From positions 1-55,534 of the IMG/VR virus record IMGVR_UViG_3300031277_000003: a stretch of DNA of 55,534 nucleotides; one strand, 5' to 3'. The translations under genes and the position numbers were made by a program. Below the pieces are notes generated by a model. That model was not told the DNA's origin, ran no database searches, and worked only from the letters and a program-made list of their open reading frames with translations. The DNA is from a virus. Below, one piece after another: positions 1 through 55,534 of the stretch (within the stretch, counting starts at the first letter, position 1; each line of letters begins with the position of its first letter).

Positions 1-30
1 GTTTCCTGTTTTTAGGGTTGTAGAGATTGT

Positions 31-1011
31 TTACTTGGGGGGTGAACATAATCCATACTCATAATTCAGTCTATCTTTTTTGATTTCTTTTTCATTATTT
101 ATATGATACTCCTTATCGACAAAGCCATCTTTATTTGTACCTCTTAAGTGTGGTTGCCACCAATATAAACCGGTGTGTTTACCAAATAATTTATTATCTT
201 CCATGTATTGTTTGAAATGACCGCGCTGAAAATGCAATCGCTGATGAATATCTGAACTCACAATTGGGCCTATTCTTTTTTTACCACCGCATGATAAATC
301 CACATTTAAAACATGGTATGAGTATAATGGTAGAAGCCCTTTTTTAATTCTCTTTTTGTTTACTTTTTCAGGACGTTGTATTTCTTCTGTTGATATATTT
401 TTACAGTTTAACAACATTAGAAATGAACCAAGAAATGGAACATCGTATAAAACCCCGTCGTCAAACCTTGTTGGTTTCTTTCCAAATGGTATATTACATA
501 CATTACTATTGTATTGTTCATAATTTTTTGATACAATTTCAAGATTTGTATCATTATTATATATACTTTTTGATTTTATAATGTTTAAATCATTTGAATT
601 AAGTAACGATCCTACTTTTACGACTGAAAAACTTGGAATTACAGTAAATAAATCATAAGATATGTTTTTTACGATAGAATAAACTAATATTATTTCGTTG
701 TTTAATTGATGACATAATAAAACACATTTACCATTTTTATCTAATTTGCCAGAATCGTCCACTTTATCATAGTGCTCAAAAATAGTATATTCAAACGGCA
801 GTCTATTAGCAGTATTTTTACTCATAAACCACCCTAACTTTTCTTTAATCTCAATATTTTCTAATGATTGTGTATTAATATCTCCAATGTGGAAAACAAT
901 GCTTTTTTGTATCATATTTTTAATAAAAATTATTTCGGTATCTTTTAAAAGGAGCGTTACCAAATTATTTTTACTGCTGCACAAATCTCCCAATATCTCA
1001 TGTTTCCACAT
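31..1011 (-). CDS. Conserved phage protein, unknown function
   Basis: 326 aa. The N-terminal two thirds show nothing I recognise. The last 70 residues carry a signature I associate with many phage hypothetical proteins: RGHFK near residue 263, then LFGK and YWWQPHLRG at about 275-291. Conserved His, Arg and Trp suggest a nucleic-acid or metal-binding role, but this is inference. It is the most 3' gene of the leftward block at this edge. If the genome is circular, the next gene downstream would be the one at 55041-55379. The upstream leader contains a strong hairpin. The gene is AT-rich compared with the early genes. Confidence 0.75.
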   Translation of the reverse strand: MWKHEILGDLCSSKNNLVTLLLKDTEIIFIKNMIQKSIVFHIGDINTQSLENIEIKEKLGWFMSKNTANRLPFEYTIFEHYDKVDDSGKLDKNGKCVLLCHQLNNEIILVYSIVKNISYDLFTVIPSFSVVKVGSLLNSNDLNIIKSKSIYNNDTNLEIVSKNYEQYNSNVCNIPFGKKPTRFDDGVLYDVPFLGSFLMLLNCKNISTEEIQRPEKVNKKRIKKGLLPLYSYHVLNVDLSCGGKKRIGPIVSSDIHQRLHFQRGHFKQYMEDNKLFGKHTGLYWWQPHLRGTNKDGFVDKEYHINNEKEIKKDRLNYEYGLCSPPK

Positions 1012-1044
1012 ACACTATCTCCTGTTGATAATCCCTGACATTTA

Positions 1045-1095
1045 AAGTGCAAGGCCGGTCAGGTTCCGGCCGTTCGGGAGCTAACCTATGCACTT
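1045..1095 (-). promoter_or_regulatory. Two-tier hairpin in leader of the 326-aa gene
   Basis: AAGTGCA at 1045-1051 pairs with TGCACTT at 1089-1095. Inside it, GGCCGG at 1053-1058 pairs with CCGGCC at 1066-1071. No T run follows on the minus strand, so it looks like a structured leader or processing site rather than a terminator. Confidence 0.4.
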
Positions 1096-1111
1096 GTTCA
1101 ATAATTCAACC

Positions 1112-1336
1112 TCATCCCTTCTCAATCGGAAATGCTGTTTTTTCTGATATAGTTTCCACCCCGTTTAGAAAACTATCTATATCAATCTTTCTGACTATAT
1201 AATTTCTACCGTTATGAATAACCTGAACATCGCAACAACTCTTGTATGATATAGCAAAGGCATCAACAATCGCCTGTTCTAATGTAGCGCCGAAGTTAGC
1301 ATTGATAACAATTTTACATATATGACTATTCTCCAT
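1112..1336 (-). CDS. Small hypothetical protein
   Basis: 74 aa. The start is set by an AAAGGAGG ribosome site just upstream of the ATG. The sequence looks like a small alpha/beta protein (CKIVINANFG, then a helix around AIVDAFAISY) with no motif I recognise. It lies 26 nt downstream of the HNH gene and is probably cotranscribed with it. Confidence 0.6.
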   Translation of the reverse strand: MENSHICKIVINANFGATLEQAIVDAFAISYKSCCDVQVIHNGRNYIVRKIDIDSFLNGVETISEKTAFPIEKG

Positions 1337-1362
1337 TTAATGCCTCCTTTTGTTATTTATTA

Positions 1363-1701
1363 TTATTCAATCGGATACCCGTCCAACCCAATTTTTTTAA
1401 TCACCTTCCCGCTCTTCTCGAACGCCTGTTTAACAGAATCATGGCACTGTTTGCAGAGTGATTGAAACGGGCCGTTCCAGAACTTGACCATGTTCCCGCG
1501 GTGCGGTTCGATGTGATCGCAAACCATATCACGAGAATTCATTACCCTTCCACATATTGCGCACTCTGGATATTTAGCAATTTGATATGCCCTTATCTTT
1601 CTCCACCTTGGAGTACGGTATAGGTGGCTATACTTTCCGGCGCGTTCTCTGTGAATATCGGGTTCGTGATACGGTTTATACGTTTTTGATTTTTTAGGCA
1701 T
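1363..1701 (-). CDS. HNH endonuclease
   Basis: 112 aa from the ATG at 1701; an in-frame start at 1773 would overlap the upstream gene by 80 nt. Visible motifs are YRTPRWRK at about 28-35, CAIC at 47-50, DHIEPHRG at 62-69 (the catalytic DH pair), an Asn near 76 and CKQCH at 83-87. The four cysteines bind structural zinc. HNH proteins of this type commonly lie next to the terminase and assist DNA packaging by nicking. Here the terminase lies at the opposite edge of the window, on the same strand, which supports circular adjacency. The gene overlaps its upstream neighbour by 8 nt, suggesting translational coupling. Confidence 0.9.
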   Translation of the reverse strand: MPKKSKTYKPYHEPDIHRERAGKYSHLYRTPRWRKIRAYQIAKYPECAICGRVMNSRDMVCDHIEPHRGNMVKFWNGPFQSLCKQCHDSVKQAFEKSGKVIKKIGLDGYPIE

Positions 1702-1879
1702 CGGTATTCTTAATTGGTTTTCCGTCGAGGTATTGACCTGGCTCTTCGCAGTCATCATTTTTTTTACTATCATTCATAACGTAATCGATAAGCTCTTGGT
1801 TCGATACCGCAAGCGCGTTGATGGCGATGGTAAGATCCTCGATTAATTTGCAGAGTTTTTCAAATTGTGGATCGGTCAT
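1694..1879 (-). CDS. Small hypothetical protein
   Basis: 61 aa. The ATG overlaps the TGA of the upstream gene (ATGA), the normal coupling in this genome. Residues 5-35 look like an amphipathic helix, followed by an acidic tail. No family recognised. Its 3' end overlaps the HNH start by 8 nt. Confidence 0.6.
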   Translation of the reverse strand: MTDPQFEKLCKLIEDLTIAINALAVSNQELIDYVMNDSKKNDDCEEPGQYLDGKPIKNTDA

Positions 1880-2058
1880 TGTTTATTACCCCGCAATTTG
1901 AAACGCCGGTGCCAACAGCGTTGAGGATAATTCGCGTCGTATGTCTTCGATGCATCTACTATCGAAACAAAATTAAGGCGCTTGTCTCCTGGTTTCAGGT
2001 TCGACAGTTCGCACTCACCGAGAGTATTCTGCGGACAGTTTTCAATACTGCATACCAT
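1876..2058 (-). CDS. Small cysteine-rich protein
   Basis: 60 aa from the ATG at 2058, which follows a TTGGAGGA ribosome site; a TTG four codons earlier lies inside that site and is unlikely. The N-terminus has four cysteines within about 20 residues (CSIENC, then C and CEL), suggesting zinc binding. Unknown function. Confidence 0.6.
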   Translation of the reverse strand: MVCSIENCPQNTLGECELSNLKPGDKRLNFVSIVDASKTYDANYPQRCWHRRFKLRGNKQ

Positions 2059-2298
2059 CTTATCCTCCAATCAATACCGTTGCCCCCTTTCCCCCAAATA
2101 TTATTAGGGTTAGGGGGGAGTGTTGCCTGGCTGCAATCGTCACCACTGCCGGGTTATCCGGGGGCGTCGCGGCGGTTAGTATCCGGTCGCCTGCTGCTGG
2201 TGTACAGTCACGTGCGGCAGGGCGTTAATGTTGTGACCTGTCATTCAGTCACCCACCCGATGATATTAGATTCTATCATCAATGCCGCACTCCCTATA

Positions 2299-2333
2299 AA
2301 ACAAAAACGGGCCGCCGTTACCGGACAGCCCGC
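2299..2333 (-). terminator. Rho-independent terminator (leftward)
   Basis: On the minus strand CGGGC pairs with GCCCG, with an inner CCG/CGG stem, followed by TTTTTGTTTT. It lies 70 nt downstream of the 86-aa gene and about 240 nt upstream of the 60-aa gene, so leftward transcripts must pass it. Confidence 0.65.
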
Positions 2334-2352
2334 GACTCGATGCACTATTGTC

Positions 2353-2388
2353 GCCCGGTGTTGCAACATCTCGCAGCGCCACCCGGGC
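2353..2388 (-). other. Intergenic GC hairpin
   Basis: GCCCGGTG at 2353-2360 pairs with CACCCGGGC at 2380-2388 with one bulged base. No T run follows. It lies between the stop of the 86-aa gene and the terminator at 2299-2333. The rest of 2059-2404 holds no convincing gene; the only other structure is the C-rich/G-rich stretch around 2088-2118. Confidence 0.45.
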
Positions 2389-2404
2389 CGGTAATCCAGA
2401 CGTT

Positions 2405-2665
2405 TCATGCATCGATATTATCCTCATATCGCATCATATCGCAATAATTACTGCCTGGATCAGCATTGATCTCACATTTTACCGCGACATTACCGTGACC
2501 GCATTTAGCGCATTCCGGGCAATCTATATTGGAGGCTATTTTTAGAAGTTCCTTAACCTCATCGAATTTTAAAATATCTCCCTTTTGACGTACCTTAAGC
2601 GCCGGAGTGGCATATCCGTTCTCATCCCTGCGTATAACCATCGTGTATCTTTTAAATTTCGGCAT
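2405..2665 (-). CDS. Small hypothetical protein with Cys pairs
   Basis: 86 aa. A basic N-terminus (PKFKRYTMVIRRDE) is followed by a CPECAKCGHGN motif near residues 54-64, which resembles a small zinc knuckle. A GAGGT ribosome site precedes the ATG. The gene lies between intrinsic terminators on both sides, an unusual setting. No function assigned. Confidence 0.55.
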   Translation of the reverse strand: MPKFKRYTMVIRRDENGYATPALKVRQKGDILKFDEVKELLKIASNIDCPECAKCGHGNVAVKCEINADPGSNYCDMMRYEDNIDA

Positions 2666-2682
2666 ACAATAAATACCTCAAA

Positions 2683-2717
2683 TAAAAAATACCCCGCACT
2701 GTGTGATCATGCGGGGC
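2683..2717 (-). terminator. Rho-independent terminator (leftward)
   Basis: On the minus strand CCCCGCA pairs with TGCGGGG (7 bp, 11-nt loop), followed by a T-rich run. It lies immediately upstream of the 86-aa gene, so it interrupts the leader rather than ending an operon. Confidence 0.7.
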
Positions 2718-2879
2718 AGATCCAATATACCATGCCGAAACTGAAGCATGGCTGACGCAATCCGGGTGCAGCTCGACCGTCTACGGCACACTCCTGAACA
2801 CCGACTCCTCTGCACTCGCGTCGGTTGGTAATCCTCTCGTAATTGCGCCATCTTTGTCCTATCTAAGGATTTTCCTAAA

Positions 2880-2951
2880 TAAAAAACCGGTATTGTATTT
2901 AACCTTCCCTCCCCCACTGCGACGAAAGGGAGGGCGAAACACAATACCGGT
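2880..2951 (-). terminator. Long-stem terminator (leftward)
   Basis: ACCGGTATTGT at 2886-2896 is exactly complementary to ACAATACCGGT at 2941-2951. Inside this 11-bp stem CCCTCCC pairs with GGGAGGG. On the minus strand the stem is followed by TTTTTTATTT. Confidence 0.7.
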
Positions 2952-3051
2952 CTGTTTGTCTTTTCCCGGTGTCGCAGTGTATTTCAACGAACAAAATCCC
3001 TATAAACATACATCCGTTTCCCAGCCGATGCAAGATATTTTTTATTTGAGA

Positions 3052-3079
3052 CAAAAAAAGCCCTGTCCGGAGACAGGGC
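3052..3079 (-). terminator. Rho-independent terminator (leftward)
   Basis: On the minus strand an 8-bp stem GCCCTGTC/GACAGGGC with a 4-nt loop is followed by seven T residues. This is the strongest of the serial terminators in the leader. The minus strand holds no convincing full-length gene between here and 3310. Confidence 0.8.
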
Positions 3080-3119
3080 ATAAAATTAAAAATGTCCAAA
3101 ATCTCTAAATATCTAACCT

Positions 3120-3149
3120 TCAGCTACCTTTGCGTATCATGTAGCACAT
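3120..3149 (-). CDS. Possible 9-codon leader peptide
   Basis: A GGAGGAGG ribosome site (3157-3164) stands 7 nt before an ATG that opens MCYMIRKGS and a stop. The start codon lies inside the perfect palindrome GCACATATGTGC (3144-3155). The first strong terminator follows about 40 nt downstream, the arrangement of an attenuator leader. Chance is possible for so short an ORF, but this ribosome site is among the best in the window and has no other gene to serve. Confidence 0.4.
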   Translation of the reverse strand: MCYMIRKGS

Positions 3150-3309
3150 ATGTGCCCTCCTCCAGGAATCACCCTGTCACAGTTAAGTTTCGGCCAAAAT
3201 ATAACTGAATAAAATTATGCATACGGAAGTAATATAATAAAAATTCTGGCATGAAGCTACTTTTTTCAACCTGTAAAAAATCCCGACTTTGGGACTATAT
3301 TTTTTTATC

Positions 3310-3338
3310 TTGTATCGTATACGTTTTAGTTGTATATT
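3310..3338 (+). promoter_or_regulatory. Early promoter P1 with spacer operator
   Basis: TTGTAT, a 17-nt spacer, then TATATT. The spacer begins with the near-palindrome ATCGTATACGTT. The layout matches P2 at 3549 almost base for base, so a shared repressor or activator is likely. It lies 21 nt upstream of the first rightward gene. Confidence 0.7.
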
Positions 3339-3359
3339 ATAAAGGAAAGGAGAATAAAC

Positions 3360-3521
3360 ATGCATACGGTAAAAATGTGGACTGCAGCGGAAATGGGACG
3401 AAAGGGTGGGAAAATAAGTCGTCGAATACTTACTCCGGAACAAGCCAGGGAAATGGTAAGAATACGCGAAGAGCTCAAACGAGCAAAAACAGCCTCAAAT
3501 AATCCAAATATTGTGCAATAA
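3360..3521 (+). CDS. Small basic protein, first early gene
   Basis: 53 aa from the ATG that follows a GGAAAGGAG ribosome site; an in-frame ATG at 3330 lies inside the promoter. AAEMGRKGGK and LTPEQAREM match a pattern common in small phage and plasmid proteins (a GRKGGK patch and a helical second half). Possibly a DNA-binding regulator, but unproven. It is followed by a second promoter of the same design. Confidence 0.65.
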   Translation: MHTVKMWTAAEMGRKGGKISRRILTPEQAREMVRIREELKRAKTASNNPNIVQ

Positions 3522-3548
3522 TCTGAATACGCTTTTTTAAAATAATCC

Positions 3549-3577
3549 TTGCATCGTAAACGATTATGTTGTATATT
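3549..3577 (+). promoter_or_regulatory. Early promoter P2 with spacer operator
   Basis: TTGCAT, a 17-nt spacer, then TATATT. The inverted repeat ATCGT-AA-ACGAT overlaps the end of the -35 box and the start of the spacer. It is almost identical to P1. Confidence 0.7.
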
Positions 3578-3614
3578 ATAGGTATAACCAAAACAACCAA
3601 CCGAGGAGGAACAG

Positions 3615-3869
3615 ATGAATAGATTAACATGGCAAAACGGGTATGAATGTCACTACGGAGATACCACAGTAGTGATATCCACCAACGTGGATCTTGACGA
3701 CGATTACGATTGGCCGCGCACTCACAAGGCTCTTACTCGCGAGGGGCGGTCCATCCGTGTTATTATCAATCATGACGCGACGGGAACAGCCACGCCAGGT
3801 ACTGGTGATACTGTTGTGCGGTCAATCCCACGAGGCTGGACCGTCGGCGATCGAGATTTTGCGGCATAA
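3615..3869 (+). CDS. Hypothetical early protein
   Basis: 84 aa. The ATG follows GAGGAGGAACAG. Rich in beta-branched residues; no recognised domain. A hairpin (ACGGGC-AAAC-GCCCGT) lies just after the stop, and the next gene begins 76 nt on. The shared leader motif CAACCAACC...GGAGGA also precedes the next gene, suggesting duplicated translation signals. Confidence 0.55.
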   Translation: MNRLTWQNGYECHYGDTTVVISTNVDLDDDYDWPRTHKALTREGRSIRVIINHDATGTATPGTGDTVVRSIPRGWTVGDRDFAA

Positions 3870-3945
3870 GGTCGAAACGGGCAAACGCCCGTATGCCGGT
3901 TAATCCGGTACTGACGAGACCAAATCAACCAACCAGGAGGACAGA

Positions 3946-4125
3946 ATGAGAGCTACCGCAGTTGTAAAAGCGAAAAATGGCGTAATGGGATTCACACTAT
4001 TTCTGAACGATTCTGAATATGGTCATTATCCCTGCGATGATGGGCGGTTTCAAGAATCGATGAATGCGGCATTATCTGACGCTGCCGATTATGGATATAC
4101 CGAGATATCGTTTATTGATGGATAA
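3946..4125 (+). CDS. Small hypothetical protein
   Basis: 59 aa. Starts MRATAVVKAKNG after a CAGGAGG ribosome site and ends YTEISFIDG. It resembles small phage proteins with a beta-hairpin and one helix. No function assigned. A GCCCC/GGGGC hairpin lies between its stop and the next ribosome site. Confidence 0.55.
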   Translation: MRATAVVKAKNGVMGFTLFLNDSEYGHYPCDDGRFQESMNAALSDAADYGYTEISFIDG

Positions 4126-4170
4126 CCCACCCACCCCGCCCCGGCAACGGGGCATCACCGAGGAGGAAAT

Positions 4171-4329
4171 ATGACAATAACAATGAATTGCCCGGTATGC
4201 GACTCGGGAGAGTTCACGGTAGAACTGCCGGAACTCAAATTAGAATTAATTGCTCACGAAACAGAAACGGTATCGAAAGCAGAATTTCAGTGCCCGGAAT
4301 GCGGAAAGCTTTTTTGGATAACAGGGTAA
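4171..4329 (+). CDS. Small zinc-ribbon protein
   Basis: 52 aa. Two CPxC motifs, CPVC at 7-10 and CPECG at 41-45, frame a beta-rich core, giving a four-cysteine zinc ribbon. The start follows GAGGAGG. Small zinc ribbons of this size are common in phage early regions, possibly binding DNA or host enzymes. Confidence 0.65.
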   Translation: MTITMNCPVCDSGEFTVELPELKLELIAHETETVSKAEFQCPECGKLFWITG

Positions 4330-4344
4330 TCAGGAGGCGTGCAA

Positions 4345-4575
4345 ATGACACAACCAACCGACATTTGCCCCTACTGTCGCCAGTCGTATACGGATTGGGA
4401 CGAGCACAAAGCCCACTGCCACGAGCTGCGGCGGATGCGGTCGTTCAGCTACCCAAGCTTACGGCAACGTGAACCGGAGAGCACGACAGAACGGCTTCGT
4501 AAAATCCGGCAATACGCCGGGAACATAGAGAAAAACCTTGGATTTATCCACGAGGGAAATAATGACATCGGATAA
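4345..4575 (+). CDS. C2H2-like zinc-finger protein
   Basis: 76 aa from the ATG 7 nt after CAGGAGG; a GTG two codons earlier is too close to that site. CPYC near residue 9 and a HKAHCH cluster near 21-26 suggest a C2H2 finger. The second half is basic and helical (RLRKIRQYAG). It overlaps the next gene by 14 nt. Confidence 0.6.
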   Translation: MTQPTDICPYCRQSYTDWDEHKAHCHELRRMRSFSYPSLRQREPESTTERLRKIRQYAGNIEKNLGFIHEGNNDIG

Positions 4576-4762
4576 CGCTATCACCCTGGCTAAATCCCTG
4601 GCAAACTCAACCGGGCACTCATGGTGGTTGATCACCTTCGTGTTTGATGATAAACTATACCGGCACGTCCGGCGTTTTCCGGACCTGTCGGATTATCCGA
4701 AACTGGTTGTTGTGAATGAAATTAAACCCGATAAGGAGGGGACAGATGCAATTCCTCATTGA
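4562..4762 (+). CDS. Small hypothetical protein
   Basis: 66 aa from the ATG after GAGGGAAATA. Contains HSWWLITFVFDD and a basic stretch. Overlaps the upstream gene by 14 nt and the next by 17 nt, consistent with a compact early operon. No family recognised. Confidence 0.5.
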   Translation: MTSDNAITLAKSLANSTGHSWWLITFVFDDKLYRHVRRFPDLSDYPKLVVVNEIKPDKEGTDAIPH

Positions 4763-5003
4763 TAACTTCTATCTGATTTTTTCTTTGTGCTTGATCATCA
4801 TTGCCGTGGTTTTACTGTTTCTATCGTTTCACCGGCCGTCGATACAGTGCCGGTTTTGCAACAAAAAAATGTCCGCCCATGATTTCGAGCTTCATTTCTG
4901 CAAAGAGAAGTACATCGAGTTAAGCAAATCAGTAGCGAAAAAAAGCGGAGGGACTGTCCATTCGGTGATGTTCTTTAACACAAGAACAGGATGGAAACCA
5001 TGA
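4746..5003 (+). CDS. Membrane-anchored zinc-finger protein
   Basis: 85 aa from the ATG after AAGGAGGGGACAG. Residues 4-27 form one hydrophobic helix (FYLIFSLCLIIIAVVLLFL). CRFC near 35-38 and HDFELHFC near 44-51 give a C2H2-type finger on the other side. The same helix-plus-finger plan recurs at 5491-5664, so the two are probably paralogues. Confidence 0.6.
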   Translation: MQFLIDNFYLIFSLCLIIIAVVLLFLSFHRPSIQCRFCNKKMSAHDFELHFCKEKYIELSKSVAKKSGGTVHSVMFFNTRTGWKP

Positions 5004-5134
5004 TAATGCACTCAATTGCTAAACCTCGGCCGGAAATCCCGAAAAGGGTTAGAAACGCTGAAAAGATGCTGAAAATCCTGTATCCTGGTCTATACGCAGA
5101 TCGCCGGGTATCGAAACTGTCAGCACATGGATGA
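5000..5134 (+). CDS. Very small basic protein
   Basis: 44 aa. The ATG overlaps the previous stop (ATGA) and the 3' end overlaps the next start by 8 nt. Sequence is basic with KPRPEIPKRVRNAEKM. Coupling on both sides supports a real gene; function unknown. Confidence 0.45.
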   Translation: MIMHSIAKPRPEIPKRVRNAEKMLKILYPGLYADRRVSKLSAHG

Positions 5135-5339
5135 ATTGCACTTTGAAAAATTAAAAATCTTATGCGCCAGATACGGATGGTGGCATCATATCAAGGATTA
5201 TATTTTTCCATTCTGCGGTTTCCCGAAATCCGGACCGGAGGAAGCGCCGGCGCCGAAGGAAAAACTGATGCACCGCATTAAAATCTCGAATTCCTCAGTC
5301 AGTTACGCCCGCCGATCCCACCGGAGCGGGCGGTCATGA
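5127..5339 (+). CDS. Small hypothetical protein
   Basis: 70 aa. Starts MDELHFEKL within an 8-nt overlap with the previous gene; its stop overlaps the next start (ATGA). Has YGWWHHIKDYIFPFCGF near the middle. No family recognised. Confidence 0.5.
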   Translation: MDELHFEKLKILCARYGWWHHIKDYIFPFCGFPKSGPEEAPAPKEKLMHRIKISNSSVSYARRSHRSGRS

Positions 5340-5494
5340 GATCCGGGAAAATAACCGATCGTGCAGCACTGCGATATCTCCGCAGGATGGAGCGGGGATA
5401 TGATATCCGTCCATGGTATATAATATGGGGGATTCTCCTCGCTGCTGCCGCGGGGTGGCTATTCATATTTGGGTTCATTTGGAGGATGTTATGA
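5336..5494 (+). CDS. Small single-pass membrane protein
   Basis: 52 aa. Basic N-terminus (about residues 1-26), then one hydrophobic segment at 27-48 (WYIIWGILLAAAAGWLFIF). ATGA overlaps at both ends. Unknown role; it sits between genes of the membrane/zinc-finger type. Confidence 0.5.
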   Translation: MRSGKITDRAALRYLRRMERGYDIRPWYIIWGILLAAAAGWLFIFGFIWRML

Positions 5495-5664
5495 AAGATT
5501 TCATCATTATCGGCGGTTCGATTCTGTTTTGCTTGGCACTGGCAATTATAGCCAGCTACCGGGAGTTTAAAAACGCCCCTTTCCAGTGCCAGAAATGCGG
5601 GAAGATTTTTAAAAAATCCGAGTGGCTTGAATACTCGAACCATGTCAGGAGTTGCAATGGATAA
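5491..5664 (+). CDS. Membrane-anchored zinc-finger protein, paralogue
   Basis: 57 aa from the ATG that follows GGAGGATGTT and overlaps the previous stop. One N-terminal hydrophobic helix (residues 3-20) is followed by CQKCGKIF and NHVRSC, a C2H2/C2HC finger. Same plan as 4746-5003. Confidence 0.6.
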   Translation: MKDFIIIGGSILFCLALAIIASYREFKNAPFQCQKCGKIFKKSEWLEYSNHVRSCNG

Positions 5665-5842
5665 TTGGAAATCTTTTAAAATGCCGTTCGGAAAATATTC
5701 CGGCGATACGATGTATATTATTTATATCAATGATTTTTCTTACATCGAATATCTTGATACACTTAATTTGCATCCGGATATTAGGGCAGCTGTGGACGCT
5801 GCCATTGAGCATAAAAATAAAACAGATCCATGGAGTAAATAA
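5657..5842 (+). CDS. DUF3820-like protein
   Basis: 61 aa from the ATG after CAGGAGTTGCA. MPFGKYSGDT followed by DFSYIEYLDTL matches the FGKYKG...DPSYLxWL signature of DUF3820 proteins, small phage and bacterial proteins sometimes found next to or fused with DnaQ-type exonucleases. A direct role is not established. Confidence 0.65.
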   Translation: MDNWKSFKMPFGKYSGDTMYIIYINDFSYIEYLDTLNLHPDIRAAVDAAIEHKNKTDPWSK

Positions 5843-5845
5843 TTC

Positions 5846-5918
5846 CCCCGCCGGGTGAGTGGTTACTTCGGGCCGGTCGGTGGTCCTCCACGGTGTCGGC
5901 CGGCCACCGGCGGGAATT
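5846..5918 (+). other. Long inverted repeat upstream of 114-aa gene
   Basis: AATTCCC...GCCGGGTG on the left pairs with CACCGGCGGGAATT on the right, with an inner GGCCGG/CCGGCC-type stem. The right arm, a 16-nt block at 5903-5918, is repeated exactly at 6284-6299 right after the next gene. No clear T run on either strand. Confidence 0.5.
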
Positions 5919-5938
5919 ATATAAAAGAAAGGAACGTT

Positions 5939-6283
5939 ATGGATAATTGTATCGCCCGCCGGATTTTGATTACTGAAACGAAGTATGTTGCCCAAAAAAA
6001 CGATGGCTCTATTATAGACCGATTCAAAGCTGCAAAGGAGGTCGCCAAATCGCACTGGCTCGTTACTAATGAGGACGACCGCTTTCGTGGAGCCATTGGT
6101 GGAGTCATGATGTCTTACGGCGAAGGGACGCCTGAGTATGAACGCATTGAGAAAGAGATGCGCATGCTCAACCAGTTCTCCGCCATGATGCAAGCGGCCA
6201 AGGCCGGTTTATCAGTACAAGCGCCTGATACAGAAGACGGATTTGAACCGATAGGACTATTGAAACTATGGCGCGAGGAATAA
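5939..6283 (+). CDS. Hypothetical protein flanked by direct repeats
   Basis: 114 aa from the ATG after GAAAGGAACGTT. Helical, with DRFKAAKEVAKSHW and a Met-rich MRMLNQFSAMMQAAK segment near the C-terminus. No family recognised. A 16-nt direct repeat (5903-5918 and 6284-6299) brackets the gene, suggesting it was inserted as a unit beside the hairpin. Confidence 0.6.
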   Translation: MDNCIARRILITETKYVAQKNDGSIIDRFKAAKEVAKSHWLVTNEDDRFRGAIGGVMMSYGEGTPEYERIEKEMRMLNQFSAMMQAAKAGLSVQAPDTEDGFEPIGLLKLWREE

Positions 6284-6316
6284 GCCACCGGCGGGAATTT
6301 TGAGAGAGGAGATATT

Positions 6317-6544
6317 ATGGACGTTTATGATGTAGTTAAAAAGCTTCTTGGCCCAATAGAACCAATTGGGGATTCCGGTATTGACGAAAAACGGTTTTCC
6401 AACCTGATCGAAACTGAAAAGCTGGTTAATCAACTTTTATTCGACATATCACAAGTAGCTTCATACAAAGATTGCCCTGAACATTCTCGTAAAATCGCAG
6501 GCGAACGGGCTGAACAATTTTTGAAGGATATCAAGGAGGAATGA
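6317..6544 (+). CDS. Conserved phage protein, unknown
   Basis: 75 aa after GAGAGGAGATATT. MDVYDVVKKLLGPIEPIGDS...NLIETEKLVNQLLFDI is a pattern I know from many phage early regions: a small all-helical protein of unknown role. The next gene follows after 3 nt. Confidence 0.65.
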   Translation: MDVYDVVKKLLGPIEPIGDSGIDEKRFSNLIETEKLVNQLLFDISQVASYKDCPEHSRKIAGERAEQFLKDIKEE

Positions 6545-6547
6545 ACG

Positions 6548-6745
6548 ATGTTCCCAGAACTTAAACTTTCATGTTCAGACAGTTTCATCGAGCTCCAGGC
6601 GCTAATGACCAAGCGTGACGGCATGGTAGCTGAAAACATATACCTGGAGCATGCCGGTGATATGCCTATTTACGGTAAGCAGAATTTCGACATCATTGCC
6701 GAAAAAATGCGGGCGTTGAAGGAGGTAAACAATGGCGATGTATAG
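6548..6745 (+). CDS. Small hypothetical protein
   Basis: 65 aa. Ribosome site AAGGAGGAATG lies in the tail of the previous gene. Overlaps the next gene by 14 nt. No recognised motif. Confidence 0.55.
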   Translation: MFPELKLSCSDSFIELQALMTKRDGMVAENIYLEHAGDMPIYGKQNFDIIAEKMRALKEVNNGDV

Positions 6746-6968
6746 AAAGCCTAAAGCATGGCAACTTGACTACGATAAAGCCTATGTCCGGAAACGTGGC
6801 TATGTGTGGTTCTCACTCGGCGTCTTTCGTTGGATTCCTACCACAAACCAGAAACGCCTTAAACGCGGCCCGATAATCATGTTGTTTTCTTGTGTGACCA
6901 ACGAGGCGGAACAATTCATACGCTGCCTCGAACGGGCGGAGAAAAATCCGCATTGCGGGGGAAAATGA
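6732..6968 (+). CDS. Small basic protein
   Basis: 78 aa after AAGGAGGTAAACA. Strongly basic (YRKPKAW, RKRGYVWFSLG, NQKRLKRGP), suggesting nucleic-acid binding. The stop overlaps the next start (ATGA). Confidence 0.55.
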   Translation: MAMYRKPKAWQLDYDKAYVRKRGYVWFSLGVFRWIPTTNQKRLKRGPIIMLFSCVTNEAEQFIRCLERAEKNPHCGGK

Positions 6969-7111
6969 TTAAACCAGAGCAAATAATGCCATGCGCTTTC
7001 ATAGTGCAATACCTGATTGCATCGGTGATCTATTTCTGCCGTGGAAATATCATTCAAGGCGTTTACTGGATAGCGGCGAGCGTTCTAACCTTTTGCGTGA
7101 CGTTCCGATGA
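6965..7111 (+). CDS. Small two-helix membrane protein
   Basis: 48 aa with two hydrophobic segments (about 9-24 and 32-47). ATGA overlaps at both ends couple it to the basic protein and the methyltransferase. Unknown role. Confidence 0.5.
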   Translation: MIKPEQIMPCAFIVQYLIASVIYFCRGNIIQGVYWIAASVLTFCVTFR

Positions 7112-7698
7112 AACCATACTATCAGGATTCAGCGGTAACTATATACCATGGTGATTGTCGTGAGATATTGCCGGATCTTGGCCGATTTGATTTGCTGCTT
7201 ACGGATCCTCCTTATGGCTTGAATATGTCCGGTGGCACGTGGGGCAAAAAAATGGATACAGTATATCAGAAGTGGGATAGCAAGCCAGCAGACATTGCTC
7301 ACCTTTTTCAATTTTCAGAAAAGGCAATAGTTTGGGGTGGTAATTACTTTACTCTTCCGCCGTCTCGGTGTTGGCTTGTTTGGAAAAAGCCGTTTTTCCC
7401 TACAATGGCAGACTGTGAGATGGCATGGACTAATTTTGATGCAAACTCAAGAGTAAAAGAGCTTGGTCGCAGTCCTGACGGTAAACAGTTTCACCCTACA
7501 CAAAAGCCGGTCGCTCTAATGTCGTGGTGTATCGGGATCGCTGGTGATGTGGAAAATATTCTCGACCCTTTCATGGGAAGCGGCACCACTCTCCGTGCGG
7601 CAAAGGATCTAAACCGTAAGGCAATCGGGATCGAAATCGAAGAAAAATACTGCGAGATCGCAGCACAACGAATGTGCCAGGAAGTTTTGGAATTATGA
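7108..7698 (+). CDS. DNA methyltransferase (DPPY type)
   Basis: 196 aa from the ATG overlapping the previous stop. Catalytic motif IV, DPPY, is at 33-36 and the AdoMet-binding motif DPFMGSGTT at 153-161. The order IV-then-I is that of beta-class methyltransferases, and DPPY rather than SPPY favours N6-adenine. HPTQKP at 129-134 is the usual conserved stretch before motif I. The protein is short and lacks an obvious target-recognition insert, as in many phage orphan methyltransferases. Likely role: protecting phage DNA from host restriction. No matching restriction nuclease is adjacent. Confidence 0.92.
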   Translation: MKPYYQDSAVTIYHGDCREILPDLGRFDLLLTDPPYGLNMSGGTWGKKMDTVYQKWDSKPADIAHLFQFSEKAIVWGGNYFTLPPSRCWLVWKKPFFPTMADCEMAWTNFDANSRVKELGRSPDGKQFHPTQKPVALMSWCIGIAGDVENILDPFMGSGTTLRAAKDLNRKAIGIEIEEKYCEIAAQRMCQEVLEL

Positions 7699-7707
7699 TC
7701 TTCCCCG

Positions 7708-7736
7708 TTGACTTCCACCGGGAACGGTGGTATATT
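7708..7736 (+). promoter_or_regulatory. Early promoter P3 with spacer operator
   Basis: TTGACT, a 17-nt spacer, then TATATT. The spacer contains the perfect inverted repeat CCACCG-GGAA-CGGTGG (7715-7730). Same architecture as P1 and P2 but with a different operator, pointing to a different regulator for the replication module. Confidence 0.7.
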
Positions 7737-7774
7737 AGGGTTATGGTTCGCGAAATCAATTTGAAAAAATAACT

Positions 7775-7855
7775 CCCCCGGCAACCGAACCTCCACGGTA
7801 CGGCGTCTTGTGGTTTTCTTCGCGGACCATCACAGGGCAGCCGAGGGGCTTTTTT
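7775..7855 (+). terminator. Possible attenuator before replication genes
   Basis: A short AGCC-GAGG-GGCT hairpin (7839-7850) is followed by six T residues. Alternatively CCCCCGGC at 7775 pairs with GCCGAGGGG at 7840. It lies after P3 and before the first replication gene, so transcripts from P3 must read through it. The rest of the 7699-7865 leader holds a weak CCAC/GTGG hairpin near 7793-7813 and no gene. Confidence 0.4.
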
Positions 7856-7865
7856 AGGGTTATCG

Positions 7866-8612
7866 ATGCCAAGACCAAAAAAGGAAGGGCTTGATTATTT
7901 TCCGCTCGATACAACCTTCGATCAGAAAATGAACGCCTTCTTATCGATACATGGGAAAGATGGTTTTACTTGGATAATTCAGTTATGGAGAGAAGCATAC
8001 AAATCATCGATCGGAGTAGTGAAACTTCGGGGTATTTTCGGCGAAGTATTGGCGAAAAACTCCTGGACAACAACTGAAAATCAAGAAATTATGCTAAAAT
8101 CAGCACTTGAACTCGATCTACTGAAAGAAACAGATGAGGGCATCACATCAAATGGTATCCAGAAAAGAATTGCATCTGTTTCAAATGATCGTGAAAAAGC
8201 CCTTCTAAGATACTTTAAAGGAAAAGAAAAGAAGAGTAAAGAAAAGAAGAGTAGAGTAAAGGATTTCGGGCATACTTCGGAGAAGTATTCTTGGAAGATA
8301 AGATGTTCTACTTTCGAGGATTACCAGAAATGGGAACAAGAGGAGTATGAAAAAATAATTTCAGATTCAGCGTGGATTCAGGGGAGAATTGAATTCCATG
8401 GAAAATTGAATATACTCCTTTCCATCAAAAAAGCCCACATCGATTACTGGTCTACCAAGGAAGGTTGGAAAAAAATAAAATCCCGCAAAGGTGAATCAAT
8501 AGATTGGCGGGCAACCTGGGCGAACGCTCTTACCATGAAATCTAATCAGGTATGGCTTAAAGATGGTGAATCAAACGTATCGACCGATCCTTCCCACCGG
8601 GTGATGAACTGA
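7866..8612 (+). CDS. DUF4373-type replication protein
   Basis: 248 aa. The N-terminal 100 residues (KKEGLDYFPLDTTFDQKM, then FLSIHGKDGFTWIIQLWREAY) match DUF4373, the Lin1244/Lin1753-like domain of phage replisome organisers. This winged-helix-like domain is found just upstream of helicase or helicase-loader genes. A lysine-rich linker (KGKEKKSKEKKS) follows, then a C-terminal domain I do not recognise. The gene overlaps the helicase start by one base (TGATG). Likely role: origin recognition or helicase loading. Confidence 0.8.
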   Translation: MPRPKKEGLDYFPLDTTFDQKMNAFLSIHGKDGFTWIIQLWREAYKSSIGVVKLRGIFGEVLAKNSWTTTENQEIMLKSALELDLLKETDEGITSNGIQKRIASVSNDREKALLRYFKGKEKKSKEKKSRVKDFGHTSEKYSWKIRCSTFEDYQKWEQEEYEKIISDSAWIQGRIEFHGKLNILLSIKKAHIDYWSTKEGWKKIKSRKGESIDWRATWANALTMKSNQVWLKDGESNVSTDPSHRVMN

Positions 8613-9964
8613 TGGAAAACTTGGAACGAATACCGCCACAGGCGCTCGACGTTGAGCGTACAATTTTAGGCTCAATGCTGATAGACAAAAAATGTTGCGC
8701 CGTTGCCTTTGATTTACTCAATACCGGCAGTTTTTATGTCGACGCAAACCGGAAAATATTTAATGCAATGAAGGATCTTTTCATTAAATCACAGCCTATT
8801 GATATAATTTCTGTAGTCGACAAGCTTGAAAAAATGGGACAGCTGGATTCAATCGGAGGGCCTTCTTATATCGGAGAGATTTCAGAAGCGATAGCCACGT
8901 TTGAAAATATCGAATATTATTCTAAAATCCTTCTGGAAAAACAGCAGCGCCGGGAAATTATTGAAACCGCGAGTAACGCCATAAACGCCTGTTACAGCGA
9001 TGATGAGTCGGAGGCCGGGGAAATCTCTTCTCGGCTGGTTTCCGGACTCCTGCAGGCGGGGAACGAAGCCAAGGGGGAAATTAAGCGGGTAGGAGAATTT
9101 CTATCCGACGAATTTACCCGACTTCACGTTGTTTGTAATTCCGGGAAGTCGAATGCTTTCATCACAACCGGGATACGCACGATCGATGAAAATATGATAA
9201 TTGAGCAGCATGATTATATCATAATCGGCGCACGTCCATCCAACGGAAAATCTTCTCTCGCAGGTTGTATTGCCCGGCATCTCGGGAAAGAAGGGAAGAT
9301 TGTTCTTAAAATCACCCTTGACTCTACTTCACGCAATGAAGTGTCCCGGGATCTCTTTTCAGAATCCCGAGTGAACCTTCACGATTTTAACCGCGGATTC
9401 GGAACCAAACGCGATTTAGGACGGCTACAGGTTGGCGCCGGACCACTCTATGAAATGCCGGTTTATATCGACGATCCGGCAAAAATCACCCCGGCACAGA
9501 TTTACGCGAAAGCCCTGCAGGTTAAATATAAAACCGGTGGGCTTCACCTGGTGATATTCGATTACATTCAACAGGCGGATTCAGACATCCAGCGCATGAA
9601 GCGGAACGAACAGATAAGCTCGGTTTCAAGAGCATTGAAAGCGCTTCCGAAACAAATAGGTTGCCCGGTTATCGCATTGTCTCAATTGGCGAGATATACC
9701 GACGAGGAGAAAAACCCGCCCACCCTTCGAATGTTGAAAGAATCCGGCGACCTTGAGGCTGATGTGAATATTGCTATCCTTCTCTATTTTCCTGAAAGGT
9801 ATAATACATCAGCAGAAAAAAATATGCTCCAATTCATAATTGCAAAGAATAAGAACGGTTCTATTGGAACATACAAGCTTAACTTTTTAAAGGAATATTA
9901 TTTGATTACCGATCGAGAGGAAAAACATGGAGAACCAAGCGTATACCAAACAGCCGGAGAATAA
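8612..9964 (+). CDS. DnaB-type replicative helicase
   Basis: 450 aa, close to the usual DnaB length. The N-terminal helicase domain (PPQALDVERTILGSML near 8-23) is followed by a RecA-like core: Walker A GARPSNGKS at 206-214, Walker B LVIFDYI at 313-319, SQL at 357-359 and KESGDLEADV at 376-385. The strand after Walker A normally ends in SLEM, whose Glu activates water. Here it reads TLDST, so an Asp replaces it. DnaB hexamers unwind DNA at the fork. Coupled to the DUF4373 gene upstream. Confidence 0.92.
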   Translation: MENLERIPPQALDVERTILGSMLIDKKCCAVAFDLLNTGSFYVDANRKIFNAMKDLFIKSQPIDIISVVDKLEKMGQLDSIGGPSYIGEISEAIATFENIEYYSKILLEKQQRREIIETASNAINACYSDDESEAGEISSRLVSGLLQAGNEAKGEIKRVGEFLSDEFTRLHVVCNSGKSNAFITTGIRTIDENMIIEQHDYIIIGARPSNGKSSLAGCIARHLGKEGKIVLKITLDSTSRNEVSRDLFSESRVNLHDFNRGFGTKRDLGRLQVGAGPLYEMPVYIDDPAKITPAQIYAKALQVKYKTGGLHLVIFDYIQQADSDIQRMKRNEQISSVSRALKALPKQIGCPVIALSQLARYTDEEKNPPTLRMLKESGDLEADVNIAILLYFPERYNTSAEKNMLQFIIAKNKNGSIGTYKLNFLKEYYLITDREEKHGEPSVYQTAGE

Positions 9965-10097
9965 TAAGTATCACCCTGAAACATGGCCGCGAAAACCGAA
10001 CGGTAAAATCGATTACGACGCATGGATTCAGCGTATAATGGCAATATGGCCCGAACCTAAACCTAAAATCAACCGCGATCTGACAAAGGTGTTCTGA
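9927..10097 (+). CDS. Small hypothetical protein
   Basis: 56 aa beginning MENQAYTKQPENN, nested at the helicase 3' end (38-nt overlap) after GAGAGGAAAAAC. Rich in Pro and Trp. One-base overlap (TGATG) with the next gene supports it. Confidence 0.5.
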   Translation: MENQAYTKQPENNKYHPETWPRKPNGKIDYDAWIQRIMAIWPEPKPKINRDLTKVF

Positions 10098-10489
10098 TGA
10101 AAGTAATGATACTGAAAAACCCAGGCAGGCCGACAATTTGGTATAATGGTAAAATCGGGAGAATTTTTGATGTCGTTGATTACGATAAGGAACACTATAA
10201 AGTAAAAAATAAAAAATTGTTTATCCGAAAATGTAACTGTTCGGAGTACGGTAGAATGAAACTGTTCAAGAAAACGCTCGATTTCAAGCTGTTCGGCGTC
10301 CGGGTGCTAGCCATGCTCTCAACGTATCAGTATAAATACAAGGCATTAATCATGTTCTCCACCCACCGTTACGGTTACAAGCGCGGGGAGAAGCGGGAAC
10401 CGGCGCCGGATGCCAGCCAGACTAATTCGTTCACTGAAAACGATTCGGACTTTTTAACGTCACCAATAATTAAGGAGGAAGCATTATGA
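10097..10489 (+). CDS. Hypothetical protein
   Basis: 130 aa. N-terminus is beta-rich (MKVMILKNPGRPTIWYNGKIGRIFDVVDY). The middle (VLAMLSTYQYKYKALIMFSTHRYGYKRGEK) recalls the LKTIIILSTYPQELN stretch of the ASCH protein at 14156. Function unknown. Stop overlaps the next start (ATGA). Confidence 0.55.
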   Translation: MKVMILKNPGRPTIWYNGKIGRIFDVVDYDKEHYKVKNKKLFIRKCNCSEYGRMKLFKKTLDFKLFGVRVLAMLSTYQYKYKALIMFSTHRYGYKRGEKREPAPDASQTNSFTENDSDFLTSPIIKEEAL

Positions 10490-11007
10490 TTTACAAATTA
10501 ACAGTCAGCAGGCCGACAAGAAAAGGTTCCATGGTGCTGGTTGAAAGAGTAGTACAAAGCGACGCAAGCCAGCCGGAACTTTACGGTAAATTCTTAAATG
10601 ATTATACTGGATTTAACATATCAGTTACCGAGATAGAAAAGATTGAGGTGGTTGATATCCCGACAAAACAAACATCGGTAACGATAAACGCTAAGAAGCC
10701 TGAGGTAATTAATTCCATTGATATAAGAGTTAATTATAACGACAAAGAAAGAGAGCTTCTCTGTAAGTATAAAGAGTGTATTACAAACGCATTATCTATT
10801 AAGCACAATTTAGTAGAAATGGTAAAAATGCGATATGAGGAAAAGTATAACTATTTAGGGTATACTCATATGGTTGACCTTTGTCTATCAAGTGACTATC
10901 CCTCTCCTAAAATAAATGTACGTCTCTATGAGCCTATCAAGGAAATTGAAAAGAAAATATCTGAGGCCGGAGAAATTGAAACGCAGGAGTCAAATAATGT
11001 CGGCTGA
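10486..11007 (+). CDS. Hypothetical protein
   Basis: 173 aa, preceded by AAGGAGGAAGCATT. Beta-rich N-terminus (TVSRPTRKGSMVLVERVV), helical C-terminal half. No recognised domain. Overlaps the next gene by 11 nt. Confidence 0.6.
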   Translation: MIYKLTVSRPTRKGSMVLVERVVQSDASQPELYGKFLNDYTGFNISVTEIEKIEVVDIPTKQTSVTINAKKPEVINSIDIRVNYNDKERELLCKYKECITNALSIKHNLVEMVKMRYEEKYNYLGYTHMVDLCLSSDYPSPKINVRLYEPIKEIEKKISEAGEIETQESNNVG

Positions 11008-11131
11008 ACTTGAGGATTACGAAAAAGTTAAAAATGATATCGATGATCTCGTCGGCGAAACGTTTGAAGATATGGGAATCGACGAGGATGATATCGACGG
11101 TCTCGATGAAGACGAGGATCACGGTCAATAG
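10997..11131 (+). CDS. Small highly acidic protein
   Basis: 44 aa from the ATG after CAGGAGTC. About 40 percent Asp plus Glu, ending in DEDDIDGLDEDEDHGQ. Such acidic miniproteins in phage can mimic DNA or bind basic host proteins, but no specific activity can be claimed. Confidence 0.5.
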   Translation: MSAELEDYEKVKNDIDDLVGETFEDMGIDEDDIDGLDEDEDHGQ

Positions 11132-11146
11132 AAAAGGAAGAATATC

Positions 11147-11521
11147 ATGGTATTGAATTACGAAACTGACGAAGGAAAGATTCTTTCTGCAATTAATATC
11201 GCTCTTGGTGGCGATTGGTGGGAAGATTTATCAGAAGAGGCACAAGAAAGGATTCATGACGCTTTATATCAGGTGATGAACACAGTTAAAAAGGAAGCTT
11301 CTGATGTTAAAATTGGTGGTCACAGTTATTTACATACACCTAAAGACTGTAAAGAATGCCCTGTCAAGGTATGCAGGATTGATGATACTTACGGATCGGT
11401 AATTTGCCATGCAACACTATTTCGACATTTATGCAATATTAAGGATGATAAATACTCCCCGGTACGCCTCGACAAGGACATCCCGAAAGGTGGACCAGAA
11501 GGCTATCAGGCCGGGGAATAA
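11147..11521 (+). CDS. Hypothetical protein with Cys cluster
   Basis: 124 aa. Helical first half; CKECPVKVC near residues 67-75 and a later C suggest a metal site. Ribosome site AAAAGGAAG. Function unknown. Confidence 0.55.
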   Translation: MVLNYETDEGKILSAINIALGGDWWEDLSEEAQERIHDALYQVMNTVKKEASDVKIGGHSYLHTPKDCKECPVKVCRIDDTYGSVICHATLFRHLCNIKDDKYSPVRLDKDIPKGGPEGYQAGE

Positions 11522-11538
11522 TTTTAAAGGAGGAACGG

Positions 11539-11658
11539 ATGGATGAGGAAGTGAAACATTGCCCAGAGTGCGGGGCTGTTTGGGATACTGAACATAACCG
11601 ATGTACTGCAAATTGTCAATCAACAGAAAGGTTCGATTATGAGCAAACTAAAAGCTAA
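11539..11658 (+). CDS. Very small zinc-ribbon protein
   Basis: 39 aa after AAAGGAGGAACGG. CPECG at 8-12 and C22, C26 make a four-cysteine knuckle. Overlaps the recombinase start by 20 nt. Confidence 0.5.
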   Translation: MDEEVKHCPECGAVWDTEHNRCTANCQSTERFDYEQTKS

Positions 11659-12532
11659 AAAGCCGGAAGAAGTAAAACAGGGAAAAGCAAAAGGTCTTAT
11701 TTTTGGAGCAAGCGGAGTGGGTAAAACGTTTTTTGCGCTTACCTTTCCAACCCCTTACTATATCGACACCGAAGGGGGAGCTGATGGCATAGAGTACCAG
11801 AAACGTCTCAAAGCGGCGGGAGGCGCGTACATGGGACCGGAAGAAGGGGCGCTTGACCTTTCGGCGATCGTTACCGAAATGCAGACTCTTGCCACCGAAA
11901 AACATGGCTACCATACATTGGTGATCGATTCGATTACGAAAGCGTATCAAACCTGTATCGCTAATGAAGCAGAGCGTCTTGGTGAACGTGATGTTTTTGG
12001 CGCGTCAAAAAAACCGGCTATTGCACAAATGAGACGCCTCGTCAATTGGTGCATGAAGCTTGACATGAATATCTGGTTTATCGCGCATGAAACATCGGAA
12101 TGGGGAGTAAATCCAAAAACAGGACAGCGGGAAGAAATAGGCAAGTGTCCAGACGTGTGGGATAAACTCGTTTATGAGCTTGATCTGGGGCTTCGTATTA
12201 TTCGCAGAGGAACAGGTTTCCCGGCTATTGCCTTTGTTGCTAAATCCAGGCTTCCAGGCTTTCAAGATGGAACAACATTTCCTCTTGAATATGCTGAATT
12301 TTCAGCACGGTATGGTAAGGATTCCATTGAATCGGAAACATCACAAATAATCCTTGCCACAAAAGAACAAGTTGAGGAGATTGAAAGAATCGTTTCCGTT
12401 TTAAAAATAAAGGAAGAAGAAACGGAAAAAATCCTCACAAAGGCTGGAGCATCTTCATGGAGTGAACTCACTACCGAACAGGCAATAAAAACATTGGAAT
12501 GGTTAAACAATAAAATCAAAGGAGTAAAGTAA
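11639..12532 (+). CDS. Sak4-like RecA-fold ATPase
   Basis: 297 aa. Walker A GASGVGKT at 23-30, the IDTEGG strand near 42-47 and Walker B TLVIDS at 93-98 match the phage AAA_24/Sak4 single-strand annealing recombinase group, a RecA/Rad51-like core without extra domains. The C-terminal 60 residues are helical. In other phages these proteins pair strands with an SSB-like partner, and the next gene, overlapping by one base, is exactly such a protein. Role: recombination and recombination-dependent replication. Confidence 0.85.
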   Translation: MSKLKAKKPEEVKQGKAKGLIFGASGVGKTFFALTFPTPYYIDTEGGADGIEYQKRLKAAGGAYMGPEEGALDLSAIVTEMQTLATEKHGYHTLVIDSITKAYQTCIANEAERLGERDVFGASKKPAIAQMRRLVNWCMKLDMNIWFIAHETSEWGVNPKTGQREEIGKCPDVWDKLVYELDLGLRIIRRGTGFPAIAFVAKSRLPGFQDGTTFPLEYAEFSARYGKDSIESETSQIILATKEQVEEIERIVSVLKIKEEETEKILTKAGASSWSELTTEQAIKTLEWLNNKIKGVK

Positions 12533-12957
12533 TGCATTTCACACCATATTCAGAAAAAGATTTACCACGCCAGCTTCTTGAAAAAGGAGAATATGACGTT
12601 GAGGTTCTTGAATCAACAGATGTAATCAGTAAAAACACAAGTGCTGAAATGATAAAACTCAATCTTGCGGTATGGGTGGGAGATAAAGTCCGTTGCAGAT
12701 TATTCGATTATCTTCTTGATGCCATGCCTGCAAAACTGCGTCACGCTTGTGATACTTTCGGGTTACTTGATAAATACCAAAACGGAAGTCTTCGTGCCTT
12801 CGATTTTGAGGGAAGGACCGGTAAGGCGAAAATAGGTATTCAGTCTGATAAGACAGGGCAATACCCGGATAAAAACTCAATCGTCGATTACGTTTGCAGA
12901 CCGGCAAAACAACTTTCAAAAGAACAGCCCCAGAAAGACGACGATTTACCGTTTTAA
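12532..12957 (+). CDS. SSB-like single-strand DNA-binding protein
   Basis: 141 aa. The core (EKGEYDVEVLESTDVISK...AEMIKLNLAVWVGDKVRCRLFDYLL) fits the DUF669-type OB-fold proteins encoded beside Sak4 recombinases. The last six residues, DDDLPF, match the acidic SSB tail (DDDIPF in E. coli) that recruits partner enzymes. Begins at TAATG overlapping the recombinase stop. Confidence 0.85.
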   Translation: MHFTPYSEKDLPRQLLEKGEYDVEVLESTDVISKNTSAEMIKLNLAVWVGDKVRCRLFDYLLDAMPAKLRHACDTFGLLDKYQNGSLRAFDFEGRTGKAKIGIQSDKTGQYPDKNSIVDYVCRPAKQLSKEQPQKDDDLPF

Positions 12958-12975
12958 AATAGAAGGGCTCGAACA

Positions 12976-13209
12976 ATGAAACTTTTAGAGAAAGAAACCA
13001 CTAAAAAGGCATCACTTGATGCCATAGTATTGGTAAGTAAAGACGTGCTCAATGGTAACGATATTCCATTTGTGACTATTCAAATTTGTGTCCCGAACGG
13101 TCATTCGAACATAATCGTTGATACCGTCGATGAACTGGATGATATAATCTCAGGACTAAAAAAGGTCCGGGAAGAGTTTCATGCAAAGATCAAAGAATCT
13201 ACCAAATAA
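12976..13209 (+). CDS. Small hypothetical protein
   Basis: 77 aa. Alternating strands (IVLVSKD, VTIQICVP, NIIVDTVDEL) and a C-terminal helix. No recognised motif; probably part of the recombination operon. Confidence 0.5.
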   Translation: MKLLEKETTKKASLDAIVLVSKDVLNGNDIPFVTIQICVPNGHSNIIVDTVDELDDIISGLKKVREEFHAKIKESTK

Positions 13210-13235
13210 TATAAACAATTAACAGAAAGACAACC

Positions 13236-13532
13236 ATGAAAAATCTCTATGTTTGCAGTAAAGCAGTAAAAGATTGCGGAGAGTGTCCCTCCGCCGTCCC
13301 GTACAAGTGGGGTCTGCGATGTATGTTCGGCGGCTGCCGGGAATACGCCGACCGGTGGAAAAAGGACATTCCGACCTGTGAAGAGTGCCCGGTAAAAAAT
13401 AACTGCTTTAAATATGAGCAGGGCAATCGATACGATCTGTCGAAGATGCCTGAATTCTGCCCAGAATATATGAGTAGAATTATCAAAAACGCAATATGCG
13501 TAAAAGTACAACCGCCGAAACAAGATGAATAA
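13236..13532 (+). CDS. Cysteine-rich protein
   Basis: 98 aa with about 10 cysteines in pairs (CGECP, CEECPVKNNC, CPEY). Suggests two zinc or Fe-S sites. No family recognised. A strong terminator follows. Confidence 0.55.
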   Translation: MKNLYVCSKAVKDCGECPSAVPYKWGLRCMFGGCREYADRWKKDIPTCEECPVKNNCFKYEQGNRYDLSKMPEFCPEYMSRIIKNAICVKVQPPKQDE

Positions 13533-13554
13533 CGTCTTGTCAATTCACACCGGT

Positions 13555-13588
13555 GGCCCCCGATAACGGCGGCGGGGGCCGTTTTGTT
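13555..13588 (+). terminator. Terminator hairpin, right arm duplicated later
   Basis: GGCCCCC pairs with GGGGGCC (13574-13580), followed by GTTTTGTT. The loop and right arm (25 nt, 13563-13587) recur exactly at 14119-14143 without the left arm. Confidence 0.65.
13563..13587 (+). repeat. 25-nt direct repeat, copy 1
   Basis: Exact match to 14119-14143. It ends 2 nt before the start codon of the nuclease-like gene. Confidence 0.9.
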
Positions 13589-14122
13589 ATGAAAATGAAT
13601 AGCATTGACATAGAACTTGCGGTTACAGAATATTTTGGAGTACGCCGGAACATTATTGTCCCGAATGTATGGTGGGGCCTCGGCCTTAACCATGAATGCG
13701 ATTTACTGGTATTAACAAAAGCAAACTGTGCTTATGAAGTCGAAATAAAAACATCAAAGTCTGATTTGATAAAAGACAAAAAGAAACCTCATGGACATTT
13801 CTCAATGATAATCAGTGGATTGTACTTTGCAATACCATCTTACCTTGAACCATATATTGAACATATACCAGATAAAGCCGGAATACTGGTTTGTGATTAT
13901 TTAAAAAAGTACGGATTCACTGAAGTTGATGGACGATATACGGTTAAAAAATTGAGAACTCCAAAAATAGATAAAGTCAGATTTTCCGATTCACAACGAT
14001 TGAAACTTGCCGAACTCGGATGTATGAGAATTTTTGATCTGAAAAAATGTGCAAACTATCATGCCAAACAATACAAATTATTGTTAAAAAAATATTATGA
14101 ACTGGAAATAAGAAAATCATAA
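13589..14122 (+). CDS. MmcB-like PD-(D/E)XK nuclease
   Basis: 177 aa from the ATG at 13589. NHECDLLVL (Asp38) and YEVEIKTSKSDL (Glu52, Lys54) give the D-(E)xK core of MmcB-family DNA repair nucleases. No strong ribosome site is seen; GGGGG lies rather far upstream. The gene begins right after one copy of a 25-nt repeat and its stop codon lies inside the second copy, so the coding unit is bounded by direct repeats and may be a recent insertion beside a terminator. Confidence 0.8.
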   Translation: MKMNSIDIELAVTEYFGVRRNIIVPNVWWGLGLNHECDLLVLTKANCAYEVEIKTSKSDLIKDKKKPHGHFSMIISGLYFAIPSYLEPYIEHIPDKAGILVCDYLKKYGFTEVDGRYTVKKLRTPKIDKVRFSDSQRLKLAELGCMRIFDLKKCANYHAKQYKLLLKKYYELEIRKS

Positions 14123-14143
14123 CGGCGGCGGGGGCCGTTTTGT
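14119..14143 (+). repeat. 25-nt direct repeat, copy 2
   Basis: Exact copy of 13563-13587. Contains the stop codon of the nuclease gene and provides the leader of the ASCH gene. Confidence 0.9.
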
Positions 14144-14155
14144 GAAAGGTTGATT

Positions 14156-14569
14156 ATGCGTAATATGTCATTTATGCTAAAACCACAACAGATTATAGAT
14201 GAAACAGCATTCGCTACCCGTCGGCTTGGATGGTGGTTTCTTAAACGGCTTGATCTGGTCTGCGCGGTCAAAAAAGGCATGGGTCTTAAGAAGGGTGAAA
14301 AAGTAGTACGGTTAAAAACAATAATCATCCTCTCCACCTATCCGCAGGAATTAAATAAAATAACGGTTAGGGATGTAGAATTAGAGGGATTCCCAGGCAA
14401 ATCTCCGGAATGGTTCATAGATTTTTTTTGTACATCGCATAAACGATGCTTTCCAAACACGATAGTAAATGTAATCAATTTTACTTATTATAAAAATTGG
14501 GAAGAATTTGGAATTGAAGTAGACAAACAATTTAAAGCCTATCAAAACAGGAAAAAATTAAATGGGTAG
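14156..14569 (+). CDS. ASCH-domain protein
   Basis: 137 aa from the ATG after GAAAGGTTGATT. FMLKPQQI, TRRLGWWFLKRLDLVCAVKKGMGLKKGEK and a later EGFPGKSPEWFIDFFC follow the ASCH pattern (an RNA-binding beta-barrel related to the PUA domain) seen in many phages. Probable RNA-binding or RNA-processing role. A second, different ASCH-like protein is carried by cassette 9 of the array. Confidence 0.8.
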   Translation: MRNMSFMLKPQQIIDETAFATRRLGWWFLKRLDLVCAVKKGMGLKKGEKVVRLKTIIILSTYPQELNKITVRDVELEGFPGKSPEWFIDFFCTSHKRCFPNTIVNVINFTYYKNWEEFGIEVDKQFKAYQNRKKLNG

Positions 14570-14999
14570 ATTATCACAGCAGCTCGGGAAAACCGGGGAA
14601 GAGGCCGCACGGTGGTATCTGCAAAACCTTGGATTCAAAGACGTGGAAAAATTAGCCACCCCTATGGTTAAAACTAAAAAAGGATGGGTTCACAGCAAAA
14701 AATCTTCGGTTGACTTCATCGCATGTATGCCGCAACCCGGGTGCATTTATCCCTATGCCGTCGCAAGGATCGAGGTTAAATATCACAACGGCGACACCCT
14801 ACCACATAGCGTAATGCAACCACATCAGTCGGAAAAACTGAGATCCTGGCACGAGAAAAAACTCCCTGCATTCGTTCTCTGGGTTCATACATGGATAGGA
14901 AACCAAATAGAATGCTATCTTATTGATTATCCAAACCCATACTTTAGACGCGGTAAAGCCCTGTCCGTGGAAACAGCAAAAAAAATATCATGGAAATGA
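14562..14999 (+). CDS. RecU-like PD-(D/E)XK nuclease
   Basis: 145 aa overlapping the ASCH gene by 8 nt. GKTGEEAARWYLQNLGF, SVDFIAC (Asp51), ARIEVKYHNGD (Glu71, Lys73), MQPHQSEKLRSWHEKK and FVLWVH resemble RecU/Hjc-type Holliday-junction resolvases and related phage nucleases. Expected to process branched DNA made by the recombinase module. Confidence 0.7.
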   Translation: MGRLSQQLGKTGEEAARWYLQNLGFKDVEKLATPMVKTKKGWVHSKKSSVDFIACMPQPGCIYPYAVARIEVKYHNGDTLPHSVMQPHQSEKLRSWHEKKLPAFVLWVHTWIGNQIECYLIDYPNPYFRRGKALSVETAKKISWK

Positions 15000-15043
15000 A
15001 AAAAAATAACGCATTTAAACAAATAATATATTAAATTACTATT

Positions 15044-15268
15044 ATGTCAGCAAAAAAAACACAGTTCCCTAAACCAAGCCACGGACTCTATATTGAAGAT
15101 TCTTTGTGGGAATTCTGTAGAGACAAATCAACAGAACGCGGATCATTCCATAATAAAACAGGATCATCAAGCGAATACATCAGACGTGCTTTCAAAGCAT
15201 GGATTTTAAAAGAAATGCCATACTTAAAAAAAGTTATGAAAGATGTTGACTGGGATGAAGCATATTAG
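15044..15268 (+). CDS. Ribbon-helix-helix-like protein
   Basis: 74 aa. SEYIRRAFKAWILKEM with an upstream strand (HGLYIEDSLWEFC) suggests a ParD/CopG-like ribbon-helix-helix DNA binder. No Shine-Dalgarno site is visible; an AT-rich TATATT-containing stretch precedes it. Last backbone gene before the cassette array, ending 29 nt before the first core site. Confidence 0.5.
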   Translation: MSAKKTQFPKPSHGLYIEDSLWEFCRDKSTERGSFHNKTGSSSEYIRRAFKAWILKEMPYLKKVMKDVDWDEAY

Positions 15269-15297
15269 TATATTAATATCGTTACACATAAACAACC

Positions 15298-15306
15298 GTT
15301 GTGTGG
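15298..15306 (+). other. Lone GTT core, left boundary of array
   Basis: CCGTTGTGTGG without a matching L''/L' structure upstream, preceded by an imperfect complement (ACACATAAACAAC). Could be an attI-like or secondary integration site where the first cassette entered. Confidence 0.5.
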
Positions 15307-15455
15307 AAATAAAGGAGCCTTTTATGTCAGTAAGCGCGCGTGTGAAAAGTGAGCCAGTCGGGTCACTGCATGCATACCTGAACGCCCTAGAGGGTTCGAG
15401 TCCCGTAGCAAGTGCGCGCGGAACACTATGGAAGGCTCCTTTACGTTCACACAAC
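15298..15455 (+). ncRNA. Cassette 1: ORF-less, probable structured RNA
   Basis: No credible coding sequence. AAAGGAGCCTT just inside the left end is the exact complement of AAGGCTCCTTT near the right end, so the whole cassette could fold on one 11-bp stem. GCGCGC blocks near both ends of the interior could extend it. Cassette 6 has the same ends with an unrelated interior. The RNA call is inference; no known RNA family was recognised. Confidence 0.4.
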
Positions 15456-15606
15456 AGCCGCAGCCAGCAATATCCGGCGTTCAGGTCAACGGTCGGGGTC
15501 ATGTCCGAACGTTTAGCCCGTACCGGTGCGGTTGATACCAAGTCCGGAACTGCGCCGGATACTGCTGGCGACCCGGCGAAGCGCCAGTGCGGCCAACCGT
15601 TGTGCA
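15448..15606 (+). other. attC-like site 1
   Basis: R'' CACACAAC, R' GTTGTGCA. GCCGCA/TGCGGC and GCCAGCA/TGCTGGC pair, with CCGGCG/CGCCGG further in. A side hairpin (CCCGGCGAAGCGCC) sits on the right arm. Confidence 0.85.
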
Positions 15607-15653
15607 ACATTAACCGGTGAGTCTCTATTGGAGGCCGCCGCAAGAAAGGGAAT

Positions 15654-15947
15654 ATGAAATATCTAACAATTGGCAAGTATCGTGGCGATGATTTTCCAGG
15701 CTGCCCGTTCATCATATCAAAAGAACTAGATTCGAAAGAAGAAGCTATTCGCATTTTATCAACTCTTACTTCGTCGTTCTACGATTTGATGATAGTAGAA
15801 ATAACCGACATATTTTTCGAAGTCGCAGACGTTGTAGCGGCGGCTGGGCAAGTGGAATCACCGGTAAACGTCGCACAACAAACGCTACCCGCAGCGGGCG
15901 AAGCGCCCTTGGCCGATGGCACATTGGAAACGTCGGGTAGCGTCTGA
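15654..15947 (+). CDS. Cassette 2 protein, unknown
   Basis: 97 aa after AAGAAAGGGAAT. Residues 1-70 form an alpha/beta sequence (KYLTIGKYRGDDFPG, then FIISKELDSKEEAIRIL) with no family recognised. The last 24 or so residues (from QQTLPAAGEA) are encoded by the attC site and recur identically in cassette 3, so they are not part of the ancestral domain. The leader (GAGTCTCTATTGGAGGCCGCC) is shared with cassette 5. Confidence 0.6.
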   Translation: MKYLTIGKYRGDDFPGCPFIISKELDSKEEAIRILSTLTSSFYDLMIVEITDIFFEVADVVAAAGQVESPVNVAQQTLPAAGEAPLADGTLETSGSV

Positions 15948-15957
15948 CCGTTGTGTG
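15872..15957 (+). other. attC-like site 2
   Basis: R'' CGCACAAC, R' GTTGTGTG. ACGCTACCCG pairs exactly with CGGGTAGCGT. Inner GGGCGAAGCGCCC hairpin. Nearly identical to site 3. Confidence 0.88.
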
Positions 15958-16006
15958 CAATTGCCTGCGAGAGCGTTATTGTAGGCCGCGCTAAAAAGGG
16001 GATTTT

Positions 16007-16240
16007 ATGAATATACAATGTCCATTTTGCAAAGAAACCGATTTTGATCTTATTGGCCTGAAGAATCATTTGTTGTCTGGTCACTGCGAAGATTTCAATG
16101 ATGTGATGTCTGTTGAAGAAGAGCAGGCGGCGCGGCAGCATTTTAAGGAGTCGCAGGCCACAGACGCACAACAAACGCTACCCGCAGCGGGCGAAGCGCC
16201 CTTGGCCGATGGCACATTGGAAACGTCGGGTAGCGTCTGA
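16007..16240 (+). CDS. Cassette 3 zinc-finger protein
   Basis: 77 aa after AAAAAGGGGATTTT. CPFC at 5-8 and LKNHLLSGHC near 18-27 give a C2H2/C2HC finger. C-terminal tail from the attC (QQTLPAAGEA...) matches cassette 2. Possibly a small DNA- or protein-binding factor. Confidence 0.6.
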   Translation: MNIQCPFCKETDFDLIGLKNHLLSGHCEDFNDVMSVEEEQAARQHFKESQATDAQQTLPAAGEAPLADGTLETSGSV

Positions 16241-16250
16241 CCGTTATAAG
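16165..16250 (+). other. attC-like site 3
   Basis: R'' CGCACAAC, R' GTTATAAG. Same ACGCTACCCG/CGGGTAGCGT stem as sites 2 and 14. Confidence 0.88.
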
Positions 16251-16297
16251 GCAATAAATTATTCTTTTATATAAATAGTCAAAATGGAGCGGAACTT

Positions 16298-16534
16298 ATG
16301 AAATGGCAAGATGCGAGAATCGCTGAAAATGTAACGGATGAACTTTCCGACCTTAACTCTGTTCTCAATATTGTTTCTCAGATACCGAAAGGTGCTGCAA
16401 ACAGAATATTGCATTACTGTCATAATTATGTTAATAGAGACAGTGATGAATCACATCCAGTTGTTGAAAAGAAAGTGTCTGATGTAATGGAAGCTTTAAA
16501 GGGTTCCATTTTGAAGGATGATAAGGAGTCATAA
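16298..16534 (+). CDS. Cassette 4 protein, unknown
   Basis: 78 aa after ATGGAGCGGAACTT. All-helical; IPKGAANRILHYCHNYVNR stands out. No family recognised. Stops just before its attC, so it has no attC-encoded tail. Confidence 0.6.
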   Translation: MKWQDARIAENVTDELSDLNSVLNIVSQIPKGAANRILHYCHNYVNRDSDESHPVVEKKVSDVMEALKGSILKDDKES

Positions 16535-16542
16535 TTTACATG

Positions 16543-16696
16543 CTTATAACAGCGGCAGCCAGCAATACCGGGCATTGGATAGAGGCGGTATCTAATAATG
16601 TTACGACATTGTAAAATGATACAATATCACGTCGGGCATCGACGCCCGGTACTGCTGGCGAACCGTCGAAGCGCCGATGCCGCTGACCGTTATCGG
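16543..16696 (+). other. attC-like site 4
   Basis: R'' CTTATAAC, R' GTTATCGG. AGCGGCA/TGCCGCT, GCCAGCA/TGCTGGC and TACCGGGC/GCCCGGTA pair. The interior of about 75 nt is almost identical to that of site 16. Confidence 0.88.
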
Positions 16697-16750
16697 CAAT
16701 AAACCGGCGAGTCTTTGTTGGAGGCCGCCACAAAATACGGAGCGTTTTTT

Positions 16751-17029
16751 ATGATCCTTACTGAATTAATAGCCGAGAAACTTGATTGCGCACACGACTA
16801 TGTTAAATTATCGTCACTTTTTAAAGAGGATTTTGAAATAGATTCTCTTGATGAAATTGAACTTATTATGGCATGCGAGGATGAATACGATGTTGAAATA
16901 TCTGATGAAGAGGCGCAAGATATTAAGTCCGTTTCCGACGCCGCAAAGCTTCTTCTAGAAAAAGGCGTGGCGGCGGATAAATTAGGAGTCGCTGGTTTAC
17001 AGCCTATAACAGCGCCAGCCCAACATTGA
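16751..17029 (+). CDS. Cassette 5: acyl carrier protein
   Basis: 92 aa from the ATG after TACGGAGCG. Residues 1-72 have the acyl carrier protein pattern: KEDFEIDSLDEIELIMACEDEY with the DSL motif at 31-33 (Ser32 would carry phosphopantetheine), then DVEISDEEAQDIKSV and a final helix. Highly acidic, as the family is. The last 15 or so residues come from the attC. Acyl carrier proteins shuttle acyl chains in fatty-acid or polyketide synthesis. No other lipid gene is present, so it must work with host enzymes or act as a decoy. An in-frame start at 16715 is upstream of the ribosome site and unlikely. Confidence 0.85.
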   Translation: MILTELIAEKLDCAHDYVKLSSLFKEDFEIDSLDEIELIMACEDEYDVEISDEEAQDIKSVSDAAKLLLEKGVAADKLGVAGLQPITAPAQH

Positions 17030-17061
17030 AACGTCGGGCGGGTGGCGCGGGCCGTTGTGTG
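17003..17061 (+). other. attC-like site 5 (short)
   Basis: R'' CCTATAAC, R' GTTGTGTG. GCGCCA/TGGCGC and GCCC/GGGC pair with an extra base on the right arm. At 59 nt it has the length of a classical 59-base element. Confidence 0.82.
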
Positions 17062-17234
17062 GAAATAAAGGAGCCTTTTTGAATTGTATTGCGCGACGAA
17101 GAGAACGTAGCCGATGTACGGCAAGGACGAAAAGTGTGGGCATGAGCGACATACGGCGGAGCCTGCAACGTCAAGCTGGCGGAAAATCATCGGTTCGCGC
17201 GACACTAGGGAAGGCTCCTTTACGTTCACACAAC
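17054..17234 (+). ncRNA. Cassette 6: ORF-less, probable structured RNA
   Basis: Shares about 27 nt at the left end and 25 nt at the right end with cassette 1, including the exactly complementary AAAGGAGCCTT/AAGGCTCCTTT. The interior is different; GCGCGA near 17091 can pair with TCGCGC near 17203. Continuous frames here read straight through the attC and have non-natural composition. Confidence 0.4.
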
Positions 17235-17370
17235 AGCCGCAGCCAGCAATTGCACCGCTCCCCAAGGTGCCCGCAGATGCGTAATAGCATACACCTATCC
17301 AGCCCCTTGCAGCGAGGTGATGCGGTCGGGGGCGGTGCAACAGCTGGCGGGTGCGGCAAACCGTTATCGG
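17227..17370 (+). other. attC-like site 6
   Basis: R'' CACACAAC, R' GTTATCGG. GCCGCA/TGCGGC, GCCAGC/GCTGGC and TTGCACCGC/GCGGTGCAA pair. Confidence 0.85.
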
Positions 17371-17401
17371 CAATTATTGCCTCTTGAGAATTGGAGTTGA
17401 A

Positions 17402-17605
17402 ATGGTCGATAAAAACGGAGTTAAAATTAAGCCCGGATATGTTTTGTATAACCCTCACGATGAATACGGGTACTATACTGTAATTGCTGGTCCAGACGAT
17501 AAATTATTTCTTGGAGATTTAGATTCTCCATTAGAAAGATTTTCTCCGGAAGAGTTTTGGACCATTTCAAATAGAAATAAGGAATCGGCAACAACATGCT
17601 TATAA
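17402..17605 (+). CDS. Cassette 7 protein, SH3-like beta barrel
   Basis: 67 aa after TTGGAGTTGAA. DKNGVKIKPGYVLYNPHDEYGYYTVI is typical of small SH3/KOW-like barrels found in phage proteins (compare YopX-like and DUF2158 proteins). Its TAA stop lies within the R'' core of its attC. Confidence 0.55.
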   Translation: MVDKNGVKIKPGYVLYNPHDEYGYYTVIAGPDDKLFLGDLDSPLERFSPEEFWTISNRNKESATTCL

Positions 17606-17748
17606 CAGCCGCAGCCAGCAATATGTGGGGCATCATGCTACGGAAGAAAGTGTGTGTGATTGAACGGTGTTGCGCAACATTTATTAAGTCCATGCCCCAC
17701 ATACTGCTGGCGACCCGTCGAAGCGCCGGTGCGGCCAACCGTTATGCA
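17599..17748 (+). other. attC-like site 7
   Basis: R'' CTTATAAC, R' GTTATGCA. GCCGCA/TGCGGC, GCCAGCA/TGCTGGC and TATGTGGGGCAT/ATGCCCCACATA pair. Confidence 0.87.
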
Positions 17749-17782
17749 AAATTTCGTTACAAGAGATCGATTGGAGTTTTTT

Positions 17783-18034
17783 ATGCTTGATAAAGATATC
17801 GACACTGTTGACACAATGGTGCATTGGAGTATTACATCAACAGCGGCAAACGAGGCGTGGCAACGCATAAAAAAAGAACTGTCGGAACTCGCTCAACTAT
17901 CGCATAACACAGGCAGCCCAAAATTGCCGACTAGCTGTATTGATTGTCCGTTAAGTTTGATTTGTGGTCAACCGGTAGTTATAAATGATGAGTCGTGCCA
18001 GTATTGTCGTCGGCAACTTCGGGCGGGTGCCTGA
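17783..18034 (+). CDS. Cassette 8 protein, Cys-rich C-terminus
   Basis: 83 aa after TTGGAGTTTTTT. The first half is helical (WQRIKKELSELAQL). The second half (CIDCPLSLICG...CQYCRRQ) is cysteine-rich and lies inside the attC interior, so the recombination site itself encodes a putative metal-binding domain. Confidence 0.55.
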   Translation: MLDKDIDTVDTMVHWSITSTAANEAWQRIKKELSELAQLSHNTGSPKLPTSCIDCPLSLICGQPVVINDESCQYCRRQLRAGA

Positions 18035-18046
18035 CGACGTTGTGTT
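17901..18046 (+). other. attC-like site 8 (coding)
   Basis: R'' CGCATAAC, R' GTTGTGTT. AGGCA/TGCCT, GCCC/GGGC and TTGCCGAC/GTCGGCAA pair; the loop of about 90 nt encodes the Cys-rich end of the cassette 8 protein. Confidence 0.8.
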
Positions 18047-18080
18047 ACATTAAGTTTTCTTGAGTATTGGAGGTTTCAAG

Positions 18081-18428
18081 TTGGCTGTTCATTATTTAAA
18101 AACGTGGCCTCAGTATTTTGCCGCCATAATCAGCGGTGAAAAAACGTTCGAAATTCGTAAAAACGATAGAGAGTTTAAGGTTGGCGACAGCCTTTGCCTT
18201 CAAGAATTTATTCCAAGCCACGAACAGTTTACAGGCCGGGTTTGGGTTGTAATAGTAACATACATTTTCAATGGCGGCTCGTTAGGCGTCTATTCTTCAT
18301 ACTGCGTACTTGGTATCCGCCAACTTTCAACAGCAGAATTAGGAATCAAACTGAACGTCACACAACAGCGGCTAAATGCTACGCCTTCGGCTCCGGCACA
18401 AGGCACATGCGAAACGCACGTCACTTAG
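18081..18428 (+). CDS. Cassette 9: DUF3850 (ASCH-like) protein
   Basis: 115 aa from a TTG after TTGGAGGTTTCAAG. HYLKTWPQYFAAIISGEKTFEIRKNDREFKVGD, TGRVWVVIVTYIF and YCVLGIR closely follow DUF3850, an ASCH/PUA-like RNA-binding family common in phages. The last 20 or so residues are attC-encoded. The family match is strong, making this one of the clearest cassette assignments. Confidence 0.85.
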   Translation: MAVHYLKTWPQYFAAIISGEKTFEIRKNDREFKVGDSLCLQEFIPSHEQFTGRVWVVIVTYIFNGGSLGVYSSYCVLGIRQLSTAELGIKLNVTQQRLNATPSAPAQGTCETHVT

Positions 18429-18444
18429 CCGCAGATGTTAAATG
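18359..18444 (+). other. attC-like site 9
   Basis: R'' CACACAAC, R' GTTAAATG. GCGGCTAA pairs exactly with TTAGCCGC. Confidence 0.83.
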
Positions 18445-18495
18445 AAATACCGCCCTCTTGAGATTTGGGGGCGCGGCTAAAACCGGGAGGTTATC

Positions 18496-18690
18496 TTGTT
18501 AATAAACATTATTGTTCAGGTTGACACATCTACAGATCCAGTGTACAACAATAAATCTTTTGATGATGTGCGCAAGTATTTATTTGATGAAGCAAAACGA
18601 ATATATGAAGATGGGATTGAATTAATAGACGTTGTTGTCGCCGCGCAGGAGAAAGAGGAATCGGGCGGTACTTCACTTAACATCGGGTAA
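18496..18690 (+). CDS. Cassette 10 protein, unknown
   Basis: 64 aa from a TTG after CCGGGAGGTTATC. Strand-helix-strand (NIIVQVDTSTDPV, FDDVRKYLFDEAKRIYEDG, IELIDVVVAAQE). No family recognised. C-terminal residues enter the attC. Confidence 0.55.
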   Translation: MLINIIVQVDTSTDPVYNNKSFDDVRKYLFDEAKRIYEDGIELIDVVVAAQEKEESGGTSLNIG

Positions 18691-18743
18691 ATGTCGCTTA
18701 CGCTTAATGCTACGCACTACACTTACCCGAGGGCCGTTGTGTG
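18674..18743 (+). other. attC-like site 10
   Basis: R'' CACTTAAC, R' GTTGTGTG. TCGGGTAA pairs with TTACCCGA. Confidence 0.82.
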
Positions 18744-18797
18744 GAAATAAAATTGATTTTTATATAAATAGTTTTTGCTCACTACATTGGAGGTTCT

Positions 18798-18941
18798 ATG
18801 AAAGTTAAAATGATATTTAAAAGGCTCGATTCTCGTCGAGAAGATTTTGATAGAATGATGAAAAGCAACATTGGAGAGCTTAAGGTGCGTGCTAGAATGG
18901 AAACAGGCGGTTATCACAAGCCCGGTAGTCTAAAGAAATAA
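18798..18941 (+). CDS. Cassette 11 mini-protein, basic
   Basis: 47 aa after ATTGGAGGTTCT. Basic and helical (MIFKRLDSRREDFDRMM). Ends 41 nt before its attC. Too short for a family call. Confidence 0.5.
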   Translation: MKVKMIFKRLDSRREDFDRMMKSNIGELKVRARMETGGYHKPGSLKK

Positions 18942-18982
18942 CACCGTTCGCAAAATAATATTATGGTAATCAATTTTACATT

Positions 18983-19106
18983 CACACAACAAACGTTAAA
19001 TTCAATACCGGCATACGGTGCGGGCAATTGTCAATGTCTCATGGCAGGGGTGGAGCCCTCCGAAGTACATTATGCCGGTACTAAACTTAACCTAATCCGT
19101 TGTACA
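18983..19106 (+). other. attC-like site 11
   Basis: R'' CACACAAC, R' GTTGTACA. TACCGGCAT/ATGCCGGTA and GTTAA/TTAAC pair. Confidence 0.8.
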
Positions 19107-19161
19107 AAATGTCTGGCCGGAGAAAATTGGAGTTCGGCTGGCTTAACATTGGAGGCTTCGA

Positions 19162-19434
19162 GTGAGTGATATCAAAGTTATTTTCCATTGCAAAAAGCAC
19201 GGAATATTAAAGTGCTCCGATGTGATTGCGTTAAATGGCGGATACATTTGTGGGTTATGTTTTAATTCACAGCCAGCCGAAGTACAGGGGGACGGCCAGG
19301 CACATCGTACAACACTGCCAGCCCAAAATATCGACTTAAAGACAGGTGTTATTAATATTAACAATTTACATGGTTCCGATCAGTGTAACGGAACTGAGGT
19401 ACCGGCGCAACTTCTGTTATCGCCAATACGTTAA
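19162..19434 (+). CDS. Cassette 12 zinc-ribbon protein
   Basis: 90 aa from a GTG after TTGGAGGCTTCGA. HCKKHGILKC followed by YICGLCF near residues 8-33 gives a Cys4 zinc ribbon. The rest, from about residue 45, is attC-encoded. Unknown role. Confidence 0.55.
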   Translation: MSDIKVIFHCKKHGILKCSDVIALNGGYICGLCFNSQPAEVQGDGQAHRTTLPAQNIDLKTGVININNLHGSDQCNGTEVPAQLLLSPIR

Positions 19435-19437
19435 ATG
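19306..19437 (+). other. attC-like site 12 (degenerate)
   Basis: R'' CGTACAAC matches the cassette's opening GTTGTACA, and R' GTTAAATG opens the next cassette, but no complementary L''/L' arms were found. Possibly a hybrid or decayed site. Confidence 0.5.
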
Positions 19438-19493
19438 AAATTTTTGGCGAGTCTTTATAATAGGCCGCCGCTAACCATAAACGAAAGGGTATC

Positions 19494-19751
19494 ATGTCTA
19501 GGCCAGATTGTTATAATTGTAAAGGGCGCGGTTCTATTCCAGGTGATTGTCATTCAACCTGTTCACAGCGACAAGCCCATGTTGTTGGTGATACTACTGG
19601 TATTCGTGGGGGTTGGTTTAATTGGCCGTGGAATTTTGATCCTACATGGCTAGTATCGTGCGATAGTTTTGTACCATTAAGTGGCAAAGAAGCGGCGGAA
19701 GAACAAGGGGAGTCACCGTTTACTTCTGCTAACAGCGGCAGCACAAAATAG
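19494..19751 (+). CDS. Cassette 13 protein with DnaJ-like Cys motif
   Basis: 85 aa after CGAAAGGGTATC. CYNCKGRGSIPGDCHSTC at about 6-23 resembles one DnaJ-type CxxCxGxG zinc module. C-terminal residues are attC-derived. Confidence 0.5.
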   Translation: MSRPDCYNCKGRGSIPGDCHSTCSQRQAHVVGDTTGIRGGWFNWPWNFDPTWLVSCDSFVPLSGKEAAEEQGESPFTSANSGSTK

Positions 19752-19803
19752 CGGAGCTACTTCGTGCGCCCCGGCTCTGGCCGGTGCCGCGATCCGTTGG
19801 CGG
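19726..19803 (+). other. attC-like site 13
   Basis: R'' CTGCTAAC, R' GTTGGCGG. GCGGCA/TGCCGC pair. Confidence 0.72.
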
Positions 19804-19830
19804 TAATTGCCGCCTTAGAAACTAATTAAT

Positions 19831-20067
19831 ATGAGCAGCGCATATAAAATAGAGGATACTGGAAAGGAGTTTATTGTAAAGCGGCACGGAGGATGGTCTA
19901 GGGCTATTATCCAGTATACTATGCATAATATTGATAGGTCTTTTTACATGGCAAAGGTTTGTTGCGCTGCTCTAAATGCTGCGGAATCGGCGACAACTAA
20001 CCGCCAACAAACGCTACCCGCAGCGGGCGAAGCGGGCTTGGCTTCGCACATTGGAAACGTCGGGTAG
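19831..20067 (+). CDS. Cassette 14 protein, unknown
   Basis: 78 aa. YKIEDTGKEFIVKRHGGW looks like the strand-rich start of a small phage-type protein; a helix follows (FYMAKVCCAALNAAES). No good ribosome site. The C-terminus carries an attC-encoded tail starting QQTLPAAGEA like cassettes 2 and 3. Confidence 0.5.
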   Translation: MSSAYKIEDTGKEFIVKRHGGWSRAIIQYTMHNIDRSFYMAKVCCAALNAAESATTNRQQTLPAAGEAGLASHIGNVG

Positions 20068-20084
20068 CGTATGACCGTTGGTAA
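20001..20084 (+). other. attC-like site 14
   Basis: R'' CCGCCAAC, R' GTTGGTAA. ACGCTACCCG/CGGGTAGCGT stem as in sites 2 and 3. Confidence 0.87.
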
Positions 20085-20136
20085 AAATTTGCCGGGCTTG
20101 AGATAATAAAGCGCGGCTCTTTTAAGGAGGTATCAG

Positions 20137-20424
20137 TTGCTTACAGTTCGCTTTCCTAATGGCCAAGCCGTTCAGTATAACACTGCAAATTATGTTAAGA
20201 GCTCCACCGAATATTCAGACATATACGAGAAGAAAGATGGCGTATGGGTGGCTCAAGTTCCTAATACTTGCATTATTGAAGCTGTCAATGCCTGTCGTGT
20301 GTACCATGCCCCGGAAAGCGAACTGACGGCCAGTATTGCTAATCAAATAGAAGTTTTAGGTCGGAAGTTACTCCGCGCTTATCGTGATGAGGCCCGGAAA
20401 ACTTCTACCAACAAGCGGCTATAA
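20137..20424 (+). CDS. Cassette 15 protein, unknown
   Basis: 95 aa from a TTG after TTAAGGAGGTATCAG. Beta-rich first half (TVRFPNGQAVQYNTANYV), helical end (IANQIEVLGRKLLRAYRDE). No family recognised. Ends inside its attC. Confidence 0.55.
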   Translation: MLTVRFPNGQAVQYNTANYVKSSTEYSDIYEKKDGVWVAQVPNTCIIEAVNACRVYHAPESELTASIANQIEVLGRKLLRAYRDEARKTSTNKRL

Positions 20425-20483
20425 GGCTCGCGGACTCGTCCCAAATTGCAAGGCGACTTCGCATAGCCGCTGACCGTTACACG
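20405..20483 (+). other. attC-like site 15
   Basis: R'' CTACCAAC, R' GTTACACG. AGCGGCTAT pairs exactly with ATAGCCGCT. Confidence 0.85.
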
Positions 20484-20508
20484 CAATAAAAATTTAAGGA
20501 GGTTTCCA

Positions 20509-20769
20509 TTGGATAAAATTTTGGCTTTTTTCGGATTGTGCAGAATCGAGAAGGCGAAGGGTGTTTCACTTTGCATGCATTTGCATTACGTCAGGCAGGT
20601 TCAATATGGTGTTGAAAAAGATTTCGGCGTTAAGCCTAATCAAGAGGCTATTGAGATAACAACATCGGCGTGGTTACAAAATTTCTATCAAGCCATGAAA
20701 GAGTCTGAAAACTCGAACGGCGTCAATATTACAAACGCGCCAAAATTTTCTGATTGCTATGAAAATTAA
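20509..20769 (+). CDS. Cassette 16 protein, unknown
   Basis: 86 aa from a TTG after AAGGAGGTTTCCA. Contains CMHLHYVRQVQYGVEKDFG and a helical end. No family recognised. Stops before its attC. Confidence 0.5.
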   Translation: MDKILAFFGLCRIEKAKGVSLCMHLHYVRQVQYGVEKDFGVKPNQEAIEITTSAWLQNFYQAMKESENSNGVNITNAPKFSDCYEN

Positions 20770-20780
20770 ATTTTTACAGT

Positions 20781-20935
20781 CGTATAACAGCCGCAGCCAG
20801 CAATACCGGGCATTGGATAGAGGCGGTATCTAATAATGTTACGACATTGTGAAATGATACAATATCACGTCGGGCATCAGTGCCCGGTATTGCTGGCGAC
20901 CCGGCCAGGGGCCAGTGCGTGAGGACGGTGTACAA
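20781..20935 (+). other. attC-like site 16 (altered R' core)
   Basis: R'' CGTATAAC. A 17-bp perfect inner stem runs from GCCAGCAATACC to its complement. The right outer arm reads TGCGTG instead of TGCGGC, and the core is GGTGTACA where GTTGTACA is expected, so recombination at this site may be impaired. Confidence 0.7.
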
Positions 20936-20975
20936 TGCCTGCCTTTTTAGAATATAGGCGGGCGGAAAGGAGCTT

Positions 20976-21359
20976 ATGAAATATCAAGAAGCTATTAAAA
21001 CGGTACAAGCGGCTTTGCGAAGAGACAAAGAGTTGTATTATTCTTTTCAGGCTAATATCGCCATGCAATTTGTTGACGAAAATCGCCGTCAAGGAAGTCG
21101 CGATTCATATAAAAAGGTTCACGGAGTTGCGAACGAAGCAGCAAAGAATTTTCTTAACTTGCTTATTAAACCAGTCCGCCCGCAGAAAAGCGGAAGCGGC
21201 AGTCACTATACACAACAAAGCAAGGCAGGCTCCGAAGACTGCGCCCAAATTGCCGCTCGTATGCGTGAACTTGCTTCTGAACCGTGCAAGGCCGGATTTG
21301 TTCCAATATCAACAGAAACCTTAAACGAATGGGCGCGGCAACTTCTGCCTTGCTCATGA
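20976..21359 (+). CDS. Cassette 17 protein, phage-like helical family
   Basis: 127 aa after GAAAGGAGCTT. LYYSFQANIAMQFVDE, then VHGVANEAAKNFLNLL, resembles small helical proteins of phages and bacteria that carry a WHCNIA...HxAANxAAxxFM pattern; function unknown. About the last 50 residues lie inside its attC. Confidence 0.6.
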   Translation: MKYQEAIKTVQAALRRDKELYYSFQANIAMQFVDENRRQGSRDSYKKVHGVANEAAKNFLNLLIKPVRPQKSGSGSHYTQQSKAGSEDCAQIAARMRELASEPCKAGFVPISTETLNEWARQLLPCS

Positions 21360-21368
21360 AGTTATCCC
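21209..21368 (+). other. attC-like site 17, right end of array
   Basis: R'' TACACAAC, R' GTTATCCC. AGCAAGGCAG pairs exactly with CTGCCTTGCT. The convergent late operon ends 39 nt further on. Confidence 0.83.
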
Positions 21369-21406
21369 ATACCTATTTCAACCATATGCTTCATAGCTGA
21401 TATATA

Positions 21407-21983
21407 TTAAAAAGATCCCATTCTTTTAATCCTGCGCCATCTATCATAGCGTTTAGTTATCACCGCAGAGCATTCCCCATTATACTCACATCCAGCTCCT
21501 ATGCTCATATTACCTGTAATGGTAAAAGATCCCGCCGCGGAACTACCCGTATAATCTCCAGTATACCCGGCAAAGGCGCTACAAGCCTCGCAGATTACGG
21601 TAGTATGGACCAGAGTGTTAGAGTCTACCGTAAGCCCCTCTGTGATCGTCCATGAGGACAGATTGCTTCCCCAGGTAGTGTCTATGGTGTAAGAAGGCCA
21701 TTCATGCTCTATGGCTGTTACTGTAGAATCCTCCGTAACATCTATAAATAACCCCGTTTTTTGGAGTAAAAACCCCTCTATTAATACCACCGTCATATAC
21801 GCAGAATACAGTATCCCCAGCATTAAAAGAGGCAGCGTTATGAGTTGCAAGCGTCATACACGCAGTATAGTCAGTTGACGGGCCTACGGCGTTTACTTTT
21901 GTAGCTGTACCATCGGCTCTTATATAAAAATTTGCTGACATACACAATGTCGTTAAAAGAAAAATAAACAGATTTGGTTTCAT
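21407..21983 (-). pseudogene. Secreted beta-rich protein, frameshifted
   Basis: The first frame (21702-21983) opens with a Sec signal peptide (KPNLFIFLLTTLCMSANFYIRADG) and continues to FTPKNG. The second frame (to 21407) carries a beta-rich continuation, IDVTEDSTVTAIEHEW through AVITKRY. They join cleanly if one base is removed from the A6 tract (T6 at 21757-21762 on the plus strand). The intact product would be about 190 aa, like the start of a pectate-lyase-type beta-helix. Could be a real inactivation, an assembly error, or a slippage switch. Confidence 0.6.
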
Positions 21984-21996
21984 TTAAAAATACTCC

Positions 21997-22431
21997 TCAC
22001 TTTTTTAAAAATCGTTGCAGGTTTTCTATGAGTGCAACCTGTTCTCGGTGGCCGTCCTCATGAATAAATTGAGCCCATTGTCGATACCTGCAAATATCCG
22101 CATGGTAAGAATAAATCCCTTTATAATTAAGATATACACCGATTGCCTTGAAACCTGAATATGCCAACCTGCAGACCACTTCCCACACGGGAGGCTGGTG
22201 CCCGATGATGGTAATGTCGATCGCCTCTCCGGCCGGATGTTCCGGGCTGTCGTGCTTCCCGGTATTACACCCATTGTGCAGCAATTGCACGGCGGCGTTG
22301 TCAGGCAGTCCAAGTGCGAATTGATCCATACAATGAACCGCCTCAAATCGCATTCCATCAATCTCTGCTCCGGCCCTTTTAAAGTCCTCAATAGTGAGGA
22401 CTGAAAGAGTTAAAAAATCTTCCGGTTTCAT
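21997..22431 (-). CDS. Endolysin, M15-family peptidase
   Basis: 144 aa. HPAGEAIDI (His65, Asp72) and YSYHADI (His110, Asp112) match the zinc-binding pattern HxxxxxxD...HxD of M15 peptidases such as phage endolysins and DUF882/VanY-like enzymes. Cleaves peptidoglycan peptide bridges at lysis. The start overlaps the stop of the holin-like gene (ATGA). Confidence 0.85.
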   Translation of the reverse strand: MKPEDFLTLSVLTIEDFKRAGAEIDGMRFEAVHCMDQFALGLPDNAAVQLLHNGCNTGKHDSPEHPAGEAIDITIIGHQPPVWEVVCRLAYSGFKAIGVYLNYKGIYSYHADICRYRQWAQFIHEDGHREQVALIENLQRFLKK

Positions 22432-22775
22432 TTTTTCATCGCATCATTAAAAGAATTTAACAAGTTTTTGTCGATTTTCTTTTCCACCGATTCTTTGATG
22501 TTGTCGGCCTTACACCCTTTTAGAAACCGCTGTGCTCCATTGATTACAATGTCAACAATTTTTGAAATGATATCATTTTCTAATTTATCCATACTTTTTT
22601 TCCCAAGCCTTGTATTACCTATGGCCGATACTAGTCGGCCAAATTTTTCACAAGCAGCCCCGGTAATATCAAGAGCTTTTTGCTTCGGGAATTTATGAGC
22701 GATTATTAAACATATAATTGAAATCGCTCCCGGAATCCCGACGTTGATTAAAATTGTATGTAGCATTTCGTTCAT
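22428..22775 (-). CDS. Holin-like protein
   Basis: 115 aa. One N-terminal hydrophobic segment (about residues 7-26, ILINVGIPGAISIICLIIAH), then an amphipathic, lysine-rich helical domain. Coupled to the endolysin downstream and the NlpC-like gene upstream by ATGA-type overlaps. The role is inferred from topology and position. Confidence 0.6.
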   Translation of the reverse strand: MNEMLHTILINVGIPGAISIICLIIAHKFPKQKALDITGAACEKFGRLVSAIGNTRLGKKSMDKLENDIISKIVDIVINGAQRFLKGCKADNIKESVEKKIDKNLLNSFNDAMKK

Positions 22776-23446
22776 ACCTTTACCTCCTTAATTTTCCGAG
22801 AAATCTGCCATTGCCGCGGAGTCATCGGTTTTACCCGATGCTTGAAATATCCAATATGTTCATATACGCGCTGTGCCAATTCAGAGCAGATTAATTCCTC
22901 CGGCGAACCGGTTATATGTAAAGCAGACAATACTTTCCAGAGTCCGGCAACGTCGGCGTAATCGTACCGCCTACCGTGATGGTAGATGTCGAATAGATAA
23001 TTGTTGCCATCCTTTATTTGCTGTAGTGTCAGCTTAGCTCGACCGATCCAGCAAACGTGCGGATCTCTGATGTTATCGGTAACATATTCCCGGGGATCAG
23101 TGAGCTTCACCCCGGAAATAATATGCGTCTTCGTCCACTTCCCGCGCATGTCGGCATTGTGGTGATATTCCTCTTCAGTGATTATTTTTTTACCATCGGC
23201 CGAAATGTAGATATCCTTTTTCTTGGTAGCGTCCATTTCAATAATCCAATACCGTCCGTCTTTGCCAATAGCCGTTATCGCGGTATGAGTGGAGAGCATC
23301 GCGCGCTTTTTGTACAGCCCGATACCGCCCCAGGTGTTGCGGTGTATTATTCTCGGCAGAACGCCGAAAGAAGTGGTCCCGATAATATCAAGAGGCCTTA
23401 TGCGATGAACAAGGTATTTCTGGAAATCAATCATACGAGGATTCAT
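22772..23446 (-). CDS. Permuted NlpC/P60-like cysteine peptidase
   Basis: 224 aa. THTAITAI (His54), WIIEM (Glu70) and EELICSELAQRVYEHIGYF (Cys187) follow the order His-Glu-Cys of circularly permuted papain-fold enzymes (YiiX/YebB group). Probably cleaves peptidoglycan or another acyl bond, a second lysis enzyme. Overlaps both neighbours by 4 nt. Confidence 0.75.
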   Translation of the reverse strand: MNPRMIDFQKYLVHRIRPLDIIGTTSFGVLPRIIHRNTWGGIGLYKKRAMLSTHTAITAIGKDGRYWIIEMDATKKKDIYISADGKKIITEEEYHHNADMRGKWTKTHIISGVKLTDPREYVTDNIRDPHVCWIGRAKLTLQQIKDGNNYLFDIYHHGRRYDYADVAGLWKVLSALHITGSPEELICSELAQRVYEHIGYFKHRVKPMTPRQWQISRKIKEVKV

Positions 23447-23700
23447 TTTACCGCCTTTGGATGAATGATCACCTGCTCATGTTTCTGCCCTACTATTATT
23501 TTCTCAATCTGTTTGAGAGTGAGAAAACCGACATAGGGAGGCGATATCAGATCGGTGTAAATTGTAACCCCATACCGTACCTCTTTCGGTTCCGCCCCTA
23601 CCCGGTCGCCCGGAATAAAAACACAGAGCACGGTTGAAATGAAGAGAAGCATTAAAAGGTATCTGTATAACCTTGTTTTATCCGCGTAGGTTGTTTTCAT
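23443..23700 (-). CDS. Small membrane or exported protein
   Basis: 85 aa. Basic N-terminus, hydrophobic segment about 13-29 (YLLMLLFISTVLCVFIPG), then a soluble domain. Topology and place in the lysis cluster suggest an inner-membrane spanin-like or lysis accessory protein, but there is no sequence proof. Confidence 0.5.
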   Translation of the reverse strand: MKTTYADKTRLYRYLLMLLFISTVLCVFIPGDRVGAEPKEVRYGVTIYTDLISPPYVGFLTLKQIEKIIVGQKHEQVIIHPKAVK

Positions 23701-23709
23701 TTTACCGCC

Positions 23710-24003
23710 TCATTTAGACCTTCTTGATATATATTTTAATTCAGCTTTTATTTCTTTAATATCACCTTTTATATCATATACGGCATTCATTATCTCCTTG
23801 GTTGATACATTCTGTTCTCTGTTATCAACCTCACATTGCGTGGTCCTACGTTCAATATCCTTCATTGACTGGACCTGTTGCCCATAAATGAATATAAGTC
23901 CGCCAATGGTGAGCAAAAGCTGTATCCATCCAAGATGTCTGTTCAGTGCCGCCATCATACGATTCTTTCTATGCTCATTGTTTTGAGCTTTGCGGCATTT
24001 CAC
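23710..24003 (-). CDS. Membrane protein with coiled coil
   Basis: 97 aa. Hydrophobic helix about 24-41 (WIQLLLTIGGLIFIYG) followed by a charged heptad region to the C-terminus. Resembles holin-associated or XhlA-type lysis proteins in having one helix plus a coiled coil, though the order is reversed. Its GGGAG ribosome site is buried in a hairpin. Confidence 0.55.
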   Translation of the reverse strand: MKCRKAQNNEHRKNRMMAALNRHLGWIQLLLTIGGLIFIYGQQVQSMKDIERRTTQCEVDNREQNVSTKEIMNAVYDIKGDIKEIKAELKYISRRSK

Positions 24004-24032
24004 TCCCGGTTGCCGCCAACCGTTCCGGGAGC
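24003..24032 (-). promoter_or_regulatory. Hairpin masking the ribosome site
   Basis: CTCCCGG pairs with CCGGGAG, with an inner TTG-GCGG-CAA stem. The right arm on the minus strand is the GGGAG ribosome site of the 97-aa lysis gene. This would delay or limit its translation. Confidence 0.5.
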
Positions 24033-24073
24033 ACTAATTAAAACCTATACTCCAACTCTATCGTAATTATTCT

Positions 24074-26389
24074 TTAATAAAACCAATCTACTTGGCATGG
24101 ATAAATACCTCCAGAAGCATCTTCGCCCATATATCCATACGGAATACTTCCATATACACGTAAAACAGTATTCGTACTATCCTTTATCCATCCCATTCCA
24201 TCAGGTATACTATTTATTGGTATCGGGTGTAATGGATAGAAACTTAAAGAAGATACTGGAGCAACTAAATATCCAGCTGGAAAATGGATCGTTGTAATCG
24301 TTGACGCTGTTATTGCTCCTGTCAACTGTGGTAGTTGAATTGAAATTCTCTTCAATGATTTTCTAACAAACGCCTGTGCTCTTGCCCGATACGTTGCGCC
24401 ATCAAACAAACTGCAATATGGTGTAGATGTCAACAAAACACTATCAAGTGCAGCTATTTCAGTTGTATCAATTGAAGATAATACCGATTTTATCTCCTTG
24501 TCACCACCTATCCATGCCATCCTATTTGCCGTTGTATAACTACATTGTAAATCACCACCAAATACATTAGGAGCCGTTCCGTTCTGGTAAATGCCGTAAT
24601 CAATGCCGCTGGCTTCATTAAGATACAGCATGTACGACGTTCCGCCGACTGTTCCGTCAAGATCGACATAAATTTGTATTCCGTAAACATCTCCGGTAAT
24701 TTCGTTAGCAGCTTCTTGATCAATACTAAAAAATCCAACAATGGCATCTCCCCATATTTTTCCACCATTTAAATCAAGAAACGAAAGATTATTTATTGCT
24801 GTCCTGCTATTAGAAACGTCACCAATATTACCATCAGTAACCCTAAGTAAATTATAGGTACTTCTAACATACCCGATTGTTCCAGCATTTTGGTTTAAAT
24901 CAATTAAATTATAATTACCATAAAAATGATCATTAACATCACTGGCCCCCGCCGTTTTAACCAAATTCTGATATATCCCATAAAACGTGCTTGTAAACGA
25001 TAGTGCAGCATCATCAATATTTATATACCGATTCGGGTCTGCGGTGGTATTAATCCCAATCCGTCCGACATTATCAAGCTCCTGACTGTTCCAGTCGAAT
25101 GATGCTGAAGCTGTCCCACTTAAAGAAGCCAACAAATCTGAAACCAGTAATGGCCGTACTCTCCCATTATTTTTTATCAATATAGTATCTGCTGAAACCG
25201 CTGGTACTGCATCACTCAATAATACAATACCATTTAAACTTATTGTATCTGCCCACAAAGAAGTATGATTAGATTCCTCGTTTCCAAGTTCTATCATACC
25301 ACCGGTCGTTGATGATCCTTTTCCACCTAATATCCTTATTACTGAATTTTCACCAGAATTTCTATATGCACGTATAAATACCGTATTTGAATCATCATAA
25401 CCGATAATCCCATGAGTTATTAACAAATCATATTTAATATCAGCAAGATCATCAGATGGGTCATATAAATGAATTATTATGCTATCACCAGACAAATTGA
25501 CATTCCCTTTAATACCAGCCTTTAATGTCACTGATCCAGTGCTGTCCTCATCACCGTTACCATTTAACTGTAAATATGACCCGTGCTCTGAACTCCACGA
25601 TGCTCCTCCAGCAATATATGTTGTCCGTGGCCCAGAGCCTAAATTGGATATACCGATACCGGTATGAGTTGAATCACACCAAATAGCGCCAGGAAAAATA
25701 GTGGCATCGCCGTAAAATTTTACATAAGTGGTGCATAACTTCCCTACGGAGTTTGCGTAAATAAATTTATTATCTGAATATAAATCTTGAACTGCCAAAC
25801 TTCCCTTTATTAAGCATGGGTAGGTATCGCTTCCGAAGTGAAACGTCTTATCATTAATAATGGTTTGCCCCGTTGAATCATTAATGTAAATAATATCATT
25901 TATTCCCATTAATGATCTATCGTAGCTACTGAAACACGCTTCAAGACCCATATTGGAATTCGCTATTGAATCTTTACCTGATTTTTGTGTTCTGTTAAAT
26001 GATCCAATACGAAATTGACTGAAATAATTTCCGGCATAGAAATATCGTGATTTACGTTGAACAATACAGAAATGTGGCCCTGTCTGATCTTCGGCAACAT
26101 CCATATCATAATTAGATAATGTATCAATGAGAAACATTTTTGCGGGATAACCAGACCCCGAGCCATTGGAATAGTATTGTAACCATAAATTATAATAATC
26201 ACTGAAACTGCCATCAACTATCAAATTACCATCAGAATCAGTATAGGTGAAATTATTGTTAGAACCTGATTCTGTTATTTTAACCGCCTCCGTCTCAATG
26301 CTATCAGGCAATTCTTGCACAACTGCATAACTTATTGAAAAACAATAAATCAATAACAGTAATGAAATGTTTATCTTTTTAATATGCAT
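24074..26389 (-). CDS. Tail fibre/appendage protein with signal peptide
   Basis: 771 aa. Residues 1-22 form a textbook Sec signal peptide (HIKKINISLLLLIYCFSISYA). The body is beta-rich, with a stretch near 440-620 resembling phage fibre shafts (DPNRYINIDD..., GNYNLIDLNQNAG). It ends in a small Ser/Thr/Pro-rich domain with FDGATYRARAQAF. Position after the tail tip genes suggests a receptor-binding fibre. An N-terminal export signal on a virion protein is unusual. Confidence 0.65.
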   Translation of the reverse strand: MHIKKINISLLLLIYCFSISYAVVQELPDSIETEAVKITESGSNNNFTYTDSDGNLIVDGSFSDYYNLWLQYYSNGSGSGYPAKMFLIDTLSNYDMDVAEDQTGPHFCIVQRKSRYFYAGNYFSQFRIGSFNRTQKSGKDSIANSNMGLEACFSSYDRSLMGINDIIYINDSTGQTIINDKTFHFGSDTYPCLIKGSLAVQDLYSDNKFIYANSVGKLCTTYVKFYGDATIFPGAIWCDSTHTGIGISNLGSGPRTTYIAGGASWSSEHGSYLQLNGNGDEDSTGSVTLKAGIKGNVNLSGDSIIIHLYDPSDDLADIKYDLLITHGIIGYDDSNTVFIRAYRNSGENSVIRILGGKGSSTTGGMIELGNEESNHTSLWADTISLNGIVLLSDAVPAVSADTILIKNNGRVRPLLVSDLLASLSGTASASFDWNSQELDNVGRIGINTTADPNRYINIDDAALSFTSTFYGIYQNLVKTAGASDVNDHFYGNYNLIDLNQNAGTIGYVRSTYNLLRVTDGNIGDVSNSRTAINNLSFLDLNGGKIWGDAIVGFFSIDQEAANEITGDVYGIQIYVDLDGTVGGTSYMLYLNEASGIDYGIYQNGTAPNVFGGDLQCSYTTANRMAWIGGDKEIKSVLSSIDTTEIAALDSVLLTSTPYCSLFDGATYRARAQAFVRKSLKRISIQLPQLTGAITASTITTIHFPAGYLVAPVSSLSFYPLHPIPINSIPDGMGWIKDSTNTVLRVYGSIPYGYMGEDASGGIYPCQVDWFY

Positions 26390-26889
26390 CTGGCTAACCC
26401 TTCTCCCGATCTTGATTCAAAAACCCATCCCAATAATCTCAAAGGATCAACCCTTGAAATACTATCTGATTGCGCCCTGCCGTTATCGGTATAACCAGTA
26501 TCGGCAGATTTCGACATTCTAACATAATTTTCACGAGTTGCACCATTTGAATTAAAATAAACATCCGCAGGACCGGATACAATCACTTTACACAACCCTC
26601 CGCTTTCAACATCTTCATAAATTACCCCTGATATATTATAGTCGTTTTCAACGGCTATTACAAATGTGAGATCGGTGGTTAATGATGTTTTTACAAGCAA
26701 CCCCTTATTTAATTTATATCCCATTCCATTTATTCCGGTTATATAAAAACCGCCTTCTGCCGTTATCGGGTAAGTTGTTGCAACCGATACAGTTCCCGAA
26801 GAGCTTCCTTGTCGATTTATATACGCTATCAAATCATCGAAGCATCTATCAACTGTAGGTAATCCGGAAGATGATTTTTTAAGATACAT
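26371..26889 (-). CDS. Tail-associated structural protein
   Basis: 172 aa. Beta-rich with VATTYPITAEGGFYITGINGMGYKLNKGLLV, resembling the small capsid- or fibre-associated proteins that follow tail tip genes. Overlaps the fibre gene by 19 nt. Exact role unknown. Confidence 0.55.
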   Translation of the reverse strand: MYLKKSSSGLPTVDRCFDDLIAYINRQGSSSGTVSVATTYPITAEGGFYITGINGMGYKLNKGLLVKTSLTTDLTFVIAVENDYNISGVIYEDVESGGLCKVIVSGPADVYFNSNGATRENYVRMSKSADTGYTDNGRAQSDSISRVDPLRLLGWVFESRSGEGLARCILKR

Positions 26890-26893
26890 TTTA

Positions 26894-27340
26894 TTAATTC
26901 CTATTCATTAATTGCCATGTTATACCATTGTAAATAAACGAGGCAACCATGTAATCATTGAAATCAACGGTCCCGCTAAAATCTTTAGTTGATACTTGTG
27001 CGTAACCTGATTGTGTCCCGGTAAGCCTAAGCAAAGTAAGCGTATATGTATCATCGGTCAGTAAATGAATCTTGTTTCCAATTGCTCTATCCGTGGTTGA
27101 AATAAGATGCACCTCTAAATTAGCACCAATAACAAATGAATCGTATTTAATCAAATCTCCGGTACTAATATCAAGTGCATAACTCGGAGCAGTACCTATT
27201 ATTGGTAATGACTCACCTGCGGCGATACCCCCGCCCCGATGCAATACTGTAAGATTTTCCCCAACCTCATTATAATAAGTCGTTGGTATAGCCTCTACAC
27301 CGAAATCTGTTTTAGGCGCTACCCATACTTCACCTGCCAT
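26894..27340 (-). CDS. Tail-associated structural protein
   Basis: 148 aa. Gly- and Thr-rich, with LHRGGGIAAGESLPIIG and a C-terminal TWQLMNRN end typical of small virion appendage proteins. The next gene starts 4 nt later. Confidence 0.55.
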   Translation of the reverse strand: MAGEVWVAPKTDFGVEAIPTTYYNEVGENLTVLHRGGGIAAGESLPIIGTAPSYALDISTGDLIKYDSFVIGANLEVHLISTTDRAIGNKIHLLTDDTYTLTLLRLTGTQSGYAQVSTKDFSGTVDFNDYMVASFIYNGITWQLMNRN

Positions 27341-27342
27341 AT

Positions 27343-29319
27343 TTAGCTCCCGAAATCAATAGTATTTTTTGCCGTAACTTGCAACTTCAATCCATATTTA
27401 TTTATTTCAAATTGATTTCTTATTATTCTAAATTCTTCATAAGTTGATAATTTGGAATACGTTTCAATACTTGCGATATCCCCTATTTCGGTACACGGAT
27501 TCCCTTGAATAGTAATATCAATATCTCTCCTATTGTTTTTGAGTGATTGCAATAATGCGTCTGCTACTGATGCCGCAACAGTTGAATCCTGTATCAAATA
27601 ATTTTCTTTTAAATCATACTCCTGTTTATCGTATTTTGATTGTGATTCGGTATCCTCTGCTATTTCATTGTCAATTCCGACAACTGGAATTAGTTTTTTT
27701 CCGGTTATCTTATATTCAAAAGATCCTGATGTCCCTGATATTTTAGTAAATATAAGATTAGCTCCCCAAGGAAAATATTCTTCTGAAGTTAACGTCATTA
27801 CAACATCGGTATTGGTAATATCTACGCTGGCAAACTCATATACCGCATCATCTTCCCATTTAATATTTTGTTCAATCGATGTGTCTAAAGCCCCGACATC
27901 GATAGTATCAGAACTGTATATATCCCCGTCCTCTTCTTCTGGAGCAAGCGGGCATACAGGAACAATTATACTGTTTTTAACTTCTTTCATTTCCCTTCTT
28001 TTTTCAAAACAATCACCATGATCAATAGTAATGTCAGGATCTTCCGATACTTGATCTGCTGAATAAGATTCGATTACAATAACATCATCTCTATTGCAAT
28101 AACACCTACCAATACAGGCAGAAGCTATTTTTTTAAGCGCCTCGAAATAAGTTACCTTTCCCAACCATGCGTAATCTACCGTATAGCTTTCGAGTGAATC
28201 GTCAACACTCCAAGAAAGATCATTAAGTGGAATATTTACCTTTGCATGATTTAATACATATTCTGCAATTTCTTTCAGGTTTGTGCTTTCAAGTATTTCG
28301 TCGGCTTGGAAATAATTTTTTGACAATATATAAAGCCTGTCTCTTGCAGTAACAGACGCCGCAAACATACTTTCCGATGTATCCCAATTCGTGGACCAGA
28401 AAACTCCCATAGGGACATATTCAATAGATGTATCAGGCAATTTAAATCCGATATACGGAGTAATTCTCACATTTTGTGTTATTGAACTACTTAAATACGA
28501 ATCATCATTTTCGGGTAAATAGGGATTTTCTATATCTACCCCATCAACCGTAATCTCTATATTCTGAAGTTCAATTTTCATTTCATTACATGACATACAC
28601 CCAAAAGGAGAGTAACTTTCTTCTGATTCCGTTTCCTCAAGGATATTCATTGATACGACATCGCCACCATACAAGGTGCTCGTCAGCACTCCAAAAAATT
28701 CGACAATCTTTCCTATCGTACCGCTAGCAGACCATTGGTTTAATTTTAAAACCATGTACTTTGCTGTTGTTATATCGTCAGAAACAAAGTCGAGCATTGT
28801 CTCAACCGAAGTTCCGGCAAAATTGGTAACTGGATTCAAAAGAACATCGCCTTCATCATATATAAAAACGTCGAAGTCAACCGGGTATTCTTCCAACGTC
28901 GGTTCACCGACAACGATTAATTTTTTAATTGATCTTGCCTCCGCAAACTTGACGGTAAGTTCCGGCTCTTCGCTAAAAATACCGTCACTATCACTCACAT
29001 CTTCCGTATACCATCCAACTTGATTATAAGCCGCCTCTTCAACGGTCCCAGGAACAGGGTAGAAGGTTCCGTCATTTATAAGCGTCCCGTCATTAATAAC
29101 GTATTTGTGCGGTGTTGATAATTTAGTATCAACCGTATGCAATAATAAATCATCCACTACCGTTGATCCAAGATCACCAAAATTATTTACATCATCAGAG
29201 GTAACTTTATTACCTGATAAAACAAACGGATCAGTCCAAAGGAAATCTACCCTTACCTTTGGTTCTCTATCTGCGGCATTAGCGGCAGTAGTAAATTCAG
29301 CACTTGGAGCGGTTAACAT
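27343..29319 (-). CDS. Tail tip/baseplate protein (Tal-like)
   Basis: 658 aa. The N-terminal 220 residues look like a discoidin-type beta-sandwich. The middle has TQNVRITPYIGFKLPDTSIEYVPMGVFWSTNWDTSESMFAASVTARDRLYIL, the hallmark of siphovirus minor tail proteins that build the tip. The C-terminal half resembles the gp27/Tal fold. Place downstream of the tape measure agrees. Likely starts the tail tip and contacts the receptor complex. Confidence 0.75.
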   Translation of the reverse strand: MLTAPSAEFTTAANAADREPKVRVDFLWTDPFVLSGNKVTSDDVNNFGDLGSTVVDDLLLHTVDTKLSTPHKYVINDGTLINDGTFYPVPGTVEEAAYNQVGWYTEDVSDSDGIFSEEPELTVKFAEARSIKKLIVVGEPTLEEYPVDFDVFIYDEGDVLLNPVTNFAGTSVETMLDFVSDDITTAKYMVLKLNQWSASGTIGKIVEFFGVLTSTLYGGDVVSMNILEETESEESYSPFGCMSCNEMKIELQNIEITVDGVDIENPYLPENDDSYLSSSITQNVRITPYIGFKLPDTSIEYVPMGVFWSTNWDTSESMFAASVTARDRLYILSKNYFQADEILESTNLKEIAEYVLNHAKVNIPLNDLSWSVDDSLESYTVDYAWLGKVTYFEALKKIASACIGRCYCNRDDVIVIESYSADQVSEDPDITIDHGDCFEKRREMKEVKNSIIVPVCPLAPEEEDGDIYSSDTIDVGALDTSIEQNIKWEDDAVYEFASVDITNTDVVMTLTSEEYFPWGANLIFTKISGTSGSFEYKITGKKLIPVVGIDNEIAEDTESQSKYDKQEYDLKENYLIQDSTVAASVADALLQSLKNNRRDIDITIQGNPCTEIGDIASIETYSKLSTYEEFRIIRNQFEINKYGLKLQVTAKNTIDFGS

Positions 29320-29720
29320 TATACCTCTGTAAAAACAAGCGACAAACTTTTGTATACTTTAGTTGTAAATCCTGTCCTAAAATCGATAAAAGAAAACGGT
29401 TCAATCACTACGACAGGTATTTCATCGTCAAAATTAGTGAACCATGTCGAATCCGTTATATACATTTTTAATTCCATTCTTGTATCTGGAGAATAATCGG
29501 TATAAATTAAATCAAGCGTATCCTGGTCTATATATTCATAGCTTATTGTAAATGTGTATTTCAGTGATGTTGTATCTCTTTTTAAGCTTCCATCAAGCGT
29601 TCTATCGGAGCTTCCGAATCTTTCAAAACTTCTTTGAACCTCCCGTGCATACGTTGATATCAACACTGCGTCGGATTCAACACCTTCAGGGTACAGATAA
29701 ATTTCGCCTTCTGCTGCCAT
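29319..29720 (-). CDS. Distal tail component
   Basis: 133 aa between the tape measure and tip genes, with 1-2 base overlaps. Beta-rich (YTFTISYEYIDQDTL). The position is that of a Dit-type hub protein, although it is short for one. Confidence 0.55.
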   Translation of the reverse strand: MAAEGEIYLYPEGVESDAVLISTYAREVQRSFERFGSSDRTLDGSLKRDTTSLKYTFTISYEYIDQDTLDLIYTDYSPDTRMELKMYITDSTWFTNFDDEIPVVVIEPFSFIDFRTGFTTKVYKSLSLVFTEV

Positions 29721-31984
29721 TATACTATTGCCCCGCGGCGAGAAAGTTCATGTTTTATATTCTTGTCTATCTGAATAGCAAGATCGCGCATTGCAGCATT
29801 GTTTCCTATAAAATTGCCATGTAAATTTACCATAATAGTAGTTTTACTACCACCGGAAGATATCTTTGATAAAATATTATCAAGCCTTTGCGATGTATCA
29901 GCCGCCACAACCCGTTCACCTTTTTGTAGTAACCATGTTCCGGTTTCTGGCACGCTTTCAATTCCATCATGCGCCATACCAGCCAGCATTGCAGCGGTTA
30001 CACCGCCAACCATAGGTTGTGTAACCGCTTCAGCGGCAGCCATTGCACCCGGAGCCATAGCCCAACCGACATACGGAATAGCAGCGGCTGATGCATAGGC
30101 GTTTATTCCAGCAAGTAATGACCCCGCCTCTGCCGCAGCAACCATTTCTGGTATTGCGGCGGCATGGACTGCTTTATTCGCTGCAATTTTTGTAATCTTA
30201 TATACCAACCATTGAGCGATCATTTCTCCGATTGCTGATAGCATTGATTTTGCTATTCCAAGAGCCATATTTTTAAATGATTCCTCAAGGTTCTCGGAAT
30301 CCATTATTGCCGATGCAAAAAAATCACCAAACTGTGAAGATAAATTACTTATAGAATCACCAACAATCTGATCCATATTTTTCATATTGTTTTCGAGTGA
30401 TACCAAATAATTATCCCAATAGCTTTCATTAAATTCATTATTTATTTTTTCAAGTTCCGCAGTTTTGATTCGTTCTATTTGTTGCCGCTCTTCACTGTCC
30501 TCTTCATATAATTCTTTCAACTTTGCGAATTTATATTCATGTAGTTTCAACTCTCGTTTATGATTGTCTTTTGTATTGTTTATTTCCGCAATATCTGCTT
30601 CTTCAATGTATTGTCTCAATACCGCGTCTCTTGCAATATCCTCTTTGAGCTGCCTATCATTTTCTGCTGCTATCGCCGCATTTGAATTTTTTATTAATTC
30701 AAGTCTTTGCTTGTTTACTTTCGATGTTTCTTCAATAACCTTTCCAAAATCAGCCCAAGAAGTATCTTCTCCAGTTAGCTTCTTATTAAGTGCAATCATT
30801 TTCTGATTGAAAATTTCTTGTGCGGCCAATTTATCACCGGTGATTTCGATAAATTCATCTCGGTCTTTTTCGTATTCCGATTTTAGCACATTGAATATTT
30901 TAGGTGTTATCTTATCAAGGCTTGAAAAGGCCAATTTATATTTATTGACAACTTCTTGTCCGATCTCACCACCGACATCACCAGCGTCAACATTAGAAAG
31001 TGAACCTATTTCCTCTTTTAATATTTTTATTTGTGCTCGTGCCGATCCTATAGTATTAACAAAAGCACCCTCTGATGTCATTGTTGCAAAGGTTTTTACG
31101 CCAGCCTCCTCGGCGTCTTTAAGTGCAGCTTCAAGCGAAATTAGCTCTTCTTTAAGTTTATCGATATAAGGAGTCTCCTTAACTTCTCGGTCTGCGGCTT
31201 TGAAAAAACTTGAAATTGCAATAGTGGCACCGGTTATTCCTTGCGTTACCGCTATTATAGTTGGAGCTAATTCAATAAAAGCAGAAGTGAGCTGTGTTTT
31301 TATTATTCTTGACATCGTATCCATTTTGTCATTTGCAATTTCAGCGTTTTTGATTAAATCTCCATCGATTACAAGGCCAAGATCTCTTGCTTCCTTTCTT
31401 AATTGTTCGTAATCATCTACCATTATTGATATTCGTTGACCCGATCTTCCAAATGCCGCAGCGGCAATTGCTGCACGGTCTGAAGAATTAGCAACATCTT
31501 TCATTGACTTGAAAACAAGATCAAGTGCTTCATCAGTAGATTTTGCCGATGTCACTTGACCCATCAATGCTTTATTTGTTTTATTCAGGTATGTATATAA
31601 TGCACCGGTACCTGCTCTCAATTCACCAACGCGCTTATTGAATTGCTGCATACCTTGATCAAGGTCTCCGAACGCTATTCCTGATAAGCTTGCTGCATGT
31701 CTCATTTCTTGAATGGTATCAGTGGTAACACCCGCTGTTTTTGATACCTTTCCTATTGCGTCGGCAGAAGACAGGCTCATTTTTGTAAAAGCGATTGCCG
31801 CCGCAGGTGCCGCAATCGCTATCCCCGCAGCCCACGCATCTATTCTTTTCATTGAGTTTTTAAATGATGCGCTTATATCGGAAGATGCTTTTTTAGATTT
31901 GCGCGAGGCTTGATCAAGTGGCCCTATAAAACCACCTGTTTTCGCGACAAGGTCCAAAGTCAAAACTCCAAGTGAACTTGCCAT
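29720..31984 (-). CDS. Tape measure protein
   Basis: 754 aa. The N-terminal half is helical with LDQASRKSKKASSDISASFKNSMKRIDAWAAG. A central coiled-coil-rich region (about 270-530) is followed by hydrophobic segments (about 585-680, with AAAIPEMVAAAEAGSLLAGINAY). SVPETGTWLLQKGERVVAADTSQRLD near the C-terminus is a common tape measure ending. It sets tail length and is injected with the DNA. Confidence 0.92.
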   Translation of the reverse strand: MASSLGVLTLDLVAKTGGFIGPLDQASRKSKKASSDISASFKNSMKRIDAWAAGIAIAAPAAAIAFTKMSLSSADAIGKVSKTAGVTTDTIQEMRHAASLSGIAFGDLDQGMQQFNKRVGELRAGTGALYTYLNKTNKALMGQVTSAKSTDEALDLVFKSMKDVANSSDRAAIAAAAFGRSGQRISIMVDDYEQLRKEARDLGLVIDGDLIKNAEIANDKMDTMSRIIKTQLTSAFIELAPTIIAVTQGITGATIAISSFFKAADREVKETPYIDKLKEELISLEAALKDAEEAGVKTFATMTSEGAFVNTIGSARAQIKILKEEIGSLSNVDAGDVGGEIGQEVVNKYKLAFSSLDKITPKIFNVLKSEYEKDRDEFIEITGDKLAAQEIFNQKMIALNKKLTGEDTSWADFGKVIEETSKVNKQRLELIKNSNAAIAAENDRQLKEDIARDAVLRQYIEEADIAEINNTKDNHKRELKLHEYKFAKLKELYEEDSEERQQIERIKTAELEKINNEFNESYWDNYLVSLENNMKNMDQIVGDSISNLSSQFGDFFASAIMDSENLEESFKNMALGIAKSMLSAIGEMIAQWLVYKITKIAANKAVHAAAIPEMVAAAEAGSLLAGINAYASAAAIPYVGWAMAPGAMAAAEAVTQPMVGGVTAAMLAGMAHDGIESVPETGTWLLQKGERVVAADTSQRLDNILSKISSGGSKTTIMVNLHGNFIGNNAAMRDLAIQIDKNIKHELSRRGAIV

Positions 31985-32673
31985 CTATTGCCATTCCTTT
32001 AAATCGTCTGCCGTCAATTCCGGTTCATCAAGATGCGGCGCGAAATCATATATCTTATACGGAGGAGTATTTTCAGGTCTGTACCTGTTCGCAATCATTT
32101 GAGTAATTTGTGCCATTGAATTTTCAATCCTCATCCCAACGTGCAAAGATCCGCGGCGGTTTCTATATGCAATCCAGCTCGTAAATTCTTCGTAGCTGAT
32201 ATTATTCTGTGCCTCTTCAATCGTCTTTCCTCCGATACCACATAATACAAGTTCATGCCAAAGCTCATCTATCGGCGTCAGATCTTCTTTTTTTTTATTG
32301 CTCCGTTGACCTCTCCAATTGCGGCAAGCAGGGCAATAGTAAGGCTATGATTCAAAGGCCCTCGTTCCCTTATCTTTGCTTTCCTATCTTTCTCTTCTTT
32401 GGTATCGCCTTTTTCGTCTACCACGTTCCCGGTAATATCCTCAACACTGAAAACCTGATTTCCGTTTTTATCACAGATACACGATGCGATACGCCCGGCA
32501 ATGACTTCCCCGCCGAATTGACGAACATCGGATACCGCCGATTTATAAGAAAGCTTCCTCACATAAGCGGTCGCGGTAAGTGTCTCGCCGTCCTGTTCCC
32601 ATTTAATTTCTTTTTCAACAGGAGCGCCGGTAAATGCACCGGCACCCTGAAGAGAATTAATACTTAATTCCAT
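31985..32673 (-). CDS. Tail assembly chaperone, -1 frameshift product
   Basis: The gene at 32278-32673 ends just after nine A residues (mRNA sense; T9 at 32288-32296 on the plus strand). Slipping back one base there joins it to an ATG-less frame of about 100 codons that begins EDLTPIDELW and includes IEEAQNNISYEEFTSWIAYRNRRGSLHVGMRIE and YDFAPHLDEPE, the typical C-terminal domain of gpGT-type chaperones. It stops one base before the tape measure start. The fusion is 229 aa. Such fusions wrap the tape measure during tail assembly in many siphoviruses. Confidence 0.85.
32278..32673 (-). CDS. Tail assembly chaperone, short form (gpG-like)
   Basis: 131 aa with WEQDGETLTATAYVRKLSYKSAVSD near the N-terminus and NHSLTIALLAAIGEVNGAIKKKK at the end. 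The A9 tract encoding the lysines is the slippery site. The short form is expected to be made in excess of the fusion. Confidence 0.85.
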   Translation of the reverse strand: MELSINSLQGAGAFTGAPVEKEIKWEQDGETLTATAYVRKLSYKSAVSDVRQFGGEVIAGRIASCICDKNGNQVFSVEDITGNVVDEKGDTKEEKDRKAKIRERGPLNHSLTIALLAAIGEVNGAIKKKKI

Positions 32674-32674
32674 A

Positions 32675-33148
32675 TTACACGCTCTTTTCGGTCCACGTTG
32701 AAGTCCCGGTACGCTGCAGCGCGATGGTTGATTTTACAACACTGTTCGTGTTGAAATCCATCGGGAAATCGGCAACATAAGCATTGAACTGAAACCATGT
32801 CCGGCTTGTCGCCAAAACATAATCCCCGCTCGAATCGACATCGGCATCAACGGTCCCATCAGACCAACCAATAGCCCATTCGAGATATTCAACCGTATCA
32901 TCGATTGAAAGCTCGTGGAGCCTGATGTGGCTCGCGTTCGTAGGATCGGCATTGATCTCCATAGATGCCTGTCCAGGGGTGCGTAGCCCACGCATAAACG
33001 TCTTTACCGTATCGGTAAGAGAAGTAGTCTCAATCTGATCTGCAGGCGCCCCTCCGGGGTTAAACGTGGTTACACTCGTAACCTCGACAATCGAATCATC
33101 TTCAGGATCGATAAAATAAATCTGTGTTCCTTGAGTTAATTTAGCCAT
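32675..33148 (-). CDS. Major tail tube protein
   Basis: 157 aa. DQIETTSLTDTVKTFMRGLRTPGQASMEIN and the beta-sandwich pattern fit siphovirus tail tube proteins. It stands directly upstream of the chaperone gene, the usual place. Ribosome site AAGGAG. Confidence 0.85.
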   Translation of the reverse strand: MAKLTQGTQIYFIDPEDDSIVEVTSVTTFNPGGAPADQIETTSLTDTVKTFMRGLRTPGQASMEINADPTNASHIRLHELSIDDTVEYLEWAIGWSDGTVDADVDSSGDYVLATSRTWFQFNAYVADFPMDFNTNSVVKSTIALQRTGTSTWTEKSV

Positions 33149-33158
33149 AATTTTCTCC

Positions 33159-33524
33159 TTATCTGGCTGTGAAAAAGTTTATATCGAAAGAATACCTATA
33201 ATGACCTGTTGAATTATCTATCTGTTCCCCCCTCCAGGCTGTAATATGAGCGTATGGCTCAAGCGCATCCCTCAAAGCTTCCGCCCCTGATCTTGCCGAT
33301 TCAGCACTCGACGCGTAAATATCCATCTGCACAAGAAAGTTATCAATATCAGGGGAATTACCGATATAATTTTCTGGCGTACCTCCTATTATTTGCCATA
33401 CCGCATAAGGCAATGTGACCCCCTCCGGAGCACTGCCAAACGGAAAAACTCTTATCGGGCTCGTTCCGAATACGGTTTTTACCGTTGCATCACCAGCTAT
33501 TATAGCAAATAATGGAGGGTACAT
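33159..33524 (-). CDS. Tail terminator (DUF3168-like)
   Basis: 121 aa. GVTLPYAVWQIIGGTPENYIG, DIYASSAESARSGAEALRDAL and the final YRYSFDINFF match the DUF3168/gpU-like tail terminator pattern. Caps the tail tube and joins it to the head. Confidence 0.82.
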   Translation of the reverse strand: MYPPLFAIIAGDATVKTVFGTSPIRVFPFGSAPEGVTLPYAVWQIIGGTPENYIGNSPDIDNFLVQMDIYASSAESARSGAEALRDALEPYAHITAWRGEQIDNSTGHYRYSFDINFFTAR

Positions 33525-34000
33525 TATGCTGCCACCTTCTTGGCATTTTTAATTGCCCTGTCGATCGCTTTTTTATATTGACCTATAAACTCATTTGTTG
33601 CCGCCGAAATATTGTTTTCGAGCGCAGGCCGCATGAACGGATGTGCAGACATTTTCTCTGTACCGAATTCAATCAATCGCCAATGCGGTGTCGGTGCTTT
33701 CGGTGAAATATCGCCGCCCTTATTTAACTGCGCACCATGCAAAACACCTACTCGAAACATCAAATTTCCTAATCGTTTGAAAGTTCTATTACTAAATCTC
33801 ACAGCTATATTGCTTTGAATACTTCTACCGGTCGCCGGATCGTCTATTGTAGCCGCGGATGTTTTAGCCGCATTTGCCACAAGGTTGGCAGCTTTACGCA
33901 ATGCAAATCGACCGCCCTTATATTTGACATCGTTTTTTATCGATGCAAACTTACCCAAAAGCTCATCTAACCCTTTAAGTTCAAATTGAGTATCAGGCAT
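33524..34000 (-). CDS. HK97 gp10-like tail completion protein
   Basis: 158 aa. FELKGLDELLGKFASI, RKAANLVANAAK, WRLIEFGTEKMSAHPFMRPALENN are the signature blocks of the HK97 gp10 family. Connector or neck component. Confidence 0.88.
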   Translation of the reverse strand: MPDTQFELKGLDELLGKFASIKNDVKYKGGRFALRKAANLVANAAKTSAATIDDPATGRSIQSNIAVRFSNRTFKRLGNLMFRVGVLHGAQLNKGGDISPKAPTPHWRLIEFGTEKMSAHPFMRPALENNISAATNEFIGQYKKAIDRAIKNAKKVAA

Positions 34001-34328
34001 CTATTACCTCGGCAAGCATAAGGGTAAGATATTCAAGCCCGGAATCTTTATCAGATAACGGAGGGCCAACTATTTCATACGTTTTCGTTCTAAATTGAAT
34101 TCTCATTCCCGCGGTAATATCGGATCGATACCTTATTACTGCCCGTACAGACGTTTGATTTTGAGTTGTAGCGGACGCGATAAACTCCTTTGTTGAATAC
34201 GATTCGAACGATCCCCAAACAGTATCGAGTTCAGTCCAGGTCAATTCCATATCGCCGGTATCGGAATCCTGCTCTTCAGTAGATTCCAGTATCGTTAATC
34301 GGTGACGTAATTTTCCGGCCTCAAGCAT
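33993..34328 (-). CDS. Head-tail adaptor (SPP1 gp16-like)
   Basis: 111 aa. LRHRLTILESTEEQDSDTGD and WTELDTVWGSFE are typical of phage head-tail joining proteins. Overlaps the gp10-like gene by 8 nt. Confidence 0.88.
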   Translation of the reverse strand: MLEAGKLRHRLTILESTEEQDSDTGDMELTWTELDTVWGSFESYSTKEFIASATTQNQTSVRAVIRYRSDITAGMRIQFRTKTYEIVGPPLSDKDSGLEYLTLMLAEVIDA

Positions 34329-35018
34329 TTAAGCCACTTTTCTCATTATTCTTCTGTTAAATTTATTAATATGATGCCTAAAACTCAAACAACAGTTTTT
34401 TCTTAAATCCTCATCGATTGAATAAATACTCAATCCTGTTTTCCATAATATAAAGGGGAAACTTATTTGATCTCTATAATGATCATTTAACGATATTTCA
34501 TTCCACCATAATTCCATTGCATCTGAAATTTCTTTTTCATTATGCCTTCGAAACAATACTCCGCATTCATAAAGACCGAATTTTTCAGGCATTCCAATTT
34601 TTATATATTCTTTTAAGTTATTAAAAATATGTGATATCTCACATTTATCAACTTCTATAACTCGCTCCATCTCTTTATAAATACAATTCCTTTTTGGGTG
34701 TAAATGCAATGCCATGTTATACCCATCAAGATAACTATTGCATTTATCTACAATATTATTTTTAGGAATTACATTCCCATCCACCCATATTGATATTTCG
34801 TAATCTTTAAATATCCTATGCGGTAATATCTTTGGATATTTTGCTATTAGAACAGGATTTTTTCCGTTAAATTCAAATGGCACTATCTTCCATATTTTTG
34901 ATCTTATAATTTGATCAGTAAAACATATATAGTCAACATTAGGTATCGGTTCGGGATCTCTTAAAATATCCTTTGTGTGACCTGCAATTGCCGTATATAT
35001 AACTATTTTGTTATTCAT
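34329..35018 (-). CDS. DUF616-type glycosyltransferase
   Basis: 229 aa. VIYTAIAGHTKDI, VDYICFTDQ, AKYPKILPHRIFKDYEISIWVDGN and HPKRNCIYKEMERV match the DUF616 (TOD1/MUCI70-like) glycosyltransferase pattern; the DGN Asp probably holds the metal. Lower GC than the surrounding structural genes. First of three glycan-related genes inserted between connector and fibre genes; probably decorates virion or host surface. Confidence 0.8.
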   Translation of the reverse strand: MNNKIVIYTAIAGHTKDILRDPEPIPNVDYICFTDQIIRSKIWKIVPFEFNGKNPVLIAKYPKILPHRIFKDYEISIWVDGNVIPKNNIVDKCNSYLDGYNMALHLHPKRNCIYKEMERVIEVDKCEISHIFNNLKEYIKIGMPEKFGLYECGVLFRRHNEKEISDAMELWWNEISLNDHYRDQISFPFILWKTGLSIYSIDEDLRKNCCLSFRHHINKFNRRIMRKVA

Positions 35019-35080
35019 AAATTAATTCTTGCTCGATATTGCTATCGATATTTTTGAAAAAAGGAATTATTACAGATAAT

Positions 35081-35779
35081 TTATACAAATTTTCTCTCCA
35101 TTAAATCAATGTAAACTTCAGCGTCATCGCACCATTGCACCAATTTTAAATAATCTTTGTCCAGTTTATAGTATTGGATTAATCCACCAATTCCGGCATT
35201 TTCACGTCCAGGCATTCCCTTTATAGAACAATGAAGTTTTAAATCACGGCCATTCTTTAATAATCCAGTATTGTTTTTCCATAATCTTAAATCGATAGAA
35301 ATATTTCCCGGAATAGACTTTATCAAATTTGGAATAAATGACTTATTAAAAGCCGTTTGAGAAAGTGAAGCATGGGTATTTTTTCCCATTTCACGATAAC
35401 CGGGAACTTTCACATTGTAATAATTTGTTCCCCATAGCCCGACAAGATCACACTGTTCGAGAAGGCTATGCATAAAAAATATATAGCCATTAGAATACCA
35501 GTCATCATCTTCCATTATCAGTACATCATCACATTTAACTTCTGATAATGCGGCTAAAAGATTTCTTCCTATACTATACCCTGATTCATTTTTGCTTTTC
35601 TCTTTCCTGATATAATGAGCATATTCCGGCAACCCGTCAGTTCCGTATGGCGTATCACCATCATCAACGATAATCCATTGATCAGGTTTCATTATCTGAT
35701 TTTTCATCCACCGGTCACGCAACAGTCCGAACGCAAGCGGCCTGTCACCGGTTGGTGTTATGACGGTAATTCCGTTCAC
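35081..35779 (-). CDS. Family-2-like glycosyltransferase
   Basis: 232 aa. VITPTGDRPLAF, QWIIVDDGDTPYG and VLIMEDDDWY give the GT-A nucleotide-sugar-binding pattern, with the DDD motif chelating the metal near 92-94. Overlaps the upstream gene by 4 nt. Partner of the DUF616 gene. Confidence 0.82.
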   Translation of the reverse strand: MNGITVITPTGDRPLAFGLLRDRWMKNQIMKPDQWIIVDDGDTPYGTDGLPEYAHYIRKEKSKNESGYSIGRNLLAALSEVKCDDVLIMEDDDWYSNGYIFFMHSLLEQCDLVGLWGTNYYNVKVPGYREMGKNTHASLSQTAFNKSFIPNLIKSIPGNISIDLRLWKNNTGLLKNGRDLKLHCSIKGMPGRENAGIGGLIQYYKLDKDYLKLVQWCDDAEVYIDLMERKFV

Positions 35780-36318
35780 TTTAAAACATCCTCAAGGTTT
35801 GCAATTTCAAAACAATCCAATTCGGTATACCGGCTACAATTATAGATTTTAACACCAAGCTTTTTTGCAGAATCCGATACCCGCTTAAAATGGCCTTTCC
35901 ACATATTAACTTTATCTTTATTTGGATTGCGTAATTTTTTTCCGATATGATCACCGTGCCAGTGAATACCGTTTTTCAATGAGCAATCATACCCAAGAAG
36001 AGCAATATTTTTAAACCCTTTGAATATTCCGAACTGTATAGCACGCATACCGGAATTGTAGCCGCCTGAAGCGAAATGAAAATTTATTTTATACTTATTC
36101 GCTGCGGTTGTTGAACAGGTCCATTTTTCTACGTCAATATTTATTTTATTGAAATAGATATCCCACCATTTAGTATCACCGGCGTAAATATAGTCACAAA
36201 AAGAAGCGATTTCCCATGAGTTATTAACGGCAACGGTTTTTATACTGCTCTGTTTTACCAACTCACAATCATCAGCGGTAAGACTCGGCCCTGATGCTAT
36301 GCAGAAAAGATCAATCAC
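35776..36318 (-). CDS. Rossmann-like glycan-related protein
   Basis: 180 aa. FCIASGPSLTADDCELVKQ, VAVNNSWEIASFCDYIYAGDTKWW and SGMRAIQFGIFKGFKNIALLGYDCS match a family common in phages and related to DUF115/Maf-type glycosyltransferases. Substrate unknown. Confidence 0.7.
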   Translation of the reverse strand: MIDLFCIASGPSLTADDCELVKQSSIKTVAVNNSWEIASFCDYIYAGDTKWWDIYFNKINIDVEKWTCSTTAANKYKINFHFASGGYNSGMRAIQFGIFKGFKNIALLGYDCSLKNGIHWHGDHIGKKLRNPNKDKVNMWKGHFKRVSDSAKKLGVKIYNCSRYTELDCFEIANLEDVLK

Positions 36319-36335
36319 AATATTAATACCAGTTG

Positions 36336-36620
36336 TTATATGATTATTTCAGAACTTGACTCCGACACCTTAATAATAAATGACCTTTCAGCGGTTCGCC
36401 CGTCTGAAGTTGTTATTGTATTAGTAATAACATATCGTGACCCATTAGTACCTCCAGACAGCCAAACCGTTGCAGTAGTGGTAGTGTTTGACGAGCTATC
36501 CTTAGTAATACCAGTTTGAACAACAAAAGCACTTGTACTAATCGTATCAGTATCGAGCCAATCAGACCAATTTACCTGATAATCAAGAACCTCTTGTGGA
36601 TCTTTTACAAACTGCTGCAT
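36336..36620 (-). CDS. Ig-like phage fibre domain protein
   Basis: 94 aa. KDPQEVLDYQVNWSDWLDTDTI, ATVWLSGGTNGSRYVITNTITTSDGRTAERS is a widespread small Ig-like fibre or decoration protein pattern. Gene-poor stretch 36621-36729 follows on the upstream side; nothing recognised there. Confidence 0.75.
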   Translation of the reverse strand: MQQFVKDPQEVLDYQVNWSDWLDTDTISTSAFVVQTGITKDSSSNTTTTATVWLSGGTNGSRYVITNTITTSDGRTAERSFIIKVSESSSEIII

Positions 36621-36729
36621 TATAATACCTTACTATCATTTTATTTTTTTTAATCGGAGTTAACGTCAATATCACCGATTGCAAACTTCGGTTTCCGCTA
36701 CATTAGAGAATGACATTTTTTACTCCTTA

Positions 36730-36984
36730 TTAAATTATTATGCTTCTGTTTTCATAGTCTACTTCTAAAGTTCTATTATCTGTCAGAATAAATATCGTTC
36801 TTTCGTCAGGTGTTATTATTATTTCCGTTGAAACATCGAGCCCGATCCAATACCCGAGAACGTTCTCACTGTCATCGGTGGAAAACGAACTATCGGGAGT
36901 CAGCGGGATAAAAAGCAAACTGGTTATCCCGAACGTAGCCAGGTTCATGGCGCTTCTCCGGAGATCGACGGTATCGAAAGCCAT
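36730..36984 (-). CDS. Small structural protein, unknown
   Basis: 84 aa. TPDERTIFILTDNRTLEVDYENRSIII resembles the small proteins often encoded beside the Ig-like decoration protein. Overlaps the upstream fibre gene by one base. Confidence 0.55.
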   Translation of the reverse strand: MAFDTVDLRRSAMNLATFGITSLLFIPLTPDSSFSTDDSENVLGYWIGLDVSTEIIITPDERTIFILTDNRTLEVDYENRSIII

Positions 36985-38918
36985 CAGCTCATCGCCCCCG
37001 AGGTTTGTGTTGTTCCGTCGTCGGTCAGCGTTCTGGTTCCCAAAGTGCTGACCCCATCACTCTGATAAATCGTATGCACGCCAGTATCTTTATTGAAAGT
37101 TGCTTTCTGTATTGCAGAGTGAACTAAATATGCAAGTTTACCCGCAAGGGCGGCCCCGTCGGCTGGCTTTGCCGTTACCTCTGCAAAAGCGGAAAGAAAA
37201 ACAGTTTGCAGCGCGTCGGTATCCGCGAGAACCGCATCAACCACGGTATCAATTGTATCGAGTTTTCCCTCATTGGTATCGCCCTGGGAGGTCAATTCAT
37301 CGAGGATAAGATCGACACGCCCGCCGTTCGTGATATCGGTTTGCAGCTCGTTGGTATCGGCTACAATCGCCGCGAGTTGCGTGCTGTTGCTATCCATCTC
37401 CGCCCGGTTTTCCGCTGCGGTTGGAAGCGCGGCGTGCTCCGCCGGTAGAGTGGTTCCGGTATCTACGAGAATGGCGTCTGCCGTGGTATCGATAATATCT
37501 ATTTTCGCATCAATCGCCGACAGTGCGCCCGGGGTATCATCGGTCTGGAGTTCGTTGGTATCAGCGAGGATAGCATCGAGAATCAAATCAAGCCTCCCGC
37601 CGTCTGCCCAGTCTACTACTACCGTCGATCCGGTATTGAGAACGGCGAAATAACTATCCCCGTCCGGAATCGTCGCCCATGCCGGTGTAACCGTCGCTGT
37701 TTTAGTCGCGCCGTCATATCCTACACAAGTCCGGGCCTGTCCTGCTCCGGTCCCTAAAACTATGGCGATCAGTTGCCCTTTGTAAAAATCATTTACCGCT
37801 GAGGCCCCGGCATCAAGATCGATTGTCGTTACTCCTCCGGCATCGCCGCATTGAGCAACCCGCACAACAACGGTAGAATAAGTTGTCCCTACGGCAAGGC
37901 CCATCGTGCCCGCTCCGGTATGCCCTGATTGCGCCTCATCCCATACCGCATCTGCAATACCTTCCTCGGTAAGAGCCGATCCACCGGCGTTATCCGCTGT
38001 CTCTTTTACCACCGATCCGGCAACCGCAGATGCGTAATCCGTACCGCTGTCGGTATTAAATAGGTCGGCAAGCGCCGAAGCCTGAATCTCGTCAACACTC
38101 ACATCGGCCACCGCCGTATCGAGTTCCGCCTTTGTCGGGGGATCGTAAGCGGTAAGTGCGTCAGCGCACTCGCTTTGTACCTCAGCGTCCCAATTGGCGT
38201 TCCAGGGCACCGCTGTAAACTGGTCTCCTGTCCCTCCCGCTTCGGTAAGACCGGCACCTGCTGCCCCTATCTCTGCGGTATCAACCAAAATGTCATCGAC
38301 AATCCCGTCAACGGTATCAAGTTTCCCGTCATGAGTGGCTAATGCTGTTGCGGTCGCCGCGCTATCGGTCCCGCGCATATCGGAATTGGTCGTACAGGTA
38401 TCGGTAAGCACAACACCCGCAACTTTATGAGTCGTTGGATCATACCCGGTATCGGCAAAGTCTTTTAAATCGGTTGCGGATTGTGCGACTCCGCCGATCA
38501 TGGTCAGGTTTGCATCCACTTCACCAGTTGCCTGGATATCAAGGGTGCGTCCTGCTGTCGTCGGGCGCAAGGTGCAGCCGATTGAAAACCCGCCCACCCA
38601 GGCGTTAAGCGTTCCGCCGTCAACGGTCACACCTTCAATGCGGACAAGATACCTCGACCCTGCGGAATAAAAACCGGCGTCCGTATTGTCACTTAAATCA
38701 ATATGGATCATGTGGTTTCCAGTAATACTATCGAAATCAATATCAACGGTCATCCCGTTATCACTCGCCCGTTGCGTCGCACTTCCATCCTTGTGGATCT
38801 CAATATCCCCGGCGGCCAAATTTGTCATCGTGACCGATGCCGTCGGGTCGTCGGATGAAAAAGAATTTACCGGTATATGAACCGTTTCCGTAGTGTCAAA
38901 ATCGCCTGCATTATACAT
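36984..38918 (-). CDS. Long fibre/baseplate protein with repeats
   Basis: 644 aa. The N-terminal 120 residues are beta-rich (attachment domain). From about 160 the chain contains repeated units such as DTVDGIVDDILVDT, ILADTNELQTDD and LVDTGTTLPAEHAAL, which suggest a trimeric coiled or beta shaft. Ala/Asp/Thr-rich. High GC compared with its neighbours, suggesting a different origin. Confidence 0.7.
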   Translation of the reverse strand: MYNAGDFDTTETVHIPVNSFSSDDPTASVTMTNLAAGDIEIHKDGSATQRASDNGMTVDIDFDSITGNHMIHIDLSDNTDAGFYSAGSRYLVRIEGVTVDGGTLNAWVGGFSIGCTLRPTTAGRTLDIQATGEVDANLTMIGGVAQSATDLKDFADTGYDPTTHKVAGVVLTDTCTTNSDMRGTDSAATATALATHDGKLDTVDGIVDDILVDTAEIGAAGAGLTEAGGTGDQFTAVPWNANWDAEVQSECADALTAYDPPTKAELDTAVADVSVDEIQASALADLFNTDSGTDYASAVAGSVVKETADNAGGSALTEEGIADAVWDEAQSGHTGAGTMGLAVGTTYSTVVVRVAQCGDAGGVTTIDLDAGASAVNDFYKGQLIAIVLGTGAGQARTCVGYDGATKTATVTPAWATIPDGDSYFAVLNTGSTVVVDWADGGRLDLILDAILADTNELQTDDTPGALSAIDAKIDIIDTTADAILVDTGTTLPAEHAALPTAAENRAEMDSNSTQLAAIVADTNELQTDITNGGRVDLILDELTSQGDTNEGKLDTIDTVVDAVLADTDALQTVFLSAFAEVTAKPADGAALAGKLAYLVHSAIQKATFNKDTGVHTIYQSDGVSTLGTRTLTDDGTTQTSGAMS

Positions 38919-40486
38919 TATATTCCTCTTCCTCCTAATGATCCGGATAACGCTTTACCGTACAATCCACCAAAACGAACCGCACCCGAGGGCGGTGCTC
39001 CTCCGGTATCTATCCAATCCGCACCTATAAAAAATTCTGCGCTTGTTCTTGTATCTCCGTTTATATCGTCGGTAAATGTTCCGGTTAAATCCTCCCCGGC
39101 CTTAAGAGTATCAATTGCATCTCCTCCGGAAGCAATACGGTAATCATTGGCATCATAATTGATAAAATTACTTGTTCCGTCGTGAAAATTGCCTATCAAT
39201 GCATCCGGGCTATCATCTTCTCCATAATTTTTAGCTGTTGTCCCGAAGCCGCCACCGTCGTCAGCATAATCGGCCCCACCGGTATTTCCCTGAGCGAGAT
39301 TGTTTTTAAACGTATATGTACCGAGGCTGTACACGTCATCCTGATAAAAATTATTATAATTTTTAATGCAGGTATTATTACAACAATAAACGGTTTGCCC
39401 ACTTCTAAATCGTGAGAAATGTATTCCTGCGTCTGTACCTCCATCACCGACGCCATATACTATGTTGTTTGTTAACTTAACATTATTATAATAATAATAA
39501 ACTTCGATCCCAAAAACTGAATTACTGTCTCCAGCAATTAACATTCTATTTATTTTTATTTCACCGCCAGCTCCAGATTCATCTATCTGTATCCCTTTAT
39601 TGCCGCCTCCAGCTATATTTAAGGCTATTTTTTCAACGATAACATCAGTAAGATTTGCTCCTGAAGCACCGTCGTCCAAATTGGCAAAACAATCGTTTGT
39701 ACCAAATGCTACTCTGGCTCCATTGCCATAGGCTCCACCATTATGTTCTGCCCCTGTTTTTGCAACTAAATGAAGCGTATTTCCATTACAGTCTACATCG
39801 TATGTAATGTATCCGGTAATTGCAGTTTCCTCATCCAATCCCAATCCGTATAAATCACCTGTCAATTGAGCTGCAAAATCAGCCTCAAATGCAGTCCATG
39901 TAGCATAAGCGGCGGCAGCGCCTATTTCATACGACCCGCTTGCAATAGATGCATGTTTCTGGTCGTTCTCCGTTGATTTCCTATGGAATTCATCTTCATG
40001 TTTTAAAAGGTGAGTAAATGATCCATCAGAAATAATTATCGGCCCACTCTTTCTTGAAAAATCATATATCTGCTCGTATTCTCCGAGAGTTATATAATGT
40101 TTTTCAAGCAATTCAAGTATGTCAATAAAATAATCACGCCGCCTTGCTGGTTTTACATAACCATTCTTTACTTTGTAATCCCACGGGTAATTTCCATAGT
40201 TGTCTGTTGCTACTGTATATTTCCTGAAATCATTTATTACAGGAGTAGACAATTTGAAATTTGTTTCAGTTCTTCCATAATAAGGCACATTTGGGAATTG
40301 TAATAAAAGAGTAGAATAGCCAACACGCCAACCACTATTTAATCCAATAGGGCTTATATCAATTATCATACCATCACGCCATGATGTATAATGACGTGGG
40401 TCATTCAAATCGGGAAAACGGGAACCGAGTTTTACTAGTATCTCGGTTCCGCTGTAATCAAGGTTTCTGCCGAAAAACTTTCTCAA
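38918..40486 (-). CDS. Beta-helix tail spike protein
   Basis: 522 aa. Residues 1-180 look like an attachment domain (SRFPDLNDPRHYTSWRDGMIIDI). Residues about 190-480 show strand turns typical of a right-handed parallel beta helix (LTNNIVYGVGDGGTD, VYCCNNTCIKNYNNF, TFKNNLAQGN). Such spikes bind or degrade surface glycans. Coupled to the next upstream gene (ATGA). Confidence 0.7.
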   Translation of the reverse strand: MRKFFGRNLDYSGTEILVKLGSRFPDLNDPRHYTSWRDGMIIDISPIGLNSGWRVGYSTLLLQFPNVPYYGRTETNFKLSTPVINDFRKYTVATDNYGNYPWDYKVKNGYVKPARRRDYFIDILELLEKHYITLGEYEQIYDFSRKSGPIIISDGSFTHLLKHEDEFHRKSTENDQKHASIASGSYEIGAAAAYATWTAFEADFAAQLTGDLYGLGLDEETAITGYITYDVDCNGNTLHLVAKTGAEHNGGAYGNGARVAFGTNDCFANLDDGASGANLTDVIVEKIALNIAGGGNKGIQIDESGAGGEIKINRMLIAGDSNSVFGIEVYYYYNNVKLTNNIVYGVGDGGTDAGIHFSRFRSGQTVYCCNNTCIKNYNNFYQDDVYSLGTYTFKNNLAQGNTGGADYADDGGGFGTTAKNYGEDDSPDALIGNFHDGTSNFINYDANDYRIASGGDAIDTLKAGEDLTGTFTDDINGDTRTSAEFFIGADWIDTGGAPPSGAVRFGGLYGKALSGSLGGRGI

Positions 40487-40932
40487 AAAGCCTCCGGATT
40501 TGTTATCTCAACGCTTTGCAATCCACTGTCAACATATATGAGATACCATTTAATTTCAATATGATCGGTAACGTAAACCATTGCCCGAACAATGGCAAAC
40601 TGCTGCACGGTATCAATGTTCCGTATCCAGTAGCTTTTCATATCGGGAATGGCTTCGATTTTTGTTATCAAAGCATTATACCCAGATAGATTTTCCTTGA
40701 ATGCCGGAACGTAGCTTGTCAGCACTTCCTCCGATCCTCCGCCCTCGTCGTAAACAACGAAACGGTGTTTTACCGATATCCCGTTTCCATTGTCACGTTC
40801 CAGAACATTGACATCGTATACCGTGTATTTGATTTCAGGAGTTGATTCTCCAGCTACCTCGACAGGTGTGCCGACTTCGGATATATAGCTTAACCCGGCA
40901 AGAGCAGTGATGTATTCTGATTTCGTTGCCAT
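40483..40932 (-). CDS. Structural protein, unknown
   Basis: 149 aa. KSEYITALAGLSYISEVG then a beta-rich core ending VDSGLQSVEITNPEAF. Lies between the connector gene and the spike. No family recognised. Confidence 0.55.
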   Translation of the reverse strand: MATKSEYITALAGLSYISEVGTPVEVAGESTPEIKYTVYDVNVLERDNGNGISVKHRFVVYDEGGGSEEVLTSYVPAFKENLSGYNALITKIEAIPDMKSYWIRNIDTVQQFAIVRAMVYVTDHIEIKWYLIYVDSGLQSVEITNPEAF

Positions 40933-40966
40933 TTAGTATCCTTTCATTTTTGATCTCATTTTAATT

Positions 40967-41563
40967 TTATATGAAACTATCGTGCAATATTTCATTGTAT
41001 AATAAATTCATAACAGTATTGTTATTCCTGTAATCTTGCCCGCTTAATACTTGGCTTTCCCTATTTGCATATAAATTGCCGCATATTAATTTAATTGCAG
41101 ATTTAATCGTACTCGGTATAGCCGCTATAGTCGTCCATCCACATACAAATTGTATGACTATTGGATTTGAAGTATAGGCAGTAAATGAAGGCCAGGCGAC
41201 CGAATAAGGTAATACTATTCGCCCGCATTGGCTCCCATTTGTTTCAACGATATAATCATTGCTAACTGTCATCGTTGTTTGTGTTCCGTCGCTATCGGTA
41301 TATTTCACATGGGTAATACTTTGCAAATTACCGAATGGTATTTTTATGTATCTTTCGGTTGGGAAAGCGTCGATATAGTAATTCCAGGTTTGGATAAATA
41401 GTTTTCTCGATGTAATACTTTCTACATGTTCTCTTCCCGTTCGGATAATATTTACTAAGTCTTCGTTTATGCTATAATCGTCAGCGTCAATTCTTAAATG
41501 TGTTTTTAATTCACTAACGGCTATAGGTTCAGACGTAGGGGCCGTATTTATAACGAGTTGCAT
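40967..41563 (-). CDS. Head-tail connector (gp6-like)
   Basis: 198 aa. EPIAVSELKTHLRIDADDYSINEDLVNIIRTGREHVESITSRKLFIQTW is the classic start of the phage gp6-like connector family. A helical C-terminus (IKSAIKLICGNLYANRES) agrees. Forms the ring below the portal. Confidence 0.9.
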   Translation of the reverse strand: MQLVINTAPTSEPIAVSELKTHLRIDADDYSINEDLVNIIRTGREHVESITSRKLFIQTWNYYIDAFPTERYIKIPFGNLQSITHVKYTDSDGTQTTMTVSNDYIVETNGSQCGRIVLPYSVAWPSFTAYTSNPIVIQFVCGWTTIAAIPSTIKSAIKLICGNLYANRESQVLSGQDYRNNNTVMNLLYNEILHDSFI

Positions 41564-41913
41564 TACTCTATATACCCCTGAACGATAACTGTAACATTTC
41601 CAGCCCCAGACGCATCAGCCGTCAATGCGGTTGCAGCAGTTACCTTTATCGGGCGTGTAAATACCAACTCTAATGAAGAATTAGCCGCTCCGTAGAGCGG
41701 CCCGATCAATACCGTATCGACGCCATCTGACGATTCCCCCTCGCCAATAGTAACTGTTATTGCGGCACCAAAAGATACCGCAATGCGCTCAATATATATT
41801 GATTGTCCCGCAACGGCAGCGACTAGCGTCTCACAACCTGATAAATCGGCACTATTGCCATTAGCTACAAACCCACGCTCTGCAACGTTGTTAGTTACAA
41901 GTGTTATAGCCAT
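41563..41913 (-). CDS. Small decoration-like protein
   Basis: 116 aa. Beta-rich, Ala/Val/Thr-rich (LVAAVAGQSIYIERIAVSFGAAITVTIGEGES), the composition of capsid decoration or head-fibre proteins. One-base overlaps with both neighbours. Confidence 0.55.
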   Translation of the reverse strand: MAITLVTNNVAERGFVANGNSADLSGCETLVAAVAGQSIYIERIAVSFGAAITVTIGEGESSDGVDTVLIGPLYGAANSSLELVFTRPIKVTAATALTADASGAGNVTVIVQGYIE

Positions 41914-42656
41914 TATGACCTACTTTGAAAGACTTTGACGTAATCAATATAAATCGTACCGATACCGGTATTATTTGACGATACAGCCTTGCTTACATTA
42001 ATATATGGCTGTACCTTTGCTTCTGATGCACTTAACGTGGTAGACATATCAGACGTACCAACGAGAGTTTCATCAACATAAAACTTTACCGCTGCTGTAT
42101 TGGTACAATCAATCCGGTAAATATTATATGTATCTGCAACCAGTATAGTACTTGCGCTGTTGTCATTGTCGTCGGTATCGCCATTGTCTGTTTCCCACAG
42201 GAGTGCTGTCTGAGCCGCACTTTCGACTTTGAACCATACGTTTGTGGCAATGTTATCTAAAACAGCATTATGTGCGCTTGCAAGTCCGATAACAGCCTGG
42301 ACATCTTCGGTTCCCGTTGTCGGCAACACATGAAAAGTCAGCCTTGCTTCGAAGATAAGCCCCTGCGCCATACTCAGACAAAGATTATCTCCAAAATGTA
42401 ACGCGGCAATCTCTGCATTATCGTCAGAATCAAGGGTCAATTGCAAGACACCATTTATTTCACTGGCAACCAGTGCAATGGCTGTATTGAGATTTGTCTC
42501 GGTCGTTCCCCAGAAGGTTGTATTATACGCCTCTCCGAGAAAGTCATCATTGACAACAACCGGATACATCGGGAGCAGTGTTTCGCCGTTTGACCCATCG
42601 TAGAAAACCTGGCGACCGTGCGCGAACTTCGAATAATTACATTTTACGATACTCAC
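41913..42656 (-). CDS. Lectin-like structural protein
   Basis: 247 aa. The central 170 residues (LIFEARLTFHVLPTTGTEDVQAVIGLASAHN, NIYRIDCTNTAAVKFYVDETLV) look like a concanavalin-type jelly roll. Possibly a capsid-surface carbohydrate-binding protein. Confidence 0.6.
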   Translation of the reverse strand: MSIVKCNYSKFAHGRQVFYDGSNGETLLPMYPVVVNDDFLGEAYNTTFWGTTETNLNTAIALVASEINGVLQLTLDSDDNAEIAALHFGDNLCLSMAQGLIFEARLTFHVLPTTGTEDVQAVIGLASAHNAVLDNIATNVWFKVESAAQTALLWETDNGDTDDNDNSASTILVADTYNIYRIDCTNTAAVKFYVDETLVGTSDMSTTLSASEAKVQPYINVSKAVSSNNTGIGTIYIDYVKVFQSRS

Positions 42657-42692
42657 AATAAACCCCTTTCACTCATATAGAGCACTGACGTT

Positions 42693-42830
42693 TTAGTCAG
42701 CGAAATTAGTTTTTTCCTTTTTCGGTTTTACCGGATCTGATTTTTTTGCTTTTCCTGCCTCTTCACATATGACTTGACGAGCAATTTCTTTTATTTGCTC
42801 TATCTCATCAGATTTAAATTTTCGTGCCAT
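42693..42830 (-). CDS. Very small Lys-rich protein
   Basis: 45 aa (MARKFKSDEIEQIKEIARQ...) after AAAGGATAAAAA. One helix plus a Lys/Pro-rich tail (KKSDPVKPKKEK). Fills the gap between two structural genes on the same strand. Confidence 0.5.
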   Translation of the reverse strand: MARKFKSDEIEQIKEIARQVICEEAGKAKKSDPVKPKKEKTNFAD

Positions 42831-42883
42831 TTTTTATCCTTTGTTATGGCGACAGGAATTACCCTGCCGCCTTCATTAAAATG

Positions 42884-43384
42884 TTAGGTTAGTTGGGTTG
42901 CCGTAAGCTCCTGGTACCGCAGATTGATCAGTTTTGCCGTAATTGAGCCATCGACCGCATCACTTTGCGTCTCGGTGGCTTTCAGACGAACGTAACTGTT
43001 GCCATACGTGCTATTAACCGCTGCAGCGGCAACGGTAGCGGCATCCACCTCGATAAGAACAATGCGATTAGCCGTCCCAACCGAAAGCCCTGTCGATGCA
43101 CATGCCGTAACCGCACCCTGCGTGTCTCCGGAGCTCACGACCTTATACCTGAATGCAATAGCCGTCGTATTGCTCGGAGTGGCGTTGTCGCATGCTTCGA
43201 TTGTTATCGTCGCTGCACCTGAACCTGCATTGGCATTTGTGAGAACTTCGAAAACAACACCGTCAGCATTTTTCAGATTGATAACATCTGTTGCCGGATC
43301 TCCGCTGAAAATATCTTCATTGGCCGCAACGAAAGACGAATTCCCGCAATGTACGGGGTGAATCGATTCAAGAATTGACTTCAT
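42884..43384 (-). CDS. Head protein, probable decoration
   Basis: 166 aa directly upstream of, and transcribed after, the capsid gene. Ala/Val/Thr-rich beta pattern (VVFEVLTNANAGSGAATITIEACDNA). Typical of a capsid-stabilising protein. Confidence 0.6.
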   Translation of the reverse strand: MKSILESIHPVHCGNSSFVAANEDIFSGDPATDVINLKNADGVVFEVLTNANAGSGAATITIEACDNATPSNTTAIAFRYKVVSSGDTQGAVTACASTGLSVGTANRIVLIEVDAATVAAAAVNSTYGNSYVRLKATETQSDAVDGSITAKLINLRYQELTATQLT

Positions 43385-43436
43385 TTTTCTTCTCCTTTTT
43401 TAGTTATTTGGCCCTGTTTCCAGGGCCATTGATTAA

Positions 43437-44744
43437 TTATTCCCGTGTATCCAGAACGATGAAATGCGACTGCGTATTGCTGCCTTTGTACGGGGTAAGC
43501 GCAGAAGCACGCCAAGGCTGTCCATCCATACGGAGGACAAACCGAAGAACGCTTTCATCATAAACGAACCGAACATGGATACTCATATCCTGTTTCAGCC
43601 CGCCCTTCTCCGCCATCAGATAACCGTCTCGAAAGTTGGCAAGGATAATATCACCCTGCGTTCCAAGGGTCGCACATTGCTCGATTGCATAGGCCGGAAG
43701 CCCCATGATACGACCGTAAGGGCTGACACTGAGGCCACCCGGAGGCATGTAAATGGGCGTTCCACCGGTACCGACAGCCGTGCTCATCAAGAACAACTGA
43801 GGCTCGATATCCTGATTGTAGTACCAAGCGTAGTTGGCAGTCTGCGCGGCGAACCGACGTGCGTACATATTCACGATATTTTCCGCCACTATTGTCGCTG
43901 CCGCCTGGCCGGTTTCTGCACCAACCGAGACAAGGCAGCCAGCGTTCATAATACCAAGTGCCATCCCGGCTCCAGAGCCATTGATGATATCATCCTGAAC
44001 CTGGAAATTGAAGGCAGACTGGAAGGCCGAACTCACGCGGGTTTCCATTGCCGGGGCATCCATCATCAGCTCATCGGTAAGATAACAAAGGCCTATAAGC
44101 TTTTTGAGTGAAAGCTCGACTTTGCGGAACTTCGGTTTGCTTGCAGTCTTTTCCCCGGCCTCTTCGTCATGATAAACGACAATCCCGCCGGCGGTGCTCG
44201 AAGCTCTCGATGTTTCATCGAATCCGTTCACCTTGATGCTATTTGAGTTGCCGGAAATAGGCAGCTTTTCGCACTGCCCGGCAATAAGGCCGTTACCGAA
44301 CAGGTCTTCGTAAAGTTTCGTAGTGAAATCTGACTGGACCAGAAATCCGCCCTCGGAGCCGACTGTCTCATTGAGTCCGGATGCGGCGTTATGAAGCCTC
44401 GGGTCAACATGACCGTTGGGTTTCCCGGCGTTGATAATCGCTCCAAGTTGTTCGCCAAGGCTATTGAATTTGTCGCGGTTTTTGTCGTTTTTGACTTCAA
44501 TTCTGGAGTCTTTCGGAACCGTCAGGGCATCACCGGGCTTTTCGAGTGCATCGGCAATGCGAAGTTCACGCTCACGGACCTTGATTTCGTCCTGTATCTC
44601 TTCGACCTTATCAAGCAATTCGGTTTTGAGATTTTTTTCAGCTTCTAAAAGACCGCGATTTTCCAACGTTGCCTTTGCATCGATATCGGCCGACGCTTTC
44701 ATCAACTGTTTCAACTCATCTTTGAGCTGGGTAATGGTTTTCAT
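43437..44744 (-). CDS. Major capsid protein, HK97 fold
   Basis: 435 aa. Residues 1-75 are a coiled-coil delta/scaffold domain (LKDELKQLMKASADIDAK...KVEEIQDEIKVRERE), expected to be cleaved by the prohead protease. The rest has NETVGSEGGFLVQSDFTTKLYEDLF, KLIGLCYLTDELMMDA and GRIMGLPAYAIEQC, all blocks of the HK97 capsid family. Overlaps the protease gene by 4 nt. Confidence 0.95.
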   Translation of the reverse strand: MKTITQLKDELKQLMKASADIDAKATLENRGLLEAEKNLKTELLDKVEEIQDEIKVRERELRIADALEKPGDALTVPKDSRIEVKNDKNRDKFNSLGEQLGAIINAGKPNGHVDPRLHNAASGLNETVGSEGGFLVQSDFTTKLYEDLFGNGLIAGQCEKLPISGNSNSIKVNGFDETSRASSTAGGIVVYHDEEAGEKTASKPKFRKVELSLKKLIGLCYLTDELMMDAPAMETRVSSAFQSAFNFQVQDDIINGSGAGMALGIMNAGCLVSVGAETGQAAATIVAENIVNMYARRFAAQTANYAWYYNQDIEPQLFLMSTAVGTGGTPIYMPPGGLSVSPYGRIMGLPAYAIEQCATLGTQGDIILANFRDGYLMAEKGGLKQDMSIHVRFVYDESVLRFVLRMDGQPWRASALTPYKGSNTQSHFIVLDTRE

Positions 44745-45727
44745 ACTGCTTTCTCCTTTTGAGTTATTGATTTTGTTTTTTCCAACAATTCGACAACCGG
44801 GTCAACCAATTTTTTGGCCTCTTCAATATGGTCAACCGTGTCGCCCTCTTCACCTTGTGGCTTTTCACCAGCATCTCGCTGATCGGCACCGGTATCTTTT
44901 TGTGCATCTCGCACATCGGGATTATCGGGTTCGCTCCGGGCATCTCGCTCGTTACGAAAAACCTTTGCCACTATATCCTTGGCCTGATTCCGGGAATACC
45001 CTACATCTCGCAGGTTTTTCTCCAAATCACGCTCGTTAAGATCCTTTTTGTTATCGGTAGTTGCTTTATTTCGTATTTTCAGCCTGTCGGGTACGTTGTT
45101 ATATACCGATAGATCGTATTTTCCTTCAACAGGTTCACCGTCATACACTCGATCAACAAGGCCGATATCCAAAGCTTCTTGTGCGGTAAACCACGTTTCT
45201 TTATCCATATAATCAAGAAACTCGGAAGCTTCTTTACCGGTCTTTTTAGCGTAATCGTTCGCTATAGATTGATTTATTTTTTCATGAAGCGATATTTCTT
45301 TGTTTATACTTTCAACAAGTTCCTGCATTGACTTTATATTGAAATATCCCAACACGTCAAGAATACTTAATGCGTTATGTATCATTAAAAACCCGCCATC
45401 AACAATTTCGATTTCATCGGCGCCCATAACAAGAAACGATGCGGCAGAAGCAGCAAGGCCATCGATATGTGCGATCACCTTTGACTTATGCTGCATTATA
45501 GCGGTTTTCATCGCCCGCGCCGTGAAAATATCACCACCCCCGGAATCGACACGAAGATGGATAGTTTTAGCCTTTATCTCATTAAATTCTTTAATGAAAT
45601 CCGTTTGGTCAATTCCAAACCAGCCGCCTATATCACCGTAAAGGTAAATCGTAGCCTCATCGTCTTTGTTCTGAATATCTATCTTGTTTTCCATCCGGCG
45701 TGATGCCATTTTCCGCATTGTAATCAT
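44741..45727 (-). CDS. Prohead protease, ClpP type
   Basis: 328 aa from the ATG 8 nt after AAGGA; a TTG two codons earlier is less likely. IHLRVDSGGGDIFTARAM, DGLAASAAS with Ser94 as nucleophile, and FLMIHNA with His117 give the ClpP (S14) active site. The C-terminal 120 residues are charged and helical, a probable scaffolding domain. Cleaves the capsid delta domain during head maturation. Confidence 0.93.
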   Translation of the reverse strand: MITMRKMASRRMENKIDIQNKDDEATIYLYGDIGGWFGIDQTDFIKEFNEIKAKTIHLRVDSGGGDIFTARAMKTAIMQHKSKVIAHIDGLAASAASFLVMGADEIEIVDGGFLMIHNALSILDVLGYFNIKSMQELVESINKEISLHEKINQSIANDYAKKTGKEASEFLDYMDKETWFTAQEALDIGLVDRVYDGEPVEGKYDLSVYNNVPDRLKIRNKATTDNKKDLNERDLEKNLRDVGYSRNQAKDIVAKVFRNERDARSEPDNPDVRDAQKDTGADQRDAGEKPQGEEGDTVDHIEEAKKLVDPVVELLEKTKSITQKEKAV

Positions 45728-45742
45728 TTGCAAAATCCTTTT

Positions 45743-47065
45743 TTAAGTTGCAAAAAGTTTCATTTTTTTAACAAATGTATTGTCAGGTTCACCCTCATCA
45801 GGATTGTTTTCATCCGGTTTAGGAGCTGAACCGTTTTGGTTTTTGCTCAAATATTCAGAGAACTTACTCAACGGTATATTGCCGGTAGGCGCCCAAAGTT
45901 CATCGGCAAGAGGATCATCACTTGGGTTCATATCCTCTTTTTCTCGGGCTTCGTTCGGCGTCATTATGGTACTGCCGATCATTAATTTGTAAAATTCCGC
46001 CCGTTCTTTTGAATTTGCCCGTAAAAGTCCCTCTAAAACGTGCTTGAAATACATCCCGGCTTCATATTGGCGTTTGCTTAATAGTTGCACATCGTATATC
46101 TGCTCAAGATGTATCGCCCACGGCAGAATCGTATCGATCACATACGAAGCGTTTTCCGCTTCGATATTATTGAACGATGATTTTGTCATGTCTTTTAGTT
46201 TATGCGGAGGGATGTTAAACCATCGGGCAATATCCGTGATATGGTGCTGTTTTGATTCCAAAAACTGCGAATCTTCAGGAGAAAAACCGATTTTTTCTAT
46301 CTTCATTGCCTCTTCGAGAAGCATTAATTTATGGGAATTGCCTAACCCGCTGTAAGTTTCGGTCAATGCACGCCTCATGTTATCATGTGCTTGTGCCGAC
46401 ATTGCCGGGCCAGGGTGCGACACTATTACCCCGGGGTGCGTTCCTTTTCCAAAGAAATTGGATGAGAACGTTTCCATTGCCATACCCCACCCGATATTTT
46501 TCCGAGCCATGGTAATGGGGGAATATCCGACAAGTCCGTCAAAGCCAAACCCGGCAATATGGAGTACTTTGTCACGTTTTAGGGTAATTTCGTCACTATC
46601 AACCCTGACATTATAAACAAGTTCCTTGTTTTCAAGCTTCGGAGTGACCCGGTTCGGCGTGATCGGCCATAGCTCAACGATGTCCCCGGTTCCATTCGTA
46701 ACCTTTTCAGCATACCCGTTGCCCCAAGTAAGGACATGGGACATAATGCATTCACGGCCTATTTTCGCCGTCATGAACGGGTTAAATTGAGTATGCATCA
46801 CCCGGTAAAGGCTATTTTCAGTCGCGTATCGCGTTTTTCTGCCCTTATGTTGCCGTAAATGGAGCGGGAGACTGCCGCAAGTCGATGAAATCTGGTAAAC
46901 AGCGTTCCAAACGGCGCTGTATGTCAGCGCATTGTACTCATTTACGTTTTCGCCGGAAGGGGTTTGAGATCCGTAGACGTTCCAAAATGCTGAACTCCAT
47001 GCCTTCGGATCATTCAAGGCAAGATCGTTTTTGAAGAACTTTTTAAGATTTCCGAAAAATCCCAT
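45743..47065 (-). CDS. Portal protein, HK97 type
   Basis: 440 aa. EYNALTYSAVWNAVYQISSTCGSLPLHLRQ, WGNGYAEKVTNGTGDIVELWPITPNRV, and ITDIARWFNIPPHKLKDMTKSSFNNIEAENASYVIDTILPWA are portal family blocks. Ends in a Pro/Asp/Glu-rich tail. Dodecameric DNA gate at one capsid vertex. Confidence 0.95.
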   Translation of the reverse strand: MGFFGNLKKFFKNDLALNDPKAWSSAFWNVYGSQTPSGENVNEYNALTYSAVWNAVYQISSTCGSLPLHLRQHKGRKTRYATENSLYRVMHTQFNPFMTAKIGRECIMSHVLTWGNGYAEKVTNGTGDIVELWPITPNRVTPKLENKELVYNVRVDSDEITLKRDKVLHIAGFGFDGLVGYSPITMARKNIGWGMAMETFSSNFFGKGTHPGVIVSHPGPAMSAQAHDNMRRALTETYSGLGNSHKLMLLEEAMKIEKIGFSPEDSQFLESKQHHITDIARWFNIPPHKLKDMTKSSFNNIEAENASYVIDTILPWAIHLEQIYDVQLLSKRQYEAGMYFKHVLEGLLRANSKERAEFYKLMIGSTIMTPNEAREKEDMNPSDDPLADELWAPTGNIPLSKFSEYLSKNQNGSAPKPDENNPDEGEPDNTFVKKMKLFAT

Positions 47066-47088
47066 TAAGTACGCTCAATGGTTAAATT

Positions 47089-47108
47089 TGACCTTAAGCG
47101 GTCAATTC
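47089..47108 (-). promoter_or_regulatory. Inverted repeat upstream of portal gene
   Basis: TTGACC-N6-GGTCAA within the 140-nt leader of the structural operon, about 25 nt before the portal start. Candidate operator. Confidence 0.4.
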
Positions 47109-47148
47109 AACCTTAAACATACTTAAAAGTGTATAGAAATACGATGTT

Positions 47149-47170
47149 TTTTATACAGAAGTGTATAAAA
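47149..47170 (-). promoter_or_regulatory. Palindromic operator candidate
   Basis: TTTTATACA-N4-TGTATAAAA, perfect 9-bp arms. A related half site AAGTGTATA occurs 32 bp away at 47127-47135. It lies between the secreted-protein gene and the structural operon, near the HTH gene, so it may bind that regulator. Confidence 0.5.
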
Positions 47171-47207
47171 ACTGTGAAATATTAGGAAAATTTAGGAAAT
47201 TGATAGC

Positions 47208-47747
47208 TTATTGAGTAGCAAACGACCATGGAATTACCGGTAGAATACAGAGCAAAAATGGAATCGGCATAGCTTCACGTTTTATAATTGCACACGATAC
47301 CATGCCTGCAACACCGATGCCACCGATCGCAATTTGAACAATTCCGAGCCGTTTTCGCCCTGATTTAATCTGACAATATCCGGGTATCAACCCAAAAGCT
47401 GATTTTTTCTGCTGTTTAAACTCCGATGGGATATTGGTTGTGCGCCTCATCCCTGTGTTATCCAAATCGGCAATAATCATTTTATCGGTATACCCAGCAT
47501 GGCGATATTTGAACCAGCGTTCGCGTGAAATACCTATACTATCCCACGGGCATGAGTAATATTCGGTAATCCCGATTCCATTACCTATCAACAACCTGAT
47601 CGAATCTTCAGGCATACCATTTTTTTGAGCAATGGCATACTCCTTTGATGTAATCCCGAGCTTTTCCCACGGTTTAATGCTTTGTGTAAAATAATCTTGA
47701 GAGAAACAACAGGAAATCATAGCGAAAAGGATCAAGACTGACTTCAT
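47208..47747 (-). CDS. Secreted/membrane protein, moron-like
   Basis: 179 aa. Signal peptide at 1-16 (KSVLILFAMISCCFSQD). Then two or three units of a repeat of the form W-x-x-(L/I)GI(T/S)-x(3-8)-A/G-x-x-(G) around 26-95, and two hydrophobic segments near the C-terminus (about 133-152 and 160-178). It does not look virion-related. Sitting between regulator and portal genes, it may alter the infected cell surface (for example superinfection exclusion); that is inference. Start overlaps the HTH gene stop. Confidence 0.6.
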   Translation of the reverse strand: MKSVLILFAMISCCFSQDYFTQSIKPWEKLGITSKEYAIAQKNGMPEDSIRLLIGNGIGITEYYSCPWDSIGISRERWFKYRHAGYTDKMIIADLDNTGMRRTTNIPSEFKQQKKSAFGLIPGYCQIKSGRKRLGIVQIAIGGIGVAGMVSCAIIKREAMPIPFLLCILPVIPWSFATQ

Positions 47748-47920
47748 TTTTTACCTTTCAATATCTCCTCGATTTTCTTCTCGTACTTCTCCGGGATATC
47801 AACGAAATCATTCAACCACTGGTTAAGGTATGCGTAAGATACTCCGATCATTCTGGAAAGGTCTTTCCTACTGATACCGGATTCTTCAATTCTTTTTTTC
47901 AGTTTTTTCATTTTACACAT
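47744..47920 (-). CDS. Small HTH (Cro/XRE-like) protein
   Basis: 58 aa after AAAAAGGACTTACA. KKRIEESGISRKDLSRMIGVSYAYLNQWLND is a clear helix-turn-helix of the Cro/XRE type, followed by a short helical tail. Coupled by ATGA to the secreted-protein gene. Probable transcription regulator; operators nearby at 47149 and 47089 are candidates. Confidence 0.75.
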   Translation of the reverse strand: MCKMKKLKKRIEESGISRKDLSRMIGVSYAYLNQWLNDFVDIPEKYEKKIEEILKGKK

Positions 47921-47949
47921 TGTAAGTCCTTTTTTATAAAAATAATAGC

Positions 47950-48009
47950 TTGTCCTGTCTTGTCTCGTCTCGTCCAGTTCTGTCTAGTCATGTCATGTCT
48001 AGTCACGTT
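47950..48009 (-). repeat. Degenerate pentamer array A (12 x NNGTC)
   Basis: Twelve consecutive 5-bp units ending GTC (two end GTT) with two variable bases each. It abuts the stop codon of the 168-aa gene. Reads as (GACNN)n in the mRNA. Confidence 0.95.
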
Positions 48010-48516
48010 TTATTTAAACAATTTAGTTAAATCCTCCAGTTTTGGCAACTCAGCTTTTCCTGATTCGAGGATATTGTCATGTGCTCTTTGAGTGCTGAAA
48101 AGGTGAATCGCTGAAAATTGAGCGGTTGCCGTAACGTGCTGTTTCTGCATCTCCGGTGTGAGTTCGGGAAGCTTAACGGTGTACAGCTTTCTTTTTGCCC
48201 GGTATGCCCGGCGTCTGATTGAATCAGTATCGCGGGAAGAATTCAATACAACCTCGTCGCCGTTCATGCACCTGATCTTGTGTTCCTTATACTGGCGTTC
48301 CCATACTACGCCGTGATTGTTGATGCAGTACCGGATTGCACTCAACAGTTTTCCGTAATGCGGAGTACCGACGGCAACTGAAAAACCGCATTTGATATTG
48401 AGTTGTTCATCAGTGAATTCGTTCCCCGGTTTTCCATTTTTCAGCGCGTCGATAAGCGCCGATGTGATTGGGTGCCGGTTCGATATGTGGTTAACTTCTT
48501 TGGTTTTTTCAAACAT
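48010..48516 (-). CDS. Phage protein between pentamer arrays
   Basis: 168 aa. RHPITSALIDALKNGKPGNEFTDEQL and FSVAVGTPHYGKLLSAIRYCINNHGVVWERQ resemble phage proteins of unknown function often paired with the next upstream gene. Array B lies in its 5' leader and array A touches its stop codon. Confidence 0.65.
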   Translation of the reverse strand: MFEKTKEVNHISNRHPITSALIDALKNGKPGNEFTDEQLNIKCGFSVAVGTPHYGKLLSAIRYCINNHGVVWERQYKEHKIRCMNGDEVVLNSSRDTDSIRRRAYRAKRKLYTVKLPELTPEMQKQHVTATAQFSAIHLFSTQRAHDNILESGKAELPKLEDLTKLFK

Positions 48517-48540
48517 TTTGTTGTCCTTTGGTTAAAAATG

Positions 48541-48645
48541 AAGTCTTGTCCTGTCGGGTTTGGTCATGTCATGTCGCGTCTTGTCCAGTCAGGTCAAGTC
48601 GAGTCATGTCGAGTCCGGTCCTGTCGCGTCAAGTCGCGTCGGGTC
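48541..48645 (-). repeat. Degenerate pentamer array B (21 x NNGTC)
   Basis: Twenty-one units in register, one ending GTT. It ends about 25 nt upstream of the start of the 168-aa gene; the mRNA boundary GACTTCATTTTTAAC is nearly the same as at array D. Confidence 0.95.
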
Positions 48646-48685
48646 CCGGTTTATTTTAAATTGAATTATCATAGTTAAAGAAAAC

Positions 48686-48765
48686 TTGTCTTGTCTTGTT
48701 GGGTCGGGTTTTGTCACGTCGCGTCCCGTCGGGTCCCGTCTGGTCTCGTCTGGTCCCGTCCCGTT
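48686..48765 (-). repeat. Degenerate pentamer array C (16 x NNGTC)
   Basis: Sixteen units, four ending GTT. It starts 10 nt after the stop of the 188-aa gene; the mRNA boundary AAATAAACG resembles that of array A (AAATAAAACG). The 40 nt between arrays B and C are AT-rich and hold no gene. Confidence 0.95.
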
Positions 48766-48775
48766 TATTTGACCA

Positions 48776-49342
48776 TTACTTATTGATGATAAACTTCTCA
48801 ACCGTGAACCGTCCGAAATACCCACCATTACGTGGACGGAAGAAACCGATTCCGATGAATTTACCAGCATGGCCCAGATATTCTTTGACCTTTTCCGGTT
48901 TATCGATCAGAATGGGGTCGAGCAGCATGATTTCAACATCCGCCTTCCACTCCTGAATTACCGGGAATGTTTTCCAGACGCGGGTACCTCCGCCCTTTTT
49001 GCCATCGGAAGGAACAAATAACCGCAACGGTTCAAAGGCTTCCGCTTTGACGCCGAGGCTTGCAGGCTGAACGCATAGGATACCGGCCTCGAAATGCTTC
49101 GTGTACGTTGCCTTGCCCTTGCCGGGGACCGTCTCGGATAGGTAGCGAGCGCAGTCCGATAGGCAGTTTTTAATCGCCATTGGCGGAATAAAAACAATGC
49201 CATCTTTGTCTACGTGCTGCCGTTCCCGCCAGGTGCGATCTTCATAAGCATCGTGATTTTCTCCAGTGTTCTTCTTGCTCTGTATTGCCCTCGATTGTCC
49301 GTAAGGGCTTGCGGATTTTAATGATGCAATTACGGTTACCAT
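48776..49342 (-). CDS. Conserved phage protein, RAMP-like ancestry possible
   Basis: 188 aa. SPYGQSR, ENHDAYEDRTWRERQHVDKDGIVFIPPMAIKNCLSDCARYL, KGKATYTKHFEAG and GIGFFRPRNGGYFGRF form a pattern I know from many phage hypothetical proteins. The core vaguely recalls RAMP (Cas7-like) folds, but this is not established. Flanked by arrays D (5') and C (3'). Confidence 0.7.
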   Translation of the reverse strand: MVTVIASLKSASPYGQSRAIQSKKNTGENHDAYEDRTWRERQHVDKDGIVFIPPMAIKNCLSDCARYLSETVPGKGKATYTKHFEAGILCVQPASLGVKAEAFEPLRLFVPSDGKKGGGTRVWKTFPVIQEWKADVEIMLLDPILIDKPEKVKEYLGHAGKFIGIGFFRPRNGGYFGRFTVEKFIINK

Positions 49343-49367
49343 ATAACCGCCTTTCTTTGTTAAAATG

Positions 49368-49512
49368 AAGTCCTGTCCTGTCTTGTCGAGTCATGTCGTG
49401 TCCCGTCTTGTCTGGTCACGTCTCGTCAAGTCCAGTCCCGTCATGTCCCGTCCGGTCCAGTCCGGTCATGTCGGGTCGGGTCAAGTCGGGTTGTGTCCCG
49501 TCTTATCCAGTC
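49368..49512 (-). repeat. Degenerate pentamer array D (29 x NNGTC)
   Basis: Twenty-nine units, with one GTT and one ATC end. It lies in the 5' leader of the 188-aa gene, ending 25 nt before the start and just before the AAAGGCGG ribosome site. Confidence 0.95.
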
Positions 49513-49593
49513 TGTTTTTGTTATTAAATATAATATTAATAATAATAATATGCAATGTTTTTCTATGAAAGTTGAAAAAAAGTAGAAAATTAA

Positions 49594-49938
49594 CTATGGA
49601 ATTACAAATAAGGTATCTGTTTTACCGACTACTAAATGCTGTATATATTTAGTTGTCAGTTTTTTACCATTTGAAATTACATCGGCGCTAAATATAGCGA
49701 CTACTGAATCTCCAGGATTTGCTTTTATTGATAAGCAAGTACTATCAGGATAAACGATTCCTACTGAATCCCCTTCAAGAAAAATTGTAGCCATATACCA
49801 TACAATTTTAAAATCAGTATTATTTATTGGAGAGTAGCACGTTGTAACAGTTTTTCGATTGTCTATTACAGGATTAATAACATTATTTTCCATACAAGTT
49901 ACTACAAACATTGATAGTATTATAATTATCGTTTTCAC
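49594..49938 (-). CDS. Small exported protein
   Basis: 114 aa. N-terminal hydrophobic segment (KTIIIILSMFVVTC) with a Cys at about 15, possibly a non-canonical lipobox. Beta-rich remainder. AT-rich, unlike its neighbours; possibly a moron. Confidence 0.5.
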   Translation of the reverse strand: MKTIIIILSMFVVTCMENNVINPVIDNRKTVTTCYSPINNTDFKIVWYMATIFLEGDSVGIVYPDSTCLSIKANPGDSVVAIFSADVISNGKKLTTKYIQHLVVGKTDTLFVIP

Positions 49939-49962
49939 ATATACCAGCCTTTTTTATATGAT

Positions 49963-50160
49963 TTATTTTTTCTTAAACCTGCACCGAATTATCGATTCCC
50001 GCGGAACCCGCACCGACCCGACTATTTTTTCACTCAAAAGGTGTCCATGCTCTATCCATAATCTGATGGTCCTTTCAGTGACTCCAAAATATTCTGCTAC
50101 TTCGAATACGGTGAACAGGCTTTTTTTCGGCAAAAGCGAATCGTCGCACTTTTCGCTCAT
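49963..50160 (-). CDS. Excisionase-like MerR-type HTH protein
   Basis: 65 aa from the ATG that overlaps the previous stop (ATGA). SLFTVFEVAEYFGVTERTIRLWIEHGHLLSEKIVGSVRVPRESI is a winged helix of the excisionase/HTH_17 group. It is a paralogue of the gene just upstream. Without an integrase, a transcription role is more likely than excision. Confidence 0.75.
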   Translation of the reverse strand: MSEKCDDSLLPKKSLFTVFEVAEYFGVTERTIRLWIEHGHLLSEKIVGSVRVPRESIIRCRFKKK

Positions 50161-50429
50161 ACCATCCGTCTCGAATTGAATTTGCACCGTGTAATAGAGC
50201 GCATCGGAATCCGCCCGTTCCGTTCCTCTAAATGGCCGTGGTCAATCCATACTTTTATGGTCGCCTCGGACGTTTTGAAGTGTTCAGCTGCTTCAAAATA
50301 AGAAACTTCCTTATCCGTTTCCTGTTCGACCGCTGCCGGTTTCGGCTGTTCCTGCTGTTCCGGTTCGTTGCTTTCTGCTGCTTTAACATCTTCATCCACT
50401 TTGTTTTTACTGCCCCTTGGTCGTGCCAT
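50157..50429 (-). CDS. Excisionase-like HTH protein, paralogue
   Basis: 90 aa. N-terminus ARPRGSKNK is basic and AT-hook-like, followed by an acidic, Gln-rich linker and the winged helix VSYFEAAEHFKTSEATIKVWIDHGHLEERNGRIPMRSI. Tandem duplicate of the next gene with a divergent N-terminus. Confidence 0.72.
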   Translation of the reverse strand: MARPRGSKNKVDEDVKAAESNEPEQQEQPKPAAVEQETDKEVSYFEAAEHFKTSEATIKVWIDHGHLEERNGRIPMRSITRCKFNSRRMV

Positions 50430-50637
50430 TATTCCTCCTTATGTTTTGGTTCTGAACCGGCCTTGTAATAAATAGATTCTATCACCGGCACTCCGTTGTT
50501 GTTATGTGACGTTTTTTTTAATCTGAATTCGCGTCCTTCATTTTCAAAATCATTCAAAGCTGAAAAAAAACCCTACTTACTCTGATTCCATCAACGATTA
50601 TAACATCTGCATCGTGCGGGACCGTGTATTCAATCAT
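50429..50637 (-). pseudogene. Small gene with T8 frameshift
   Basis: After CAGGAGGAACA an ORF begins MIEYTVPHDADVIIVDG and stops after 27 codons (50554). A -1 slip in T8 (A8 at 50563-50570 on the plus strand) continues it as SALNDFENEGREFRLKK through AGSEPKHKEE to a stop overlapping the next start. The full product would be 69 aa. The N-terminus resembles that of the next upstream gene (MVIHEVPKNVDVIAFNG). Could be programmed slippage, a mutation, or an error. Confidence 0.55.
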
Positions 50638-50650
50638 TGTTCCTCCTGTT

Positions 50651-50896
50651 TTATATTTTTTTAATAGAACATTCTTTGAACCAACCTTCATTTAGCTTTT
50701 TACCTATAAACCATTGGCAAAGATACCTACCGTCATGGTGACAGCTAGATATTCCAGTGAATACCATTTTAGGACCACCGGTTTTTAAACGAACGAAATC
50801 ACCAGTATTGATATCATTATTAAAAAAACTTGTGTGCAACTGTTTGCCATTGAATGCAATTACATCAACATTTTTTGGAACCTCATGAATTACCAT
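50651..50896 (-). CDS. DUF2158-like protein
   Basis: 81 aa after CAGGAGGAATA. NTGDFVRLKTGGPKMVFTG followed by CQWFIGKKLNEGWF is the DUF2158 (YodC-like) SH3-type barrel. The first 25 residues (VIHEVPKNVDVIAFNGKQL) match the start of the neighbouring frameshifted gene. Confidence 0.7.
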   Translation of the reverse strand: MVIHEVPKNVDVIAFNGKQLHTSFFNNDINTGDFVRLKTGGPKMVFTGISSCHHDGRYLCQWFIGKKLNEGWFKECSIKKI

Positions 50897-50914
50897 TATT
50901 CCTCCTGTTTTAAA

Positions 50915-51271
50915 TTATTCTGCAATATAAATTTCAGTTGGTCGCATATATTCATTAATTCCGTTTTTTGCATCTGCCTGCCAATCAAAAACCTTTTCGG
51001 TATCCGGTTTATCTTCAGATTTAACGGCATAATGTATCTGACAACCGGCAATAATAATATGTTTCTTTTCAGATCCTATTTTCGCGAACCAGTTTGATGA
51101 TCCGTGGTTTGTTTTTATTCCAAGAAAACTATCGCTTAATATTTCAACGTTTCCCCATGCTGCCCTATACTGTTTTCCGTCGGGAGCAACAAACCAATTG
51201 TCGGTAGATATCAGATACTTGTTTTTGCTGCCATTTATTCCAAGTGAATTTCTCGGTGCGTTAGTTGTCAT
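50915..51271 (-). CDS. Conserved phage protein, unknown
   Basis: 118 aa from the ATG after TGGAGGTATTA. WFVAPDGKQYRAAWGNVEIL, LGIKTNHGSSNWFAKIG, HIIIAGCQIHYAVKSE and RPTEIYIAE are a widespread phage signature without known function. Confidence 0.7.
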   Translation of the reverse strand: MTTNAPRNSLGINGSKNKYLISTDNWFVAPDGKQYRAAWGNVEILSDSFLGIKTNHGSSNWFAKIGSEKKHIIIAGCQIHYAVKSEDKPDTEKVFDWQADAKNGINEYMRPTEIYIAE

Positions 51272-51345
51272 TAATACCTCCATAGTATTGCGTTAAAAAA
51301 ATGAAAAATAACTTGCATCTGTGTCTGATAAAGCCATCCTATTTT

Positions 51346-51837
51346 TTATTGCAATCTGTACATTATTATTCCATCAACAAAGCCATATTTCAATGCAGAT
51401 GATGCATTGAAACACGTTTCATTATCCATCATTCTTGAAATATCTTCCCGTTGAATAGAAAGCCCTCTTGTCATATAAGCATCTATAATCATAGATTTTA
51501 TTTGACGCAATATATCACTTGAATATGTGCTTTTATCCAAAGAGTAAACACATGGGTTTTTAATAATAATATTAGATTTTGGTGTCATATATATTTTTTT
51601 ACCTGCCATTGCAATAACTGAAGCTATTCCGGCTACAATACCATCAATTATGACCGTGGTGTCATATTCATAATTTTTAATTAAATTGTAAATGGAAAAA
51701 CCTTCAAATACTTCACCGCCATTTGAATTTATTTCAATTTCAACATTGCTATTCGATTCTATATACAAATAGTCACGCCATTTATTTGCTGTATGACAAC
51801 CATTACCTATTTCTCCACTTAAAATAATCTTTTTCAT
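51346..51837 (-). CDS. ClpP-like paralogue, active site lost
   Basis: 163 aa. NSNGGEVFEGFSIYNLI, DGIVAGIASVIAMAG and NIIIKNPC align with the ClpP prohead protease at 44741 (DSGGGDIF, DGLAASAAS, FLMIHNA). The nucleophile Ser is Gly70 and the His is Lys93, so it cannot be a serine protease. It lacks the C-terminal scaffold domain. Possibly a structural partner or inhibitor of the active protease. Confidence 0.75.
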   Translation of the reverse strand: MKKIILSGEIGNGCHTANKWRDYLYIESNSNVEIEINSNGGEVFEGFSIYNLIKNYEYDTTVIIDGIVAGIASVIAMAGKKIYMTPKSNIIIKNPCVYSLDKSTYSSDILRQIKSMIIDAYMTRGLSIQREDISRMMDNETCFNASSALKYGFVDGIIMYRLQ

Positions 51838-51846
51838 AGTGCCATC

Positions 51847-52056
51847 CTATTTTGCCTCTCTCATAATTCCAATATCTGCACCATTTGTAAGCACTATGAT
51901 TTTATTATTTGGAAAAATTTCTTTCATTTCTTCTTTTATACGCACGTATATTTCCGTTTTTACACTACCATCAATTTTTACAACGATTACATCGTTATCC
52001 ATTACCTGTAGAGTGGCAATGTTTTTTAAATATTGAATTTCAATTGGCTTTTCCAT
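51847..52056 (-). CDS. Small conserved phage protein
   Basis: 69 aa. VIVVKIDGSVKTEIYVRIKEEMKEIFPNNKIIVLTNGADIGIM is a short alpha/beta unit seen near head genes of other phages. Unknown role. Confidence 0.55.
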   Translation of the reverse strand: MEKPIEIQYLKNIATLQVMDNDVIVVKIDGSVKTEIYVRIKEEMKEIFPNNKIIVLTNGADIGIMREAK

Positions 52057-52070
52057 TTCTTGCCTTTCTG

Positions 52071-53843
52071 TTACAATGCCATCCTACTCATAATTTCGTT
52101 GTATTCCATCTCTTCATAAACCGACTTAACCGGATCTTGGTTTTCAACCGTTAACCCCACAGCCATTAACAGCGCAACCATATCGTCTATCTTATCGGCA
52201 GACTTCTTGCGGTCCGGCGCCATATTCAGATTAACGTCTCTCCGCGTAACGATATTCGAGGCACACCAGTTTAAAACCGGATCACCACCATGTTTTATTT
52301 TACCCGATACGTACAGCTTTTCCAGCTTTTTCATTGCCGGGTGATAACTCTTTGTTCCCTGGATAAATTCAACGAGATTGATATTTTCTTTTATTAAATT
52401 GTTTGCCAGTTCGGTTGCGTTCCACCGGTCGAAAGCTATTTTTTGTATTTTAAACCTCGAATTTAACGCCTTAATATCCGCCTCTATCACATCGTAATCA
52501 GTTACATTGCCTTCAGTTCGTTTGATCAATCCAGCACTTACCCAGGCGGCATATGGGACGGTCCCGCGCTCGGTGCGGTACTTGATTGCATCCTCCGGGC
52601 ACCATCGCCAACCGTAGGTAAAATACAGGCCGTCTACTTCCCATAGCAACCGGAGCGCCGCAAGGTCCATCGTGCTTGCCAGATCAAGCCCGCCGTAGCA
52701 GGGATAATCTTTGAGAAATTCAAGGTCGATTTCCGACGAACAGGCCCGCCATTTAATCAGGTCAATCCATCCTCCAGCGGTCGATGCCTGCCGGTTGAGC
52801 CGTTTAATTTTAAATTCGGCAAGCTTTGACGGCATCTGTTTAGCTTCGATCGCCTCTTTCCGTATCGCTGCAAGCAGATAAGGGTTACACTCTATCAGCG
52901 GGTTGGCCTTTACCCATTTCGATTCATCGAAATCATCATCCCCTTTTATCCCGGCAGTCTTATCCTCATCATCGACCGCCCAGAATAGCGCGAGAAAATG
53001 ATCTGCGTCGTTTCCGAATACCCCAAGAAGCAGCTTTTTCGCAAAGTCCCGTAATTCCCCCCATGGTCCCGGCGACGTGTACCCCTCGGTGGTAGTATAC
53101 AGCCATAACGGGTTAGAACGTGCCCCTGCCGCCGACGTAAGTACGTTCAGCAGGTCAGCGGTCTTGTGGGCGTGTATCTCATCCAGCGCGGTATGGGAAG
53201 GGTTTAACCCGTCCTGCGTGCTTGCCTTTGCATTTATAGGTTTAAAACTCGCGCCAGTTTCGTATCTTGTTATTGAATTTGCCCATGTTTTTAAATTAAA
53301 CGCTTCCCGCAGATCCGGAGTTTTATCCACCATCTTATATGCTGGAGTCCAAACTTTACGAGCTTGATCTCCTGTGGTTGCAGCGCTAATTATTTGAGCC
53401 CCTGGCTCTGGTTCACAAGACATACAATAAAGCATAATACATGCTGCAAGAGTTGATTTTGCATTTTTTCTGGCAATTGCAAAAAGTGCAGACGTAAATC
53501 TTCTTGGATAAAATAATCCGCATTCTCCATAATCAGGTATTTTTAATGGAACTCGCAACCTAAAACCAAATAATTGAACAACAAATAAAACATGCGATGG
53601 ATGCAATATTATATTTGGCGTTTCCCATGTTCCCTCGACATGCGGAAGCTTTTCTATAAAATCACAGGCATTATCGGCGTGCCACTTATCGAACTTAAAG
53701 GCACAATCTTTTTTATTTGCCCGCTTTAGATCGTCTAAAAACCGTTGCGCTGCAAGCCGTATCCATCGGCCATGCCGTTTGTGTTTTTTGTCGGCAATGG
53801 CTTTTTTGGCGTACTCTATGGCTATCGATGTATAATCTTTCAC
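52071..53843 (-). CDS. terL: Terminase large subunit
   Basis: 590 aa. Walker A-like ARKNAKST at 124-131, Walker B HTALDEIH at 217-224 (Asp-Glu catalytic) and TTEG motif near 250 form the packaging ATPase. GGLDLASTMD (Asp387), KIAFDRW (Asp472) and KIDDMVALLMA (Asp553/554) form the RNase H-like nuclease. Terminase_1/HK97 group. Translocates and cuts DNA at the portal. Confidence 0.95.
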   Translation of the reverse strand: MKDYTSIAIEYAKKAIADKKHKRHGRWIRLAAQRFLDDLKRANKKDCAFKFDKWHADNACDFIEKLPHVEGTWETPNIILHPSHVLFVVQLFGFRLRVPLKIPDYGECGLFYPRRFTSALFAIARKNAKSTLAACIMLYCMSCEPEPGAQIISAATTGDQARKVWTPAYKMVDKTPDLREAFNLKTWANSITRYETGASFKPINAKASTQDGLNPSHTALDEIHAHKTADLLNVLTSAAGARSNPLWLYTTTEGYTSPGPWGELRDFAKKLLLGVFGNDADHFLALFWAVDDEDKTAGIKGDDDFDESKWVKANPLIECNPYLLAAIRKEAIEAKQMPSKLAEFKIKRLNRQASTAGGWIDLIKWRACSSEIDLEFLKDYPCYGGLDLASTMDLAALRLLWEVDGLYFTYGWRWCPEDAIKYRTERGTVPYAAWVSAGLIKRTEGNVTDYDVIEADIKALNSRFKIQKIAFDRWNATELANNLIKENINLVEFIQGTKSYHPAMKKLEKLYVSGKIKHGGDPVLNWCASNIVTRRDVNLNMAPDRKKSADKIDDMVALLMAVGLTVENQDPVKSVYEEMEYNEIMSRMAL

Positions 53844-53849
53844 TGATTA

Positions 53850-54350
53850 TCAGCTTGCCTGTGCATTAAGATTTTCCGAAAACCTATTTTTGTTCTTATT
53901 CTTCTTTTCGCTCTTCGTTTTCGTCCGGCTCGAAGGTGTCATACCGAATTCAGTTAGGAATTTATGGCACAATTCCATGGCACGATGAGATATACCGACT
54001 AAAGGATTTTGCAATTCGTTTCCCTTGTCGCTAATTACTGTAAATCCTTTTCCGACTATACCTTTTTCCTCATCACCGTAAATTTCCAGTTGAGCGTCAA
54101 CGAATTCACCCCATGCCTGACAATACAAAGCGAGTGCCGAATAGTCGATCTCTGTCAATAACCCATTATTATACAGTTTTTTCGATATATTATCCCATTC
54201 GGCTTGTGCTGAATCTGATAAAAACTCCGGTGCCGATGGTATTTCATCGGGGATATCAGGTTTCGGCTCTTCTTTGTTACGGCGGCAAGGTCGGTCGGTG
54301 CCGTTAATAACGTGAAATTCTCTTGGCTTTGGTTTTCTTCCTTGTGACAT
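53850..54350 (-). CDS. terS: Terminase small subunit, P27 family
   Basis: 166 aa. GRKPKPREFHVINGTDRPCRRNKEEPKP, PEFLSDSAQAEWDNISKKLYNNGLLTEIDYSALALYCQAWGEFVDAQ and MELCHKFLTEFGMTPSSRTK match P27-type small terminases. Binds the packaging site. Six nt upstream of terL. Confidence 0.93.
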   Translation of the reverse strand: MSQGRKPKPREFHVINGTDRPCRRNKEEPKPDIPDEIPSAPEFLSDSAQAEWDNISKKLYNNGLLTEIDYSALALYCQAWGEFVDAQLEIYGDEEKGIVGKGFTVISDKGNELQNPLVGISHRAMELCHKFLTEFGMTPSSRTKTKSEKKNKNKNRFSENLNAQAS

Positions 54351-54386
54351 ATATCATCCATGTTCCGTTAGCAATAAAAACTCACG

Positions 54387-54863
54387 CTACTTTGATTCCC
54401 ACCATGTAGGCTGCGGCCTCCAATTGCCGCCTCCGGTACTTCCATCATCCGCTATTTTATCAAGGATAGAACTTTTAGAAAAATCATCTGGCGGATATAT
54501 GCAGCCACGCAGTTTTAACATTTTCGGCATTTCTCTATCGTCCCACCATATAGCACCCTTTATTAAAGACCACGGCTCTTTCTTACTTTCGTGTGGATGA
54601 AAAAAAGCGGTGAGTGTTCCATCTGGCATTGGGCCTACCTCGCGCACTATATGACCATAATCTATATCCAAACCATTCCACCGTACGATTAAAAATCCAG
54701 CTCCATCGTCAGCAGATGTTTCTCGAACCCACATCCATGAACGAGCGTCGGTCGCTCCAACCTCCCATTCAGCAACATGCTTGCGGGAACAAATAATGAC
54801 CGGATGAAACATGGCCTTGTGATAGCTTGGTCGAGGACCGCGTTTGATAAGATAGAGATTCAT
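54387..54863 (-). CDS. Hypothetical protein
   Basis: 158 aa. Trp-rich, with SRKHVAEWEVGATDARSWMWVRE and WRPQPTWWESK. No family recognised. Precedes terS in the leftward operon; overlaps the upstream gene by 4 nt. Confidence 0.6.
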   Translation of the reverse strand: MNLYLIKRGPRPSYHKAMFHPVIICSRKHVAEWEVGATDARSWMWVRETSADDGAGFLIVRWNGLDIDYGHIVREVGPMPDGTLTAFFHPHESKKEPWSLIKGAIWWDDREMPKMLKLRGCIYPPDDFSKSSILDKIADDGSTGGGNWRPQPTWWESK

Positions 54864-55048
54864 TTTTGCCTTTCTCTGGCGCGATGTCCGCTTGGTACAG
54901 TTTCATCGTTTTCTTTATTGACCCTATCCACCTTTTCGAGTACGGCAACTTTAACAAAATGCTGCCGCCTAACACCGGTTTTTACACATGCCGAAACAAA
55001 TCTTTCGTGATCTGCGGCGGATAGTTTGATGGCTACTGTCTTATTCAT
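54860..55048 (-). CDS. Small RHH-like protein
   Basis: 62 aa. KTVAIKLSAADHERFVSACVKTGVRRQHFVKVAVLEKVD has the strand-helix-helix pattern of ribbon-helix-helix regulators. Possibly controls the packaging operon. Confidence 0.6.
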   Translation of the reverse strand: MNKTVAIKLSAADHERFVSACVKTGVRRQHFVKVAVLEKVDRVNKENDETVPSGHRARERQK

Positions 55049-55379
55049 GTTTTATATTTAACTTCGAAAAGGCAATTTTGCGCATATCGTTAAGATGTCT
55101 TTCAGTTGCGGACAGCTGACCAATACTTCCCGCGGCACCAACCGGACGAATACCAAGATCAAAAAGATCATTGCAGAGTTGCTGCGCCTGGCCTTCATTT
55201 ATTACTATTCCATTGCTTCGACAAAACGGTGCAGCAGAATCCCATACTTCACCATCAAAAATGTATCGCAGTTCCGGATTTTCAGAATCCTTACAAACAA
55301 TACCTATCTCAATATTGTTTCCGATACGAAAAAATTCTTGAAAAGCCCTTATTTGATGAACCTTATTTATTCTTGCCAT
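55041..55379 (-). CDS. Hypothetical protein
   Basis: 112 aa. FFRIGNNIEIGIVCKDSENPELRYIFDGEVWDSAAPFCRSNGIVINEGQAQQLCNDLFDLGIRPVG; no family recognised. First gene of the leftward block at this edge. The final 155 nt of the window hold no gene. Confidence 0.6.
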   Translation of the reverse strand: MARINKVHQIRAFQEFFRIGNNIEIGIVCKDSENPELRYIFDGEVWDSAAPFCRSNGIVINEGQAQQLCNDLFDLGIRPVGAAGSIGQLSATERHLNDMRKIAFSKLNIKHE

Positions 55380-55534
55380 TTATTAACCTCCACTACTATG
55401 TGCGGTTCAGCTTTTGCTTAACTATGTTGTTATGAATAAATATAATAAAAAATTATAATAAAATATTAAATATTTTTTATTTCTGGAATCGGGGTATATC
55501 CGGGTTCATAATTTCGGCCGTGCAAAAAGATGCC

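Follow-up and report, generated by a model that had tools for sequence, protein, structure and literature searches.

A row of small genes interrupts the genome of an uncultivated phage, and its repeated GTT and AAC motifs raise the question of whether these genes are integron-type cassettes and, if so, how they would move. The window, by which we mean the whole stretch of 55,534 nucleotides analyzed (IMG/VR record IMGVR_UViG_3300031277_000003), contains 17 units and 17 inter-unit hairpins between positions 15298 and 21367, all on the plus strand. Each unit opens with a GTT core and closes with an AAC core, and hairpins separate the units. The 17 co-oriented GTT/AAC sites described in an earlier, sequence-only reading of this DNA are thereby confirmed. 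The parts are as follows.

11639–12532 (+): gene for a Sak4-like single-strand annealing protein
14562–14999 (+): Holliday junction resolvase-like gene, 5' of the array
15044–15268 (+): small ORF directly 5' of unit 1; ribbon-helix-helix-like by eye, no Pfam match
15298–15455 (+): unit 1, first unit, ORF-less, 158 nt, no hairpin 5' of it
15456–15598 (+): hairpin 1, long type, AGCCGCAGCCAGCAAT...
15599–15879 (+): unit 2; ORF 15654–15947, final codons in hairpin 2
15880–15949 (+): hairpin 2, AAACGCTACCC type, common to hairpins 3 and 14
15950–16172 (+): unit 3; ORF 16007–16240, zinc-finger-like
16173–16242 (+): hairpin 3, AAACGCTACCC type
16243–16550 (+): unit 4; ORF 16298–16534
16551–16688 (+): hairpin 4, long type
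16689–17010 (+): unit 5; ORF 16751–17029, acyl-carrier-protein-like (PF00550)
17011–17053 (+): hairpin 5, short
17054–17234 (+): unit 6, ORF-less; ends near-identical with those of unit 1
17235–17362 (+): hairpin 6
17363–17606 (+): unit 7; ORF 17402–17605
17607–17740 (+): hairpin 7, long type
17741–17908 (+): unit 8; ORF 17783–18034; diverged homologue in a G789 cassette
17909–18038 (+): hairpin 8, ACAGGCAGCCCAAAATTG type, present too in G006, G792 and G794
18039–18366 (+): unit 9; ORF 18081–18428, DUF3850/ASCH
18367–18436 (+): hairpin 9
18437–18681 (+): unit 10; ORF 18496–18690
18682–18735 (+): hairpin 10
18736–18990 (+): unit 11; ORF 18798–18941, just 47 aa
18991–19098 (+): hairpin 11
19099–19313 (+): unit 12; ORF 19162–19434
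19314–19429 (+): hairpin 12, degenerate, base stem unclear
19430–19733 (+): unit 13; ORF 19494–19751; mismatched core
19734–19795 (+): hairpin 13; the homologous G789 hairpin adjoins other genes
19796–20008 (+): unit 14; ORF 19831–20067
20009–20076 (+): hairpin 14, AAACGCTACCC type
20077–20412 (+): unit 15; ORF 20137–20424
20413–20475 (+): hairpin 15
20476–20788 (+): unit 16; ORF 20509–20769
20789–20926 (+): hairpin 16, degenerate right arm; 89% identity with hairpin 4 over most of its length
20927–21216 (+): unit 17, GGT core; ORF 20976–21359
21217–21360 (+): hairpin 17
21361–21367 (+): terminal core GTTATCC, the end of the array

Cores, genes and position of the array

The opening and closing cores of the same unit agree at 55 of 68 variable letters, compared to 27.6 ± 4.3 after permutation (0/100,000). 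Cores of neighboring units agree at only 26 of 68. This result substantiates the proposal that cores match within each cassette. The core of unit 17, at 20927, reads GGT instead of GTT. A small ORF had been claimed for every site; 15 of the 17 units do carry one, but units 1 and 6 (158 and 181 nt) contain no convincing ORF. The idea that these two units encode structured RNAs found no support: their interiors fold little better than shuffled sequences. An Rfam search of the array returned nothing above the cut-off.

The genes 5' of the array code for a Sak4-like protein, an SSB-like protein, and a Holliday junction resolvase. Our analysis supports the place assigned to the array, where the early operon ends, and gene order suggests that the cassettes may be expressed early. 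In the related phage G002 the array is placed differently, 3' of the tail genes.

Matched ends of the units

The sequence-only reading overlooked a stranger feature: a match between the two ends that reaches about 45 nt into each unit. Past the core, the ends form unit-specific inverted repeats with a second box at about nt 12–21 and a third some 35 nt inward. Complementarity between own ends extends across about 21 nt, interrupted by a conserved mismatch near nt 10–11, and resumes at box 3. Over nt 9–45, own ends match better than permuted ends in the window phage (8.29 vs 2.84, z 10.1) and in its relatives G006 (7.55 vs 3.03, z 6.3) and G002 (9.20 vs 4.71, z 3.0). The extended match is also found in G789 (8.89 vs 4.11) and G792 (11.38 vs 3.69; 0/20,000 in both cases), and reaches z 13.8 when pooled over 50 phage units. 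Box 3 sits at a nearly fixed distance of 31–40 nt and averages 7.9 nt, compared to 4.3 in non-own pairs and 4.2 in integron cassettes. Boxes 1 and 2 covary (165 double changes vs 69). No match past the core was found in 103 Pseudomonadota integron cassettes (z −0.5), in 25 cassettes from Vibrio and Shewanella, or in the two TJE1 cassettes examined. Since own ends are complementary, the two ends of one folded or circular cassette would pair with each other only.

Inverted repeats that bracket each unit could also describe a row of MITEs, small transposon-like elements with terminal inverted repeats lying side by side. These repeats are specific to the unit rather than family-wide, all units point in one direction, and the hairpins between them are of a single structural type. 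This reading was already disfavored, and we consider it very improbable.

The matched ends may instead act in RNA, closing a stem in the transcript for processing, stability, or translational control, with mobility being incidental. All units share the coding strand of what is presumably a polycistronic transcript, and ORF-less units occur. In the spacer that precedes box 3, mismatches are rich in purines on the plus strand, which would suit RNA structure too. On the other hand, the spacing of box 3 is kept even where it falls over a start codon or inside a gene (units 7, 8, 9, and 16), where such a stem would impede initiation. Single core mismatches are wobble pairs of the minus strand in nine cases and of the plus strand in one (p 0.02), a small signal to which one phage contributes six of the nine. 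With the poorly folding interiors of the ORF-less units and the Rfam result also pointing away from RNA, a role at this level seems improbable.

Hairpins and recombinases

The hairpins are conserved as structures: across 27 sites from three phages, 93.8% of base-stem cells are paired, and double changes in the base stem number 61 compared to 19.6 in shuffles. Canonical attC sites carry extrahelical bases on the R''-L'' arm, and this asymmetry sets the strand used and the point of exchange (PMC2727003). The phage sites are mirrored: in 27 of 28, it is the R'-L' arm that carries the extra bases. Right minus left spacer length is +3 or +4 in 27 of 28 phage sites, but 0 in 85 of 126 canonical sites. 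Most phage hairpins combine a left spacer of 0–2 nt with a right spacer of 4–6 nt, in place of the similar spacers that characterize attC. Given the mirrored asymmetry, a standard IntI, which recombines attC as a folded bottom strand, might fail on these sites or use the other strand.

A covariance model (R2), built for this analysis from 42 canonical sites, detects the attC sites of phage TJE1 and held-out genomic sites. The same model finds no site in the window-phage array or in the other arrays tested. An attC model that finds none of the sites is the outcome which the sequence-only reading had named as refuting it: from the integron architecture that had been proposed, the cassette-array logic is supported, but the ordinary attC sites are not. 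The R2 result also counts against the cassette reading favored below, and arrays of this kind, lying outside the canonical model, may be under-counted. A scan for a right-arm attC pattern drew a blank in viral contigs, and its one match in a bacterial contig lay in coding sequence and was put down to chance. A covariance model of the phage hairpins found no array in two sampled sets of 398 and 369 genomes; matches in three bacterial genomes were isolated and hence not arrays.

The window record contains no match to the integron integrase profile TIGR02249, and none of the array phages contains a match to the tyrosine recombinase family PF00589. No serine recombinase was found. The array is thus integrase-less as had been claimed, a trait expected of a CALIN, but it does not look like an ordinary CALIN.

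Could it be a conventional CALIN, made of ordinary cassettes captured from the chromosomal integron of a host whose taxon has such attC sites, for example among Spirochaetes, Deltaproteobacteria, or another phylum? Cores, polarity, hairpins, and missing integrase are all as in phage CALINs, our bacterial control set covers Pseudomonadota only, and taxon-specific attC types exist (PMC8352920). This origin is nevertheless unlikely in view of the unit-specific ends absent from all bacterial and TJE1 cassettes compared, the mirrored asymmetry, and the lack of arrays in the sampled genomes. When plasmid integrons outside Pseudomonadota were sought broadly, class 1 integrons dominated the results.

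The neighboring genes suggest another route, by which the phage would shuffle its genes with no site-specific recombinase at all, through Sak4-like annealing and Holliday junction resolvase acting on hairpins and matched ends. The missing tyrosine and serine recombinases would agree with this idea, and hairpin families common to unrelated phages could provide homology. However, exact GTT/AAC boundaries and matching cores indicate site-specific cutting, and protein comparison reveals no family present in all array phages. We judge this route quite unlikely.

Turnover, mobility and known systems

The same architecture occurs in the relatives G002, G006, and G789, but cassette genes are hardly shared. 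None of the window cassette genes matches G002 or G006, despite 75–82% identity of TerL and 85% of the portal protein, which supports the claimed cassette turnover. Unrelated phages (G792 and G793/G794) contain this architecture as well, so the array type is present in at least two further lineages. Other relatives from the TerL list (TerL identity at most about 69%) have chain scores at chance level (≤35, compared to 69–103 in arrays). No relatives turned up in exact peptide scans with DnaB and the 771-aa tail protein. DNA searches gave no match in plasmids and a single match in phages, 76 nt of acyl-carrier-protein sequence.

In the window phage, G002, and G006 the array begins with a unit and not with a hairpin. 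These array starts rule out that a hairpin moves with its downstream gene. In G789, two near-identical hairpins have the upstream core in common but differ in the downstream core. Like the array starts, this agrees with the polarity of integrons.

We favor, if by a modest margin over doubt, a distinct type of mobile gene cassette that is associated with phages and forms an integrase-less array. One cassette would consist of a unit (GTTNNNN ... NNNNAAC) and the hairpin 3' of it, with an integron-like exchange point at G|TT. We infer that the cassettes are still mobile. They would move as single strands in folded form, the minus strand being the probable one, and the mover would probably be a tyrosine recombinase of integron type that acts in trans and comes from the host or from another element. 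During excision or insertion, the extended matched ends may keep a cassette's two ends together or mark them as belonging to the same cassette. Against mobile cassettes stands that no recombinase, attI, or host was identified and no excision or insertion event was observed directly. More tentatively, the arrays may belong to a separate, integron-like phage system. Its folded substrate would be peculiar to it, with cassette ends matched by three unit-specific boxes at nearly fixed spacing, and unrelated phages would draw on one gene pool served by an enzyme not yet recognized.

In appearance, the units are exchangeable gene cassettes of a new kind that travel in viruses. If the cassettes move, unrelated phages share an exchangeable pool of small early genes through a dedicated site type, and this pool would account for the fast turnover of such genes. 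Long matched ends are of interest, too, for an open question about integrons, namely how a gene comes to be flanked by the halves of one site. Cassettes may be made by attachment of such ends, and the array phages supply many examples for studying this process.

Promoter-early stem-loops (PeSLs) combine an early promoter with a stem-loop, and we know of none with unit-specific matched ends or GTT/AAC cores. These elements of T4-like phages (Arbiol 2010 and Comeau 2014, cited in PMC4503421) likewise lie between small early genes and are tied to gene shuffling. Sedentary chromosomal integrons of Vibrio, Shewanella, and other Pseudomonadota share with our array the match of GTT/AAC cores within each cassette, the polarity, the hairpin 3' of the gene, and similar hairpins on different genes. 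They differ in that their spacers are symmetric, their extra bases lie on the left arm, and their ends do not match past the core of 7–9 nt. The closest known systems are the CALINs of the virulent phages TJE1, P12002L, and PH101, the attC sites of which can be recombined by IntI1 (Qi et al. 2023, PMC9892861). These are likewise integrase-less cassette rows with hairpin sites in phage genomes, and in TJE1 the core matches within both cassettes (7/7). In contrast to the three canonical-type attC sites of TJE1, which model R2 finds and which come with no extended end match, the window phage has 17 units, mirrored hairpins, three-box ends, and a type of array that recurs in several phages. Phage CALINs are already known; the architecture seen here appears to be undescribed.

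The array and its matched ends

The window, a record of 55,534 bases from an uncultivated virus, encodes an HK97-type capsid protein, a portal, a DnaB and a terminase that is 69% identical to those of Pseudomonas phages TC7 and phi2. Its array (15298-21367) consists of 17 units in a single orientation that start with GTT (one with GGT), end with AAC and are separated by hairpins. The four variable core letters per unit match within the unit at 55 of 68 positions, against 27.6 ± 4.3 for permuted partners and 26 for the next unit. This result confirms the sequence-only reading of 17 co-oriented sites with GTT/AAC cores that match within each cassette. A small ORF, said to follow each site, is present in 15 units and lacking in units 1 and 6.

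What this reading did not contain is that in nearly all window units the two ends of the unit match each other far past the core. Box 1 (GTTNNNN) reaches nt 9, and near nt 10-11 the ends show a conserved mismatch. Box 2 spans about nt 12-21 and is followed by a spacer of 13-15 nt with conserved letters. Box 3 starts 31-40 nt from the core (mostly 34-39), independent of the position of the start codon. The box sequences agree within one unit and vary between units. Over nt 9-45, own ends score 8.29 against 2.84 for permuted partners in the window (z 10.1). The corresponding values are 9.20 and 4.71 in G002 and 7.55 and 3.03 in G006, array-bearing relatives by terminase (82% and 75%); 8.89 and 4.11 in G789, a relative by tail protein (64%); and 11.38 and 3.69 in the unrelated phage G792. 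For 50 units pooled across arrays, z is 13.8. Boxes 1 and 2 also covary, with 165 double changes against 69 ± 6 after shuffling (33 units, ungapped alignment). A role of the matched ends as a translational RNA appears unlikely, because the distance of box 3 to the core is kept also in units where this box lies over the start codon. Such long matched ends would pair within a single strand or circle.

Individual features of the arrays are as follows.
Window 15044-15268 and G006 about 42115-42318: small ribbon-helix-helix-like ORF directly preceding the first unit
Window 15298-15455 and 17054-17234; G006 42343-42502, 45504-45658 and 45713-45871: units without a gene
Window 15654-15947, 16007-16240 and 19831-20067: cassette genes among the several whose final codons are encoded by the hairpin
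Window 16751-17029: acyl carrier protein
Window 18081-18428: DUF3850/ASCH protein
G006 44777-45484 and G002 36257-37141: further cargo, which comprises an N6/N4 DNA methyltransferase and, as a separate item, a weak radical SAM match
G789 about 16937-16246 (-): two units seemingly fused, with one closing end and one hairpin lost

The ribbon-helix-helix likeness was judged by eye, with no Pfam match; this ORF may encode a regulatory protein or an accessory factor. The gene-less units (about 155-180 nt) have normal three-box ends and mutually unrelated interiors that fold little better than shuffled sequence; one of the five reaches z -2.3. Because the last codons are hairpin-encoded, unrelated cassette proteins end alike, for example in QQTLPAAGEAPLADG... 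at the C-terminus. The methyltransferase is related to that of a cassette in TJE1, a virulent phage with an integrase-less cassette array. The fused units of G789 are possibly a deletion scar.

Turnover and spread

Cassette turnover is evident among the relatives. None of the window's cassette ORFs has a match in G002 or G006 at 1e-4, despite portal and capsid proteins that are 70-85% identical. One cassette gene, that of unit 8, is shared with G789 and has a diverged counterpart there (31% over 65 aa).

With the detector already fixed, arrays were located in G792 and G793/G794 via a pattern from one hairpin family. Few of the window's genes have similar counterparts in G792 (GC 55%, first unit chain scoring 113), and these encode replication- or tail-type proteins. 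G793/G794, two nearly identical records, have a terminase and a portal from families other than those of the window. Therefore, the array architecture spans at least three phage lineages. The remaining terminase-list relatives whose sequences were scored gave chain scores at chance level only.

The integron cassettes sampled match in the core only, in contrast to the phage units. Fourteen Vibrio and 11 Shewanella cassettes showed a core match of 7/7 and none past the core. In sampled Pseudomonadota, 17 arrays near intI genes yielded 103 cassettes with an extended score of 2.71 (2.78 permuted); the two complete TJE1 cassettes scored 3 and 2. By one chain measure the window reaches 86 and 30 integron loci at most 36. 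The bacterial controls represent Pseudomonadota; some phyla outside this comparison have attC types of their own (PMC8352920).

Hairpins and canonical attC sites

Covariation in the base stem of the hairpins is strong: 93.8% of cells are paired, and double changes number 61 against 19.6 in shuffles. In most sites the left-arm spacer is 0-2 nt long and the right-arm spacer 4-6 nt, with the extra bulges also on the right arm. Of 28 scorable phage-array sites, 27 have a right-minus-left difference of +3 or +4, whereas this difference is 0 in 85 of 126 canonical sites and +4 in 13, so that the asymmetry is mirrored. The extrahelical bases of attC lie by definition on the R''-L'' arm; when they are transferred to the opposite arm together with the spacer, both the strand and the exchange point change (PMC2727003).

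A covariance model built from 42 canonical attC sites detects the TJE1 sites and held-out genomic sites, and matches no site in the window, G006, G002, G789, G792 or G793/G794. The proposal that the window's sites are ordinary attC was hence not borne out. The reciprocal model of phage-array hairpins recovers the arrays of the phages and, at E below 1, matches none of the canonical sites. Run on two partly overlapping sets, 398 genomes of Pseudomonadota and 369 from a single class, it gave isolated matches and no array. By their defining features, the phage-array hairpins are not ordinary attC sites.

Polarity, strand and known systems

The arrays of the window, G002 and G006 start with a unit, not a hairpin, and the last elements of the window's array are a hairpin and then GTT. 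In G789, two hairpins of nearly the same sequence have 12 nt in common upstream through the closing core and differ right after GTT. These observations suggest that a cassette would comprise a unit and the hairpin after it. Judged from sequence, such cassettes would be mobile and recombine at G|TT. No tyrosine recombinase was detectable in any array phage, no serine recombinase in the window, G002 or G006, and no protein family common to all six array phages compared; an enzyme, if any, would be supplied in trans. The minus strand would be the likelier strand used, as nine single mismatches in the core are wobbles on it (six from G789) and one is a plus-strand wobble (p 0.02).

The open-licence literature searched contained no description of the three-box mirrored architecture or its recurrence in unrelated phages. 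Cassette carriage by phages is already known, since phage CALINs have been published and IntI1 recombined five of six tested phage attC sites (PMC9892861). Integron arrays likewise end with a hairpin and then GTT, and the minus strand, towards which the wobble bias leans, is also the one that integrons use.
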